NCBI GenBank assembly: GCA_025617745.1 | Contig: CM046859.1 | Span: forward strand, 26,711,371-26,775,370 | Origin: Heliocidaris erythrogramma | Lineage: Eukaryota; Echinodermata; Echinoidea; Camarodonta; Echinometridae | DNA length: 64,000 nt | Reading direction: 5' to 3' | In this document: positions 1-64,000 of the stretch, piece after piece | Position numbering within the stretch: position 1 is the first letter of the stretch | How the letters are laid out: every line of letters begins with the position of its first letter | The notes under the pieces: generated by a model | What the model saw: only the letters and a program-made list of their open reading frames with translations | What the model was told of the DNA's origin: nothing | Database searches by the model: none | Made by a program: the position numbers and the translations under genes

Positions 1-756
1 GTTTGAATATCATTTATGACAGGGTTATACTCACTAGGAACATAATACCTACAATCAATGCTTTCTTGTAAATCATACTCTTCAAGCATCATTTAAGCAC
101 ACCAATGTATTATTCCAAATTGACGAACACACTGCATGATCTGGTGTCATGATGGGGATATGTATTTGGTACGAGTTACAACTAATAAGGGGTAGCATAA
201 AAGAAAGTGGAAGACAATAATATATATACAAGTCTTGTACACAAGAAGCATACAAGTATATACAAATAAACACACAATTGTATGGCAAAGCATGAAACAA
301 GTGCACGACCATGCCCACCTTGATTTCAAAAAGAAAAAACAACAACAAAAAAAACATGATAGTGAGGTCAACAGAAGACCCCTCCAATACAGTTCATTTA
401 CGTAATGTAGCAACAATATAACACCAAACATTCCAGAGGCTGAGAGGCTTTGGTGTCGCTGTTGGTTACTATGCTTAGAACGACCTCACAACGCTCATCC
501 TGCTGTGTTTACGCTGTCATCGGATTCTTCCCGCTTGCCTTACAATTCAAAGTGGGAAATTCTGATCGGGACGATCAGCAAGAAATTTTGAAAATGTTCA
601 AAATTTCTTGCCGATCTGAAAAAATGCCCGCTTCTTCCCTGTCCTAACAACGCTACTGTTATGATGCTTCCTATTTCAAACGATCCCTATACGCTTCTGC
701 CGCTCTCCACCAGATCTTGATAGCAGAACGGGAGCTTTAGGTATTGAAATGACAGA
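1..756. other. Non-coding flank left of the first DIRS copy
   Basis: AT-rich sequence with no convincing exon on either strand. The only structure seen is a perfect hairpin at 578-611. It probably belongs to an intron or upstream region of the lectin gene whose last exons lie at 12.8-14.4 kb, but nothing here proves that. Confidence 0.5.
578..611. repeat. Perfect 15-bp inverted repeat with 4-base loop
   Basis: GCAAGAAATTTTGAA at 578-592 is followed by the loop AATG and its exact reverse complement at 597-611. The surrounding bases (GATCGGGACGATCAG, then CGATCTG) extend the symmetry imperfectly, so this may be the core of a small palindromic element. Function unknown. Confidence 0.75.
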
Positions 757-925
757 TTTACTGCAATAAATCATATATACCTACCTATTATGCCTGTAGT
801 CTTGACTACGGGACCCCTTCGAGAATTTATCACACATGTGTCACAATATTGTGCGCACCCCCCGTAATCCTATTGTCCCCTTCGCCACTCACGCGCGTCA
901 ATACGCTACGGCCATCTTCCTCTTT
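757..925 (+). repeat. Left terminal inverted repeat of DIRS copy 1
   Basis: From about 776 to 925 this is the reverse complement of 6171-6318 at the right end. The first ~20 bases differ from the right end and instead pair with the internal complementary region. Confidence 0.88.
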
Positions 926-1319
926 CTTGCTCGCCCCCGACGAGTTAGGACGTATTGTCACAGCGCTCCTGAAATCAGGTCGTATAGTATCTTTTTGGTG
1001 CGCTTTTTCGCATAGTTAAAGCACTTTTAGGTACCTATATTCGTTTAGATTATAGTACTTTGTGTTTTATTAGTCACTCTTGCCGATTGCAAGGGATTTT
1101 TTGATTCCCTTTCTTGGCATTTATTTTTCTCTTTCACGGTCAGCCCCACGTTTGTCACCGAGCCTTCGGGTTCGGTGTTTGTTCTTACGGTTTAGGCTGT
1201 GAAAATTTCTTTAGTGCGTATCTCCCAAATAAACTTTAGTTTTATTTACTGCATTCAGTTGAAGTATTTCTTAATTTGGAAAAGTATACTTTATTGTCTG
1301 TTTTATTGCAGTGGTATGA

Positions 1320-3570
1320 ATTCGGAAGAAGAAGCAGCTGGGTCAAGGAGACCTGCTTCTTCCGAAGAGTTGTCTAGCAAGACGACTCGGCCTTCCAGAA
1401 CTCCCCCGAGTACAGCGGTACGCGGGGGAGGGAGGAGGGCCAAAGGTAAGTTGCCTAGTGGTGTTCCCTTGCAGAGTTTGCCAGTTTCGGAGCTTGCGGC
1501 TTCGGGACGGGTGGCGTTAACTGAATCGGGATTGTCAACTCCGAAGCCTGTGGTTTCGGGGTGGGTGGCGTCAGATTCTAGTGGTTTGGATATCTCGAAT
1601 CCAATCCCCCGGTCGCTGAGACCAGAGGGGGGGGGGCTGTTGTTTCCCGTACGGTAGCGTTCACTCGCTCTGATCCGTTAGGGGAGACGCGCCCCACTAC
1701 TGCAGGGCAACCCACGGGCTTAGTCCATGTTGGTCTGGGTTCTCAAACCCTAGCCCCCGGCAAACGCCATATGGGGGAACGAGTACTTTCTGGGCTGTCT
1801 CAGTTGCCAGCTGATGGGAATGCTCGAGCTAACAATTATGGACGCTCTTCGGAGCAACAGGTGTTTTCACCTGAGTGCGTGACTACTAGTGCTCCCCTAT
1901 TGCCGCTTTCGAGCGGTCCAATAGTGGGTTCACATGCCTTTAGTAGTCATCGGGCACATACCGAGTCATCTCGGTCTGCCCACGCACTGGGAGCTTTTAG
2001 CTCCCAACCCATGGCTATGGCATCTTCTTGCCTAGCTAATATGGGTGATTTGGGCGATTCTCTAGGCTTACGCCATGAGCGCTCCAATCCCTTTATGGGA
2101 AGTGAACGTCCCTCCGCGGAGGGGTCGGTTCGTGTTTCCGAAGAGGCTTCGGGGATCCGAACGAATCCGATTAAGCGTTCTAAGAAAAGGGTTTCGGCTA
2201 CGACTCTTGTCGAGCCAGCCAAGAAAAAGGCCAAGAAGAAGGCGAAGAGCGGCAAGGCTTTGCCGGCCTCTTGCCCGTCTGGCCTGGCTGACCCGGCTAG
2301 CTCCTCTCAAGCTGACATGTTCAGTATGATGCGGGCTTTTGCTCAGAATCAGGGTTGGTCCTTTGTACCGGCTTCTTCAACCCTGACTTCTGTCCCTATT
2401 CAGGGATCTCGCTTTGAGTCTAATCAGCCTTTTGTGATTGATTCCTCTTTGTCTGAGACTGATTCGCATGTGCCTCCTATTCCCGCGGCCCTCGGGGCTC
2501 CGCCGGGCGAGGAGACTTTTGGTGAACCATGCGGGGACCCGCCTGCGGAGGCCTTTGTTAGCGTTCCTTTGTCTCATTCCACTCGGGTGGAACCAGATTT
2601 GGATGCGTCCTCTCAAGCTTCGGTTCCCGAATCGCTTGGGCAGGCGGAGTCTCAATCGCTCAATCTCTGTGGAGTGGAAGCGATTGCTTTGTTGTCCAAA
2701 TATCTCCCTGAAGTTCAGTCAACCCGCGCGCAGACTTCGCGTTGGAATTTCAAGCAGCAGGTCTCCTCTGAGGGTATTGCTCTTGAGGAGGTTTTCAAGC
2801 TGGAGTATGACCGCATTGAGGCCGCTCTGTTGGTTAAGCGATCTAATGCGGTCAGGGGTAAGGCCTTTGCCTTTTGTTCTCAGGACCAAGACAGCTTTTT
2901 CAAGGCTAAGATTCTTTCTCCTGAGATTTTAGAGGTTGGTCGTCGCTTGCAGGCGACTAATCCGCTTACCTCCGCTGCGTTCAGGGCGGAGGATAAGATT
3001 TGGTCTAATATTGAAAACCACATTAGGTCAGGGATGCGTTTGGCGGTTTTTCAAGGGCTTCTCTCTGACCTTAGGTCCAGGGCGGAGGAGTTGAATGTTA
3101 CCGATGGTGACAAGCTGATTATTGACGACTTGCTGCATACTCTTTTTTGTCTGCAGTGGTCGCAGCTTTCCACAGCAGCTGCTTCGGCTACGTTCCGTCG
3201 CAGGACCTTGGCTCTCTCAGCACTGGGTGTTAGAGAGTCGGGCATTGCTCAACTTCTCCGAGATGTTCCGTCTCGGGGTCCTTCGCTTTTTGGTGGTAAA
3301 TTCGCTACGTTGTTTCAAAGAGAGATCGATGCGCGAAAGCAGATCTCGGATATGACTAAGCAGTTTCACACTAGCTCTAAGCCAACGCGGGCCCCTGTTC
3401 GGCGTAGACCTGCTGGTCCCGTTTCGGGTCAACGTAGCCGCGTGTCTAGGGTCCCGCCTCCTGAGCCTCAGCCAGCTCCGTCTCGTGGGAGAGGGAGTCG
3501 TGGCAGGGGCTTTTCGAGAGGTTCTCGTGGTAAGGCGATGGCTTCGCAGAAGGCCAAGCCTGGATTTTGA
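1320..3570 (+). pseudogene. DIRS copy 1, gag-like region (fossil)
   Basis: Serine/proline-rich, low-complexity N-terminal part, a lysine-rich basic patch (KKKAKKKAK) in the middle, and an Arg/Gly-rich tail (SRGRGSRGRG), as expected of a nucleic-acid-binding gag-like protein. It precedes the reverse transcriptase region, as in other DIRS elements. No zinc knuckle is visible. Assigned by position and composition, not by a recognised domain. Confidence 0.7.
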
Positions 3571-5331
3571 TGTTTTTCCCCGAGCGCTTGTTGACCGAAT
3601 GTGGTAGGTGGCCGACTTCATGCGTTTCTCCCCGCTTGGGAGGCCATCTCCGGGGACGGGTTTGTTCTCTCCGTCGTGCGAGACGGATTCTTCATAGATC
3701 TTTGCGCCTCGCTCCCCGGAGGGGCTATAAGAATTCGGTCACCTCCCATGTCTGCCCTGTCTCGGTCTCATGCTTCGAAGGAGATCGAGTCTCTTTTGGA
3801 AAAGAGGGCTATAGAAAGGGTAAGAGACAGGCCGTCTCTTTCCCTCTCTCCAATTTTTGTTATTCCCAAGCGCTCGGGAAAACTTCGTTTGATACTGAAC
3901 CTAAAGAGGATAAACAAATTTATTCCTCCGGTTCATTTTCGTATGGAGACTCTCGCCTCCATTCTTCCGTTGATCAAAAGGGAAGACTACGCGGTCTCGA
4001 TAGATCTCAAGGACGCGTACTTTCACATTCCCATTCATCGCGCTTCTCGCGATCTTCTGGGGTTCTCCTTCCTCTCAGAGACTTATCGTTTTCGGGCTCT
4101 TCCCTTCGGGCTGCGCCCGGCCCCTCGGGTTTTTACTCAAGTTGTAGCGGTGCTAGCGGCCTTTCTGAGGCGTCGCGGCCTGCGGTTGTTTTGTTACCTG
4201 GACGATTGGCTTCTCCTTGCGGAGTCGCGCGATCGTTTGTTGGACGAGACTCGTTTGCTCGTCTCTCTTACTCAAGACTTAGGTTTCCTAATAAATTGGG
4301 AAAAGTCAGAGTTAGTCCCCACTCGCAGCCCAGTTTTTCTGGGGGCGGTGTTAGACATAAGGAATCAGTTAGCTCGGCCCAGTCGAGACAGGATTCTCAC
4401 CATTGTCTCTGCGGCTCGCAAGCTCTTGCTGGCCAGAAGAGTCTCGGCCAGACAGTGGCTTCAGTTTCTAGGTTATCTAGCCAGTCTAGTCGATGTTCTA
4501 GAGGACTGCCGGCTCCTCATGAGACCCTTTCAGAGACATCTCCTCAGGTTCTTCAAGCCGGGAAAAGACTCCCTTTTGGTCTGGATTCCAGTACCAGTAA
4601 AGATCAAGTCTCTTCTTGCTTGTTGGACGAGCGAGGTGTTTCTCGCGCGAGGCAGGTCCTTCTCTGTCCCTCTTCCGTCGATATCGGTTTCGACGGACGC
4701 CTCTCGGTTGGGGTGGGGAGGACACTGCAACGGCAGCACGGTTGCGGGGGATTGGTCTCATCTTGGGACTCTTCCTCATATCACTGTCCTGGAGTTTATG
4801 GCAGTTCTGTTGACCTTGCTCCATTTCAGAAGTCGACTTCTCAGTCGTTCAGTTCTGATTCTCACGGACAACGTTACTGTGGCGGCATATATCAATCGGC
4901 AGGGAGGCACTCGTTCGGTTGCCTTGAATGCCCTAGCAGCTCAGCTGTGGAGGTGGTGTCGTCGCATGGCTATCACACCCGTGGCCTCTTTCATCCCCGG
5001 TCGGGAAAACCTCATTGCGGATTTTCTGTCCCGGGGCAGGTATCTTCCATCGGAATGGATGCTCCATCCGGAGGTATTTTGCCGCATTCACAGTTGCCTA
5101 GGTCCACTGGAAGTGGATCTATTTGCGTCGGTGCTAAATCACCAGCTGCCGAAGTATTGCTCCCGTGTTCGCGATCAGGGAGCATGGGCTCTCGATGCTT
5201 TCTCCCTCAGCTGGGAGAACCTTCAGGGATTCGCCTTTCCTCCCTTCCAACTGATTCCGCATGTCTTGCGGAATCTTGGAGTCTGCCTAAGGTCCTGGAG
5301 GCCTTGGCGAAACCTCCTTTCGAACCGTTAG
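3570..5331 (+). pseudogene. DIRS copy 1, reverse transcriptase / RNase H region (fossil)
   Basis: Shows the reverse transcriptase palm motifs (PIFVIPKRSGKLRLILN; SIDLKDAYFHIPI; the catalytic box CYLDDW). RNase H motifs follow (STDASRLGWGG, LEFMAVL, LTDNVTVAAYINRQGG, LIADFLSRG). Downstream, a VDLFAS...AFPPFQLIP block is typical of DIRS/Ngaro polyproteins, where a methyltransferase-like domain is often annotated. I cannot confirm that domain by eye. Confidence 0.9.
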
Positions 5332-5949
5332 GTGAAGCTTCGCTTCATCATCTTACGGTCAAGACGCTCTTTTTGGTAGCTATTGCCTCTGGGCAAGAGG
5401 CGCAGTACTCTTCATGCTCTCTGTCTTACTCCTGGTCATGTTCGCTGGGAGAGAAGAGGTGTTAGGTTGATTCCTAGGGCTTCTTTCGTTGCCAAGAATC
5501 AGACAGCTTCCTCTGGTCCTGTTGAGATTTTTCTTTGTCCGCTTTCTGACTTTTCTTCGGTGCGTGAGGACAAAGTTTGGTGTCCTGTTAGGGCTCTCAA
5601 ATGGTATATTGATAAGACTAAGTCTTATCGTAAGGATGATCAGTTGTTCCTGATCACTAGAGAGCCTTTTTCTCCTGCCTCTCTTGATTCCATTTCTAGA
5701 TGGATCGTTGAAGCTATTAGGGCCGCTGGCACAGTGGCTCTTTTATCCGACAGTAAGCCTCGTGCTCATGATACTCGTAGTGTCAGCACTTCTTGGGCTC
5801 TGTTTCAAGGTGTGGCGCTGGTTGATATTTTGAAGGCTGCTTATTGGCGTTCGCCCAATTCCTTCATTTCTTGCTACCTTAGGGATGTTCCCGCAGGTGA
5901 AGCTTTGTTTGCGTCAGCCACCTTGAAGGCCGCTGTGTCTTCTTTGTAG
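5332..5949 (+). pseudogene. DIRS copy 1, tyrosine recombinase region (fossil)
   Basis: Carries tyrosine recombinase C-terminal signatures: the H-x-x-R box AHDTRSVSTSWA and a late tyrosine in SCYLRDV, near the element's right end. In this family a tyrosine recombinase replaces the integrase of LTR elements. Incomplete relative to copy 2. Confidence 0.85.
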
Positions 5950-6016
5950 TCTTTGGTGTAATCCTATTTCCTTCCGCTCGAAACATGCCTCCCGGTCTTT
6001 GAGTTGGCGCTGGTCT

Positions 6017-6112
6017 GGCATAATAGGTAGGTATATATGATTTATTGCAGTAAATTTGTAAAATCAGCACTGATTTTCTTATTTACTATATAAATCTATA
6101 TACCTACCTATG
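6017..6112 (+). repeat. Internal complementary region of DIRS copy 1
   Basis: The first ~38 bases are the reverse complement of the extreme left end. The following ~58 bases are the reverse complement of the extreme right end. The two halves meet at GTAAATTTG, which marks the predicted circle junction. Confidence 0.88.
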
Positions 6113-6170
6113 ACCCTCCCTCCTTCCCCGCTCCTTGCAAGCAACATGTTTCTTCTTGGGGTTGCTCGCA

Positions 6171-6364
6171 AAAGAGGAAGATGGCCGTAGCGTATTGACG
6201 CGCGTGAGTGGCGAAGGGGACAATAGGATTACGGGGGGTGCGCACAATATTGTGACACATGTGTGATAAATTCTCGAAGGGGTCCCGTAGTCAAGACTAC
6301 AGGCATAATAGGTAGGTATATAGATTTATATAGTAAATAAGAAAATCAGTGCTGATTTTACAAA
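6171..6364 (+). repeat. Right terminal inverted repeat of DIRS copy 1
   Basis: Reverse complement of the left repeat up to GGCATAATAGGTAGG, then a right-specific outer end (to TTTTACAAA) that pairs only with the internal complementary region. Confidence 0.88.
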
Positions 6365-6818
6365 TTTGTCTCTTTCATCCCCTCAGAATACAATGTTGGA
6401 AATAACCAAAACTTAACCCCCCCACCCTTTTCTTTTTGTGCATCATGGGTTATTTTGGGGCACATTCTTACAAAGATTTTCTGTCTGCATTGATTTAAAT
6501 AGGTTATACTGTTAACAGGTATAACTAAGACCCCGTTTACACAGAGACTGAACTCGAGTTCATTTGTGTGTAAACAGGGTAGTCGCAATTAGAACTCGAG
6601 TTCAAAACTCGAATTCGAATGACGACCCAGAGCAACTTTTATCGAATTCAAACTCAACTATTATCAAATTTAAATTCGCTATTTGCAGTGTGAACGGACA
6701 CGTAATTGAAAGTCGACTAGCAAATAAATATCCAGCCAGTGACCCCGTCATACGTCACTTCTGGTATTGCTAAGCAACGCTAAGCATCGCGTCAGTAAAA
6801 CAAGCGTCATTTAACAAA

Positions 6819-6987
6819 TTTACTGCAATAAATCATATATACCTACCTATTATGCCTGTAGTCTTGACTACGGGACCCCTTCGAGAATTTAACACACATG
6901 AGTCACAATATTGTGCGCACCCCCCGTAATCCTATTGTCCCCTTCGCCACCCACGCGCGTCAATACGCTACGGCCATCTTCCTCTTT
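6819..6987 (+). repeat. Left terminal inverted repeat of DIRS copy 2
   Basis: Nearly identical to 757-925 and the reverse complement of 12126-12270. The outer bases (TTTACTGCAATAAATC) match the first half of the internal complementary region. Confidence 0.88.
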
Positions 6988-7399
6988 CTTGCTCGCCCCC
7001 GACGAGATAGGACGTATAGTCACAGCGCTCCTGAAATCAGGTCGTATAGTATCTTTTAGGTGCGCTTTTTCGCATAGTTAAAGCACTTTTAGGTACCTAT
7101 ATTCGTTTAGATTATAGTACTTTGTGTTTTAGTAGTCACTCTTGCCGATTGCAAGGGATTTTTTGATTCCCTTTCTTGGCACTTATTTTTCTCTTTCACG
7201 GTCAGCCCCACGTAGATATTTCTGTGTGTTTGCGGGTTTTTTTGTTTGTCACCGAGCCTTTGGGTTCGGTGTTTGTTCTTACGGTTTTTTAGGCTGTGAA
7301 AATTCTTTGTGCGTATCTCCCAAATAAAATTTACCCTTCTTTTACTGCATTCAGTTGAAGTATTTCTTATTTTGAAAAGTATACTTTATTGTCTGTTTT

Positions 7400-9630
7400 A
7401 TTGCAGTGGTTTGGATTCGGAAGAAGAAGCAGCTAGGTCAAGGAGACCTGCTTCTTCCGAAGAGTCGTCTAGCAAGACGACTCGGCCTTCCAGAACTCCC
7501 CCGAGTACTTCGGTACACGGGGGAGGGAGGAGGGCTAAGGGTAAGTTGCCTAGTGGTGTTTCCTTGCAGAGTTTGCCAGTCTCGGAGCTTGCAGCTTCGG
7601 GACGGGTGGCGTTAACTGAATCGGGATTGTCAACTCCGAAGCCCGTGGTTTCGGGGTGGGTGGCGTCAGATTCTAGTGGTTTGGATATCTCGAATCCAAT
7701 CCCCCGGTCGCTGAGACCAGAGGGGGGGGGCGGTTGTTTCCCGTACGGTAGCGTTCACTCGCTCTGATCCGTTAGGGGAGACGCGCCCCACTACTGCAGG
7801 GCAACCCACGGGCTTAGTCCATGTTGGTCTGGGTTCTCAAACCCTAGCCCCCGGCAAACGCCATATGGGGGAACGAGTACTTCCTGGGCTGTCTACATTG
7901 CCAGCTAATGGGAATGCTCGAGCTAACAATTATGGACGCTCTTCGGAGCAACAGGTGTTTTCACCTGAGTGCGTGACTACTAGTGCTCCCCTATTGCTGC
8001 TTTCTAGCGGTCCAATAGCGGGTTCACACGCCTTTAGTAGTCATCGGGCACATACCGGGTCATCTCGGTCTGCCCCCGCACTGGGAGCTTTTAGCTCCCA
8101 ACCCATGGCTACTGCATCTTCTTGCTTAGCCAATATGGGTGATTTGGGCGATTCTCTAGGCTTACGCCATGAGCGCTCCAATCCCTTTTTGGGGAAGTGA
8201 ACTTCCCTCCGCGGAGGGATCGGTTCGTGTTTCCGAAGAGGCTTCGGGGATCCGAACGAATCCGATTAAGCGTTCTAAGAAAAGGGTTTCGGCTACGACT
8301 CTTGTCGAGCCAGCCAAGAAAAAGGCCAAGAAGAAGGCAAAAAGTGGCAAGGCTTTGCCGGCCTCTTGCCCGTCTGGCCTGGCTAACCCACCTAGCTCCT
8401 CTCAAGCTGGCATGTTCAGTATGATGCAGGCTTTTGCTCAGAATCAGGGTTGGTCCTTTGTACCGGCTACTTCAACCCTGACTTCTGTCCCTATTCAGGG
8501 ATCTCGCTTTGAGTCTAATCAGCCTTTTGTGATTGATTTGTCTTTGTCTGAGTCGGATTCGCATGTGCCTCCTATTCCCGCGGCCCTTGGGGCTCCGCCG
8601 GGCGAGGAGACTTTTGTTGAACCATGCGGGGCTCTGCCTGCGGAGGCCTTTGTTAGCGTTCCTTTGTCTCGTTCCACTCAGGTGGAACCAGATTTGGATG
8701 TGGCCTCTCAAGCTTCGGTTTCTGAATCGCTTGGGCAGGCGGAGTCTCAATCGCTCGCTCTCTGTGGGGTGGAAGCGATTGCTTTGTTGTCCTAATATTT
8801 CCCTGAATTTCAGTCAACTCGCGCGCAGGGTTCGACTTCACGTTGGTTTAAGCAGCAGGATTCCTCTGAGGGCATTGCTCTTGAGGAGGATTTCAAGCTG
8901 GAGTATGACCGCATTGAGGCCGCGCTGTTGGTTAAGCGCCCTAATGCGGTCAAGAGTAAGGCTTTCACCTTTTGTTCTCAGGACCAAGACAGCTTTTTCA
9001 AAGCTAAGACTCTTTCTCCTGAGATTTTAGAGGTTGGTCGTCCCTTGCGGGCGACTAATCCGCTTACCTCCGCTGCGTTCAAGGCGGAGGATAAGATTTG
9101 GTTTAATATTGAAAACCAGGTTAGGTCAGGGATGCGTTTGGCGGCTTTTCAAGGGTTTCTCTCCGACCTTAGGTCCAGGGCGGAGGAGTTGAATGTTACT
9201 GATGGTGACAAGCTGGTTATTGACGACTTGCTGCATACTCTTTTTTGTCTGCAGTGGTCGCAGCTTTCCACCGCAGCTGCTTCGGCTACGTTCCGTCGCA
9301 GGACCTCGGCTCTCTCGGCACTGGGTGTTAGAGAGTCGGGCATTGCTCAACTTCTCCGGGATGTTCCGTCTCGCGGTCCTTCGCTTTTTGGTGGTAAATT
9401 CGCTATGGTTTTTCAGAGAGAGATCGATGCGCGAAAGCAGATCTCGGATATGACTAAGCAGTTTCACACTAGCTCTAAGCCAACGCGGGCCCCTGTTCAG
9501 CGTAGACCTGCTGGTCCTGTTTCGGGTCAACGCAGTCGCGTGTCTAGGGTCCCGCCTCCTGAGCCCCAGCCAGCTCCTTCTCGTGGGAGAGGGAGTCGTG
9601 GCAGGGGCAGTTCGAGAGGTTCTCGGTTCG
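7400..9630 (+). pseudogene. DIRS copy 2, gag-like region (fossil)
   Basis: Same composition as in copy 1: Ser/Pro-rich start, Lys-rich patch, Arg/Gly-rich tail. Broken; described only as a fossil part. Confidence 0.7.
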
Positions 9631-10930
9631 CGGAGTCGCGCGATCGTTTGTTGGACGAGACTCGTTTGCTCGTCTCTCTTACTCAAGACTTAGGTTTCCT
9701 AATAAATTGGGAAAAGTCAGAGTTAGTTCCCACTCGCAGCCCAGTTTTTCTGGGGGCGGTGTTAGACATAAGGAATCAGTTGGCTCGGCCCAGTCGAGAC
9801 AGGATTCTCACCATTGTCTCTGCGGCTCGCAAGCTCTTGCTGGCCAGAAGAGTCTCGGCCAGACACTGGCTTCAGTTTCTAGGTAGATAGCCAGTCTAGT
9901 CGATGTTTTAGAGGACTGCCGGCTCCTCATGAGACCCTTTCAGAGACATCTCCTCGGGTTCTTCAAGCCGGGAAAAGACTCTCTTTTGGTCTGGATTCCA
10001 GTACCAGTAAGGATCAAGTCTCTTCTCTCTTGTTGGACGAGCGAGGTGTTTCTCGCGCGAGGCAGGTCCTTCTCTGCCCCTCTCCCGTCGATATCGGTTT
10101 CGACGGACGATTCTCGGTTGGGGTGGGGAGGACACTGCAACGGCAGCACGGTTGCGGGGGATTGGTCTCATCTTGGGACTCTTCCTCATATCAATGTCCT
10201 GGAGTTTATGGCAGTTCTGTTGACCTTGCTCCATTTCAGAAGTCGACTTCTCAGTCGTTCGGTTCTGATTCTCACGGACAATGTTACTGTGGCGGCATAT
10301 ATCAATCGGCAGGGAGGCACTCGTTCGGTTGCCCTGAATGCCCTAGCAGCTCAGCTGTGGAGGTGGTGTCGTCGCATGGCGATCACACCCGTGGCCTCTT
10401 TCATCCCCGGTCGGGAAAACCTCATTGCGGATTTTCTGTCTCAGGGCAGGTATCTTCCATCGGAATGGATGCTCCATCCGGAGGTATTTTGCCGCATTCG
10501 CAGTCGCCTAGGTCCACTGGAAGTGGATCTATTTGCGTCGGTGCTAAATCACCAGCTGCCGAAGTATTGCTCCCGTGTTCTCGATCAGGGAGCATGGGCT
10601 CTCGATGCTTTCTCCCTCAGCTGGGAGAACCTTCAGGGATTCGCCTTTCCTCCCTTCCAACTGATTCCGCGTGTCTTGCGGAAAATCAGGGAAGATCGGG
10701 CGCGGGTGCTTGTAATAGCTCCCTTTTGGCCCCGGAGGAATTGGTTTCCAGAACTTATGAGCCTCCTAAGGGCTCAACCGTTCGTTCTCCCGTTAAGAGC
10801 GGATCTGGTGTTGCAGCCCCTATCGGGGATTCTTCACCACAGTCCGGAGTCTCTTCATTTGACTGCTTGGCCCCTGTCAGGGAATCTGCAAGACAGTCGG
10901 GTCTCTCTGATAGAGCCACGGACTTTTTAA
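9630..10930 (+). pseudogene. DIRS copy 2, reverse transcriptase / RNase H region (fossil, partial)
   Basis: Retains the RNase H motifs (STDDSRLGWGG, LTDNVTVAAYINRQGG, LIADFLSQG) and the downstream VDLFAS...AFPPFQLIPRVL block. Much of the reverse transcriptase part seen in copy 1 is absent. Confidence 0.85.
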
Positions 10931-11904
10931 TGTCCAGTCGTAGGGTTTCTACTAGGGAAATTTACAATTCCCGTCTCTCGGTCTTTTTCCTTTGGTGCAA
11001 AGAGAGAAATCAAACCCCTTCTAAGGCTCCTATTGGTTCAATTGCGGATTTCTTAATCTCGTTATTTGACAAAGGGAGATCTATCTCTACTATCCGAGGC
11101 TACCGTTCGGCGATCGGGGCCATTCATTCGGGTTTCTCAGATGGTTCGGGGATTTCCAATTCCCCGCTACTAAGTGGTTTGATTCGTTCGTTCTTTCTGA
11201 AACGACCTTCTTTTTCTAAGTTAGTGCCGTCTTGGAGTCTGCCTAAGGTCCTGGAGGCCTTGGCGAAACCTCCTTTCGAACCGTTAGGTGAAGCTTCGCT
11301 TCATCATCTTACGGTTAAGGCGCTCTTTTTGGTAGCTATTGCCTCTGGGCAGAGGCGCAGTACTCTTCATGCTCTCTGTCTTACTCCTGGTCATGTTCGC
11401 TGGGAGAGAAAAGGCGTTAGATTGATTCCTAGGGCTTCTTTTGTTGCCAAGAATCAGACAGCTGCCTCTGGCCCTGTTGAGATTTTTCTTTGTCTGCTTT
11501 CTGACTTTTCTTCGGTGCGTGAGGACAAAGTTTGGTGTCCTGTAAGGGCTCTCAAATGGTATATTGATAAGACTAAGTCTTATCGTAAGGATGATCAGTT
11601 GTTCCTGATCACTAGAGAGCCTTTTTCTCCTGCCTCTCTTGATTCCATCTCTAGATGGATCGTTGAAGCTATTAGGGCCGCTGGCACAGAGGCTCTTTTA
11701 TCCGACAGTAAGCCTCGTGCTCATGATACTCGTAGTGTCAGCACTTCTTGGGCTCTGTTTCGAGGTGTGGCGCTTGTTGATATTTTGAAGGCTGCTTATT
11801 GGCGTTCGTCCAATTCCTTCATTTCTTGCTACCTTAGGGATGTTCCCGCAGGTGAAGCTTTGTTTGCGTCAGCCACCTTGAAGGCCGCTGTGTCTTCTTT
11901 GTAG
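10700..11904 (+). pseudogene. DIRS copy 2, tyrosine recombinase region (fossil)
   Basis: The longest recombinase region of the three copies. It shows an N-terminal SAM-like segment (STREIYNSRLSVFFLWC), the first catalytic arginine box (SGQRRSTLHALCL), the H-x-x-R box (AHDTRSVSTSWA) and the late tyrosine (SCYLRDV). Overlaps the end of the RNase H region in another frame, a known DIRS layout. Confidence 0.88.
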
Positions 11905-11971
11905 TCTTTGGTGTAATCCTATTCCCTTCTGCTCGAAACATGCCTCCCGGTCTTTGAGTTGGCGCTGGTCT

Positions 11972-12066
11972 GGCATAATAGGTAGGTATATATGATTTAT
12001 TGCAGTAAATTTGTAAAATCAGCACTGATTTTCTTATTTACTATATAAATCTATATACCTACCTAT
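11972..12066 (+). repeat. Internal complementary region of DIRS copy 2
   Basis: Same construction as 6017-6112: the reverse complements of the left and right outer ends joined at GTAAATTTG. Confidence 0.88.
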
Positions 12067-12125
12067 GACCCTCCCTCCTTCCCCGCACCTTGCAAGCAAC
12101 GTGTTTCTTCTTGGGGTTGCTCGCA

Positions 12126-12318
12126 AAAGAGGAAGATGGCCGTAGCGTATTGACGCGCGTGAGTGGCGAAGGGGACAATAGGATTACGGGGGGTGCGCAC
12201 AATATTGTGACTCATGTGTGTTAAATTCTCGAAGGGGTCCCGTAGTCAAGACTACAGGCATAATAGGTAGGTATATAGATTTATATAGTAAATAAGAAAA
12301 TCAGTGCTGATTTTACAA
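12126..12318 (+). repeat. Right terminal inverted repeat of DIRS copy 2
   Basis: Inverted copy of the left repeat, ending at GCTGATTTTACAA. The next bases (GTTCATC) belong to the interrupted host element. Confidence 0.86.
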
Positions 12319-12828
12319 GTTCATCATATCTGCAAATATTCGTTCATAATTTTGTAATTCCGATGTAAAATCATACAAAACCAGATCAAAATGGCTGCGC
12401 TTACAATACTCGCTACCGCCATTTTGAACTCACTCGCGAGGTTTCACAAATTTAACCCGGAAGTTGATTATCACGATATTACCACCAAGTGAGGGCGTAA
12501 TCAAGTTGAATTCACTTTCCTTCTGAATTCGAGTTCGTCCAACGCTTGGTGTAAACAGCCCACCGAAAAATAATTTATGCTAATCCAAGGTCGCAATTGA
12601 ATTCGCTGTCGAATTTGAACTCGAGTTCACTCTGTGTAAACGCGGTCTAAGTTGTACCGGTTGTATATTAGTTTTATGGGTAACAGGTATCACCAAGTCA
12701 TATCCACGTCCTCTGTAGGAAAACACAAGATGGAATGAGCCCTTACATATGGATCATCCCCTAGTGGTAATGGTTAGGTCTCTGTAAATAACATTTTCGC
12801 TCTTGTTCTTTTCCAACTTTCTCCCTAG

Positions 12829-13041
12829 ATTCCTGCATGTGACCGCCTCTTTGGAGACCCCTGCTTCACCAAGCGCCACTACCTGTCCGTCTACTACACC
12901 TGCTCCCACAACCCAGTGGTCAAGCACCCCAAGATGCCTATCAAGAAGATCATCTGCCAGAACAACCCTGTCGTGCTCAACTGCAGGGGTGGCTTCATCA
13001 ACGTCCTCTCCGCCAGCTACGGACGCTCCACTGGACGAGAT
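12829..13041 (+). CDS. SUEL lectin, penultimate coding exon
   Basis: 71 codons, phase 0 at both ends. The acceptor follows a pyrimidine-rich stretch ending CTTTCTCCCTAG (12817-12828) and the donor is GAT|GTAAGAAC at 13042. It encodes the end of one SUEL domain and the first ~32 residues of the next, ending just after SASYGRSTGRD. An intron after the YGR motif splits the domain. Confidence 0.9.
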
Positions 13042-14374
13042 GTAAGAACCTTGATAAAAGGATTATGCCGTTGCTTAATCTGTTGGAGAAAGCTGCATTT
13101 TAATTTCTCTCCATTTCCATTGGATTTAAAGAATTTGGAGATATCTTGATCTTTAATAGATTAACGATCATTTGTGCCTATTCTTAGATGTTGAGGAAGC
13201 AAAGATGTATAGGTTGTGTGCAGAGTTCTTTACCCTTGGTTCTAAATAGAGTTATGTAGCAAAGTGAAATGGAGTTAGGGAGCTTAGCGAAATGTAATAG
13301 CACATAAATAAGCTGGAAAGACGCAAAGAGCAAAATTGCTAGTTTTGTCTCTGCATCTAAAATTACTTATCTGAATAAAAGTTTTCATTTTATTTTGCTT
13401 AAAATTGTTAATAGAGTTAAATACTACTTGGAATTCTACATCTAATTCTACATCTAATTCTACATCCTAATATTTTGGTTCTGCCTCGATGGAATAGAAT
13501 CATGATTTTGAACAATATTTGCGTCTTTCCTACGTTTTGATGTGCCATAACGTTTCGCTATTAAAGCTACCTTAACTGGCCTTGCAGAGCATCCCTTGGA
13601 AATGGTTTGGAGGACCGCAGCTTTTTGGCAGGATGAAAATTTGCATTATGTTTATCACCCATGTCAGTATACCCTTAAGGTGGAGAATCAACTCTTGTTA
13701 TTTTCTCTGAAGTCCCCGAAACATGGTATGATCAAAAAGTGTGTTTGCACTGGCAAGAACCCTGAGATATTGAGATGAGCAACATGGACATCCACACAAT
13801 GATGTCCTGTCCATGTGAACAGGTGTGAAATGATTGATATCTCCACCATGCTAACGTTTCTCTAGTCTGGTATGACGAAGCAGTATCTCCTGATCTAGAG
13901 TCCTAGCCATTGGGGTAGCTACCATGAATGGGGGCACCAAAAAAGAAAGTAAAGAAAACGGGTAGAAAAAAACAACCCCTTCCACATCCTCTCGCTGGAT
14001 GGCCTTATTCACTCACATTTCATACACCTAGAAACAACCCTCTGACACCAGTGGTGCCCCCTATTGATGGACCCAAGCTACACCACATCAACTGCTAATG
14101 AATGGAAAAGGCAAACATACAGTATCGCAATGTTCATTACCCCTCTTTTCATTGTATTCTTTTGTAGATCTGTGCAGCAGACAACATTGGGGACCAGGCT
14201 TGCCATGAGCCCACCTCACTGGGTATCGTGATGTCCAAGTGTCAGGGCCACGGCAAGTGTGAAATCTGGGCCAACCACAAGTTCTTCCCTGACCCCTGCC
14301 CAGACACCTTCAAATACCTGGAGGTGGAGTATGAGTGCTTGGGCACCAAACTCCTCTACTTTAATGATTTCTAG
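12829..14374 (+). CDS. SUEL-type rhamnose-binding lectin, last two coding exons
   Basis: 3' part of a secreted-type D-galactoside/L-rhamnose-binding lectin. Two coding exons (12829-13041 and 14168-14374) joined in phase 0 encode 139 residues. The first 25 residues (IPACDRLFGDPC...YLSVYYTC) are the end of one SUEL domain. A 15-residue linker follows, then a complete second SUEL domain from IICQNNPV, with the family signatures SASYGR, CQGHGKCEIWA, DPCPDTFKYLEVEYEC, and a short C-terminal tail (LGTKLLYFNDF). So the protein has at least two tandem SUEL domains. Upstream exons, including any signal peptide, are not found in the window. Such lectins bind galactose or rhamnose and are common in echinoderm eggs and innate immunity; the role here is inferred from family only. 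Two DIRS copies lie upstream, presumably in an intron. Confidence 0.92.
13042..14167 (+). other. Intron of the SUEL lectin gene
   Basis: 1126-bp GT-AG intron. Contains a three-fold CTAATTCTACAT tandem near 13432-13467 and no other recognised structure. The acceptor is a T-rich tract ending TTCTTTTGTAG at 14167. Confidence 0.85.
14168..14374 (+). CDS. SUEL lectin, terminal coding exon
   Basis: 68 codons plus TAG at 14372-14374. Begins ICAADNIGDQAC, which continues the split SUEL domain in phase. Contains the C-x-GHGKC box, the conserved DPC and the KYLEVEYEC end of the domain. The last 11 residues (LGTKLLYFNDF) lie outside the domain. Confidence 0.9.
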   Translation: MCAADNIGDQACHEPTSLGIVMSKCQGHGKCEIWANHKFFPDPCPDTFKYLEVEYECLGTKLLYFNDF

Positions 14375-15016
14375 TGAGTCATAAAATGGCCATTCTGCCT
14401 GACTTGGGCAAAGAAATAATGTAGCCATATCTTTATCTGTCATTTATCTTCCAAGTTGAATGTTGATTTAAAAATTTCAGACTTAACATTTGAAATAATC
14501 CCTATTTAATCATAACCCAATCGTTCTACTAAAATATTAATTTCCTGTGTGTTGCCTAATATGTTCTCAGATTTCGTCCAACAGTGTATCAGACTTTCAT
14601 ATCTACTTATTGTTCCATGGGTTATCAGGTAGTGATACATAATTCATAATCTCGTAATATTACGTTATATTTGATAACGCAAAGTCCTATGTTGTGGTTG
14701 CTGTAGCTCATAATTTCTTGACTTCAAAAATTGCAGCACAGAATTTCATGCTCAATTTCAGTTCATACGCATTCTGAGAGTAGTAACATTTTTTTAGACA
14801 TTTCATTATCCATAAGTTACCAATGTCTCTAATCTAATACATGTATTTAACATTCCAAAAATTAAATTATTTTTTGTTTTTTGGGAAAGTGCAATATAAA
14901 GCAACTCATTCTTCTGGCTTAAACTTTATCATCATTTTCATACATGTCTGCAGAAAATTGTTAATTGTTCGATAGTGCAATATTAAAAACTCATACTTGT
15001 GGCTTCAACTTTATCT
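14375..15016 (+). other. 3' flank / probable 3' UTR of the lectin gene
   Basis: AT-rich, non-coding. No AATAAA close to the stop; the first clear ones on this strand are much further on (GTGCAATAAAAC near 15614, CCAATAAATTT near 15708), so the UTR may run through the MITEs at 15017-15480. The extent is not resolved. Confidence 0.4.
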
Positions 15017-15142
15017 GGCCCCGTTTCATAAAACTTGTCATTAATGACAAGTTGCAATAACTGTTATAAGATACTGAAATCCTTGCATCTGATTGGCTGA
15101 GAGCAAATTTGTCGGTAAAAATCACCGACAAGACACTTGATG
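15017..15142. mobile_element. Foldback MITE, GGCCCCGTTTCATAAAAC family (partial)
   Basis: Starts GGCCCCGTTTCATAAAACTT and shares the core ACTGTTATAAGNTACTGAAA...CTTGCATCTGATTGG with 25981-26133 and 32560-32699. The right end is diverged. Confidence 0.65.
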
Positions 15143-15301
15143 ATTTTCGTGAATGCATGAATTGTTTCAGATAATCTCCAGTGCAATACTGAACCGTCTA
15201 GTGCTTGATACATATACATGTCTATTTTTCAGTGTAATTACTCTTTTTAAGAACACCAGTAATATATCAAATCACTAATCTCTCAGTAAAGATGTGCAGT
15301 A

Positions 15302-15480
15302 CAGTGGAAACTCGGTGTAACAAGGTCCTTTGCACCATCAAAATTACCTCGTTATAGCGGGAATCTTGTTATATCAGGTTAAAAACAACAATAGAATATA
15401 AAGAGCTGGGACCAGGAATATTACCTTGTTATATCAGGAATATTGTTAATATCAGATGTCTTTATACTGAGTTTTCACTG
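15302..15480. mobile_element. Pogo/Tigger-like MITE with TA target duplication
   Basis: 179 bp with terminal inverted repeats CAGTGGAAACTC...GAGTTTTCACTG, flanked by TA on both sides (15300-15301 and 15481-15482). Internal repeats of CCTCGTTATA / CCTTGTTATATCAGG. The termini and TA duplication fit the Tc1-mariner-pogo group. No coding capacity. Confidence 0.78.
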
Positions 15481-15887
15481 TATCTTCATTTGATATAATG
15501 TCATATGTATTTAACATTCTTGAAGTGATCAGTTTTAGTTTCTCACAGACCTTACACACTTACAGCAAAACAATATCTACATGTATTTGTGCAATACTTA
15601 GAAAACCCAAGTGCAATAAAACCTCTTCCAGCTACTCAACCATGTTTGTTTATTTGTGTATTTTATTATTTGTTTGTGCCTATTTTGTAGAGCATTTTAT
15701 AGAGCATTCCAATAAATTTTTAATTTTGACTAAATTGAACCTGGTTTAAGTTGGTCCAGTGATTTATGAAGCAACATGTTTTAAGCTATTTATGTTGTGC
15801 AAATCATAATAAATATGCAAAAACAGGAAAATGGCTCGATTGAAATTTTAGATTTTTGACAAAAAATTATGAATTATATATAAAGCG

Positions 15888-16054
15888 TTTGTAAACAAAT
15901 TTTTAGGCATTTTACTCCCAGTGTTAAAGATCGTATGCTCGATCTGTAATGAAAATCCTGCTCGTTCCAATTTTTTCTGACTTTTTTTTCATTACAGATC
16001 GAGCATACGATCTTTAACACTGGGAGTAAAATGCCTAAAATTTGTTTACAAATT
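15888..16054. repeat. Head-to-head inverted copy of a SINE-like body
   Basis: About 68 bp (from TTTGTAAACAAATTTTTAGG) recurs as an almost perfect reverse complement at 15988-16054, with a ~30-bp spacer containing GTTCCAATTTTTTCTGACT. The same body occurs once, downstream of a tRNA-like head, at 61747-61939. So this is two inverted copies of that repeat fused together. Confidence 0.8.
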
Positions 16055-16249
16055 AAAATTCCTCGCATCAAGCTTCTTCGTTTACATATAACGTCTAGAT
16101 TCTGCGAAACTTGGCAAGATACCCTTTAGTAGACTTCCCAAGATCACAACAAAGGCCCCCAAATTGATGCAATTGAAACATTTTTTCCCCCAAAACTGCA
16201 CCATTAAGCACAATAAACTTGAAAATAGGCCTTTTCAAAAAAGTGTCTT

Positions 16250-17200
16250 GATTTGGTCCGAAATGAACCGAACCCCTTCCAATTTCTGTCAAAAAAATGG
16301 GTGTTTTTCAAAATTTCAGGAAATTTGTCCTAATTTCAATAGACAATGGTCAAATTGATAGTAGCCGATTTTTGCCGATTTCATGAAATTTGTCCCAATC
16401 CCTCTTTTTGACAGATAATGGTCACATTGATTCATTATTGTCAAAAGTGGATGTTTTTCAAAATTTCATGAAATTTTTCCTAATCCCTTTTTATTTCAAT
16501 AGACAATGCTCACATTGATTCAGGATTGTTAATATCAGATTTGACGAAAATGATGAACTGTCCCCTTGCCATTATTGTCAAAAATTGATGTTTCAAAATT
16601 TCATGACATCTCTCCTAATCCTCTTTTCTTGGAAAATATCAGAATTTGGACGAAAATGCTTGCCGTTATTGTCAAAGATTAGTGGGTTTTTTTAATTTCC
16701 ATGAAATAGTTTCTAATCCCTTTTCTCGATAGAGTGTGGTCACATGGATTTAGAATAGATAATTCAACTTGAAAATAAGCCTTTTTGAAAATTTTGACTG
16801 AAGTGATGAGCCCTTGCCATTATTGTAAAAAATGAGTGTTTTTCCAGATTTCATGAAATTTGTCCTAATCCCTTTTTGTCGATAGACAATTTATCTATCC
16901 TAAATACACGTGACCATTAACTTGAAAATAAGCCTTTTTGAAAATAGCCGATATTTGCCGAAAATGATGAACCTAACCCCTTTGTCAAAAATTAGTGTTT
17001 TCAAAATTTCATGAAATTGTCCTAATCCTCTCTTATCGATAGATAATAGTCACATTGATTCAGGATTGATATCAGATTTTGGACGAAAATGATGAGCTAA
17101 CAACCCCTTGCCATTATTGTCAAAATGAGTGTTTTTCAAAATATGAAATTTGCTCCGAATTCTCTTTTCTCGATTGACAATGGTCACACGGTTGAGACGA
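16250..17200. repeat. Degenerate tandem array, unit roughly 130-160 bp
   Basis: Two motifs alternate repeatedly: TTTCATGAAATTTGTCC (near 16378, 16463, 16600, 16848, 17008) and ACAATGGTCACATTGATTC (near 16340, 16412, 16503, 17040, 17176). CCCCTTGCCATTATTGTCAAAA lies between. Units are strongly diverged and of uneven length. An old satellite-like block, no coding. Confidence 0.7.
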
Positions 17201-17207
17201 TTCTTGA

Positions 17208-17298
17208 GATAATAATAATAATAATACCTGGCATTTATAAAGCGCCTTTCCCAAACTGGCTCAAAGCGCTAGATATATATTATTACCCCGGTCATATC
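17208..17298 (-). mobile_element. SINE 3' tail fragment
   Basis: Read on the minus strand it ends in an (ATT)n run preceded by a GCGCTT...TATAAATGCC tail, like the 3' part of the fuller SINEs at 17498-17788 and 31031-31363. The tRNA-like head is missing. Confidence 0.6.
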
Positions 17299-17497
17299 GG
17301 GATAACGATGTCAAAAACGCCTAATTTCATCGAAATTGGCCTTTGACCATTGTCCAACTTACCCTAAAATCTAACCACATCGTTTTTCTGTGTGATTCAT
17401 ATACTGCACAAAAACTGAAATTCATACATGAAAATGGTTCAGATATAAGAAATAAGACGTAGATAGGTAGAGGGATGGAGAAGAGTGTGTGATAAAG

Positions 17498-17788
17498 ATA
17501 ATAATAATAATAATATGCCCATTTATATAGCGCAGCCACTATATGGATATACTCTGCTGCGCTTAATACAAAGTATCACATTATTACCCCGGCTTTAGCC
17601 GAGCTGCCTATTATGGCGCTAAAGCATTTCAAGGAATTTCTTCCTACCGGTACCCATTTACTTCACCTGGGTTGAGAGTGGCAAATGTAGATGAATGTCT
17701 TGCCAAAGGACATTAGCGCCGTGGCGGGATTCGAACCGCGAACCATGTGAGCCACAGTCCGTTGACGTATCCACTAGACCACGACACC
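17498..17788 (-). mobile_element. tRNA-derived SINE with (ATT)n tail
   Basis: On the minus strand it begins GGTGTCGTGGTCTAGTGG (A-box-like), has the B-box GGTTCGAATCC in the first ~75 bp, a body with CTTTGGCAAGACATT and CCCAGGTGAAGTAAATGGG, and ends at GCGCTATATAAATGGGC followed by ATT repeats. Same family as 31031-31363. Internal pol III promoter boxes are visible. Too diverged to call active. Confidence 0.85.
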
Positions 17789-17938
17789 TTTACAGATAGA
17801 GGGAACTGAAGCAATAAGTGCGATCATAATTTTATAAAATTTACTTTCTATCATTGAAATATAAACATTTTTATGTTATTTGTTTTTAATCTCGGTTAAA
17901 TCCGAGTATCTAACCTGGGTCACCGCAATTATAAACTT

Positions 17939-18391
17939 AAAGACCTCAGCCTGACCCCAAACAACCATATATTGACGTAAAGCTTAGTAAACAAAGAATA
18001 TAATTACCCTGGGTATTCATAAATTTTCGTCTCCGTTTATCCATCCATAAAAAATAAAAAAGATAATTTTTTTTGGTCCGCCCCCTCCCTATTGCGTAAC
18101 AAGAGAGGAAACTGCAGGAGGTCGCTAGACGTGTGACGACATGTCATGTATACAGCTCCGAGTGCGTCTACACGATATGTCGTCATCAAATTTTCACCCC
18201 CCGCAAAGTAGCGTTCCTCAGAGACGGGCCCTCGTCAGAAAAACCACCGGGGCTCAACATTCGGGACGCTGTTACTCATTCCACAGGAAACGGAATCTCA
18301 TGAAGTTGGTTTCAATTTGTTCAGAAAATATATAGCTCCCCGTGGATGAATAAAGTGTATATTTCAAAATTCGGTCAGGCTGAGGTCTTTT
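17939..18391. mobile_element. Candidate TIR element with AAAGACCTCAGCCTGACC ends
   Basis: AAAGACCTCAGCCTGACC near 17940 and its reverse complement near 18373 bound ~450 bp without coding capacity. No clear target-site duplication. Could also be an accidental pair left from nested repeats. Confidence 0.45.
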
Positions 18392-18513
18392 ACGTAAAAG
18401 CAAGTTACTATCTGGGCGCTCCTGTGGGCAGCAGACCATATAGCCCTTAACCCAAACTTTGCTTGCCGACATAAGGCTACATAGTACACGGCTCCTCGTC
18501 ACAATTTTAAGGG

Positions 18514-20150
18514 ATACTTAAAATTTTCTGTAGAATCTGATTTTTTGTGCTATATCCCCTATTTTGGGGGTGCTGAACATGAATTTACTTGTTGCCATTT
18601 TTCTAAATGACGTCTTCGGCCGTTGCCATGGTAACGAAATATTTTCTAAAAAATAACATGTATCTCGTAACAAACAACATAAAAATATAATGTTAGTGAT
18701 GAAGTGCATCAGTTTCAGGCTACCCGTTCGATTAAAATCAAAATCACAGTTGTCAAAAGTCATGTTATGCTCAAAAAGGGCCGTTGCTATGGTAACGCCT
18801 AATTTTTTTCAGAAAATAGCATATTTCTGCAATAAAAACATAAAAACATAATAGAAGTGTTTAAATATATCTATTTCATGCCAAAACCTTGATTTCCATC
18901 AAAGTCTTGGTCGTGCAAAGTCATATTTATGCCACAACATGGTCGTTGCTATGGCAACAATATGGTAGAAATTGGTATTTTAAGAAAAAATATAGCTTTT
19001 TTGTATCAAAACAAAAAAGAAAACATATTAAAATGTCTAAGTACACATACTTTCCACTTTCCAATTCTTTTAGGTCTAGATGAAGATTTTCAGGTAACAG
19101 TCATGCCTGATTTGACAGTTGCTATGGCAACAAAATGATGCAAAAGTTAAAGTAGGTATGAATGGCTTATGAAATCAATAACAAAAGTGTATAGGCTAAT
19201 ATACCCAAAACGTACCCCATCCTCCTAGACACAGTTTCATCCATTCTGTTATTTTTGGTTACCCAGATGAATCAGTTATCATTATGTGCCTATTTGCCAT
19301 CAATTTGGTGGTGGATGAAAGTGCTAAAGACGTTGCCATAGTAACAAATTACTTCTCATATAATAACATACAACATAAATATTTTTTTTTCAGAAAATAG
19401 CATATTTCTGCAATAAAAACATAAAAACATAATAGAAGTGTTTAAATATATCTATTTCATGTCAAAACCTTGATTTCCATCAAAGTCTTGGTCGTGCAAA
19501 GTCATATTTATGCCACAACATGGTCGTTGCTATGGCAACAATATGGTAGAAATTGGTATTTTAAGAAAAAATATAGCATTTCTGTATCAAAACAAAACAT
19601 ACAACATAATAAGAAATGCCTAAGTACACATACTGTCCACTTTCTGATTCTTTTCAGTCTAGATGTAGATTTTGAGGTAATAGTCATGCCTGATAGGACA
19701 GTTGCTATGGCAACAAATGATGCAAAAGTTAAAGTAGGTATGCGTAGCTTATGAAATTAATTTCAGTGCATTTGTTAACATACCTAAAATCTACCCCCTC
19801 CCCTTGGACATATTTTTTGTCCTCACTCTGTTCTTTCTTATTACCCAGTTGTCTCGGCCATCAATATCATTATCTGCCTCTTTGCCATAAAAAAGGGATG
19901 GTGGATAAACGTGCCAGAGACGTTGCCACGGTAACAAATTAATTTCATAAAGTAAAATATCTTTGAGTAAACCATGTAAAGGCATAAAGTTAATATCTAA
20001 GAACATCTCTTCCAGCTACTAGTTAGGCCGCAATTAACATCTGAATTATCCCAGTTCATGGTTATGCTAAAAAATGGCCGTTGCTATGGGAACGTCTGAA
20101 TATTCAGAAAAGCATGTATTTGTAATGGAACAATCAATCAAGTCAGGTAG
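18514..20150 (+). repeat. Left arm with nine X-box-like palindromes
   Basis: Palindromes at 18622-18635, 18783-18796, 18945-18958, 19118-19131, 19332-19345, 19526-19539, 19701-19714, 19922-19935 and 20080-20093, all fitting GTTGCYAYRGNAAC. The segment from 18810 recurs almost unchanged from 19391 (offset 581) for ~200 bp, so part of this arm is a recent internal duplication. A weak tenth motif at 22523 lies beyond the LINE remnant. Confidence 0.85.
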
Positions 20151-20389
20151 AATTTCCGAGATCCATGTCATTTGTCATTCATAAGTTCAGCAATGTCTCG
20201 CGTCTCCTGGAGACCAGTGTCCATCGTTAATGAATCGACATGTCCTCCTAGGTCTCCCTCTTCTTGCTTCTCCATGAAGGGGTTTCCACAGGACCACTCA
20301 GTGTAGTGTGAGCTCTGGATGCCTTTGATCATGCACTGAAAGCTTCAATCTCCTCTGGGTTACTTTGGAGCTGACCTTTGGAAGGTTTC

Positions 20390-22070
20390 CCTACAGCTCA
20401 GAGTTCCTCAATCTTGTTGCGAATTGGTTGACGTTCAGAGCCATCCTTTAACATTCTAGTGTAGCACCCATCAACCATCTGAGTAAGTCTCTTTGTAAGG
20501 GCCCAGGCCTCTGACCCATACAACAAAACATACTCCACCGTAGCTGTGAAGAGACTTATCTTTAGGACTTTACGGAGGTCTGATTCCCATACCGACTTAA
20601 AGCTGTAGCATACTGCCCAGGCTTTCTTCACCCTATCCACAACGTCATTCTCTGTGTTCCTGATATTTGCTCCCAAGTACAGGAAGTCATCCACCAATTC
20701 AATTGGCTTCCCACCAGCACTCACGATTCCCTCTGGCTCCAAGACGTTCTCCAGCAGATAGTCTTGCTCTCATTTATCCGCAGTCCTACATTCATAGATA
20801 CCTCCTCCACCTCTCCCAGTAACTCCTCTGCCTCCTTTACTGTGTTTGTCAACAGAACTATGTCGTCAGCAAACTTAGCATCTGATATCTTCTTAGCCTT
20901 AACTCTCCTGCTCCAAGGCGGAGTTACAGTGAAGCCATATTAATGGTGTTTCTCCAGTGCCAGGGTCAATTACGATCACAAAAAGATATGGAGCTAATAT
21001 GTCACCCTGGAGTACTCCAGTCTGTATCTCAAACTCTGTCAGCCCATCGGGTGTGATAACCTGGGCGTTGGTGTTTCTGTACAGCAGGGATATCAGGTCC
21101 ATCTTCTTGGGGATTCCATAAGCCCATACGATGTTCATGAGGCAGTTTCGGTCTACTGAATCAAAGGCTTTTCTAAAGTCACTGAACACCATGACAGCAG
21201 GGAGGCTCTTTGCTCTAGCACCCTCAAGAATGCTCCTGACTAGTGACAGATCTCCCCTCTCTAAAGCCATTCTGACTGTCTCTGAGCTGCTTCTCAATCT
21301 CTGGCTGGATTCGGTTCAGAATCATCCTGTTGATGGTCTTTGCAGCAATGCAAGTATTAGTGAGATGCCCCTGTAGTTGTTGGTGTCAGTGAGGTCACCT
21401 TTCTTTGGTACTGGGAGAGTGTTACTTACCCTCCATTGATCTGGGAAAACACTCTTCTCTAGTGCCTGATTACAGAACTCCAGGCTGATATCACTAAAAT
21501 CACATCTCTTCATCACCTCCCGCGACACTCCATCATCTTCATACCCCTTACCCTCCTTGATTCCCCCCCCCCCCCGCTCTCTTAAGCTCCTCACTGGTAA
21601 AGGGCCTGTCTCGATATCCATATCTTTGAATAGCTGCCTGATCACCCTGGTGTTCTGATATGTGGTAGGGGTTTGTCCTCGTAAGGCCACTTCCCCTTCC
21701 TACTCAAGGCCTGTTCTTTGATCTGACTCGAACTCCCTCTCTTCCTCCCCGTGATCTCATTGATGATCGTCCAACTCCCTATGCTCTTACAACTGTCTGC
21801 TGCTCTCTCAACTCTCCTGATCTTCTCAATCAGCAAAGACTCCTCCCTAGCTTTAGTGTAGTTGGCACGAGTTCTTCCTTCCTATCCTCAACACACTTCT
21901 TCTTCTCTCCGAAGGATCAGCACAGAACTCGTCCATAGCAGCTCTTAGGTGTTCTATGGCTGCACACACTCTGGGATCTTCAGAGTAGTCATCTGTCATC
22001 TTCCTCTTCCTCTTCAGCACCAAGGCCTCTCCAGCTTCTGTTACTGCAGTGGTGAAGTGAAGAAATTATA
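20390..22070 (-). mobile_element. LINE (non-LTR retrotransposon) fragment, reverse transcriptase part
   Basis: Minus-strand remnant of a LINE ORF2. In order: a pre-RT segment (~22060-21700; EAGEALVLKRKRKMTDD, HLRAAMDEFCADPS), RT motifs (SDTNNYRGISL near 21350; FSDFRKAFDSVDR near 21170; GVLQGDILAPYLF near 21010; catalytic FADD at 20862-20873), then the thumb region (LVDDFLYLGANIRNTEND; LLYGSEAWALTKR) to ~20398. The frame shifts several times and the endonuclease half is absent, so it is 5'-truncated and dead. Clade not assigned. It lies in the loop of the foldback structure and may have interrupted the left array, since a weak array unit reappears at 22523. Confidence 0.87.
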
Positions 22071-22071
22071 G

Positions 22072-23779
22072 TTGATAAAGTAGGAACATGAGGAAGGCAT
22101 TCCCCATTCCCCAAACTCAGAAATTCTCCATTTTCGGGCCGACATGAGGTCACAATAGGTCATGTAACTTGGTAACGGTATGACCGATTTTTGATGTCAA
22201 AACATGATGTCACAGGATGTAGAAGAGAAGAGAAAAACTCAGAGAATGGCGTGGCGCGAAATGCAGTGGTTCGAAACGTGTGGCGATATTTGTCTCAGAC
22301 CCCCCCCCCCCCCCCCCCCCCCCCCAGTACAAAGGGTTAATTACCCAGGTCTCAGCTGTTATGATATATTAAACAGATGATGGGTGTTGAATATTGGAAT
22401 TTTAAAAAAAACATACACTTTCTGGCTGACATCATGCAAATGGAAAATCAGGGTCTAACGTTAAATGTGCTTTTCTGCAAGATTCCCAGTCGATAAAGGC
22501 CGTGATCATGCCAGACAAGGGTCATTGCTATAACAAACCTGTGATAGACAAAAAGAATGTGTAACAAGATTGTTTTTGAATAATTGACAACATTTGGCAA
22601 TGATTTGATTTGATTTGATTTTATTCGTCAGAATCGTCAGGTATATTACAATACAAACATAACCAGGTACCATGACAGGATAGCCCATGAAGCCCGAAAC
22701 GGCTTATTTCCAATGGGGTCCTTAAATGGCAATGGATTTGTAGCTGAATCTGGACTGTTGCTGAACAACGTTAAGCTGCAAAAAAGGGGGAGTTAAAAGT
22801 ATGCGTGCTAGGCCTACAAAATTAATGGGTACAAACGTAATATTGGCTGCTTCAAAATTTTATCCTCCTGCCTCTCCTATGTAACATCTTAATGCATGTT
22901 GTAGGATGTGAACTTGTAGATCTTGCCCATCAATAGAGGCTTTTCAGTTCCTGCAGATTATTGAAATGGCTTAGAGGATGATTATTGCTTGTTCCAGCGA
23001 GCAAGGTCTTATCTGCAACTAATAGGTGCCCTTTAAAGGTCACAACTGAGTTCTACAAAGTGTTAAACCTTAGTATCAATGAACACAGGAGGAAAACTGC
23101 TAGAGGAACTGGTAGATCTAGTCTCCTTCTGGGCCTGACTTGATCTAGATATAGTTTATATGCATTTAGCTAGGTCAGAGCAGAATTGGAGACCTCATAG
23201 GGTGCCTCCAGACCTCCAGGTTCATGTAAGCATCTGAGAATGCAGTCTTCGAGTAACAACCGCTGCATGCAGGGCTGTGTGACATCTACTCAGGCATGTT
23301 GTTGTTTTTAACCACGATCTACGTATTTAATGTTTTCAAATTGCTATAAATATTGTAAATATTGAAATGTATTGCCTCTTGTTATTAGTAAGTAATAATA
23401 CAATTGTATCACATCAATCATATCAAAAGAGCCTCCTTTGAAGCCCACACTATCTACATGTAGGCAGGCTGTTCAATTCATGGATATTTTCATAACAAAC
23501 GGGCAGATGATAGCTACAAAAGGCTAATAGGCTTATAGAAGAAGATAAAGGAAAAAGGTGTCTAATACGACAGGGTAGTATTGCAGTAGATGTACTCCGT
23601 TTGTTTTCAGTGTATTTGTTTACTATCACCATTGAGTTTGATGTCCTTTTGAGGGAGGATTGCGTTTATTCGTTGGAGTATGACCTTCGCCCCTTTTGGC
23701 CAGTATCTTGTTAGTGTAAGTATGATCAAATAAACGGTTGGTAGACATGATTGTGACTGGTAGTCGTTCAATGATGTCA
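22072..23779. other. Loop region between the X-box arms, no gene seen
   Basis: AT-rich. Contains a poly(C) run at ~22302-22325, a GATTT pentamer run near 22596-22622, and one weak array-type unit (GGTCATTGCTATAACAA, 22520-22537). No coding evidence. Confidence 0.5.
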
Positions 23780-25497
23780 TGGTTGCAGCGGCGGGATAAT
23801 AATGTCATATCAGGACGTTGCCATAGCAACGGCCATGTTTTGCCATAAAGCTGCCTATGAATAACTAACAATTTAATGAATATGAAAGAGGTACATTGAA
23901 CTACATTTGATATATTCTTGGACACTTGTATTATGCTTTTATGTATGTTATATTTAGATATATGTAAAGGCTATACATTTTTCTTTCAAAATTTCAAAAT
24001 TTAACTGATCGATTACCATGTCAATGTCTCTGGAATGTTTGGATTTATCACTCACCACCAGTTTAACAGCAATCAGGGAAGATTTTTTTTTCACATCAAT
24101 TTGTTGTCATAGCAACTGTTCTATCAGACATGATTGTTACCTTAAATATATATCAAAAATATATCTTCATTGAAAATAATTGGACAGTTGGAAATTTGTG
24201 ATATTTTTACTACTTTCTTAGACATTGTTTTTTGTGTTAGTGTTAAGATAGAGAAATACCATATTTTTCCTCAAAATATCAGTCTCAACCTGGTCGTTGC
24301 CATAGTAACGACCATATTATGGTATAAATACATTGTTGTAAGACTTTGCATGACCAAGATTTTGATGGCAATCAAATTTGGAGCATGAAACGGACAAACG
24401 AAGACACTTGTTATGTTTATACGTTGTTGCATCACAAATATATGGCATTTTCTAGAAATTCAGATATTACCATGGCAACGGCCAATTTGGAGCCTAACCA
24501 TGACCTTTGATAAGCCAGATGTTAACTGCAAGGCAATGTGCAGCTTCAAAGAGAGATTCTGAGAAATTAACGACATGTATTTATGTTGTATGTATTTATA
24601 TTTATGAAAAATATGTTATTATATGAGAAGTAATTTGTTACCATGGCAACGTCTTTAGCACTTTCATCCACCACCAAATTGATGGCAAATAGGCACATAA
24701 TGATAACTGATTCATCTGGGTAACCAAAAATAACAGAATGGATGAAACTGTGTCTAGGAGGATGGGGTACGTTTTGGGTATATTAGCCTATACACTTTTG
24801 TTATCGATTTCATAAGCCATTCATACCTACTTTAACTTTTGCATCATTTTGTTGCCATAGCAACTGTCAAATCAGGCATGACTGTTACCTGAAAATCTTC
24901 ATCTAGACCTAAAAGAATTGGAAAGTGGAAAGTATGTGTACTTAGACATTTTAATATGTTTTCTTTTTTGTTTTGATACAAAAAAGCTATATTTTTTCTT
25001 AAAATACCAATTTCTTCCATGTCGTTGCCATAGCAACGACCATGTTGTGGCATAAATATGACTTTGCACGACCAACACTTTGATGGAAATCAAAATTTTG
25101 GCACGAAATAGATATATTTATACACTTCTATTATGTTTATGATTTTTCATTTCAGAACTATGCTATTTTCTGAACAATTTTAGGCGTTACCATAGCAACG
25201 GCCCTTTTTGAGCGTAACCAGACCTTTGACAAATATGATTTTGATTTTTTAATCGAACGGGTAGCCTGAAATTGATACACTTCATCACTAACATTATATT
25301 TTTATGTTGTTTGTTAAGAGATATATGTTATTTTTTAGAAAATATTTCGTTACCATGGCAACGGCCGAAGACGTCATTTAGAAAAATGGCAACAAGTAAA
25401 TTCATGTTCAGCACCCCCAAAATAGGGGATATAGCACAAAAAATCAGATTCTACAGAAAATTTTAAGTAACCTTTCAACTTGCCATGTACTAACAGG
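23780..25497 (-). repeat. Right arm with nine X-box-like palindromes (inverted)
   Basis: Palindromes at 23817-23830, 24103-24116, 24296-24309, 24466-24479, 24637-24650, 24851-24864, 25024-25037, 25186-25199 and 25349-25362. 24600-25497 pairs with 18514-19370 of the left arm. The 581-bp duplication of the left arm is absent here. The inner part (23.8-24.6 kb) is more diverged. Confidence 0.85.
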
Positions 25498-25980
25498 TTC
25501 GATAGGCTACATGGGCGATAATCGCCCTTGTAGGCAGCAGGCCCAAATAGCCCTTAACCCCAGGTTTGCTCGATAAAACCGAGAAAATATTAGATGTTCA
25601 GCATGTTTGCATGAGTTGCCTGATGAACCTTAGTCTCCACTGTTCAAAACCAACTCTTGGGGTTTTTAAAGATTAATTTTTAAGAAAGTTCGTTGTTTTA
25701 TTGAAAATACATGTATCTTTCAAAATATTAACGTAAAACCATTAAACAAAATACTACTCCATTGTTAGCTGGAGTCGACCTTGCAAGGAAGGTCTACACT
25801 TCGCTCAGAGATCATTATGGATCTTTTTTTTTTAATATTTGACCCAATACAAGATTGCACTTTAGAATGCATATCATTATAAAGAAAAATATCAAAATTA
25901 TGAGTCATGTACTACCTGATTGGTATTCGTAATCAACTTTTTTGTTGTTGATATATTTCAAGGCCTTGGTCTTTGCCAAC

Positions 25981-26133
25981 AGGGGAGCGTTTCTTCAAGT
26001 ATTTTGTCAGTGATTTTTTTTACCAACTGTTATAAGCTACTGATCATGAAATCCTTGCATCTGATTGGCCGAGACCAAATTTGTCAGTAAAAATCACTCG
26101 TTAGTGACAAGACACTTGATGAAACGCTCCCCG
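25981..26133. mobile_element. Foldback MITE, GGGGAGCGTTTC ends
   Basis: Inverted ends GGGGAGCGTTTCTTCAAGT and its complement (ACTTGATGAAACGCTCCCC), inner pair GTGATTTTT/AAAAATCAC, and the shared core ACTGTTATAAGCTACTGA...CCTTGCATCTGATTGG. Same core as 15017-15142 and 32560-32699. Confidence 0.78.
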
Positions 26134-27579
26134 GAGATAAACAACAATACTTTCTCTCTCTCTGTTATTCTGTGTCAATCGATTATTTCTATAACCTTTA
26201 CACTCCTATCATGTCCTCAGTCTCTCTCCATTGCTTTTCATGTTGTTTTACACACTTGGGCCTATGGGACGACACTCCGGAATGATGAACTTAACAGTTT
26301 TTTAAAATAATTTCTATTCTTTAATAGAATTTCATCTAACAGTATGAAAACGGAATGAGAGAGGTCATTCTTTATACAAATATTATATACACAATGTGCA
26401 CTTACTGATTATCAGTAAAAAAGAAAAGAAAACTCACAACATTCATGAAATATGTTGAAACAAATTATTCTTAAATAATGCTCTTAATATTAGGTAGAGA
26501 TGGTTTCTTGCATTTTAATCAACTTTTAGGAACGGTGCCTCCCCCTTGATACCAGAGCCCCCTTAATGACTGGACACACTGGACACGCCACTTGTCATTT
26601 CAATCGTTCACACGGTGAAAACTGGTTGTTATGACGAAGTTGCAGTAGGCATCCAAAACAATCCACAAAAATCCACTACCAAAAAATAAAATAAACAGGC
26701 CACGCAAAGAATAAATAAATTCAAATAAAAATAAACTGCCTATGAATTAACAGATAGTGAATGAGTATAAAGTTCATAGGATGTATGATTTTTATTAACA
26801 TATCTCCAATGTATTACTAACATTAGTGACCAATCATTACTCTGCAAGTATGAAATACTATCGCATATGATTGGTCCTTTTATAAGGCACGCATTTGAAG
26901 AGTGCATCCACATTCGGAGGCATTAGATGGATAAATTGCATAGATTAAAATGTAAAATATATATGTATATAGTCACTGCATGCAGTTTATAGAAGCACGA
27001 AAAGTATGCACATCTTCTTTATTAATCTTCATTATTAATACTGAATGCACAAACAACACACTTTATAGCATGTGTATGGGTCCACATGACGGTACATGAA
27101 CTGTGATACTTTAAAGAACGCTCATCAGATTGTAAGGACTGTATTTACTTGAAAAAAAATCAGTGGTAGATTGTATCGAAAAATTGTTTTAAAAAAATGA
27201 TCCCCTCCACAGAAGGGCAGAAATTCACAAAATCTTTATATTCAAATTCAGTCATATCATATAGGATAGCACAGTGAGTTCAATCATTCTTAATCATAAT
27301 TATTTATGCTAAAGATGGGGAAAAGAAAAATCAATCATAAAGCTAGGTAGATCTATATGAATCCGTAGAATCCTCTCCCACGTGTTGAACGAAAATTGCT
27401 TCCATTCCCTCAGCTTCAGGATGGGCGTCTTGATGCAAATAAATACTAATCGTCTCGTTTTTGTGAAGTTCCTTGGTTACTTTATCACATTGTCTTCGGC
27501 AGTTTGTGAATGATCTGACACATGCAATTTTGAACTGTGCAACCATCACCGACATGCCAGCCAAAAGTTTTCACCATGT

Positions 27580-27770
27580 TAATTATGATAGTGGTGATAA
27601 GGAGGAGGAGGAGGCGAATGGTGGTGACGAGAAGAAAGTTGATAGTGATGATTGATGATGAGATGAAAGTTGTTGATGATGATAATAATGACGATGATGG
27701 TAAATATGTTAATGACGATGATGATGAGGGTTAAGAGTGATGACGACGACGACGATGCTGATAATGTTGC
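27580..27770. repeat. GAT/GAC trinucleotide-rich low-complexity stretch
   Basis: Runs of GAGGAGGAG, GATGATGAT and GACGACGACGAC interspersed over ~190 bp. Short open frames here are products of the repeat. Confidence 0.8.
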
Positions 27771-27932
27771 AGTGTGCTAAGATAGTGACCACGGCATTTT
27801 CATAGAGCCACAGTGTTAAGATGAGATTGTTGCTGTTTAAATCGGTCACGATGGGGAAGATGATCATCCTTCTTCACATAGCTCATCGTATTTCTTCCCA
27901 AGACTTAAAGAAGTCCGTCGACGGGAAGAATT

Positions 27933-28044
27933 TCAAAAGGAACAGAATGTAGGTCTTCTACTGATCTTGACAGGTCCAATGTTGGGCCGCACAGCAAGTG
28001 TGTAAAGCGCTTGTTCCATCACGTATTCTTCCCATGATACGGAC
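27933..28044 (-). CDS. PHF24: PHF24 terminal coding exon
   Basis: One base plus 36 codons and TGA at 27935-27933; acceptor TTATTTCAG. Encodes SVSWEEYVMEQALYTLAVRP, the family's conserved C-terminal block, then NIGPVKISRRPTFCSF. Confidence 0.9.
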
Positions 28045-31000
28045 CTGAAATAAGAAAATTAAACAAATAGATATTTCTTATTTCAAACACATCTCTCTCT
28101 ATATCTTTTATCTATCTCCTCCCCGCCCCTCCCTTTCCCCTCTCCCCTTCCCTTTGTCCCTCCATCTCTCCCTCTCTCTCTCTCTCTCCCTCTCTTGTTT
28201 TAAAAACTAGGCCTATACATTAAAGCTGAATATATTTCTAAATTAGTTTGCAAAGCTTTTATATCTCACCCTGATCGGTCACTATCAGCCCCCATCAGTA
28301 TCCCAGTATTGGTATTAACGTGTGAAGCTAGTTCTGATGACATTCTTAATGAGCTCTGACTACCAAGACGACGCCTGGATGGAAGTAAAAAATGAAAAAT
28401 ATATTTCTCTTCATCACACTGTGAAATGTAAAGTGCATGTGATATAACGATATTTGTTGATAAGCTGCATCTATAGTCGAACAAAAAAAAACACCAAAAA
28501 AAAACTTGATCATGTGTTAAAAAAAAATCAAATTATGTTTTTATTCGGCAAAGGATAACTTTTCGAGATTGTCATTCAAAACAAATTTAACACTCGAAAC
28601 TCCACTGACAACTAATCTAAAACGCTTCTAAAATCAAAATATATTGTCAAACTATATGTAGTCCTATGCTGATCAAAAAGATTATTTTTGAAAATGAAAA
28701 TGGCAAGATATAATCATATATGAAATATGAAGGTAGCCATTACTTATTCGAACAAAAACTAATTGCTAAATGAAGAAAGTGTTCCCAAATAAATAAATAA
28801 AACAAATTAAAGGGCCCCTGTCATCAAACTGCAAGTTGATACCTGTTGGTGTGCAGTCCTACATAATCTCATATTTTGATATTTAAACTTCTAAATATGT
28901 TTCATAGATTTTAAAGTATTTTCTGAAATAAGTTTCTACAACCTGAGCATAAGCCCAACCCACTTTAAAATATCCTCGAGACCACTTGCCCCTGTGACAT
29001 CATCTGTCAATCATCAGTGAGCTAATCGCGCTTTTGCAAGTGAAATGGTATTCAACTTTGTCAAAGCTGACACCTGTTATAATGCACCATACAATAACAA
29101 CATAGGAGTTGCTATGTCAGACATGCTGTAGCATCAGCAGGAAAACAAAGGCAACGAGGAGGTATTGTATGAAAGCATGCAATTCTATTATGAGTGTGTG
29201 CTGAGCTGTAAGGAATCACTGTATATTGTATTATAGAATAGTTTTATGTAATTTCCCCCAGCTCAGCACACGCTCATAATAGAATTGCATGCATGTTGGT
29301 TCAGGCACTTGGGAACCATTTTGTTACTGGGGGGTGCTGTGAGCCAAAAAAAAGGTCCTCAGCCTTTTAGGGTCTTTTTTAGCTTTTTTAGCTTTTTTAG
29401 CTTTTTTAGCTACAGCACCCCCAGCATCCTCAGCCTTCTAGGGGTGACCGTGCTGCGCACCCCCTCAAAAATTCTGGGGGTGCTTCTACACCCCAGCACC
29501 ACTGGCTCCCATTGGGCCTGGTTGGTATTGTATGTTGCATTGTAACAGGTGTCGGTTTTGACAAAGTTGAATAGCAATTTCACTTACAAAATTGCTATTA
29601 GTTTAGTGATGACTGACAGATGCTTTCACAGGGGGCAAGTGGCTTGGAGGATTTTTTTTTAATGCGTGGGGCTTAGCAGGTTGTAGAAAATTATTTCAAA
29701 AAGTTGAACAGATTCTTGAACGAGTAGAGCCTAGCCCTAATTAATTTAATCATATATGCATGAGGAAAAATAAAATTACAGCGATTTTTCCAACTACACG
29801 TCGGTGTGTAGTCGGTTTGCACATCAGATCGAACCGCCCGCTTCTGTTTCTAAGTGAAGAGCTAACCCTACCCAAATAAGAGGCTAACGAACGAGAGACA
29901 GAATTTTATTTTTTGGTCTAGTATTGGACATGATAGTTGGTCTTGCTTATGAAGGTCTGATGGATTTCGAATCTCGACATTGGAGGTCTTACTGTGCACT
30001 GGGTGACATCTCGTTGGGATCTTCAATGAACTTTGAGAACCAGCTTTTAAAAGCTCGTCGTGCTTCGTACTCTGTCACACATCCATCACCGTCCGTGTCG
30101 AATACCTCGAAGTTCGACCTCAATGTCTGAATCTCCTTCGGTTTCAGCTGTTGCACCAACTTTTTCTATAAAATAAAATAAAAACAAACGTGGAATAGCC
30201 CATTCAGCGAGAATAAATTTTCTGAAATTAAGGGAATACACTAGTGATTTTCGTTGTCATTTATGCAGTGTTAAAAAGGCTCTGTAAACGTTGTAATATA
30301 ATAAAATACAAAAAAGGAAACAAGACATGCTCAAAACTTTGTTATAAATGCATGAAAAGCGGTTTCCAACAGTCATTTCTTACACTTAAGCGGATATATG
30401 GCGGTAACATTTCAATAATTTCAAGCATGTATATCTCAATTCACAAGTTCTCTGAAGTTTCTATATTCATATTCCATTTCTTCCTCATAATCTTATGTTA
30501 AAAAAAATACCGAAGCTACTTGACTGGATCATCATGATTCATTCAGCGTTCCCTTAAAATCAGAATACGCATATGCACATTAGGAAGTATCACGAGCAAG
30601 GTCATGTATTACGTACACAGAAAAAGAAGTCTGGAACCAATTGATAAAACTTTAAAAAACAAACTATAATTAGATTCAGCCCATTTCAGTGGTGGTGTAT
30701 CCAGCAAAGGGAGATCCTTCATTCTCCTTCATTGCACATCCTGAAAAAGCATTATCACCTTTATAAGCAGGGGGAGGAAGGGCGTTTTAAATATTCAATT
30801 TTTTCGGAGAGCATGCCCAAGGTAACCTAGACCGCTAATGCGGCCATGTTTGGGGTATGTGACGCTTGAATTTCGCCCCCTTTTCAATAAATATTGGATA
30901 CCTCACTGTTTAATTACTGATTACCAGTGTCCTCGTTCTACTTATTTTTCTTCGAATGCTGAAGATCAATAATGCTTCAGCTTTATACGCCTGCAATTGT

Positions 31001-34000
31001 GCTTAACAAATACATGTATTTAAAGGTTTCAAATAATAATAATAATAATAACACTACTACAAATAATACTACTACTAATAATACTACTACTAATAATACT
31101 ACTACTAATAGTTGGCTCTTGTATAGCGCACATGTCTGTCAGACTTGGCGCTGCCACAATAAGTCTGGCTTTAGCATGGCTGCACTTATGGCGCTTTAGC
31201 ATTTCAAGGAATTAATTCCTGACAGGTACCCATTTACATCACCTGGGGTCGAGTGTGGCAAATGTAGATTAATGTCTTGCCAAAAGACACTAGTGCTGGC
31301 GCCTGGGATGCGAACCCCGTACCTTGTGGTTCACAGTCTGGGGACTTATCCACTAGACCACAAGTTAACATTCTCATAAAGATTAACTTAACATAACTTA
31401 TCAAAAAGGAAAACGGGGAGTTTTTAGGCTCATCAAATCTCAGCAATTGATGGTCCTTTGGAAAACTGGTTGGAACCTCTGTGGGTAAACATGAAAATCT
31501 TTTTGACTGTGTTTTATCCCCGTAAAAAAATGTGATCCTTTTTCCTGTCATTCTTTTTTCGCTATTAAAATGAACGTTTTAAAGCTAACTTTCGGCACCC
31601 CTCCCCCCCCCCCCCCCTTGAAAATGGTCTACTACATAACTGCCCACACTAACCTCAAACTATAGATATCAGAAATTAAGTGCGTTATACCTTTGACCTT
31701 GTCGCCATTCTTCGGATGGCCTCGTGGTTGAGGAACTCCCACCATGACAGGGTCCCAGTTCGATCGGTGTCCATTGACTTAAAATTCCGTGTCTCGTCCT
31801 CGATCTCGTCCGTGGTTAGATCACGGTTCTCGTGATCCTTGATCATCAGTTGCCGGTACTCGATGAACTCCTCGAGCGAGATGGTCGCATCTGTTATGGA
31901 TTGAATTCAACAAAAAGAATCGAGATCGTTTCGTCAATTTGATTTCATTCTACTAATGAAGCTTTATGGGAAATTATGCGATTATTGCTTTCTATTATTG
32001 AGATCTTAAGAGAAAAGTGTAAGCAGTTATCAAATAAAGTTATTGTAATGTAATACAGCGATTCAAATCATTAATCTGAAGCATTGCTCCGTTTTATGTT
32101 CGGCCTATTGTATGTATCTGTCGCACACGGTCTGTAGATATTTCCATCTACGAAGAGGATGTGCTGTAACCCCCTCCCCCACCGAGAAGTTTGAAATTAT
32201 ATTCGGTCGGCAAGGTATTTGTAATTTCAATAACATAATGTAGTCTGTAGTCTGATGACGAAATTTTATTTTCACAGCATAAAAGTGTCAACATTTGCGC
32301 TCGCTCACCTCGCTTGCTCACAAAATTTTATAACAGGAAAGATGACAAAAAATTCAGTCAAATTATTGTTGTCTATGGGCAAGTTCAAGATATGTCCCAT
32401 ACATTTGCCAAGTGCTAGGGAACTGAAGTATGGAATCGTAAACATGAATATTTATCAAAACATCGTTTTAGTTGATAATTTTGTCTGTTTCAAGCTCTAG
32501 TACTAGGGCTATCAGCTTGATACAAGTCTATATAGTTCTAGTCTTCTAGATATGGTCTGGGGCCCGTTTCATAAAACGTGTTATCAAGTTGCAATAACTG
32601 TTATAAGCTACTGAAATCCTTGCATCTGATTGTCTGAGAGCAAATTTGTCACAGAAATGAAGCAGTTGTTATTGAAAACAAGTTTTATAAAACGGGGCCT
32701 AAGGCGGTAACGTATGGTACCGTACTCAAAATAGCTTAAACTTGCCCTTGTAGGAAAAGCAATGCTTGCACTCTCCATATCAAATTAGTATTGCAGGCGT
32801 ATGCACAAGCCTAGCAATTGCTTCTCCGTAAGGACAACTGCAATTAGATCATATAAACTAGCGGGGCATATAAACCTTAATATAAATAGTGCTTGCTTTA
32901 TGTGTATACGAATTAGAACGAATTAAGAGCAACGATACGAGTTAAATTTTTGGCTGTTAATTTTTTTATGAGATAAAACTCACGGGCGTATCCAGCATCG
33001 GGCGGAGCCATCGAACCACTCCATCCCCAGTTTGCAGACCAGAAAAAATATATACATGTATATAAACAAAAAAATGGCTCGACTATTCAAAATTTGTCTC
33101 GGGGTAAATGTCCCGAGACCCCTAAGAGCTAGCTTGTGCTCCAGCGGCATGAGGGACTACCTTTAATTAGATACCTAAAGCAGATACATGTCACCCTTGA
33201 TTTTTGATACGCTCATGGATAGGCCCCTGGATACGCCCCCGTTAACCATTTTTTTTTACCTGAATCGACATCACATTTCTCAAATATTTCCATCAGTTCA
33301 AACATCTCATCATCACTAAGAAGCTGCCCGAGATTCTCCTGAAAACAAAGTAAAGGAAATTCAAAGAGTAAGACAACATCAAGTTGTGTATACACTGTGT
33401 ATCATCATGATCATTGTTCTGAAATCCAAGAAAAGGGCTTCATTTTCAAGTCATTCGCCGATATTTCGACATAATGACGCGATACACCGCGATAATAAAG
33501 AATTAGGAGTTATTCTGTGACAAATATCCTCGATATTGGAAAATGTTAGATTTTAGTAAAAAAAATTAAAAAGCATTTTTTTTCAGTTAATTGTTGCACA
33601 CAATCCACGATAACAAGATTAATAAGAGGTCTCGTGGGTATGATTACATGTCTATGCAATGCATTTGTCGTCTTTTAAAACCTCCTTGCAATGACGAAAA
33701 AAAAAGAAAATCGTTTCCACAATATGAAAATACAATGAAAGAAGGGGGGCCGTTTTACGCTTTTCTTGAAAGCAAGCTGAGAAGGAATAGGTGGGTTTTC
33801 TTCAAAAGCAGTGAACTACAGGAGTTCGGTAATGAGATTGAGGAAAAATAGATGAGGTAACTGGGTTGGATCAAGTGAGACTCTATTCCAATCAGGATTC
33901 CTTGTATAAAGAATATAGTTTTCCTCAAAGAGCTTATTATTTGAAATCTGGATGGAGTCATTTGTTGCACACAGTTGTAATACCGAGTGAACATCAACGA

Positions 34001-37000
34001 GTTTTGACCAGTAAAACTCATATCATTATCGGTTAAGTGAGATTCAGATTGGCGGACACAGAACAGACCGCTTCGGTAATGTATGCAAATTGTATACATA
34101 CCTTTCAAACAAAGGTTGTTCTTGACAACCTGAAAGCTTGCCTGACAGAGCAACAATTAATGTACGCAAACTGGATTCCAAGCAGGTTAATGGAATAGCT
34201 CGTCACTAGGTACTTAGTGAATATATATGTGCATAAATTTGTATACATTACAGAAGCGGTCTATTAAATATTCCCATTTCACGTAGTGACATCCCGGTAA
34301 AATCTTACAAACAGGGAAAATAGGCCATCCCCTAAATATGAATCATGGAGTGGGATTTAAAAGTACAATCTATGGCAATATTCATTGTTTCTTAGTCAAT
34401 CGTTGCAATAAGCTAATAAGCATCAAATAGAGAGAGCGAGAGAGGAAAATAGCAAAAATGCCCTGGATCACTCTTCTAGCGTTTAAGCCGAATTGGAACA
34501 ATTAAACGCACCAGATTCTTTTAGTAGTTCAAGAACCTCGAACTTTAGTGAGATGAACTTAATTTCCCATTCTAGAGGTAATAACATCAAGTGAAATTTG
34601 CCAGTAAGTCATGCTCCTTGGTGTTCTTTTTCACAATATTTCCGTGTCCGAACAAACTGCCAGCTTCATAATTGCCCCCAGAGGACATAGGCCTGTATTC
34701 TTGTTTCCCGGTTTTCCGGTTTTACTTAAACTCCAGCCCAAGTTTAACCAGAGTTTAATTAAAACTGACTTAGACCACAAGTCTAGTCCAAATTTCTGTA
34801 CAAAGTTAAACCACACTGGAGTTAAACAGGAGTTAAACCTGGTTTAAAGGGTAGGTTTAGACTGGGTTTAACCACGCTTAGACTGCGGTTTAAGTTAAAG
34901 GGAAATTAACCTCAGCGTATGAATTAGCTTATTTTGAATGGTGTAGTATATGCCTCTTATTTGATACATGCAATTTCATGTAAAAACACAGGATATAGAT
35001 ATAAATCACTATTTTCCAGCCAAGTTATCGTCTGCTAGCAATAATAAGGGGGCTGCCATTACTTTATGTGTACACGAACATATTTTTCATCCCAAGTAAA
35101 ATTTCCTTCATCGTTAACTTGTAATTGATTTTTAGAGGACAAATATATATTAGATAAAGTCACATATTCTGAAATGTAAGTTTAGTTTTATATATTTTTT
35201 AAAAGGTCTTAATTTGTTCATAAAAAATATACTTCATAAAAAATATACGTCAAGGACGGAGAATTGACGTCAAGGACGGAGACAATCGTAACAATACCAA
35301 AACAAAGCGAGGAATCTGCTTTACAGGATGGCTATTAGAACTCATGGGTCGTCAATTATCTAGGCCCATGGCCAATAACAATCGTAATACAATCAGAACA
35401 AAGCGACGTATCTGTTGTAAAGGTAGGCTATTATCAATGCATATGGTACCTAATGATCCGTGTCATGCACAAAATGGCAGCCTCCATGGAAAGACGTAGC
35501 AGACAATAGGTGCATCTAGAATATCACGTGGGGTTACTTGTCCTTTAAACCGGAGTTCAGAATATGGATAACTATCCCTAGAGAATTACCCTCATGGACA
35601 ACCGTACCCGGACATGGAGTAAAAATATCTCCGGGGGTAAGGGATGTAAGGAAACAATTTTTTTTTAATTTAATGTACCTCTCACACATGACACTTTTAA
35701 ATTCCTTTTCTACTTAATATTTTTCTTCTTGTTTTTAATTCACGGCCAAAGCCAGGAGCATCACGAGAGGAGCGGGGTACAGTGTGACGATCTCCACCCT
35801 CATTTGATATTATTTTTCTGTCGACAAAATTGCACATGTTTGTGATCTTTTATGATTACTTCTCCTCTTATTCCTTTTCTTCCTTGTTGGAAAACGTGTA
35901 GAACATTTGCAAATTAGACAATCTAAAAAGTTTGAAAATTTAATAATCTAAATCTGGGCCTGATGGAGAACAATTTTTGATCTGATCACCCCCCCCCCCC
36001 CCCCCCCCAACTCAAAATGGTCTACCGATGCCTGTGCTTGAATCCCCGTTCTTCTTACCTCCCTAAATATTCCCTCGCCCGATACCGTTACTGTTCTCCC
36101 TTCCTCTTCGTTCTTTCCTATAGTTCTTCTGAGGTTTTTTCTCTCTCTCTTTCTCTTTATCCTTCTCATTCCACCCTTTAAAATCCTTCCAAATAATTAT
36201 GTATAGATGCAATTCCATTAAACGAGCAAACCCTTAGAACGGACATGACCGTCGGTGTCAACACTACCAGATCTTTACAACAACTCAAGTTACAACATTT
36301 AGCAAACAGCAGCGTCGCTAGATGGAGAGAGAGAGAGAGACAGAGACAGAGGGAGGAGGGGGGTGTTCTGACATAATTTGCTAAACAAGTTTGTCGACAA
36401 TTTTACTGATGAGCAAAGGAAGAAGAAAAAATGGCCGGTTTCTTAGATTTTCAATAATTATTGAAAGGAAAACATAAGACGGTTGCTAGATTTTAAAATT
36501 TACCGACAACATGTTAGAAAATTTCCAACAAGCAAAAGGAATGTCAGAAAAATATTGAATTGGGGTGTTGGTATTATATACACATGCCACATGCCATCAT
36601 TTTGGTCCTCCCAACGCCCTAGTCTGGTCCTAAATACTCACGCATTCATTGCACGACCAGCCGATGTTGGTGTTGGCTTGTCGCAGTGCCTTCACGGCGT
36701 CGCTGTCGTGTAGTTGTCCCTTTCTTCTCATGCAGGGTTCGTGGAAGACGAGTGTACAGATCCGACATGGGAACAGCTCATGACCCGTGTTGGTCTGACA
36801 TAGGGTGCATTTCTGCTCGGAGGTGATCTAAAGGAAAGAAAGAGAATTCTAAGATCAACACTGATTTTCTTATTTACTATATAAATCTATATACCTACCT
36901 ATTATGCCTGTAGTCTTGACTACGGGACCCCTTCGAGAATTATCACACATGAGTCACAATATTGTGCGCACCCCCCGTAATCCTATTGTCCCCTTCGCCA

Positions 37001-40000
37001 CTCACGCGCGTCAATACGCTACGGCCATCTTCCTCTTTTGCGAGCAACCCCAAGAAGAAACATGTTGCTTGCAAGGAGCGGGGAAGGAGGGAGGGTCATA
37101 GGTAGGTATATAGATTTATATAGTAAATAAGAAAATCAGTGCTGATTTTACAAATTTACTGCAATAAATCATATATACCTACCTATTATGCCAGACCAGC
37201 GCCAACTCAAAGACCGGGAGGCATGTTTCGAGCAGAAGGAAATAGGATTACACCAAAGACTACAAAGAAGACACAGCGGCCTTCAAGGTGGCTGACGCAA
37301 ACAAAGCTTCACCTGCGGGAATATCCCTAAGGTAGCAAGAAATGGAGGAATTGGGCGAACGCCAATAAGCAGCCTTCAAAATATCAACAAGCGCCACACC
37401 TTGAAACAGAGCCCAAGAAGTGCTGACACTACGAGTATCATGAGCACGAGGCTTACTGTCGGATAAAAGAGCCTCTGTGCCAGCGGCCCTAATAGCTTCA
37501 ACGATCCATCTAGAGATGGAATCAAGAGAGGCAGGAGAAAAAGGCTCTCTAGTGATCAGGAACAACTGATCATCCTTACGATAAGACTTAGTCTTATCAA
37601 TATACCATTTGAGAGCCCTAACAGGACACCAAACTTTGTCCTCACGCACCGAAGAAAAGTTAGAAAGCGGACAAAGAAAAATCTCAACAGGACCGGAGGC
37701 AGCTGTCTGATTCTTGGCAACGAAAGAAGCCCTAGGAATCAATCTAACACCTTTTCTCTCCCAGCGAACATGACCAGGAGTAAGACAGAGAGCATGAAGA
37801 GTACTGCGCCTCTGCCCAGAGGCAATAGCTACCAAAAAGAGCGTCTTAACCGTAAGATGATGAAGCGAAGCTTCACCCAACGGTTCGAAAGGAGGTTTCG
37901 CCAAGGCCTCCAGGACCTTAGGCAGACTCCAAGACGGCACTAACTTAGAAAGAGAAGGTCTTTTCAGAAAGAACGAACGAATCAAACCACTTAGAAGCGG
38001 GGAATTGGAAATCCCCGAACCATCTGAAAAAAACCCGAATGAATGGCCCCGATCGCCGAACGGTAGCCTCGGATAGTAGAAATAGATCTCCCTTTGTCAA
38101 ATAACGAGATTAAGAAATCCGCAATTGAACCAATAGGAGCCTCAGAAGGGGTCCAGACCAAAAGAGAGTCTTTTCCCGGCTTGAAGAACCTGAGGAGATG
38201 TCTCTGAAAGGGTCTCATGAGGAGCCGGCAGTCCTCTAAAACATCGACTAGACTGGCTAGATAACCTAGAAACTGAAGCCACTGTCTGGCCGAGACTCTT
38301 CTGGCCAGCAAGAGCTTGCGAGCCGCAGAGACAATGGTGAGAATCCTGTCTCGACTGGGCCGAGCTAACTGATTCCTTATGTCTAACACCGCCCCCAGAA
38401 AAACTGGGCTGCGAGTGGGGACTAACTCTGACTTTTCCCAATTTATTAGGAAACCTAAGTCTTGAGTAAGAGAGACGAGCAAACGAGTCTCGTCCAACAA
38501 ACGATCGCGCGACTCCGCAAGGAGAAGCCAATCGTCCAGGTAACAAAACAACCGCAGGCCGCGACGCCTCAGAGAGGCCGCTAGCACCGCTACAACTTGA
38601 GTAAAAACCCGAGGGGCCGGGCGCAGCCCGAAGGGAAGAGCCCGAAAACGATAAGTCTCCGAGAGGAAGGAGAACCCCAGAAGATCGCGAGATGCGCGAT
38701 GAATGGGAATGTGAAAGTACGCGTCCTTGAGATCTATCGAGACCGCGTAGTCTTCCCTTTTGATCAACGGAAGAATGGAGGCAAGAGTCTCCATCCGAAA
38801 ATGAACCGGAGGAATAAATTTGTTTATCCTTTTTAGGTTCAGTATCAAACGAAGTTTTCCCGAGCGCTTGGGAATAACAAATATTGGAGAAAGGGAAAGA
38901 GACGGCCTGTCTCTTACCCTTTCTATAGCCCTCTTTTCCAGAAGAGACTCGATCTCCTTTGAAGCATGAGATCGAGACAGGGCAGACATGGGAGGTGACC
39001 GAATTCTTATAGCCCCTCCGGGGAGCGAAGCGCAAAGATCTATGAAGAATCCGTCTCGCACGACGGAGAGAACAAACGCGTCCCCGGAGATGGCCTCCCA
39101 AGCGGGGAGAAACGCGTGAAGACGGCCACCTACCACATTCGGTTGAACAAGCGCTCGGGGAAAAACATCAAAACCCAGGCTTGGCCTTCTGCGAAGCCAT
39201 CGCCTTACCACGAGTACCTCTCGAAATGCCCCTGCCACGACTCCCTCTCCCACGAGAAGGAGCTGGCTGTGGCTCAGGAGGCGGGACCCTAGACACGCGA
39301 CTGCGTTGACCCGAAACGGGACCAGCAGGTCTACGCTGAACAGGGGCCCGCGTTGGCTTAGAGCTAGTGTGAAACTGCTTAGTCATATCCGAGATCTGCT
39401 TACGCGCATCGATCTCTCTCTGAAAAACCGTAGCGAATTTACCACCAAAAAGCGAAGGACCCCGAGACGGAACATCTCGGAGAAGTTGAGCAATACCCGA
39501 CTCTCTAACACCCAGTGCCGAGAGAGCCGAGGACCTGCGACGGAACGTAACCGAAGCAGCTGCGGTGGAAAGCTGCGACCACTGCAGACAAAAAAGAGTA
39601 TGCAACAGGTCGTCAATAATCAGCTTGTCACCATCGGTAACATTCAACTCCTCCGCCCTGGACCTAAGGTCGGAGAGAAACCCTTGAAACGCCGACAAAC
39701 GCATCCCCGACCTAACCTGGTTTTCAATATTAGACCAGATCTTATCCTCCGCCTTGAAAGCGGCGGAGGTAAGCGGATTAATCGCCCGTAAGCGACGACC
39801 AACCTCCAAAATCTCAGGAGGCAGAGTCTTAGCCTTAAAAAAGCTGTCTTGGTCCTGAGAACAAAAGGCAAAGGCCTTACCCTTGACCGCATTAGGGCGC
39901 TTAATCAACAGCGCGGCCTCAATGCGGTCATACTCCAGCTTGAAAACCTCCTCAAGAGCGATACCCTCAGAGGAATCCTGCTGCTTAAATTTCCAACGCG

Positions 40001-43000
40001 AAGTCGAACCCTGCGCGCGGGTTGACTGCAATTCAGGGAGATATTTGGACAACAAAGCAATCGCTTCTACCCCGCAAAGAGCGAGCGATTGAGACTCCGC
40101 CTGCCCAAGCGATTCGGGAACCGAAGCTTGAGAAGCCACATCCGAATCTGGTTCCACCCGAGTGGAATGAGACAAAGGAGCACTAACAAAGGCCTCCGCA
40201 GGCAGAGCCCCGCATGGTTCAACAAAAGTCTCCTCGCCCGGCGGAGCCCCAAGGGCCGCGGGAATAGGAGGCACATGCGAATCCGACCCAGACAAAGAGG
40301 AATCAATCACAAAAGGCTGATTAGACTCAAGGCGAGATCCCTGAATAGGGACAGAAGTCAGGGTTGAAGTAGCCGGTACAAAGGACCAACCCTGATTCTG
40401 AGCAAAAGCCCGCATCATACTGAACATGTCAGCTTGAGAGGAGCTAGCTGGGTTAGCCAGGCCAGACGGGCAAGAGGCCGGCAAAGCCTTGCCACTTTTT
40501 GCCTTCTTCTTGGCCTTTTTCTTGGCTGGCTCGACAAAAGTCGTAGCCGAAACCCTTTTCTTAGAACGCTTAATCGGATTCGTTCGGGTCCCCGAAGCCT
40601 CTTCGGAAACACAAACCGATCCCTCCGCGGAGGGGCGTTCACTTCCCATAAAGGGATTGGAGCGCTCATGGCGTAAGCCTAGAGAATCGCCCAAATCACC
40701 CATATTGGCTAAGCAAGAAGATGCAGTAGCCTTGGGTTGGGAGCTAAAAGCTCCCAGTGCGTGGGCAGACCGAGATGACTCGGTATGTGCCCGATGACTA
40801 CTAAAGGCGTGTGAACCCGCTATTGGACCGCTCGAAAGCAGCAATAGGGGAGCACTAGTAGTCACGCACTCAGGTGAAATCACCTGTTGCTCCGAAGAGC
40901 GTCCATAATTGTTAGCTCGAGCATTCCCATTAGCTGGCAATGTAGACAGCCCAGGAAGTACTCGTTCCCCCATATGGCGTTTGCCGGGGGCTAGGGTTTG
41001 AGAACCCAGACCAACATGGACTAAGCCCGTGGGCTGCCCTGCAGTAGTGGGGCGCGTCTCCCCTAACGGATCAGAGCGAGTGAACGCTACCGTACGGGAA
41101 ACAACAGCCCCCCCCCCCCCCCCCCCCTCTGGTCTCAGCGACCGGGGGATTGGATTCGAGATATCCAAACCACTAGAATCTGACGCCACCCACCCCGAAA
41201 CCACGGGCTTCGGAGTTGACAATCCCGCTTCAGTTAACGCCACCCGTCCCGAAGCCGCAAGCTCCGAGACTGGCAAACTCTGCAAGGAAACACCACTAGG
41301 CAACTTACCCTTAGCCCTCCTCCCTCCCCCGTGTACCGCAGTACTCGGGGGAGTTCTGGAAGGCCGAGTCGTCTTGCTAGACGACTCTTCGGAAGAAGCA
41401 GGTCTCCTTGACCTAGCTGCTTCTTCTTCCGAATCCATACCACTGCAATAAAACAGACAATAAAGTATACTTTTTCAAATTAAGAAATACTTCAACTGAA
41501 TGCAGTAAATAAGGGTAAAATTATTTGGGAGATACGCACTAAAGAAATTTTCACAGCCTAAAAACCGTAAGAATAAACGCCGAACCCGAAGGCTCGGTGA
41601 CAAACGGAAACACCCGCAAACACGGAAATATCTACGTGGGGCTGACCGTGAAAGAGAAAAATAAATGCCAAGAAAGGGAATCAAAAAATCCCTTGCAATC
41701 GGCAAGAGTGACTAATAAAACACAAAGTACTATAATCTAAACGAATATAGGTACCTAAAAGTGCTTTAACTATGTGAAAAAGCGCACCAAAAAGATACTA
41801 TACGACCTGATTTCAGGAGCGCTGTGACTATACGTCCTAACTCGTCGGGGGCGAGCAAGAAAGAGGCCGTAGCGTATTGACGCGCGTGAGTGGCGAAGGG
41901 GACAATAGGATTACGGGGGGTGCGCACAATATTGTGACACATGTGTGATAATTCTCGAAGGGGTCCCGTAGTCAAGACTACAGGCATAATAGGTAGGTAT
42001 ATATGATTTATTTAAATTACATAATTACATTAAAAGATATTCAATATTTTCTTTACATTTTTCCATGTAGATAGGAAGAAACTGTAAAACGACACAATTG
42101 TATGTACTGATATCAGATTATTTCGACATTGTTCTACTTTTAAATGTTAACTTTCGCATGAATATGCTATTTCATGATATCTACGGTACGCAAGAAAATG
42201 AACTTGTGCTATTTTAAGACTATCACTGTCTTCATTAAAGTTTAAAGGGAAATTAACCTCAGCGTATGAACTAGCTTATTTTGAATGGTGTAGTATATGC
42301 CTCTTATTTGATACATGCAATTTCATGTAAAAACACAGGATATAGATATAAATCACTATTTTCCAGCCAAGTTATTGTCTGCTAGCAATAATAAGGGGGC
42401 TGCCATTACTTTACGTGTACACGAAAATATTTTTCATCCCAAGTAATATTTCCTTCATCGTTAACTTGTAATTGATTTTTAGAGGACAAATATATATTAG
42501 ATATAGTCACATATTCTGAAATGTAAGTTTAGTTTTATATATTTTTTAAAAGGTCTTAATTTGTTCATAAAAATATACTTTCTGTACGTGGAGACGGAGA
42601 ATTGACGTCAAGGACGGAGACAATCGTAACAATACCAAAACAAAGCGAGGAATCTGCATTACAGGATGGCTATTAGAACTCATGGGTCGTCAATTATCTA
42701 GGCCCATGACCAATAACAATCGTAATAAAATCAGAACAAAGCGACGTATCTGTTGTAAAGGTAGGCTATTATCAATGCATATGGTACCTAATGATCCGTG
42801 TCATGCACAAAATGGCAGCCTCCATGGAAAGACGTAGCAGACAATACCGCATCTAGAATATCATGTGGGGTTAATTGTCCTTTAAAGGTAGTTACGCTCA
42901 AAAGGAGTACTTAATTATAGATTGACTGGGGACCGCTTTGCCGCCCCCCCCCCCCCCCCGACCCCCACCCGATCCGTCTAACGTCTCACCACAATACAAA

Positions 43001-46000
43001 ATAATGCACATTCAAGAGATACATGGATTTGTTTTAAAGGTAGAACATAGTTGAAAAATAATCTAATATTAAGTCATTATGTACTTATTTCTGTCATTTT
43101 TCATATAGAGTCATTAATGATTTAGTACATTCAAATCATTTTCTATGTTACAACATTCTTACAATATTTCCTTGCATGTCAAGATTTTTGGCATGAATGC
43201 CGATTAGCTATGCGTGAAGGCAGTCATGCCCAAAAAGCAAGAAAATCGGCTTTATCACAGACGTGAAGGAAACCACTTCTTCGTATGTAAATATATGCTG
43301 CGCTGATTGTTAAATTTTCCTTTAATGAATTGCTCACAAAGGCAGTCATGACTACTAATATACTGCGAGAAGCACTTGATTAGAATTTGTGATTAAAAAG
43401 AATCATGCTACATTGGCTGGAATATGAACATGCCGAGAACGCTTTCAAAAACTGTTCAGGAAAAAATGGACCCCTCCCCTTGACGAATAATTCATTAACA
43501 AAGCCACTCGAGTCGTCATTTGCCAGCGTGTGAGTCACATGTAAGGTTCATGTAAAATGAGAAGTGCATACATTCCATTCGATTGATTAGCGCTAGTAAT
43601 AACGCAATCGAAATAATTTCCGATTTGTTCATTTATACATTTGACAGCATGCATTGTCAAATTATTATTTTTTTGTATAATTAATCCACAGAGTGGCAAA
43701 CACGCTTGGACAATGCACGTGTCCCAATCTAAATTAATAAAGGGAGAAGAGAATCTCATAGAGAAAAAGTAAAGGGAAGTGACAACAGCAACAGCAAAAA
43801 CTACAAAGCTCTCCCGTTCGGTTGTTTTGCTCCCCCGCATTTCATCATACAAGTGTTCCTAGAAGACCGGTGCCGCCCCACAACATCAGAGCCCCTTCAA
43901 TGCATAGACCAATGTTGTTGATTTTTTAAATAACTAGGCTACCTCTTCCCTTATCGGCCTGGGCAGCTTTAAAATGGAAGGGGTGGTTGTGGGGAAGGGG
44001 TGGTTGTGGGGCAGGGGCTTTTGCCACTCTTATGGTTTTTCTCCAGCATACCTTTTTAGTGGGTAGGCTGAATTAAACGGCGTAAGATTCCCCAATATTG
44101 GTGTCACCGGCACCCTATACCTAACAAAGCACTGGAGCCGCCCCTGTGTATGGCTACGGATATAATAACACTAGCATATATCGATTTTATAAACTTGACA
44201 TCCACTCGTTGCCGACTTTAATCGATGAGTTATTCACGTACTAACCTGTACTGTGTCAAACATTGGAAGTGAACAATGTATCCATCCAAAAAATATACAA
44301 CGTGAATTGACAAATTATTTCAGATCGATAACCATTTGTTCCTCGAAGTGTAGCGTGGGTAGTAATATCTGTTAGAAACCATTTATTACTTTCATACAAA
44401 AGATTGATTGTTTTCACTGAATGCAAAGAGCAGACAAGCTTGGCAACCAAACGCTAGGTTGAAATAAAATTTAAAAAGATTTCAAGTGATTGGAAGTGGT
44501 TAAATTGTGCATGAATTTGTCTTGTAGAAAACACCATTGGGAAATTTCTGGCAAAGGATACATCGTTTGAGACTGAAAGGCCCGAATTCACAAAGTGAAG
44601 TCCGTCTCCTTTGTTTTCAGATGGCGTTTTGTAGACACTTGGAAACACCAAAGTCACATACAAATATCTTTAGAAAAAATGTTAATATCTACTTTCATAT
44701 TGTGATATTGATTAAATTTTAAATATGTTTGTTTGCTTTTTCCGTAGGTTATTTTTATGTCCCCCAACTTTGGATAGATGTTTAATCATAGCCCTTGAAT
44801 TTTCCAGAATTATTTAAGATACAATTTTGAACCTTCAAATTCACTTCGTTGACTTGCCCTATACGTGCGAGCTGAAACAAACCATTAGCAGGAAAGCAAT
44901 ACGCAAAAGACATGATTAGACGTGATTGAAAAGCTGTTGCTTTGAAGGTGTATTAAACGCTTGTATTAAACACAAACATGAATTAAAATTCGTTACGCAT
45001 TCGCAAATCAAAAACCATTAATCAGGGACGGCGGAGCGTCTTTCGAAGTGGGGGTAGGGCTCCAACAAAAAAGGGCACTCGGAGGGGGGAGGGGCACCTA
45101 CAAGGGGTGAACATAAAGCGAAAATTGGTATTTTTGTGACATTGGTGTTACTCTACAGTCTAATTAATATATTATCAAGCATCATCTTCTTCATTTTTAT
45201 GGTGGTTCTGCTTCAGCTTCCCCAATCAGCAGTTGTTTGTAATTATCTAATGATTTATCTGCGAGTGAGCAAAAATTTTCAAGACCTTGTTTCCAAATGC
45301 TGATGTCTTTGGGTTGTGCATTATTTACAGCGATATAATGAAAATGACAACAGCAAATTCATTTAGGGGAAATGTCGAATAAATTTTTAATTCGTACATT
45401 AACCCTGTCGTTTTTCTGTAGGATTACACAGATAAACATTATTATGCAATCTGCTTGATTTCATTATGCTCCTATACTATAGTATAAGAGCAAGCGAGCG
45501 AGCGAGCGAGCGTAAAAAAGCGAGTTTGGGGAATTTTTTATAAAATATTGCCCTTACTTGGTGTAAATATTATGGGCACATTCGAGATAGCGGAATGAGA
45601 AATCCTTAGCTTGGGTGGGTGGGTGGGTTGGGGGGGGGGGGGTAGCATTGTGCCCCTCTTGCCTCCAGCTCCGCTGGCTTACACTGTAGTTGTAGTAATA
45701 TGGATATATGTTACGACATCGCACTGATTCTCTGAAGCTAGATATGACTGTTTTGGAAAAAAAAGAATGGGAAATATAGGTAAAAGGCGCTTATCAGATG
45801 TGGAAAGGAGTATTTAGAAGACGTGAAATGGGAACTAATGAGAAGAGGAATAGGACAAATATTAGATATAGATAGTAAAAGGGGCACTTATTATAGAAGT
45901 AAAGAGGGGGAACTTATTAGAAGGGAAATGGGCACCTATTCGAAGTGAAATTGCACATATCAGAAGGAGAAAAGGGCACTTATTAGAGAGATAAGAATGC

Positions 46001-48661
46001 AATTATCATATTTGGAAAGGGGCACTTATCAGAAGGAGAAAAATAGGAATTTTATGAAAAGGGGGAAAAAGCACTTATCGAAAAGAAAAAGGGGCACTTT
46101 CAGCAGTAAAAAAAGGCACCTATCAGAGAGAAATGGGGCATTTATCAGAAATAAAAAGGGCAATTTGGGGTACTTGAAAAAAGTGGGTGGCGGACGGGGG
46201 CTGTGCCCCCTGCCCTCCGCCCCCTCCCTCCGAGTGCGCCGCCTCTGTCATACATATGATAAAGCTGTGCTATAAATAACAACTTATTGAAATATATAAG
46301 CAGTCGATATAGTTTCACATAATTTTCGACATTCCCCCTCGAGAAATATCTGGGAGGTAGCATCATCTCAAATGTTTTCCCGCGGATTTAGTGTTGTCAT
46401 GGTATCTGTCATCTGGCTTTGGTGTGTCGGAGATAGGTCTGGTAATGATTCGCTTATAATTATTATACAGCTGATATCTCATGCTGATGTCCTTGTGTTG
46501 TGCATTATTTACAGCGATATAATGAAAATGACAACAGCAAATTCATTTGGGGGAAATGTCGAATAAATTTTAATTCGTACATTAACCCTGTCGTTTTTCT
46601 TTAGGATTACATAGATATCAACATTATTACGGGATCTGCTTGATTTCATTATAGAGTATAGACCTACTATAAGAGCGAGCGAGCGAGCGAGCGTAGCAAG
46701 CGAGTTTGGGGGATTTTTTTTCCAGAAAATATTGCCCTTACTTGGTATAAACATTGTAATTTTCTTCTGTGTATCTGTATATTTCAAGCCGATATGTTGA
46801 CTTCTCAAATATTCTAAAGAAAAACGACAGGGATAATGTACGAATTAAAAATTTATTCGACATTTCCCCCGAATGAATTTGCTGTTGTCATTTTCATTAT
46901 ATCGCTGTAAATAAAGCACAACACAAGGACTTCAGCATTAGAAAAAAAAGGTCTTGAAAATTTTGAGAGAAATACAAGCGCGCTTTGTATCTTTATTTCA
47001 AACCGATATGTTGACTTCTCAAATATACAGAATGTTATTTCACAAGGACATTATAACACGTATATCAGCTATATAATATAAGCCAATAATTACCAGACTA
47101 TCTCCGGCACACCAAATGTTCATTAACGTTAGCCATACGACAGATACCATGGCAACACTAAATCCGCGGGAAAGCATTTGAGATGATGCTACCTCGCAGA
47201 TATTTCTCGAGGGGGGAGGTCGAAATTTATGTGAAACTATAACGACTGCTTATTTTTATTCTGCATAATATACAATATACATAGTGAAGTATGTGCACGG
47301 AGAAGACTATCTATGTACAAAAAGGTATGGTTACACTGGCAAGAAGAAAGAAAAGAAAATTTGTTTCGTGAATTTTTGATTCCCACACTAGGGCACTGAT
47401 AAAAAAACAATATCCAAAACTGGTGCGTGGTTTCCTTTAAATTACCTGGTGCATGAGCAAACTGAAACGGTAATACTGATTTGTGATTTGCCAATTCCCT
47501 TGTATATACGATTCATTTTATTTCGATTAATTCCAGTTACATTCAATAATGATTTATTGATCCAATAGAAAAAAAAATCTTTACATGAACAACAGCAGCA
47601 GCTGGACTTGTTAACGTTTACATGTGATTATAGTTGGCAGAATTAAAATGACCACATGATACACAGTCTGCTTTTAAGACACACAAAAAAATTACTTTGA
47701 AAATACACGTAAGATCAAATTCGTTTGAGGCATTGGGGTCTTATTGTCAAGATTTTCTCAAGCTTTAATTGTAGAAGTTTTTATTGTCAAATGTATGTTT
47801 TGCTCTTATATATATCTTACCTTTTCATAAGTGAATCATCTACATAAAACAGACATATACAGAAATTCCCGTCTGGTAGAGATAATCATTTAATAATTTT
47901 GTTGTCAGTCTTCCCCATATACTTGACAAATGTCATTTTTATTAAAGAGTTCCCCATACCGGACTGGTTTTTCTGTCTACTATATACCGTCACTGCCTTT
48001 GATAGCTATTAATATAATCGACCAGTGATCATATCTTCATTAAAGGCTGCGCATCGTTGCCGGGTAGCAAACTATTTATATTTTCACCAACACTGTGATC
48101 ACATCCATTACCTTAATGAAATAGCGTTGTTTAGTTCAGACTCGGTTTACATCGCACAATACACGTGCTACCAATCAATCAATCGATCCTTAAACGTTTA
48201 GCGACAAATACACTTGCAAAATATTGGATCGGATGGCCCTTTCTTTCTTTCTCTCTCTCACACTCTCTCCATTTTCGCTCTTTTTTTTCTCTCTGTCGCT
48301 GCCCATTTCTCTCCTCTTCTTCTCCATCTCCATTTTCCATCTATATCACTCTCCCAGATCTTCACCCCCTACGTGTTTCTCTCTCTCTCTCTCTCCAATA
48401 ACCTTTCTTCCCTCTTTTCCATCTCATATCTCTTCTCCCTCATCTCTCCATTTCCCTCTCCTAAACGACACCCCTCTCTCCTTCCGTCTCTCCATCTATA
48501 TTTTCCATTTCTATCACTCTCCCCGATCGCCACCCCACGTTTCTCCATTTCTTTCTCTCTCTCTCTCTCTCTCCTATACACTTTCTTCCTCCATTTCCAA
48601 TCTAATTTCCTTCTTTCTCTCCTTCATCTCTCCATTTCTCTCTCCTAAACAGCCCCACCTT

Positions 48662-48699
<38 letters not shown>

Positions 48700-51600
48700 C
48701 CTCACATTCTGACACCTCTCCCTCCATCTCTCTTCTCCCTTTCTCCTCTACTTTACCTCTCATCATCTCTCTCTTCTACACACACCCTTCACTCTCTCGC
48801 CATCTGTCTTCTCTCTCTCTCTCTCTCTCTCATTAATTCTCCATTACTAGTATCCCCGATCTCTTTCTCCACCAATGTCTCTCTCCTCCCCTCTAGCCAC
48901 CCCTCTCTCTCTCTCTTTCTCTCTCCTTCTCACTCACTCCCTCTCTCTTTATCTCTTTATTCTCTTTCCTAATTGCCATCACTTAATTAAACGTTCTCTA
49001 CTTCCCTGGGATGATAGAAATACAGTGACCTTTCATTGTGATTCATCACTTCTCCAGCTAGTACATGTACATGTACATGGGACGAGTCATTTAGCAAGAC
49101 AATTAATTCAGTCATATTGCGTCCCTTTCGTGCAGGCATATTCCGTCATTGTGTTTTCAATGTTTAAATAGAGTTACATGTACATGTATACACGGTTACA
49201 TTAATAACATATTGATTTTTATGTTTTGAAAAACGTTCGAGATGATTTATAATTTTATTTTGTCTGATAAAGATTTTTTTTCTAGTAAAATAAAAATGGG
49301 ATTGAAACGTTGGAAATTAGGTATGACATTAAAAACTATAAGTTATTTGTTTGATGACAATTATTTTTTTTAACACGTCGTCTTTCTGGTTAATAGAGTT
49401 AAATGATCGCTTCATCAGGAAGAATGGCTTTCGAATTTGATCTTTAGAAAATACTTATCTACAGCCACATAATAAAACACGATAAATATGAGCTTTTATC
49501 CTTGGAAAATAAAAATATTGTATGATTACACTTTGTTATAATTACATCTACACCATCTTTTATACCCTACATTGCTTTATTCATATAGAGACAAACAATA
49601 TTATCGTTAGGCATAGCTAAATCATGACGAACACACAAGACGTGGATATAAAACACCAATTTGCTTGTAACCTGCAAGCTAATAGGTCCGTTTCCTATCC
49701 CCTCAAAACCACTTCGCTTAAAAATATCAAAGTCTCCATTCCACAATTTTGATAGGATCACCAACCTTTGCTCCGCGGTTCAAACCCAAAACAGGCGAGA
49801 TCTAAACGCGCGCCATCATTTTATGCTAATCCCATCGCTTGCCCCATTCGGAGTCTGTTGTATACCGTTGTCAAGGCAACAAGACGCACAGATTCCATGT
49901 GTGTAAAATCTCTGGATTATAACGGGCAGAAGGTTGTGGACGTTATGATGAGATACATGACTGTTGTTATTAATGTCTTAGCTACTACTCATATTAAACT
50001 AAGATCTGAAAATCTATCGAATTCGACTTGGACGATTACATGTAGATAACCTAAAATCTAATCGATTAAGCCTACATTGTATGATATACACCGTGAAATT
50101 TAGAATAGGATGGTGGAAAGTCGTCGATCGGGTTATTATTGATTATCTCTTTTCTAATACGAACACGATTTTGCGTTTTTGATCATTATCAAGCGTATTA
50201 CAAGATTTGCAATCCGGTTTAACACTTGTATGCCTACAAATGCATTTTTAAAAGACCCGCGAACGTATTTTTGTCTTTGAAATTTTATTTCAAGATGTGA
50301 GTGCAAGTTATGTCCTGGCATAACATAGTCAGAACCATTAATACTGATGTAGGAGAATTAACCTCAAACAATAAAGACGATAGTGTTCAAAAGGTGTTAT
50401 TTATTCCTACTTGTTAGACTATACGGCTTCGCGTCAAAATATACGAGATCGATACGAATCAAGATTTTCTGAGCAAAATTTATCATCTGCTAGCAATATG
50501 TATCGTCTGCTAGCAATACATTTTTTTTATGTGTACAAGAAGATTTTCTTAATCCAAATGCCCAATTGCCTTTTTCAAAATTAAAAACCCATTTGAGATT
50601 AAAAATATAGAATAGATATGTCAATTTATTTTTAAACTGAAGATTTCCTTATATATTTCTGTTGAAAATCGATATTCGCTTAATATAAATCTATTTTCTA
50701 GATACTGTGACGCAATGGACGGAGCAAATTAATTCAAATTTTATGGATGCTTCTTCCCTGAGCATCTATAGCGGCAAACTATGCATTCACCTGCTTTCGG
50801 ATAATGGGACTTGAAAAGTCAGAATGCATGCTGCATATATTATGTTCTGCTCTGTTTGGCAAACCCAAGAAAATAGATTTTTGTTAAGCAAAACCAGACA
50901 ATTTAAAAGTATCATTATAAAGATTTAATTTTTATAAATCATGTAAACACCCACTTTATATTTTTCGTCACATATGGGATTTTAGGTAATGAAGAAAATC
51001 AATTTAGGTCTTGGATGCAAAATATCTTCCTGACCGGAACATTTCTCAATGGTTCATGTACAAATCCAAATCAGCAAGAAAATGGCAGCCCCCATGTAAA
51101 TGAGTAGGAGACGACACCGGGTGTTGGAATATCTTTATTTATACCCTTTTCTGATATCTTATTAGAAAATGATTTAGGCCAATAAGTAGGAATATATTAC
51201 ACCTTTCAATACAAGTAAATTTGTACTCAGGGGTTAATTTTCGTTTAATACTGCTGTAGTCAAATGTATGCATTTTTCTTCCAAGAGCTATTGATAAATA
51301 AAGACGAACTATTCAATGGGCCATTTTCAACAAGTGTTCAAATCTATACACCATCGACAAGCGATTGCATTCACCCGTTACACATACAAGTACTTCACGA
51401 GACAGCATGCGCACTGCTTAAATTAAACATTGCCCGACATAACGACACCTTTTGAATGCAATATGCAATCTGACTATCGTAACAGATGAATGTATTAAAA
51501 GCTTATAGGCATAGACAAGGGCAATGCATTCGAAAATGGCTTATTGGTGTGTATCAAGAAATGCGGTATAATCGTTGTATTTAAGAAGGCCCCTATATCA

Positions 51601-54600
51601 TGCCTGTGCTTATTTGAGGACATGTTCAGGATGTACGGACTGTATTGATAATCGTATATGAAGGTTACAGCGTTCAATTAATCAACGTATATGATTGATG
51701 AGGGCCTCGAAATAGCTCAAGCGTATTGAACTAAACAATGAGCTTGAAGTACTCATATCAGAAGACTATACTGCATCATATTGGAGAGCTTTCCCGTTGA
51801 TCCATCGTATGCGGAAACTTTCCTTGAAAAACACCCAAAACAAAAACATGATGCTTCAATTTTATGATATTTTAAAGGTTTGTCTTTCCATTGACACATG
51901 TTGACAATTAAAAGCTGGCGACATGAATGGAAATAATTTACAGGATTACGAGGGGGGGGGGGGGGGGGGGGGGGGTCTGGGGGCTGCAGACCTCACTTCA
52001 AGGGTTTTGAAATTACCGATATTCGGGCAACCACCACCACCTGATATTCGGGGAGTGGGGTGCCTAAATTTCTTCATGTGTGATATGACGGAATGTGTCA
52101 TTATTTGTCATTTTCACTATAAAAGTTTCAAATTATAAAATGTAAAGTTGATATTTTGGCAAAAGGTGTCAGCCCCTCGCGAAAATATCAAGACATTTTT
52201 TTTTTAAAGGAAATATATATGCTTTATTATCTTATCCAAATATGGGGCGGGGGGGGGGGGGGGGGTTCTCTGGAAGCACTTTTTTTAAAAGAATAAATTC
52301 AGTTACCTACACGCGTATCAACCTATGCCTACCATTTCTGTTTTCTGATTTATAGTCCTGGGCCCTGTTGCATAAAACTTACCATTAATGGTAACTCTAC
52401 TATCAATGGTAACTACCATGGTAACATCACTCAACAGCCAATCAAAATCAAGGTTTCCATGGGAGTTACCATTGATGGCAAAGTTACCATTAATGGTAAG
52501 TTTTATGCAATGGGGCCCAGATCATTTCAACTTTAAAATTTTCAAAGGTTTTTGACTTCTATGAAATTAAAATTACGCATCTTGAAGCTTCCAAGCGAGA
52601 TCAAACAAACTGGCGTAGATATAAAATAGAAATATTTACTTCGCATTTCTCCTTTACAAAATAGTATCAGGTCCTCCAGAAAAAAAAATGTGAAATAAAA
52701 GGAAATAACACACAACAATAACAGAATAACTGGGCTTTATGCTTTGTTTCCCCGAGACAAGGTGATCACTAAGTTTTACCTCTTAGGAAGCACCAGTAAT
52801 TTTGCGATACCCTCATCGAGAGTGCATTGAACACCGTCTCCAGTATTTGTACGGCTTCCTTGACTGAAATTCTCTGTTTGTTTATCCGGTTGCTTGCGGC
52901 TGTTAATCTGCCTGTTTGGCTCTGAAAGCTTTTGTGAGCATACCTATGAGGTGTAGTGATCGAATGGAATATGTTATATATACTCGTATTATGCAATCTA
53001 CGGCGATTCTGTTACAGTTGTGCAGCACCGGTGTTACATGCATGCTCATTGAAATGCGAGAGATTGACATGACGATAAATAGGGTTTGAATTCAGTATCA
53101 TGTTATTTTTCACATTACATATCACCTCCTCCTCCTTCTCTTTCTCTGCCTGTCTTTGACCAATTTCCTCAATTTCTTTAGCAATTTGACATTCGATTGG
53201 AGTCGAGGGGATGGGATACATTCCCCGCCATATGGTAAAACTGTGTTAGATCCATGTTTTCCCCCTGAAAATTCCCTGAGAAGAATCTTGTTAGTAGACA
53301 ATGAATTGTAGGTGTTAAAAGAAATGTTTAATCATTATTTGTTGAATGTTTATATCGACAAATTGTCAAACAATCATGTCTACTTCTCGCTACTACTGTT
53401 CAGCCAGTCGTCAGTTCTACCTCCCCAGTGAAGCTAGTATTCAGATTTAGATTTTATTTCATTACATTTTCATTTTTTCAAAGTGTAAATAACAACAACT
53501 ACTGTGCAATTCACAATATACAAAATAATTAACACAAGTTAGTGCAGAAATATTTTCTATCAGTACAATCAAAATAAAAAGCGTTAAATTTTGGGTTGTA
53601 AGAGAAAAAAAAGAGCAATGAAGACTGCATTAGATTAATTTTATGAAAATGAAAATGAAAACAGAGACCAGGGCCCCGTTGCATAAAACTTACCATTAAT
53701 GGTAACTCTGCTATCAATGGTAACTACATATTTACCATGGTAACATCACTCAACAGCCAATCAAAATCAAGGTTTCCATGGGAGTTACCATTGATGGCAA
53801 AGTTACCGTTAATGGTAAGTTTTATGCAACGGGGCACTGCTTAGAAGCAGAGCTTGTATAGAAGCGCTGGTCCCTGGCAAAACGTATATAAAATCATGAA
53901 TATTATACAAAACTAGACAGGGCAACCATGCATAAGATGCCCGATAAAAGGGAAAAAGAAGAAGACATACATGGCTATGGAAAGCAAACAAATCATAGAC
54001 ATAACACACTTTTTATCGAAGAGAAAGCATTGAAAAATATTGTAGACACAAAAGGCTGGAATATTAACGATTTGAAGGAGTAAACTTTACAAAAGACGGA
54101 ACAAGAAGGACAAAGTGACAGGTGGGGGTAGGAAGGGAGGGTGGGAAAGGGGCAGGATCTGGAAGGTTTCATTTAGTCTATATATTTTACTACACAGGTA
54201 AACAAAAATTATCATTGATCATAGATTCGCATTTACATTCTCTTTGTCCTCGTCCTAGCTACCTTTAAGAGGCCACATTTGTAAGAATGAGTCTGACAAA
54301 ATATATATATCTAAATATAGATGTTGATTTACTTAGTGGGCATATAACTAGTGTAGGTGTTGCATGTGATGGATTATATTATTTGGGGTATCTGGCATGG
54401 TGACGTTATTGTCTGTTCGTGCTAAAAATAGAAAAACGCAGGTCATTTGCACACCAACATTGATTTGAAAAAAATAAATATTTGACGAAAACATTAATGC
54501 AATGGACCTGTTCACAAATATATTCAAACTTTATGGATACTTTTAAAACAAAAGGTTGTTCTTGTCAACGTGAAAGCGTGTCATAAGCTTATTAGACATA

Positions 54601-57600
54601 GCAACAAGTAATGTATACAAACTGGATTCTAAGTATTGTAGTTCATTCATTAATAACAGGTTAATGGAAAACCTCATTACAAGATCCCCAGGAAAGAAAC
54701 CTCAATAAATTTGAATAACTTTGTAAACAGGTCTATTACTAGGATTATTATCCAATACGTTAAGTCGAATAGACCGGTTCTGTAATATATTCAAATTTAT
54801 GCACATTTCTTCTCCGAGCAATTAGTGACGAGCTATTCCATTAACCTGTTTTTTATAAACAAAATGAGCATCAATGCTTGGAATCCAGTTTGCACTGGGT
54901 TTAACTGGGCGTTGTGGCGTGCGCCTGTAATCCAGCTACCAGTGGAAGTTATAAACTGATTCAGCGGACCCAGGTTCGAGACTGAGTCACGTCTTTCGGA
55001 TGGTGACGTTAAAGGTCGGTTCCAGACGTAAATAATCATATCTGATTGATACACGTCTGTAAAAACCCAATTACACAATTACACGCACGCATGAAAGCTT
55101 CCAGGTTGTCAAGAACAACCTTTGTTTGAAAGGTATGTATAAAATTTGCATACATTTCCGAAGCGGTCCATGGGGGGGGGGGGGGGGGGTTCTCTTTTCT
55201 ACCCAATAATTATAGTATAAATGACAATGATACTAAGCGTATTCTTATAATTCAGGCCTATCATGGCAGTCATTGGTGGTTGGAACTATTTCTCAACAAA
55301 TAACAGTGGTATGCGAATTAGTCAGCGTTTTCCTAGCTGCTATCAAATGAAGGAAATGGCTCCTTGTAAGTTTTCTACATCATAAAGATAAACAAAATCA
55401 CATTATATTACTTTCCCGTTACAGCTAGCTCTGGCAAAACCAAAGCAGAGGGTACTTTGGGGAAGTTAGAAATACCGGACAATGGTGTGGCACCAGAGTA
55501 TTTCTAAGTGGGCAGAGGCCTAATAAATAAATAAATAAAAATATATAAAACTTCGACAACCCCCCCCCCCCTTCAAAAAAAGAGGGGGAAATCAGAAATT
55601 GTTTACATAGGCAGTAACAATTGAGGGCAATTATTCCTTGCCACTCCCTCCCCCCCCCCCCCAACCGTTCCCAGGTCCTACCTTCAGCTACGCCTCCCAT
55701 ATTTCATTGAATTGATAAATAATTTAATAAAACGGAGAGCGATGTGGCGATTTATTCAAACAATGCCAACATGTGTTGCGTTAGGTACATGTATATAGGG
55801 GAGTGACAAAACTGAAAATATGTTGGAAAGAGTCTATGATGATCGACACCCCTAGAAAACAGTCCGGCGATATTTCCATTTGATAATTGGATTCTGCATA
55901 TTATACGTATAAATCCCCAGTTAATATCGTAATTAAATTGAATTGAATATATACACATGTATCGCTTCATTATAATGGTTTGCCCTAATCTACAGCCTGT
56001 TGTCTGTGAGATAATGCACTCGCTCTCATCAATTCTGTAGACCACGAACAATTATGTTCCCTTGCTGCATAAAATTAGAAGGACCGATCTCATGAGCTCA
56101 CCACACAATATTCAGTGATGTGGTGTGCATATAGTATTAATAATAACCACTCCAACTCATGCTGGCAGTAGTGATAAAGCGCTGATCAAATATGACAATA
56201 ACGACGCGAGAGTCTATTTATCAGAAATGGAAATTATTCTTTCCTATTAGCCGTCGGTGGCCACTTTTGATATAATTTTGGTTATACCCACCTCTTTTCG
56301 TTGGGATTTACAGATATGAAATGCAAAGAGTTTTACTGTAAATTTTAGAAAATTTACATGTATAGGCTGTAAGATGGAGAATTGTTTGTACGTTATGGAT
56401 ATCATAGTCATTTCAACGGGAAAGCATTTCAAATTAGCATGTACATGTAGGCTAATGTGATCAAAATTGCAGGATTTTGTGGTCATAAAGTAAGAATTGT
56501 CACATGTTACAACATAAAAGTGGGAATTTTTTAAAATATGAAACATAGTTCCTTATAACGATACCCCCAAATGCTATCCGATTTTGGAAATAAATCGCAA
56601 TAGCATTATAAAATATGGGCATTTTGACAAGTAAAATCTACCTGAATCAGGTTCTGAATAATAATTTGATAATGTGAAAACAAAACATAGGAATTTGCTG
56701 CGCTGTCAACCTTATACCGGGAATGAGGGTCAAATCAGTTTCAAATCGTATAGACAATCGTAGGACTGCTCTGGCGTCACTACGACTCGGAACCGATTTG
56801 GCCTTCACTCCGATATGAAGGCTCGCAATAGGTCGTAATTTCAAGTTGACTATTTATGGCTATTATGGCTAATATGCCCAGTAATCCTCAAATTGGCAAG
56901 AATCCTACCTAGGATATAAAAAAAACAGCAGAACGGAGGTATAGATACGATTTGTATGGAACGGAGGTATAGATACGATTTGTATGGAGCGGAGGTATAA
57001 AGCGGCTTAAGAAACTAAGTAATAGATCTAGTGCAGCAAGATCATTCGCTGTCAATTGCTCGTGGTCTAGTGGTAAAGGTGTCTGGTCAGACTGTCGGAG
57101 TATTCTCTTTCTTTTCTGCACTCGCGTTTAAGGTCCCGGGTTCGAATCCCGTTCTTTCTTGCTGATATTTTTTTCAGTTATTACTCGATAACGATAGTGT
57201 TTATTCCGTTATAAATAACTGAATTTCAACAATGAAAACCAAGAAACTTGACTAATTATTCACTTGTTCAGGCGGGTTTAATGGCGGCTGGGCATAATAA
57301 CGACTTTGGCCCTATTTATGAATATTCCGGACTTCAATCAAAAATATTCTAAGCGTTCAAAGTTTATATTATATTACATTTACTTTCGATTGCAGACCGA
57401 TCGTATAGTATGCGGTGGGCATTAGAGAGAAGTTATTGGTATAATATAAGCCGCAGTAGCAACGAAATTTATGCTTTCACATGGATGGATTCTATTTCGT
57501 TAACAAATAAATAAAAGTAAGTGTACAGTATGTTTTGAAATGAATGATTAGCGTTCACTTGTAGATAATGACGATGGAAAAAAAAATCACCGCTTAACTC

Positions 57601-58838
57601 TGCATCACACATAAGGTTGGTATGATCCTTGCGTTTAATCACTATAAGAGATTTCTTTTTTACTTTTCTGAAATATAACCACTTTTTGTACGACTTGTAC
57701 ACAAATTTCTAAAACGATTTCACAAAACTTATATATTATTATGTCAACAGTGAGTTTGGAAGTGGGTCTGGACTACATGTTTTAAGCACATTAAACCAAC
57801 ACTATCTTTCTAAATGACTAAATTAATGGATGCGTTTACCTCAGTCATAAGTAAAATGATTGATAATGAAGTATTTCTTAAATGAAATTTTGTTCTATAC
57901 GTGATGATTTTTTTTTGCTGCCAACTGTTTTATTAAACTCATCTGGTTCGACAGCAATCATCCATGTTGCAGGTACACATGACAACACTTTGAATTATCT
58001 ATACCTTTCATCGTTGATAATTGAGCAGTAAATTATTACAAGGGCGAAATTCCCAGCTGCATTTAAGAATAGCATTACTTTTTGAATTTTAACCTATATC
58101 TTCTTCATGAAATAATATCAAACCACATTCATTTACATTCATTTTGATAGTATCGTAATCTCCGTATAGTTTCTATTTTGTAGTACTGTATATCTCAATT
58201 CAATGGATTCACCCACTTATTATCAAATAAACATTGAATAGAATTGAATTAAGGAAATTGCTTACCTTCTCTTTCCATCCTTTGGGTTCGACGCCGTCCG
58301 AGAAGGGAATGGTGAAACCATCATCTTTGGTCGATGATAACGATTGTTCTCTTACACTCCCTAAATAGGTAGAATCAGTCCCACTATCAAACTCCACATC
58401 ACTGCTAACATGATACGTTCCCGTTGCTCCTCGAGTCTTTTCCACCGTCTTGTACCCTCCCAATGTACTTTCCACCACGCTTATTTCAGTTTCTGGAATT
58501 TCCTCCATGACCGTGCCTGCCCTGAGCGCCGCCCAAGCGTCGGCAGTGTCCTTGTATACCAGCGTATGTCCTGTATCATTGCCATCGTAGAACTGAGCAA
58601 TGGATGGTCTTCGATATGAAGTGTTTTCATCCTTTGGCTGTAATGGTTCTTCCGTGTTTCCGTTAGAAGTTGAAGAAGCCTTCGGGATGGTGTCTATGTT
58701 TTTCGCGTCGCTCTTGAGCCGGGCCTGTCGGGCCAGGACCCCAATCTTCCCTACCCTTGTGGACACTTTCTTGAAATCCTGTAGGGGTTTGCTAGTCCGT
58801 GTGTTCTTCTCCTCGGTCTTACTCACCGTCACCCCCAT
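27933..58838 (-). CDS. PHF24: PHF24 (KIAA1045/GINIP) orthologue, PHD finger and EF-hand protein, 7 coding exons
   Basis: Exons on the minus strand: 58838-58266, 36827-36642, 33338-33260, 31890-31691, 30165-29993, 28374-28270, 28044-27933. Phases agree at every junction and give 475 residues (human PHF24 about 400). N-terminus MGVTVSK fits a myristoylated, membrane-anchored start like that of the vertebrate protein. Residues 192-253 form a PHD finger with the C4HC3 ligands; then come three EF-hand loops: DVDSDATISLEE, DTDRTGTLSWWE, DTDGDGCVTEYE. The C-terminal VSWEEYVMEQALYTLAVRPN matches the conserved family end. In mammals the protein binds Galpha-i and tunes GABA-B signalling in neurons; that role is inferred from orthology. 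The 21.4-kb first intron carries a DIRS copy. The start at 58838 was chosen over an in-frame ATG at 58868 because only it gives the myristoylation motif. Confidence 0.92.
28270..28374 (-). CDS. PHF24: PHF24 coding exon 6, phase 2-2, possible cassette exon
   Basis: 105 bases (35 codons), acceptor TTCCATCCAG|G, donor GG|GTGAGA. Phase 2 at both ends, so skipping it keeps the frame. Encodes a Ser-rich linker (RRLGSQSSLRMSSELASHVN...). This matches the position of the Ser-rich segment of the vertebrate protein, but the sequence itself is weakly conserved, so it is the least certain exon. Confidence 0.72.
28810..29830. mobile_element. Long palindromic (foldback) element in a PHF24 intron
   Basis: 28930-29105 (GTTTCTACAACCTGAGCATAAGCCC ... 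GACACCTGTTATAATGC) pairs with the reverse complement of 29520-29700. An inner pair (29176-29210 with 29262-29296, GCATGCAATTCTATTATGAG...) pairs almost perfectly. Outer ends share GTTGGTGTGCAGTC / GACTACACACCGACG. Between the arms lies a TTTTTTAGC run (29375-29410) and an inserted GC-rich piece. Non-coding. Confidence 0.75.
29993..30165 (-). CDS. PHF24: PHF24 coding exon 5 (canonical EF-hand)
   Basis: 57 codons plus two bases. Acceptor TTTTATTTTATAG at 30166; donor CA|GTAAGA at 29992. Contains DTDGDGCVTEYE, which has all EF-hand ligands (Asp1, Asp3, Asp5, Gly6, Glu12). KSWFSKF follows, as in the vertebrate HSWFCKRF. Confidence 0.9.
31031..31363 (-). mobile_element. tRNA-derived SINE with expanded (ATT)n/(AGT)n tail
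   Basis: Minus strand: head TGTGGTCTAGTGGATAAG, diverged B box, the same body as 17498-17788 (CTTTTGGCAAGACATTAATC, CCCAGGTGATGTAAATGGG) and a long tail of ATT and AGTATT repeats. Lies in a PHF24 intron. Confidence 0.85.
31691..31890 (-). CDS. PHF24: PHF24 coding exon 4
   Basis: Two bases plus 66 codons; acceptor CATAACAG, donor AAAG|GTATAA. Completes EF loop 1 (DATISLEEF) and encodes the whole of EF loop 2 (DTDRTGTLSWWEF), with NHEAIRRM after it, matching the vertebrate SHESLLLL position. Confidence 0.9.
32560..32699. mobile_element. Complete foldback MITE, GGCCCGTTTCATAAAAC ends
   Basis: GGGCCCGTTTCATAAAACGTG at the left and its inverted counterpart (GTTTTATAAAACGGGGCC) at the right, ~140 bp. 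The core TGTTATAAGCTACTGAAATC is shared with 15017-15142 and 25981-26133. Confidence 0.82.
33260..33338 (-). CDS. PHF24: PHF24 coding exon 3
   Basis: 26 codons plus one base; acceptor TTTGTTTTCAG, donor TCAG|GTAAAA. Encodes ENLGQLLSDDEMFELMEIF and the start of EF loop 1 (DVDS). It follows the last PHD cysteines directly, as in the vertebrate protein. Confidence 0.88.
34064..34266. mobile_element. MITE, CAGACCGCTTC / AATAGACCTGTT family
   Basis: About 200 bp with inverted ends (CAGACCGCTTCGGTAATGTATG ... CATTACAGAAGCGGTCTATT). Internal CAAAGGTTGTTCTTGACAAC and CTGGATTCCAAG motifs are shared with copies at 54501-54736, 54767-55170, 60888-61112 and 62065-62278. Confidence 0.8.
34719..34894. repeat. 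GTTTAA-rich repeat
   Basis: Dense, imperfectly palindromic GTTTAA / TTAAAC motifs (GAGTTTAATTAAAACTG, GAGTTAAACCTGGTTTAAAGG, GGTTTAACC). Ends at the TTAA that flanks the next element. Probably a small foldback element; boundaries uncertain. Confidence 0.5.
34899..35544. mobile_element. Non-autonomous element with TTAA target duplication, copy A
   Basis: 646 bp from AGGGAAATTAACC to GGTTACTTGTCCT, inverted ends of ~13 bp, flanked by TTAA at 34895-34898 and 35545-35548. Close to identical over most of its length to 42246-42881. TTAA duplications are typical of piggyBac-type elements, but no transposase is present, so the superfamily is tentative. Confidence 0.82.
36642..36827 (-). CDS. PHF24: PHF24 coding exon 2 (PHD finger)
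   Basis: 62 codons, phase 0 at both ends, donor TGC|GTGAGT at 36641, acceptor TTTCCTTTAG ending at 36828. Zinc ligands in the exon peptide: Cys7, Cys10, Cys21, Cys24, His29, Cys32, Cys59, Cys62, the full C4HC3 set. LFPCRICTLVFHEPC is close to the vertebrate LFPCRVCTRVFHDGC. A DIRS element ends only 25 bases upstream of this acceptor. Confidence 0.92.
36853..37038 (-). repeat. Terminal inverted repeat of DIRS copy 3, downstream end
   Basis: Reverse complement of 41860-41998 and alike to the right repeats of copies 1 and 2. The outermost ~10 bases (GATCAACACTG) are diverged from the other copies. Confidence 0.86.
37096..37192 (-). repeat. Internal complementary region of DIRS copy 3
   Basis: Reverse-strand equivalent of 6017-6112: the two outer-end complements joined at CAAATTTAC. 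Confidence 0.87.
37260..38100 (-). pseudogene. DIRS copy 3, tyrosine recombinase region (fossil)
   Basis: Shows SGQRRSTLHAL, AHDTRSVSTSWA and the late tyrosine (SCYLRDI), as in copy 2. Incomplete. Confidence 0.85.
38160..39150 (-). pseudogene. DIRS copy 3, reverse transcriptase region (fossil)
   Basis: Contains the palm motifs (SIDLKDAYFHIPI, CYLDDW). Most of the RNase H part seen in copies 1 and 2 is not present. Confidence 0.87.
39168..41440 (-). pseudogene. DIRS copy 3, gag-like region (fossil)
   Basis: The longest uninterrupted gag-like region of the three copies: Ser/Pro-rich, Lys-rich patch, Arg/Gly-rich tail. No recognised domain. Confidence 0.72.
41860..42011 (-). repeat. Terminal inverted repeat of DIRS copy 3, upstream end
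   Basis: Inverted relative to 36853-37038. Ends at AATAAATCATATA when read on the minus strand; the last few bases differ from the other copies. Confidence 0.86.
42246..42881. mobile_element. Non-autonomous element with TTAA target duplication, copy B
   Basis: 636 bp, AGGGAAATTAACC...GGTTAATTGTCCT, flanked by TTAA at 42242-42245 and 42882-42885. Nearly the same sequence and orientation as copy A. It lies ~230 bp upstream (in gene sense) of DIRS copy 3. Confidence 0.82.
42886..45269. other. PHF24 intron 1 segment, no gene seen
   Basis: AT-rich intronic DNA with a poly(C) run near 42943-42958 and a GGGGAAGGGGTGGTTGTGGGG stretch near 43990-44015. No exon-like segment with splice sites was found on either strand. 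Confidence 0.5.
45290..45545 (+). repeat. Diverged direct copy of the 46.5-kb repeat
   Basis: Contains TTGTGCATTATTTACAGCG, CTGTCGTTTTTCTGTAGGA and a (GCGA)n run (45490-45515), all matched in order at 46490-46740. Confidence 0.8.
45775..46175 (+). repeat. Degenerate minisatellite, GGGGCACTTATCAGAAG units
   Basis: About twelve imperfect units of ~25-37 bp built on GGGGCACTTATYAGAAGNGAAA, purine-rich on the plus strand. Ends against a GC-rich stretch (46190-46245). Confidence 0.8.
46264..47255. mobile_element. Foldback element with ~440-bp arms
   Basis: 46264-46700 and 46806-47255 are inverted copies. CCCCTCGAGAAATATCTGGG...TTTTCCCGCGG at the left mirrors CCGCGGGAAA...AGATATTTCTCGAGGGG at the right, and the inner GCATTATTTACAGCGATATAATG mirrors too. 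A short spacer lies between. No coding capacity. The inner part also occurs singly at 45290-45545. Confidence 0.8.
47256..48230. other. PHF24 intron 1 segment, no gene seen
   Basis: AT-rich, no recognised repeat or exon. Confidence 0.45.
48236..48960 (+). repeat. CT-rich polypyrimidine tract with (TC)n and (CA)n
   Basis: About 725 bp almost wholly C and T on the plus strand, with repeated CTCTCTCT runs, (CA)n at ~48679-48700 and TCTCCATTTYC motifs at irregular ~60-120-bp intervals. Open frames of up to 162 residues here are Ser/Leu/Phe-rich artefacts of composition. Confidence 0.85.
48961..51940. other. PHF24 intron 1 segment with one diverged repeat copy
   Basis: No exon seen. 50350-51150 contains diverged matches to the TTAA element at 34899-35544 (GAATTAACCTCA, ATCATCTGCTAGCAATA, AAAATGGCAGCC), so it is probably an old relative. 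A X-box-like GTTGTCAAGGCAAC occurs at 49868-49881. Confidence 0.5.
51950..51976 (+). repeat. Poly(G) run of about 25
   Basis: Near-uninterrupted G tract; the length is likely unreliable in the assembly. A second G run lies at 52246-52264. Confidence 0.85.
52358..52520. mobile_element. Foldback MITE, GGGCCCTGTTGCATAAAAC family, copy 1
   Basis: ~160-bp near-perfect palindrome with repeated TTACCATTAATGGTAA and TTACCATTGATGG units and a central CAACAGCCAATCAAAATCAAGG. Ends CTGGGCCC / GGGCCCAG. Confidence 0.85.
53671..53836. mobile_element. Foldback MITE, GGGCCCCGTTGCATAAAAC family, copy 2
   Basis: Same sequence as 52358-52520 with a few substitutions and a short insertion (ATATTTACC). The two copies lie 1.15 kb apart in the same intron. 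Confidence 0.85.
54501..54736. mobile_element. MITE, GACCTGTTCACAAA ends
   Basis: Inverted ends GGACCTGTTCACAAA...TTTGTAAACAGGTCTATT, with internal AAAGGTTGTTCTTGTCAA and AACTGGATTCTAAG. Member of the family seen at 34064, 54767, 60888 and 62065. Confidence 0.82.
54767..55170. mobile_element. MITE of the same family interrupted by a 7SL-like SINE
   Basis: Left half 54767-54895 (AATAGACCGGTTC ... GGAATCCAGTTTGCA) and right half 55088-55170 (AGCTTCCAGGTTGTCAAG ... GAAGCGGTCC) are parts of one MITE. The family's middle segment is replaced by foreign sequence. Confidence 0.75.
54897..55085 (+). mobile_element. SINE with 7SL/Alu-domain-like head
   Basis: 54905-54939 (GGGCGTTGTGGCGTGCGCC, TGTAATCCAGCTAC) closely follows the 5' Alu domain of 7SL RNA. 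54962-54985 (GACCCAGGTTCGAGACTG) resembles its pol III B box. A ~90-bp body follows (CACGTCTTTCGGATGGTGACG, ending in a duplicated AATTACAC tail). Inserted in the MITE at 54767-55170. It could be a processed SRP RNA pseudogene; the distinct non-7SL body favours a SINE. Confidence 0.55.
55171..56930. other. PHF24 intron 1 segment, no gene seen
   Basis: Poly(G) and poly(C) runs at 55172-55189, 55561-55572 and 55650-55661. Otherwise AT-rich intron without recognisable structure. Confidence 0.45.
56931..56998 (+). repeat. 28-bp tandem repeat, about 2.4 copies
   Basis: GAACGGAGGTATAGATACGA plus TTTGTATG repeated twice perfectly, then a partial third unit (GAGCGGAGGTATA). Confidence 0.85.
57058..57150 (+). 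mobile_element. tRNA-like sequence, probable SINE head
   Basis: A box TGGTCTAGTGGTAAAGG and perfect B box GGGTTCGAATCCC, but the spacing between them is about 30 bases too long for a plain tRNA and the acceptor stem does not pair. More likely a SINE head or tRNA pseudogene than a working tRNA. Confidence 0.5.
57151..58265 (-). other. PHF24 intron 1, part next to exon 1
   Basis: AT-rich intronic DNA after the donor of exon 1. Nothing recognised. Confidence 0.5.
58266..58838 (-). CDS. PHF24: PHF24 coding exon 1 (N-terminal region)
   Basis: 191 codons ending GWKEK, donor AAG|GTAAGC at 58265, phase 0. MGVTVSK at the start, a basic stretch (LARQARLKSDAKN) and a long polar, Ser/Thr/Glu-rich segment likely to be disordered. 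Longer than the mammalian N-terminal region. Confidence 0.88.
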
Positions 58839-59760
58839 TTTAGTCGGGTGTCGGTTTAAACCGTCCAAACAGGTTTATTTTTAAAGAACTGATTCCAATG
58901 TTTTCGCGTGTTTCCTATCAGCTAAATGAAATAGTAACGACTGTCTGCTGGTGATAATGAGAATAATATAGCTCATTCCATTAACTGCCAAGCTACCATG
59001 CTAAACTTAAGAAGCCCAAAGGGTCACTAGCCAATATGAATAGTAACAATGTATAAGAGGCCTAGCTCTGAGACATGGGGACGTCCCGACTGGTTGTCAG
59101 TTGGTATATTAACAAAGCTGGATTAGAAAAAAAGTGTGAAGTGTTGCCAACAGCTTGTGTTCCAGTCAACGCAAGAGAATTACTGCCGACGTCATGCTAG
59201 ATATGTAAATGGCCGAAATTGCTGAAAACAGAACAACCTCAAGTCCAGCGTAAGGTCCCGAGGCCAGATAAGTTGGTAAACAATCACCTGGTCTTAGCGG
59301 ATGTTAATGATTCCAGAGTTCAGGTATTATATAGTCGTTATCTCGTGTCCAATTTGTAAACTTACCCCGCGAACGCTTGTTCAAATTTATTCAGTTATCA
59401 ATCCATGATCAAATAAAGTTGAAGTAAGTGCGGTGATGATTTCCTACGACATTTCATAGTTATATCCAAGAATTGATTCCAGCGATTCGATACACCAGTT
59501 TATGGAGAGCCGCAAAGATAATGCTTAATGGAAGGCATATGTGACGCGGCAACGCGATTGTGCTTTTGTGCTCCGAACGCGAATGAAACATCCCCCGCAC
59601 GTACGTGACGTCACAATGTATACGGTCGTCTGCTCTTGTGTCGTGACAGCGCCGTGAAAAGGCATCGGTTCGAGACTTGAGAGGGAATAAAAGGCCTCAT
59701 CGAACCCTTTGATCCACATTTTATTCACAGCTGTAATGGCATACACAAACACTTTTGAAA
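58839..59760 (-). promoter_or_regulatory. 5' region of PHF24 with CpG-rich stretch and CRE
   Basis: Upstream of the chosen start codon. 59540-59680 is clearly richer in CpG than its surroundings. A perfect palindromic cAMP-response element, TGACGTCA, lies at 59606-59613, about 770 bp upstream of the ATG. The transcription start is not determined; promoter status is inferred from position and composition. Confidence 0.4.
59606..59613. promoter_or_regulatory. Full CRE palindrome TGACGTCA
   Basis: Exact match to the CREB/ATF site inside ACGTGACGTCACAA, in the CpG-rich stretch upstream of PHF24. Confidence 0.6.
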
Positions 59761-60747
59761 ATCAACTCGTTACTTGACTAAGCACAATCAATATCGTATT
59801 ATTCTTCTAGGAAAGGTAGATACAGGTGTAGTTACGTAAGACTAAAAATTCTAGTTTCTGCTTACTACGAAATGAGGCAGGATGTTTTTCACTTTTTGTA
59901 AGTGTAATCGAGTTTACGGGCTTTTAAGTCAGAGCGCCCTCGGTGGCAGCATAATTTGAGTTTCAAAGACAAACATGACAGATCAGATGTTTGTGACAAA
60001 TCGAAGAGTATCTGCAACATTTTGGCAGCTGTAGACAACTTAAATGACTAAAAGGAGGCAAGGAGGTTAGTACTTTACCTTGCGGTGATTATTTTTGTGG
60101 GAAACGTGTGTATAATGATGATATTCGTACCACTATTTTGGATGGCTGCCTTGTGTATACATGTAATTGATGCTATGTTGGTATGTTACCACGTATAAGA
60201 ATTCATGTGGGTAAACATAATTAACGTAATATGAAAATATGTCCCTTTGGTACGAAAGTGAGTTGATATGTATTATTAGACAAGTATTTATGTTGATTTA
60301 GTTAATGAAGTCATATAATTAATGACATTTCTTACATTTAAGCTCATAGAAGTTTGAAGACTGTTTAAGAAACGTAAGGAAAGAAATAGTGAATTTAATT
60401 GAAGGGGTAATTTTGTTTGAATGCCTAAGGGTCACGCCCAAATTTTGAGTTGTTATAATGAAGTGTTTGAAGCCCGGCTTGAAGGGGTAAATTCGAAGAT
60501 GTTTTGATTGTTAACGACCAGTGACCTGTTATCGATTAAGATATATATTTGGCATAACAAGATGACTGTCAGAATTTAAACCTTAATTTGATGCTCATTA
60601 TTTAGATGCTTATGATCTGTATATCGTTTGTTTCTTGCAGTTTTCACGGAGTGAAATGGAACAAAGAAAGAGAAAGGATTCAAGCTAATGAATCAATAAA
60701 GAGACACTCCTGTAAAAGCACTTGTCAACTCGTTTTATTGGCCTACA
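59761..60747. other. Region upstream of PHF24, no coding gene seen
   Basis: A possible plus-strand non-coding transcript end: T-rich tract, TTTCTTGCAG at 60640, then AATAAA at 60696-60701. No open frame of note. Confidence 0.3.
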
Positions 60748-61112
60748 GCTAAACTTTTGTTAAAAAAAAGTATGCATAAAATTTATAAACATGTCTATTG
60801 AAAGGTTAGAAGGGTATCAGTGATCATGGTGAATATCGAGTGAAATCGCTGATTGTTCGGCAAATTGATATTGATAATGTTTGTTCTAATAGACCTGTTT
60901 ACTAATGTATTAAAATTTATGCATGGTTCACTCCAAAATGCTTAGTTACCAACTATTTAGTGCACCTGCTATGCATAATGGCATCTCTATGGGTGGAATC
61001 CACTTTGCAACATTAGTTGTTGCTATGTCAGGCAAACCTCTGATAAGCTTTTGAGTCGTTAAGAGAAACTTTTGTTCAAAAAGTATGCATAAAATTAGTA
61101 AACAGGTCTATT
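60748..61112. mobile_element. MITE of the AATAGACCTGTT family plus a partial copy
   Basis: The complete copy is 60888-61112 with inverted ends AATAGACCTGTTTACTAAT / ATTAGTAAACAGGTCTATT. 60748-60805 is a stray right end of the same family (AACTTTTGTTAAAAAAAAGT, ACATGTCTATT). Confidence 0.8.
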
Positions 61113-61604
61113 GTGCGTTTAATTTGCAGATCTCCCCCAGCCTTTATAAAATGGACACAGAAAACAGAAAAATGCTTTGGAACCAGTATGTTTAACTTTT
61201 CCATTGTATTTTGTCAAGCAGTTTGAAAAAGTACTCGTTCTTCTACCAATCTCATGTTTTAAAGATTGAATATTGGGCATAGTTTCGTTATCGAAATAAG
61301 CTGAAGTCCCAAAATGTTTCTTTAGTAGTAACAGCACAATCACTTAACCATATTCATGCTTTGCTTTTCTTAAAATGTAAGATAAATAAAAGTTATCTTT
61401 GCTGTTATCGGAAAGGTGAAACGGGGTTGATAACAATGTTCCGTAAAATGGAAGTACTGGCAGTAACATGTCTTGTCCGAATTCACCCCGTAAAGACACA
61501 AACAGTCCGTGATGATAAATGAGTTTTTCACGTATATTATGATGTTTGTCCATAGCAGCCATAGCAACTCAACGAGTATGACATGAGACCAATCTTTGTA
61601 AACA

Positions 61605-61939
61605 AATTTTTAGTTTACTAATTAAATTCCTCCCATCAAGCTTCTTCGTTTACTAACCATTGTCTACGGCGGACCGTTTGAATATTAATGAGTCAGAAAG
61701 AAGAGGATCTTGGGTATTTGATTCCAGTTCATCGTGACTTGGCCGTGAACCAGAATAGCCTGGTGGTTAAGTCGCTGCCCGGCAAGCAGTAGATGACAGG
61801 TTCGAATCCCGCTGGTTCCAATTTTTTCTGACTTGTGTTTTTCATTACAGATCGAGCATACGATCTTTAACACTGGGAGTAAAATGCCTAAAAATTTGTT
61901 TACAAATTAAATTCCTCCCATCAAGCTTCTTCGTTTACG
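61605..61939 (+). mobile_element. SINE-like repeat with tRNA-Ala-like head between direct repeats
   Basis: 61747-61820 can fold as a tRNA: 7-bp acceptor stem GAACCAG/CTGGTTC followed by CA, anticodon stem-loop with GGC (Ala), B box GGTTCGAATCCC; the T stem is imperfect. The body that follows is the one found inverted at 15888-16054. The ~34-bp motif AATTAAATTCCTCCC...TTCTTCGTTTAC occurs on both sides (61620-61655, 61905-61939), so this is either a tandem dimer or a duplication. Confidence 0.65.
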
Positions 61940-62064
61940 AGACCAATCTTCTTTTATCACTTGAGAGCACTTTAACAAAAGATCCCGCTTTTCATGGCCA
62001 GCTCTTGCAAACCCACCCTCTTTGTTAGTTCAGGTTTTCCTTTCCTTAATCTTTGGGATTGATG

Positions 62065-62278
62065 AATAGACCTGTTCACAAAGTTATTCAAATGTCTGGA
62101 GGCTTCTTTCCTAGGGACATATAGTAACGAGGGATTCCATTAACTTGTTATTAGTGAATGAACTACAATACTTGGAATCCAGTTTGCATACATTACTTGT
62201 TGCCATGTCTGACAAGCCTCTGACAAGCTTTCAGGTTGTCAAGAACAACCTTTGACTATATTTGTGAACAGGTCTATT
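62065..62278. mobile_element. MITE, AATAGACCTGTTCACAAA ends
   Basis: 214 bp, inverted ends AATAGACCTGTTCACAAA...TTTGTGAACAGGTCTATT, with internal CTTGGAATCCAGTTTGCATA and CAGGTTGTCAAGAACAACC. The best-preserved member of the family in this window. Confidence 0.85.
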
Positions 62279-62379
62279 CCCTCTAGTCAATAACGATATT
62301 GTTCATGAAAGGTCCTCCCTACTATCAACATACAAACACATTTACACTCGAACACAACATATCAGGGTATACGTTTATT

Positions 62380-63330
62380 TTATTTTTTGTAGCATTCTTT
62401 ATTGCATTCTTTAAGTACAAATGAAAATCATACAACTCCATTTTTAGTTGATGTACATAACATAATTATCAGAAATTAATCATACTGAATGAACATTATA
62501 GATCATAGCCTTCCCCAACCCTCCCCCTCGCTATCCTTTTTTGTGTAGCATCCTTTATTGCATTCATTCAGTACAAAATAAAAATCAAATATCTTCATTT
62601 TTAGTTCATGTACATAACATATGATAAGTAAAGGACAGTCTTCAGTAATACCGTCAACTGAAGTATGCTTTCTTAAATCGATTTTACATTCTTCAGGCGT
62701 ATCTGCATATATTATTTCTATAATCAATGCTATTTCCTCTTCATCTAGTCCCATACATTTGAAATAAGTGTCTGACTTCAATGTTCCTTCTTCATCTGTA
62801 TTATGGTACAATTTATGTTTTTTAAGAAAAGATTTATGAATTTATTATGAATACACTTATTGAAAAAAAATCATTTCTTTTATTAGTTGCATCCTTTTTA
62901 ATAAACGCATTCATATTAAACCAAATATTTAACATTTCCTGGTAGTACTTTGGTAACTGTGTTGATCATGTTAGGTAAATAATTACAATAGAAAATTAGA
63001 TTTCCTCCAATTGGTCTCAGTAAAAATTTGAATTACTTTTTCCATTTCACTTTCTGGTCTCCAGTTACAAGTCTTTTGATCCACATCACACTTTGCACCT
63101 TCACAAAAAGTCTAAAGTTAAGCATTTTCAATCCTCCTTGTTTGTAATGATAAATCAATATACAAAGTACTTGTCTTTATCTTGTCCTTCCCTCGCCATA
63201 GAAAATTAAAGCAGATCTCATCAATTTCTTTGAAAACCCATTCAGGCGTTGAAAATCTCGTTATCGTTATCAATATTGTTATCGTTATCGATGAGGTCTG
63301 ACCGATCCTTAAGCATGTTAAGAGCATCCT
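62380..63330 (-). mobile_element. L1/Tx1-like LINE 3' remnant
   Basis: Minus strand. C-terminal ORF2 motifs FNFLWRGKDKIKTSTLY (~63205-63155) and VMWIKRLVTGDQKVKWKK (~63095-63035) are in different frames, so several frameshifts have occurred. The 3' end carries a duplicated ~80-bp tail with AATAAAG near 62545 and 62400. The open frame at 62811-62503 inside it is not recognised. Dead copy. Confidence 0.65.
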
Positions 63331-64000
63331 TAGTATTCAGAGAGAGAGGGGGGGGGGGGGGGGGAACCCGAGACATTTTTAAGAATTATTAAAATGCAAT
63401 GGTCGAAGCTATTTGAACCCTCATTAATGTTTATCCAAAATGTTATATGATCTAATTTAACTTATAATATTATTTTTGTCCAACAAAATGAATGTAATAT
63501 AATTATGTAGAATGTAGAATGGATTGAGAGTTACTTAGATTTGACATCTCTTCAATATTCTCATTTCACCTTTATTTTTCTTGTGCGTCTCGGAATAGAA
63601 TTTTAAAGATAGTCTGCGCCAAAAGCCTATTATTATTATTATGGGGGGGGGGGCAAAATCTCGCATTTGGTCAGTGCACAGATTGTTTGTAGTTAAGCCC
63701 ACACGTCCTCCCCCCCCCCCCCCCCCCCCCCACCCCTGGCAAGAGAATATTCAATTTCACTTTCTTGCCCACCGGAGTCACGCAGAATTACTCAGAGAAC
63801 TTGACATACTGGGGGGGGGGGGGGGGGGGTTAGCTTTTCAGCAGTCAAATATTGTTATGCCTCACCCTCCTTGTTGAATACGCTTTTCACCAAGGTTAAA
63901 ACAGCCTTTTAAAAGATTGTACAGGTTTAATGCTGTGTTACCTCAGCAATGGTTCTGCGCAATCCTTCTTGGCCATTATAGTGATGGCGCTGTTGCCTGT
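63331..64000. other. Right edge of the window, homopolymer-rich, no gene seen
   Basis: Poly(G) at ~63347-63363, 63642-63652 and 63811-63829; poly(C) at ~63709-63731. An open frame across them is built from the runs and is not a gene. Confidence 0.5.

Follow-up and report, generated by a model that had tools for sequence, protein, structure and literature searches.

Foldback transposons are recognised by long inverted arms with internal repeats; FB, TU and Galileo make target-site duplications of 8-9 bp, and the arms of TU elements are built of ~15-bp repeats, with 8-bp target duplications. Outside the foldback class, dissimilar satellite repeats of ~160-170 bp have in common a short protein-binding motif, the CENP-B box. 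Tetris of Drosophila virilis is a non-autonomous foldback transposon, and a sea urchin foldback report of 1983 is cited in the same account (PMC4079207, in part). Bivalve genomes harbor the Cg_HINE and pearl elements (PMC7492417 and PMC5139131, in part), and in the Donax element DTC84 a palindrome lies at the array junctions (PMC5139131, in part). For the RFX X-box a consensus of GTNRCC-N0-3-RGYAAC has been given (PMC10530576, in part), and pig SINEs are reported to amplify RFX-family sites (PMC10471783, in part); in open-licence PubMed Central, to which the literature search was confined, none of the papers listed for the motif is by its title about repeats, and we saw no account there of transposon arrays bearing X-box palindromes.

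Here we describe a foldback element from a 64,000-nucleotide stretch of the Heliocidaris erythrogramma genome (the window), whose arms carry such palindromes. The mitochondrial code of the host is that of an echinoderm. Comparison of copies and ends places it at 18484-25490 (7,007 bp), with termini GTACACGGCTCC... and ...CTTGCCATGTAC, and identifies it as one member of a non-autonomous family of foldback DNA transposons; the limits of the initial annotation, 18514-25497, were wrong. A TA dinucleotide stands on either side, at 18482-18483 on the left (a target-site duplication or a fixed TA, from comparison of end loci) and at 25491-25492 on the right (from the sequence and comparison of copies); the flanks have only this TA in common, and not the 8-9-bp duplication of FB, TU and Galileo. 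The left arm (18484-20110, + strand) and the right arm (23800-25490, - strand), whose inner limits are approximate, have the long inverted form with internal repeats that defines a foldback element, with 96-97% complementarity over the outer ~870 bp. Inside the element there are only broken reverse-transcriptase fragments (interior 20398-21699, - strand, with an RVT_1 domain in 20899-21315). All five copies read have the interior reverse-transcriptase fragment, ruling out a later insertion that split the window copy. A search of the window against Rfam yielded nothing that reached the gathering scores.

Matches to GTTRCCATGGYAAC with at most two mismatches number 23 in the window, against a mean of 0.60 and a maximum of 3 in shuffled windows; five lie at 46-54 kb and 18 within 18622-25362, nine on either side of the centre (three exact, 13 with one mismatch and two with two mismatches). 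From the outer end, the left-arm sites (+ strand) are L1 (GTTGCCATGGTAAC, 18622-18635), L2 (GTTGCTATGGTAAC, 18783-18796), L3 and L4 (both GTTGCTATGGCAAC, 18945-18958 and 19118-19131), L5 (GTTGCCATAGTAAC, 19332-19345), L6 and L7 (again GTTGCTATGGCAAC, 19526-19539 and 19701-19714), L8 (GTTGCCACGGTAAC, 19922-19935) and L9 (GTTGCTATGGGAAC, 20080-20093), the last of which fails the strict X-box consensus. The right-arm sites (- strand), read from the inside outwards, are R9 (23817-23830), R8 (24103-24116, which also fails the strict consensus), R7 (24296-24309), R6 (24466-24479, which fails GTNRCC and fits the RTNRCC form), R5 (24637-24650, exact), R4 (24851-24864), R3 (25024-25037), R2 (25186-25199) and R1 (25349-25362, exact). 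Spacings from the outer end are 161, 162, 173, 214, 194, 175, 221 and 158 in the left arm and 163, 162, 173, 214, 171, 170, 193 and 286 in the right, so that the nine palindromes per arm and the four outer spacings given earlier for each arm are reproduced in this copy. The mirrored spacing is not independent evidence, because the arms are nearly identical, and the presence of the motif in every unit is true partly by definition, the window units having been recognised by it. The single 286-bp interval in the right arm could conceal a unit that lacks the motif.

The element is dispersed in the genome, with at least 40 end matches when 40 of 266 candidates were scored, the window's own two included. 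Flanks of the dispersed copies diverge at TA, which precedes 29 of the 29 termini recognised in end loci L005-L034; the proposal of a mobile foldback structure with inverted arms is thus upheld by copies with defined ends, and the possibility that no other copies exist falls away. Each of four other copies has 16 sites, six in one arm (spacings of 161-162, 162, 175-176, 220-222 and 157-159, and one interval of 149) and ten in the other (162-163, 162, 172-174, 214-217, 171, 170, then variable). Mirrored arrays of nine are therefore real in the window copy and not a feature of the element, and nine-per-arm symmetry is ruled out as a matter of design. Over 18502-19370 (+ strand), the outer part of its left arm, the window copy is 95% identical to the right arm of another copy, C12, and 87% identical to the left arm of C12; we therefore suspect arm-to-arm overwriting, and conversion of part of one window arm by the other is probable from this comparison. 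A segment at 19384-19612 (+ strand) repeats 18803-19031 at 97%, and the left arm of the window copy has more units than that of the other copies read. One further copy, at C1:57389568-57405006, measures 15.4 kb.

The palindrome is the conserved part of the foldback arms, as had been suggested at the outset, both between the units of an arm and between copies of the element. When units of different subtypes were compared in 122 pairs by an ungapped offset profile, the identity of the 14-mer was 0.87, against 0.27-0.40 at offsets of at least 14 bases; gapped pairwise identity of the flanks was dropped as uninformative because shuffled flanks scored 0.74. Positions 6 and 11 account for most of the variation within the 14-mer, and isolated deviating letters occur at 4, 8, 9, 10 and 14. 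The comparison of 14-mer with spacer divergence across foldback copies had been set beforehand as a test, and its result did not refute the reading: among 31 arms, divergence is 3.1% in the motif columns, which cover six consensus sites, and 6.4% in the spacers, with none of 234 slid patterns as low, and 29 other ends compared with the window arm give 2.3% for the motif and 5.9% for the spacer. Individual spacer windows can be equally well kept, 7.5% of 1,484 being as low in divergence as the median motif window in the 31 arms.

The resemblance to the X-box holds at several levels of stringency. GTNRCC N0-3 RGYAAC, on either strand, fits 15 of the 18 arm sites, RTNRCC N1-3 RGYAAC fits 16 of 18, and RYYNYY N1-3 RRNRAC, the loosest form in the part of the published account we used, fits all 18. 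An exon of the host genome (L070) is similar to human RFX1 (PDB 1dp7; E 1.3e-33) and by this similarity carries an RFX1/2/3-type DNA-binding domain. Single-change variants in the genome show no clear signature of RFX tolerance: they number 1,661 at position 6/9, a count inflated by the foldback family, versus 628 at position 5/10 (60 versus 33 on contig C1, with variants merged into clusters), and the 254 at the central spacer are not above the 282 at position 2/13. From motif and host domain together, we infer that RFX would bind these copies.

A striking abundance of the palindrome is evident genome-wide, with 10,252 exact occurrences as compared to 6 for the reversed control and 11 expected from base composition, and with 2,889 pairs of exact sites spaced at 145-174 bp versus 14 at 105-134 bp. 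A sample of 20 clusters on a single contig (C1) contained 33 exact sites, 28 of them inside two other ~160-bp repeat families, A and B, which are commoner in this sample than the foldback element and strengthen the earlier suggestion that mobile DNA disperses RFX-type sites. With the motif masked, families A and B and the foldback arms show no similarity to one another down to E 10, which rules out an origin of the arms from the same repeat as A or B. Each of the two families has an exact consensus site; they were found by a motif search, so carrying the motif is not independent evidence, and it is their number and mutual dissimilarity that count. In family B, with the array-finding units left out, the motif diverges by 1.2% versus 6.4%, and only 1 of 112 windows is as low. 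Both families lie within elements of HINE-like anatomy, read by eye and with not all loci showing all parts: in family A a subTIR (TACCCCCGCC), a tetranucleotide microsatellite, CTAG-TT and a weak 3' hairpin (eight loci aligned), and in family B an IR and subTIR, an RF palindrome and CTAG-TT (six loci aligned). The CTAG is presumably a Helitron-type end. Array boundaries in A and B, again by eye, lie ~75-110 bases from the palindrome, which rules it out in these families as a mark of array junctions of the kind seen in Donax DTC84; the same distance leaves the suggestion that the palindromes serve replication or recombination with no positive sign in its favor.

Our leading explanation, which we hold tentatively and at a little short of an even chance, is that the palindrome would be kept in the element as a docking site for a host RFX-family dimer that favors the element's movement. 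It builds on the observed anatomy and dispersal of the element, the conservation of the 14-mer in the foldback and B families, the occurrence of the motif in both A and B, and the host RFX exon. Several results count against it: in family A the motif is hardly better kept than its surroundings, a relative of family B has units that lack it, some spacer stretches of the arms are kept equally well, and variants in the genome do not clearly follow RFX tolerance. The foldback element would be moved in trans by a separate enzyme, and its arms are arrays of strongly diverged ~160-220-bp units, each formed around an RFX-type X-box palindrome that would be kept for the docking of one host dimer. In RFX-expressing cells (ciliated cells and male germ cells), docking would keep element DNA open or transcribed, a state that would favor movement, and the recurrence of this site in two Helentron-like families unlike each other would be the same solution, reached independently. 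Vertebrate male germ cells express RFX, and the cell type is chosen by analogy with them; we infer both the benefit of RFX binding to the element and the cell types concerned.

Among the alternatives, a rather unlikely one is that the palindromes bind the element's own missing transposase, as extra dimer sites inside the arms, and resemble X-boxes by chance. The arms are after all foldback TIRs, internal TIR repeats of Galileo hold additional transposase binding sites (PMC4079207, in part), and the outermost ~120 bp of the arm, the tip, is well kept (1.5% substitutions), as fits an end recognised by a transposase. However, families A and B have the same 14-mer, and their ends (CTAG-TT and sub-terminal inverted repeats, by eye) suggest other machinery. 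Inspection by eye of the frames of at least 90 codons in five element copies showed none that looked like a transposase, the domain search having covered the window copy and the other four having been judged by eye. It is also unlikely that a few source elements happened to hold the palindrome and were amplified, its conservation reflecting youth and homogenisation between arms and copies. Such neutral hitchhiking would accord with family A, where the motif shows no excess conservation (6.6% divergence versus 8.4% elsewhere in the unit, with 40 of 112 windows diverging as little), with variant counts in the genome that we read as resembling ordinary decay, with the arm-to-arm conversion that seems to happen, and with a relative of family B (L064:265-1804) whose ten ~155-bp units have no palindrome, so that the repeat can amplify without it. 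Homogenisation, however, would have affected the spacers too, and these form six groups that BLAST leaves unjoined (E 1e-4, at least 40 bases) while the 14-mer remains 0.87 identical between them; moreover, base composition predicts 0.0017 exact sites per 1,000 families of 160 bp, against at least two families seen. It is improbable that RFX is uninvolved and that the palindrome instead phases nucleosomes or binds some other protein of the host, a chromatin or replication factor like CENP-B: the ~160-bp period and a motif common to dissimilar repeats do recall the CENP-B box, but the arm motif varies near the published X-box consensus and a cognate RFX domain is present in the host.

Docking of a host RFX dimer can be extended to a broader proposal, less likely than not, in which at least two unlike classes of element (the TA-flanked foldback and the two Helentron-like families) would independently have taken up an X-box at a ~160-bp period, so that most perfect palindromic X-boxes would be transposon-borne if the 20-cluster sample is representative; RFX would organise the chromatin of these repeats and drive their spread as CENP-B does for satellites, and the elements would feed X-boxes into the ciliary or germline regulatory network. 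The elements may thus exploit a host regulator. If RFX binds the arrays, a transcription factor best known from cilia is exploited by several unlike transposon families, thousands of strong sites are scattered across one genome, and both the convergence of repeats on host-factor sites and the transposon origin of ciliary gene regulation become testable questions. If it does not, the common palindrome still indicates a different factor that these disparate elements share, or else amplification by chance.

Together, these features set the element beside several described systems. TU elements are likewise echinoderm foldbacks with repeated arm domains, but have ~15-bp repeats and 8-bp duplications where the window element has 160-220-bp units and TA. 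Galileo of Drosophila, as cited in PMC4079207, also has internal repeats in long inverted arms, and these hold transposase binding sites, whereas the motif here is common to families with different ends. Tetris matches the window element in its long TIRs, its internal tandem repeats (~220 bp) of varying number and its lack of coding capacity and, like it, has yielded no autonomous partner; the part of PMC4079207 that describes it mentions no X-box palindrome, and the window element differs in its TA flanks and captured reverse-transcriptase fragment. Families A and B resemble Cg_HINE and pearl in their short ~160-bp satellite-like arrays, sub-terminal inverted repeats and 4-base microsatellite, as in non-autonomous Helentrons, but have an RFX-type palindrome in common, where the relevant parts of PMC7492417 and PMC5139131 name none. 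On our best reading, the sequences suggest a site for a host factor of RFX type common to unlike mobile elements. Such a site would be somewhat like the CENP-B box, but its motif is another, and it sits in mobile elements scattered through the genome where the CENP-B box lies in arrays at centromeres.

The foldback element occupies 18484-25490 of the window (7,007 bp), between two TA dinucleotides, and its termini share the sequence GTACAYGGC ahead of the long inverted arms. In end loci L005-L034, which include those of the window copy, every one of the 29 recognised termini has TA before it. The window corresponds to G000:C7:26711371-26775370 of an animal genome that we take to be an echinoderm's from its mitochondrial COX1 (contig C24). 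Six of the seven genetic codes tried leave this gene free of stops, but in our judgement the asparagines expected of COX1 are obtained only when AAA is translated as asparagine (tables 9 and 14); AGA as serine and ATA as isoleucine agree with the echinoderm code too. In a search of this host genome (1.064 Gb, 26 contigs) the outer 261 bp has at least 40 matches, all ≥95% identical and two of them the ends of the window copy itself; the true number may be higher, as 40 of 266 candidates were scored. The next 591 bp has at least 41 matches, three of them inside the window, with 40 of 339 candidates scored. We paired 20 of the 40 listed end matches into ten inverted pairs, the window's included, spanning roughly 5.7-15.4 kb end to end. 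Four further copies were read, with both termini fitting the pattern in two and one terminus only in the other two; the main blocks of the window copy and the other read copies are 87-97% identical to those of the copy on contig C12. All five copies have in common an interior with broken reverse-transcriptase fragments (RVT_1 in the window's fragment, E 2.6e-10), the break point being identical in the window and C12 copies. Inspection of the copies by eye revealed no frame resembling a transposase; given this and the common interior, we take the element to be non-autonomous and the captured fragment to be copied along with it.

The initial annotation described nine palindromes per arm, a layout that turns out to be particular to the window copy, which has 18 sites (≤2 mismatches); each of the other four copies has 16 at the same threshold, six in one arm and ten in the other. 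Within the window's left arm, segment 18803-19031 is repeated at 19384-19612 (97%), and the outer left arm is closer to the right arm of the C12 copy (95%) than to its left arm (87%); we therefore infer that the mirror symmetry of the window copy stems largely from arm-to-arm exchange.

The window holds other repeats as well. Three related retroelement copies with RVT_1 and further long frames lie at ~752-12277 and 36888-42003, two in tandem (~6.1 kb apart) and one inverted; in our judgement they look like DIRS-type elements, with RVT_1 confirmed in the first copy only. The third is flanked by direct repeats at 34895-35508 and 42242-42846 (98-99%, ~7.3 kb apart). An inverted-repeat pair of 155 bp (88%) spans 45270-46965, with sites GTTGTCATGGTATC / GATACCATGGCAAC (46393, 47143) in or near it, and tandem 168-bp pyrimidine-rich units (48321-48650) lie where C strongly outnumbers G, at about 47-50 kb of the window. 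A short element with inverted repeats (...GTTGCATAAAACTTACCATTAATGG...) is present in two copies, at ~52376-52600 and ~53690-53900; it combines a number of TTACCAT/ATGGTAA half-sites with the sites ACTACCATGGTAAC and TTTACCATGGTAAC, and may represent another mobile family containing half-sites that resemble the X-box.

The proposal that the palindromes are better kept than their spacers held up both within the window and across copies. BLAST of the window's arm units with the motif masked gave six groups among the 18 units, and the 122 between-group pairs, compared without gaps, are 0.87 identical over the motif against 0.27-0.40 at offsets of at least 14 bases, a comparison favoured by the picking of sites for their resemblance to the motif. 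Between groups the motif differs mostly at positions 6 and 11, while isolated deviant letters occur at 4, 8, 9, 10 and 14. For comparisons between copies, these were chosen independently of the motif, whose places came from the window or the consensus. Across 29 other ends aligned to the window arm, substitutions amount to 2.3% in motifs, 5.9% in spacers and 1.5% at the tip; across 31 aligned arms, divergence is 3.1% in the motif columns (six sites) and 6.4% in the spacer. In these 31 arms the real motif pattern diverges less than every one of the 234 patterns obtained by sliding it, although 7.5% of 1,484 individual spacer windows diverge no more than the median motif window does.

The X-box consensus given in PMC10530576, GTNRCC-N0-3-RGYAAC, fits 15 of the 18 arm sites on one or other strand; RTNRCC-N1-3-RGYAAC fits 16, and the loosest form all 18 (PMC2375033). 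Strict matches, strand-counted, number 19 in the 7,007-bp element versus 3 in the other 56,993 bp of the window. Searching the genome for the RFX domain gave 12 matches at exon level, one of which (L070) resembles human RFX1 (PDB 1dp7) at E 1.3e-33 and RFX5 at 2.1e-7. Half of the twelve lie at G000:C11:35.39-39.46 Mb, three with internal stops, and are perhaps duplicated or decayed RFX-type genes. Binding of the palindrome by another host factor is a rival reading that we consider improbable. The variant counts bear no clear stamp of RFX specificity. Genome-wide, C-to-T variants number 1,661 at position 6/9 and 628 at 5/10, the foldback family itself being among the contributors to this excess; on contig C1, with neighbours merged, the figures are 60 clusters versus 33. 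T-to-C variants at 2/13 (282) and A-to-G variants at 7/8 (254) are about equally frequent, though the X-box centre is a spacer.

The genome contains 10,252 exact copies of the motif, against 11 expected from base composition and 6 occurrences of the reversed pattern, and exact sites form 2,889 pairs at 145-174 bp versus 14 at 105-134 bp. We sampled 20 of the 28 clusters counted among the exact sites listed in the first 4.5 Mb of contig C1. Two repeat families hold 15 of these clusters and 28 of the 33 exact sites: family A (nine clusters, two of them one duplicated region; ~161-bp units) and family B (six clusters; 157-160-bp units). The remaining five have one exact site each, two being one duplicated region, and the window's foldback family accounts for none of the 20. 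Two pairs of 6-kb C1 stretches (L052/L054 and L053/L055) are 97% alike throughout, as duplicated regions ~0.35 Mb apart. Exact palindromes at L058:3001, L060:3001 and L051:3001 lie outside recognised repeat families and are candidates for ordinary host X-boxes. Motif-masked models of the A, B and foldback units do not recognise one another even at E 10. The A and B repeats sit in elements of roughly 0.7-1.1 kb with, by eye, sub-terminal inverted repeats and CTAG-TT ends, a tetranucleotide microsatellite in A and a 3' hairpin in B. That the palindrome is a transposase-binding site of its own element is hard to reconcile with these two families, and we regard it as unlikely.

Because the A and B arrays had been found by motif, the unit anchoring each cluster was omitted, leaving 12 units per family. 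Family B has changes at 2 of 168 motif letters against 103 of 1,607 spacer letters, with one of 112 windows as low. In family A the figures are 11 of 167 and 134 of 1,601, with 40 of 112 windows as low, and A therefore adds no support for motif conservation; its core CCATGGCA is unchanged across the 12 units save one gap. Ten tandem ~155-bp units of a family-B relative (L064:265-1804) have no site at ≤3 mismatches, so that within this lineage the motif has been either gained or lost. Neutral hitchhiking of the palindrome, which family A fits better than the arms do, is a shade more doubtful still than a transposase site.

Docking of RFX dimers is the most likely working of the motif arrays, a reading that draws on the motif itself, on its being conserved in two of the three families, and on the presence of RFX domains. 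A host RFX dimer would dock on each unit and thereby keep the array DNA accessible, or transcribed, wherever RFX acts, which would favour the spread of elements belonging to different classes.

Within the passages retrieved from the open-licence PubMed Central literature, we found no RFX-type palindrome common to foldback elements and Helentrons. Transposon-borne RFX sites are not in themselves a novelty, since amplification of RFX-family sites by pig SINEs is reported in PMC10471783. Both satellite-bearing Helentrons and foldback elements with repeats in their arms are already known, and the anatomy of the A and B elements is much as described for the HINEs of oysters (PMC7492417).
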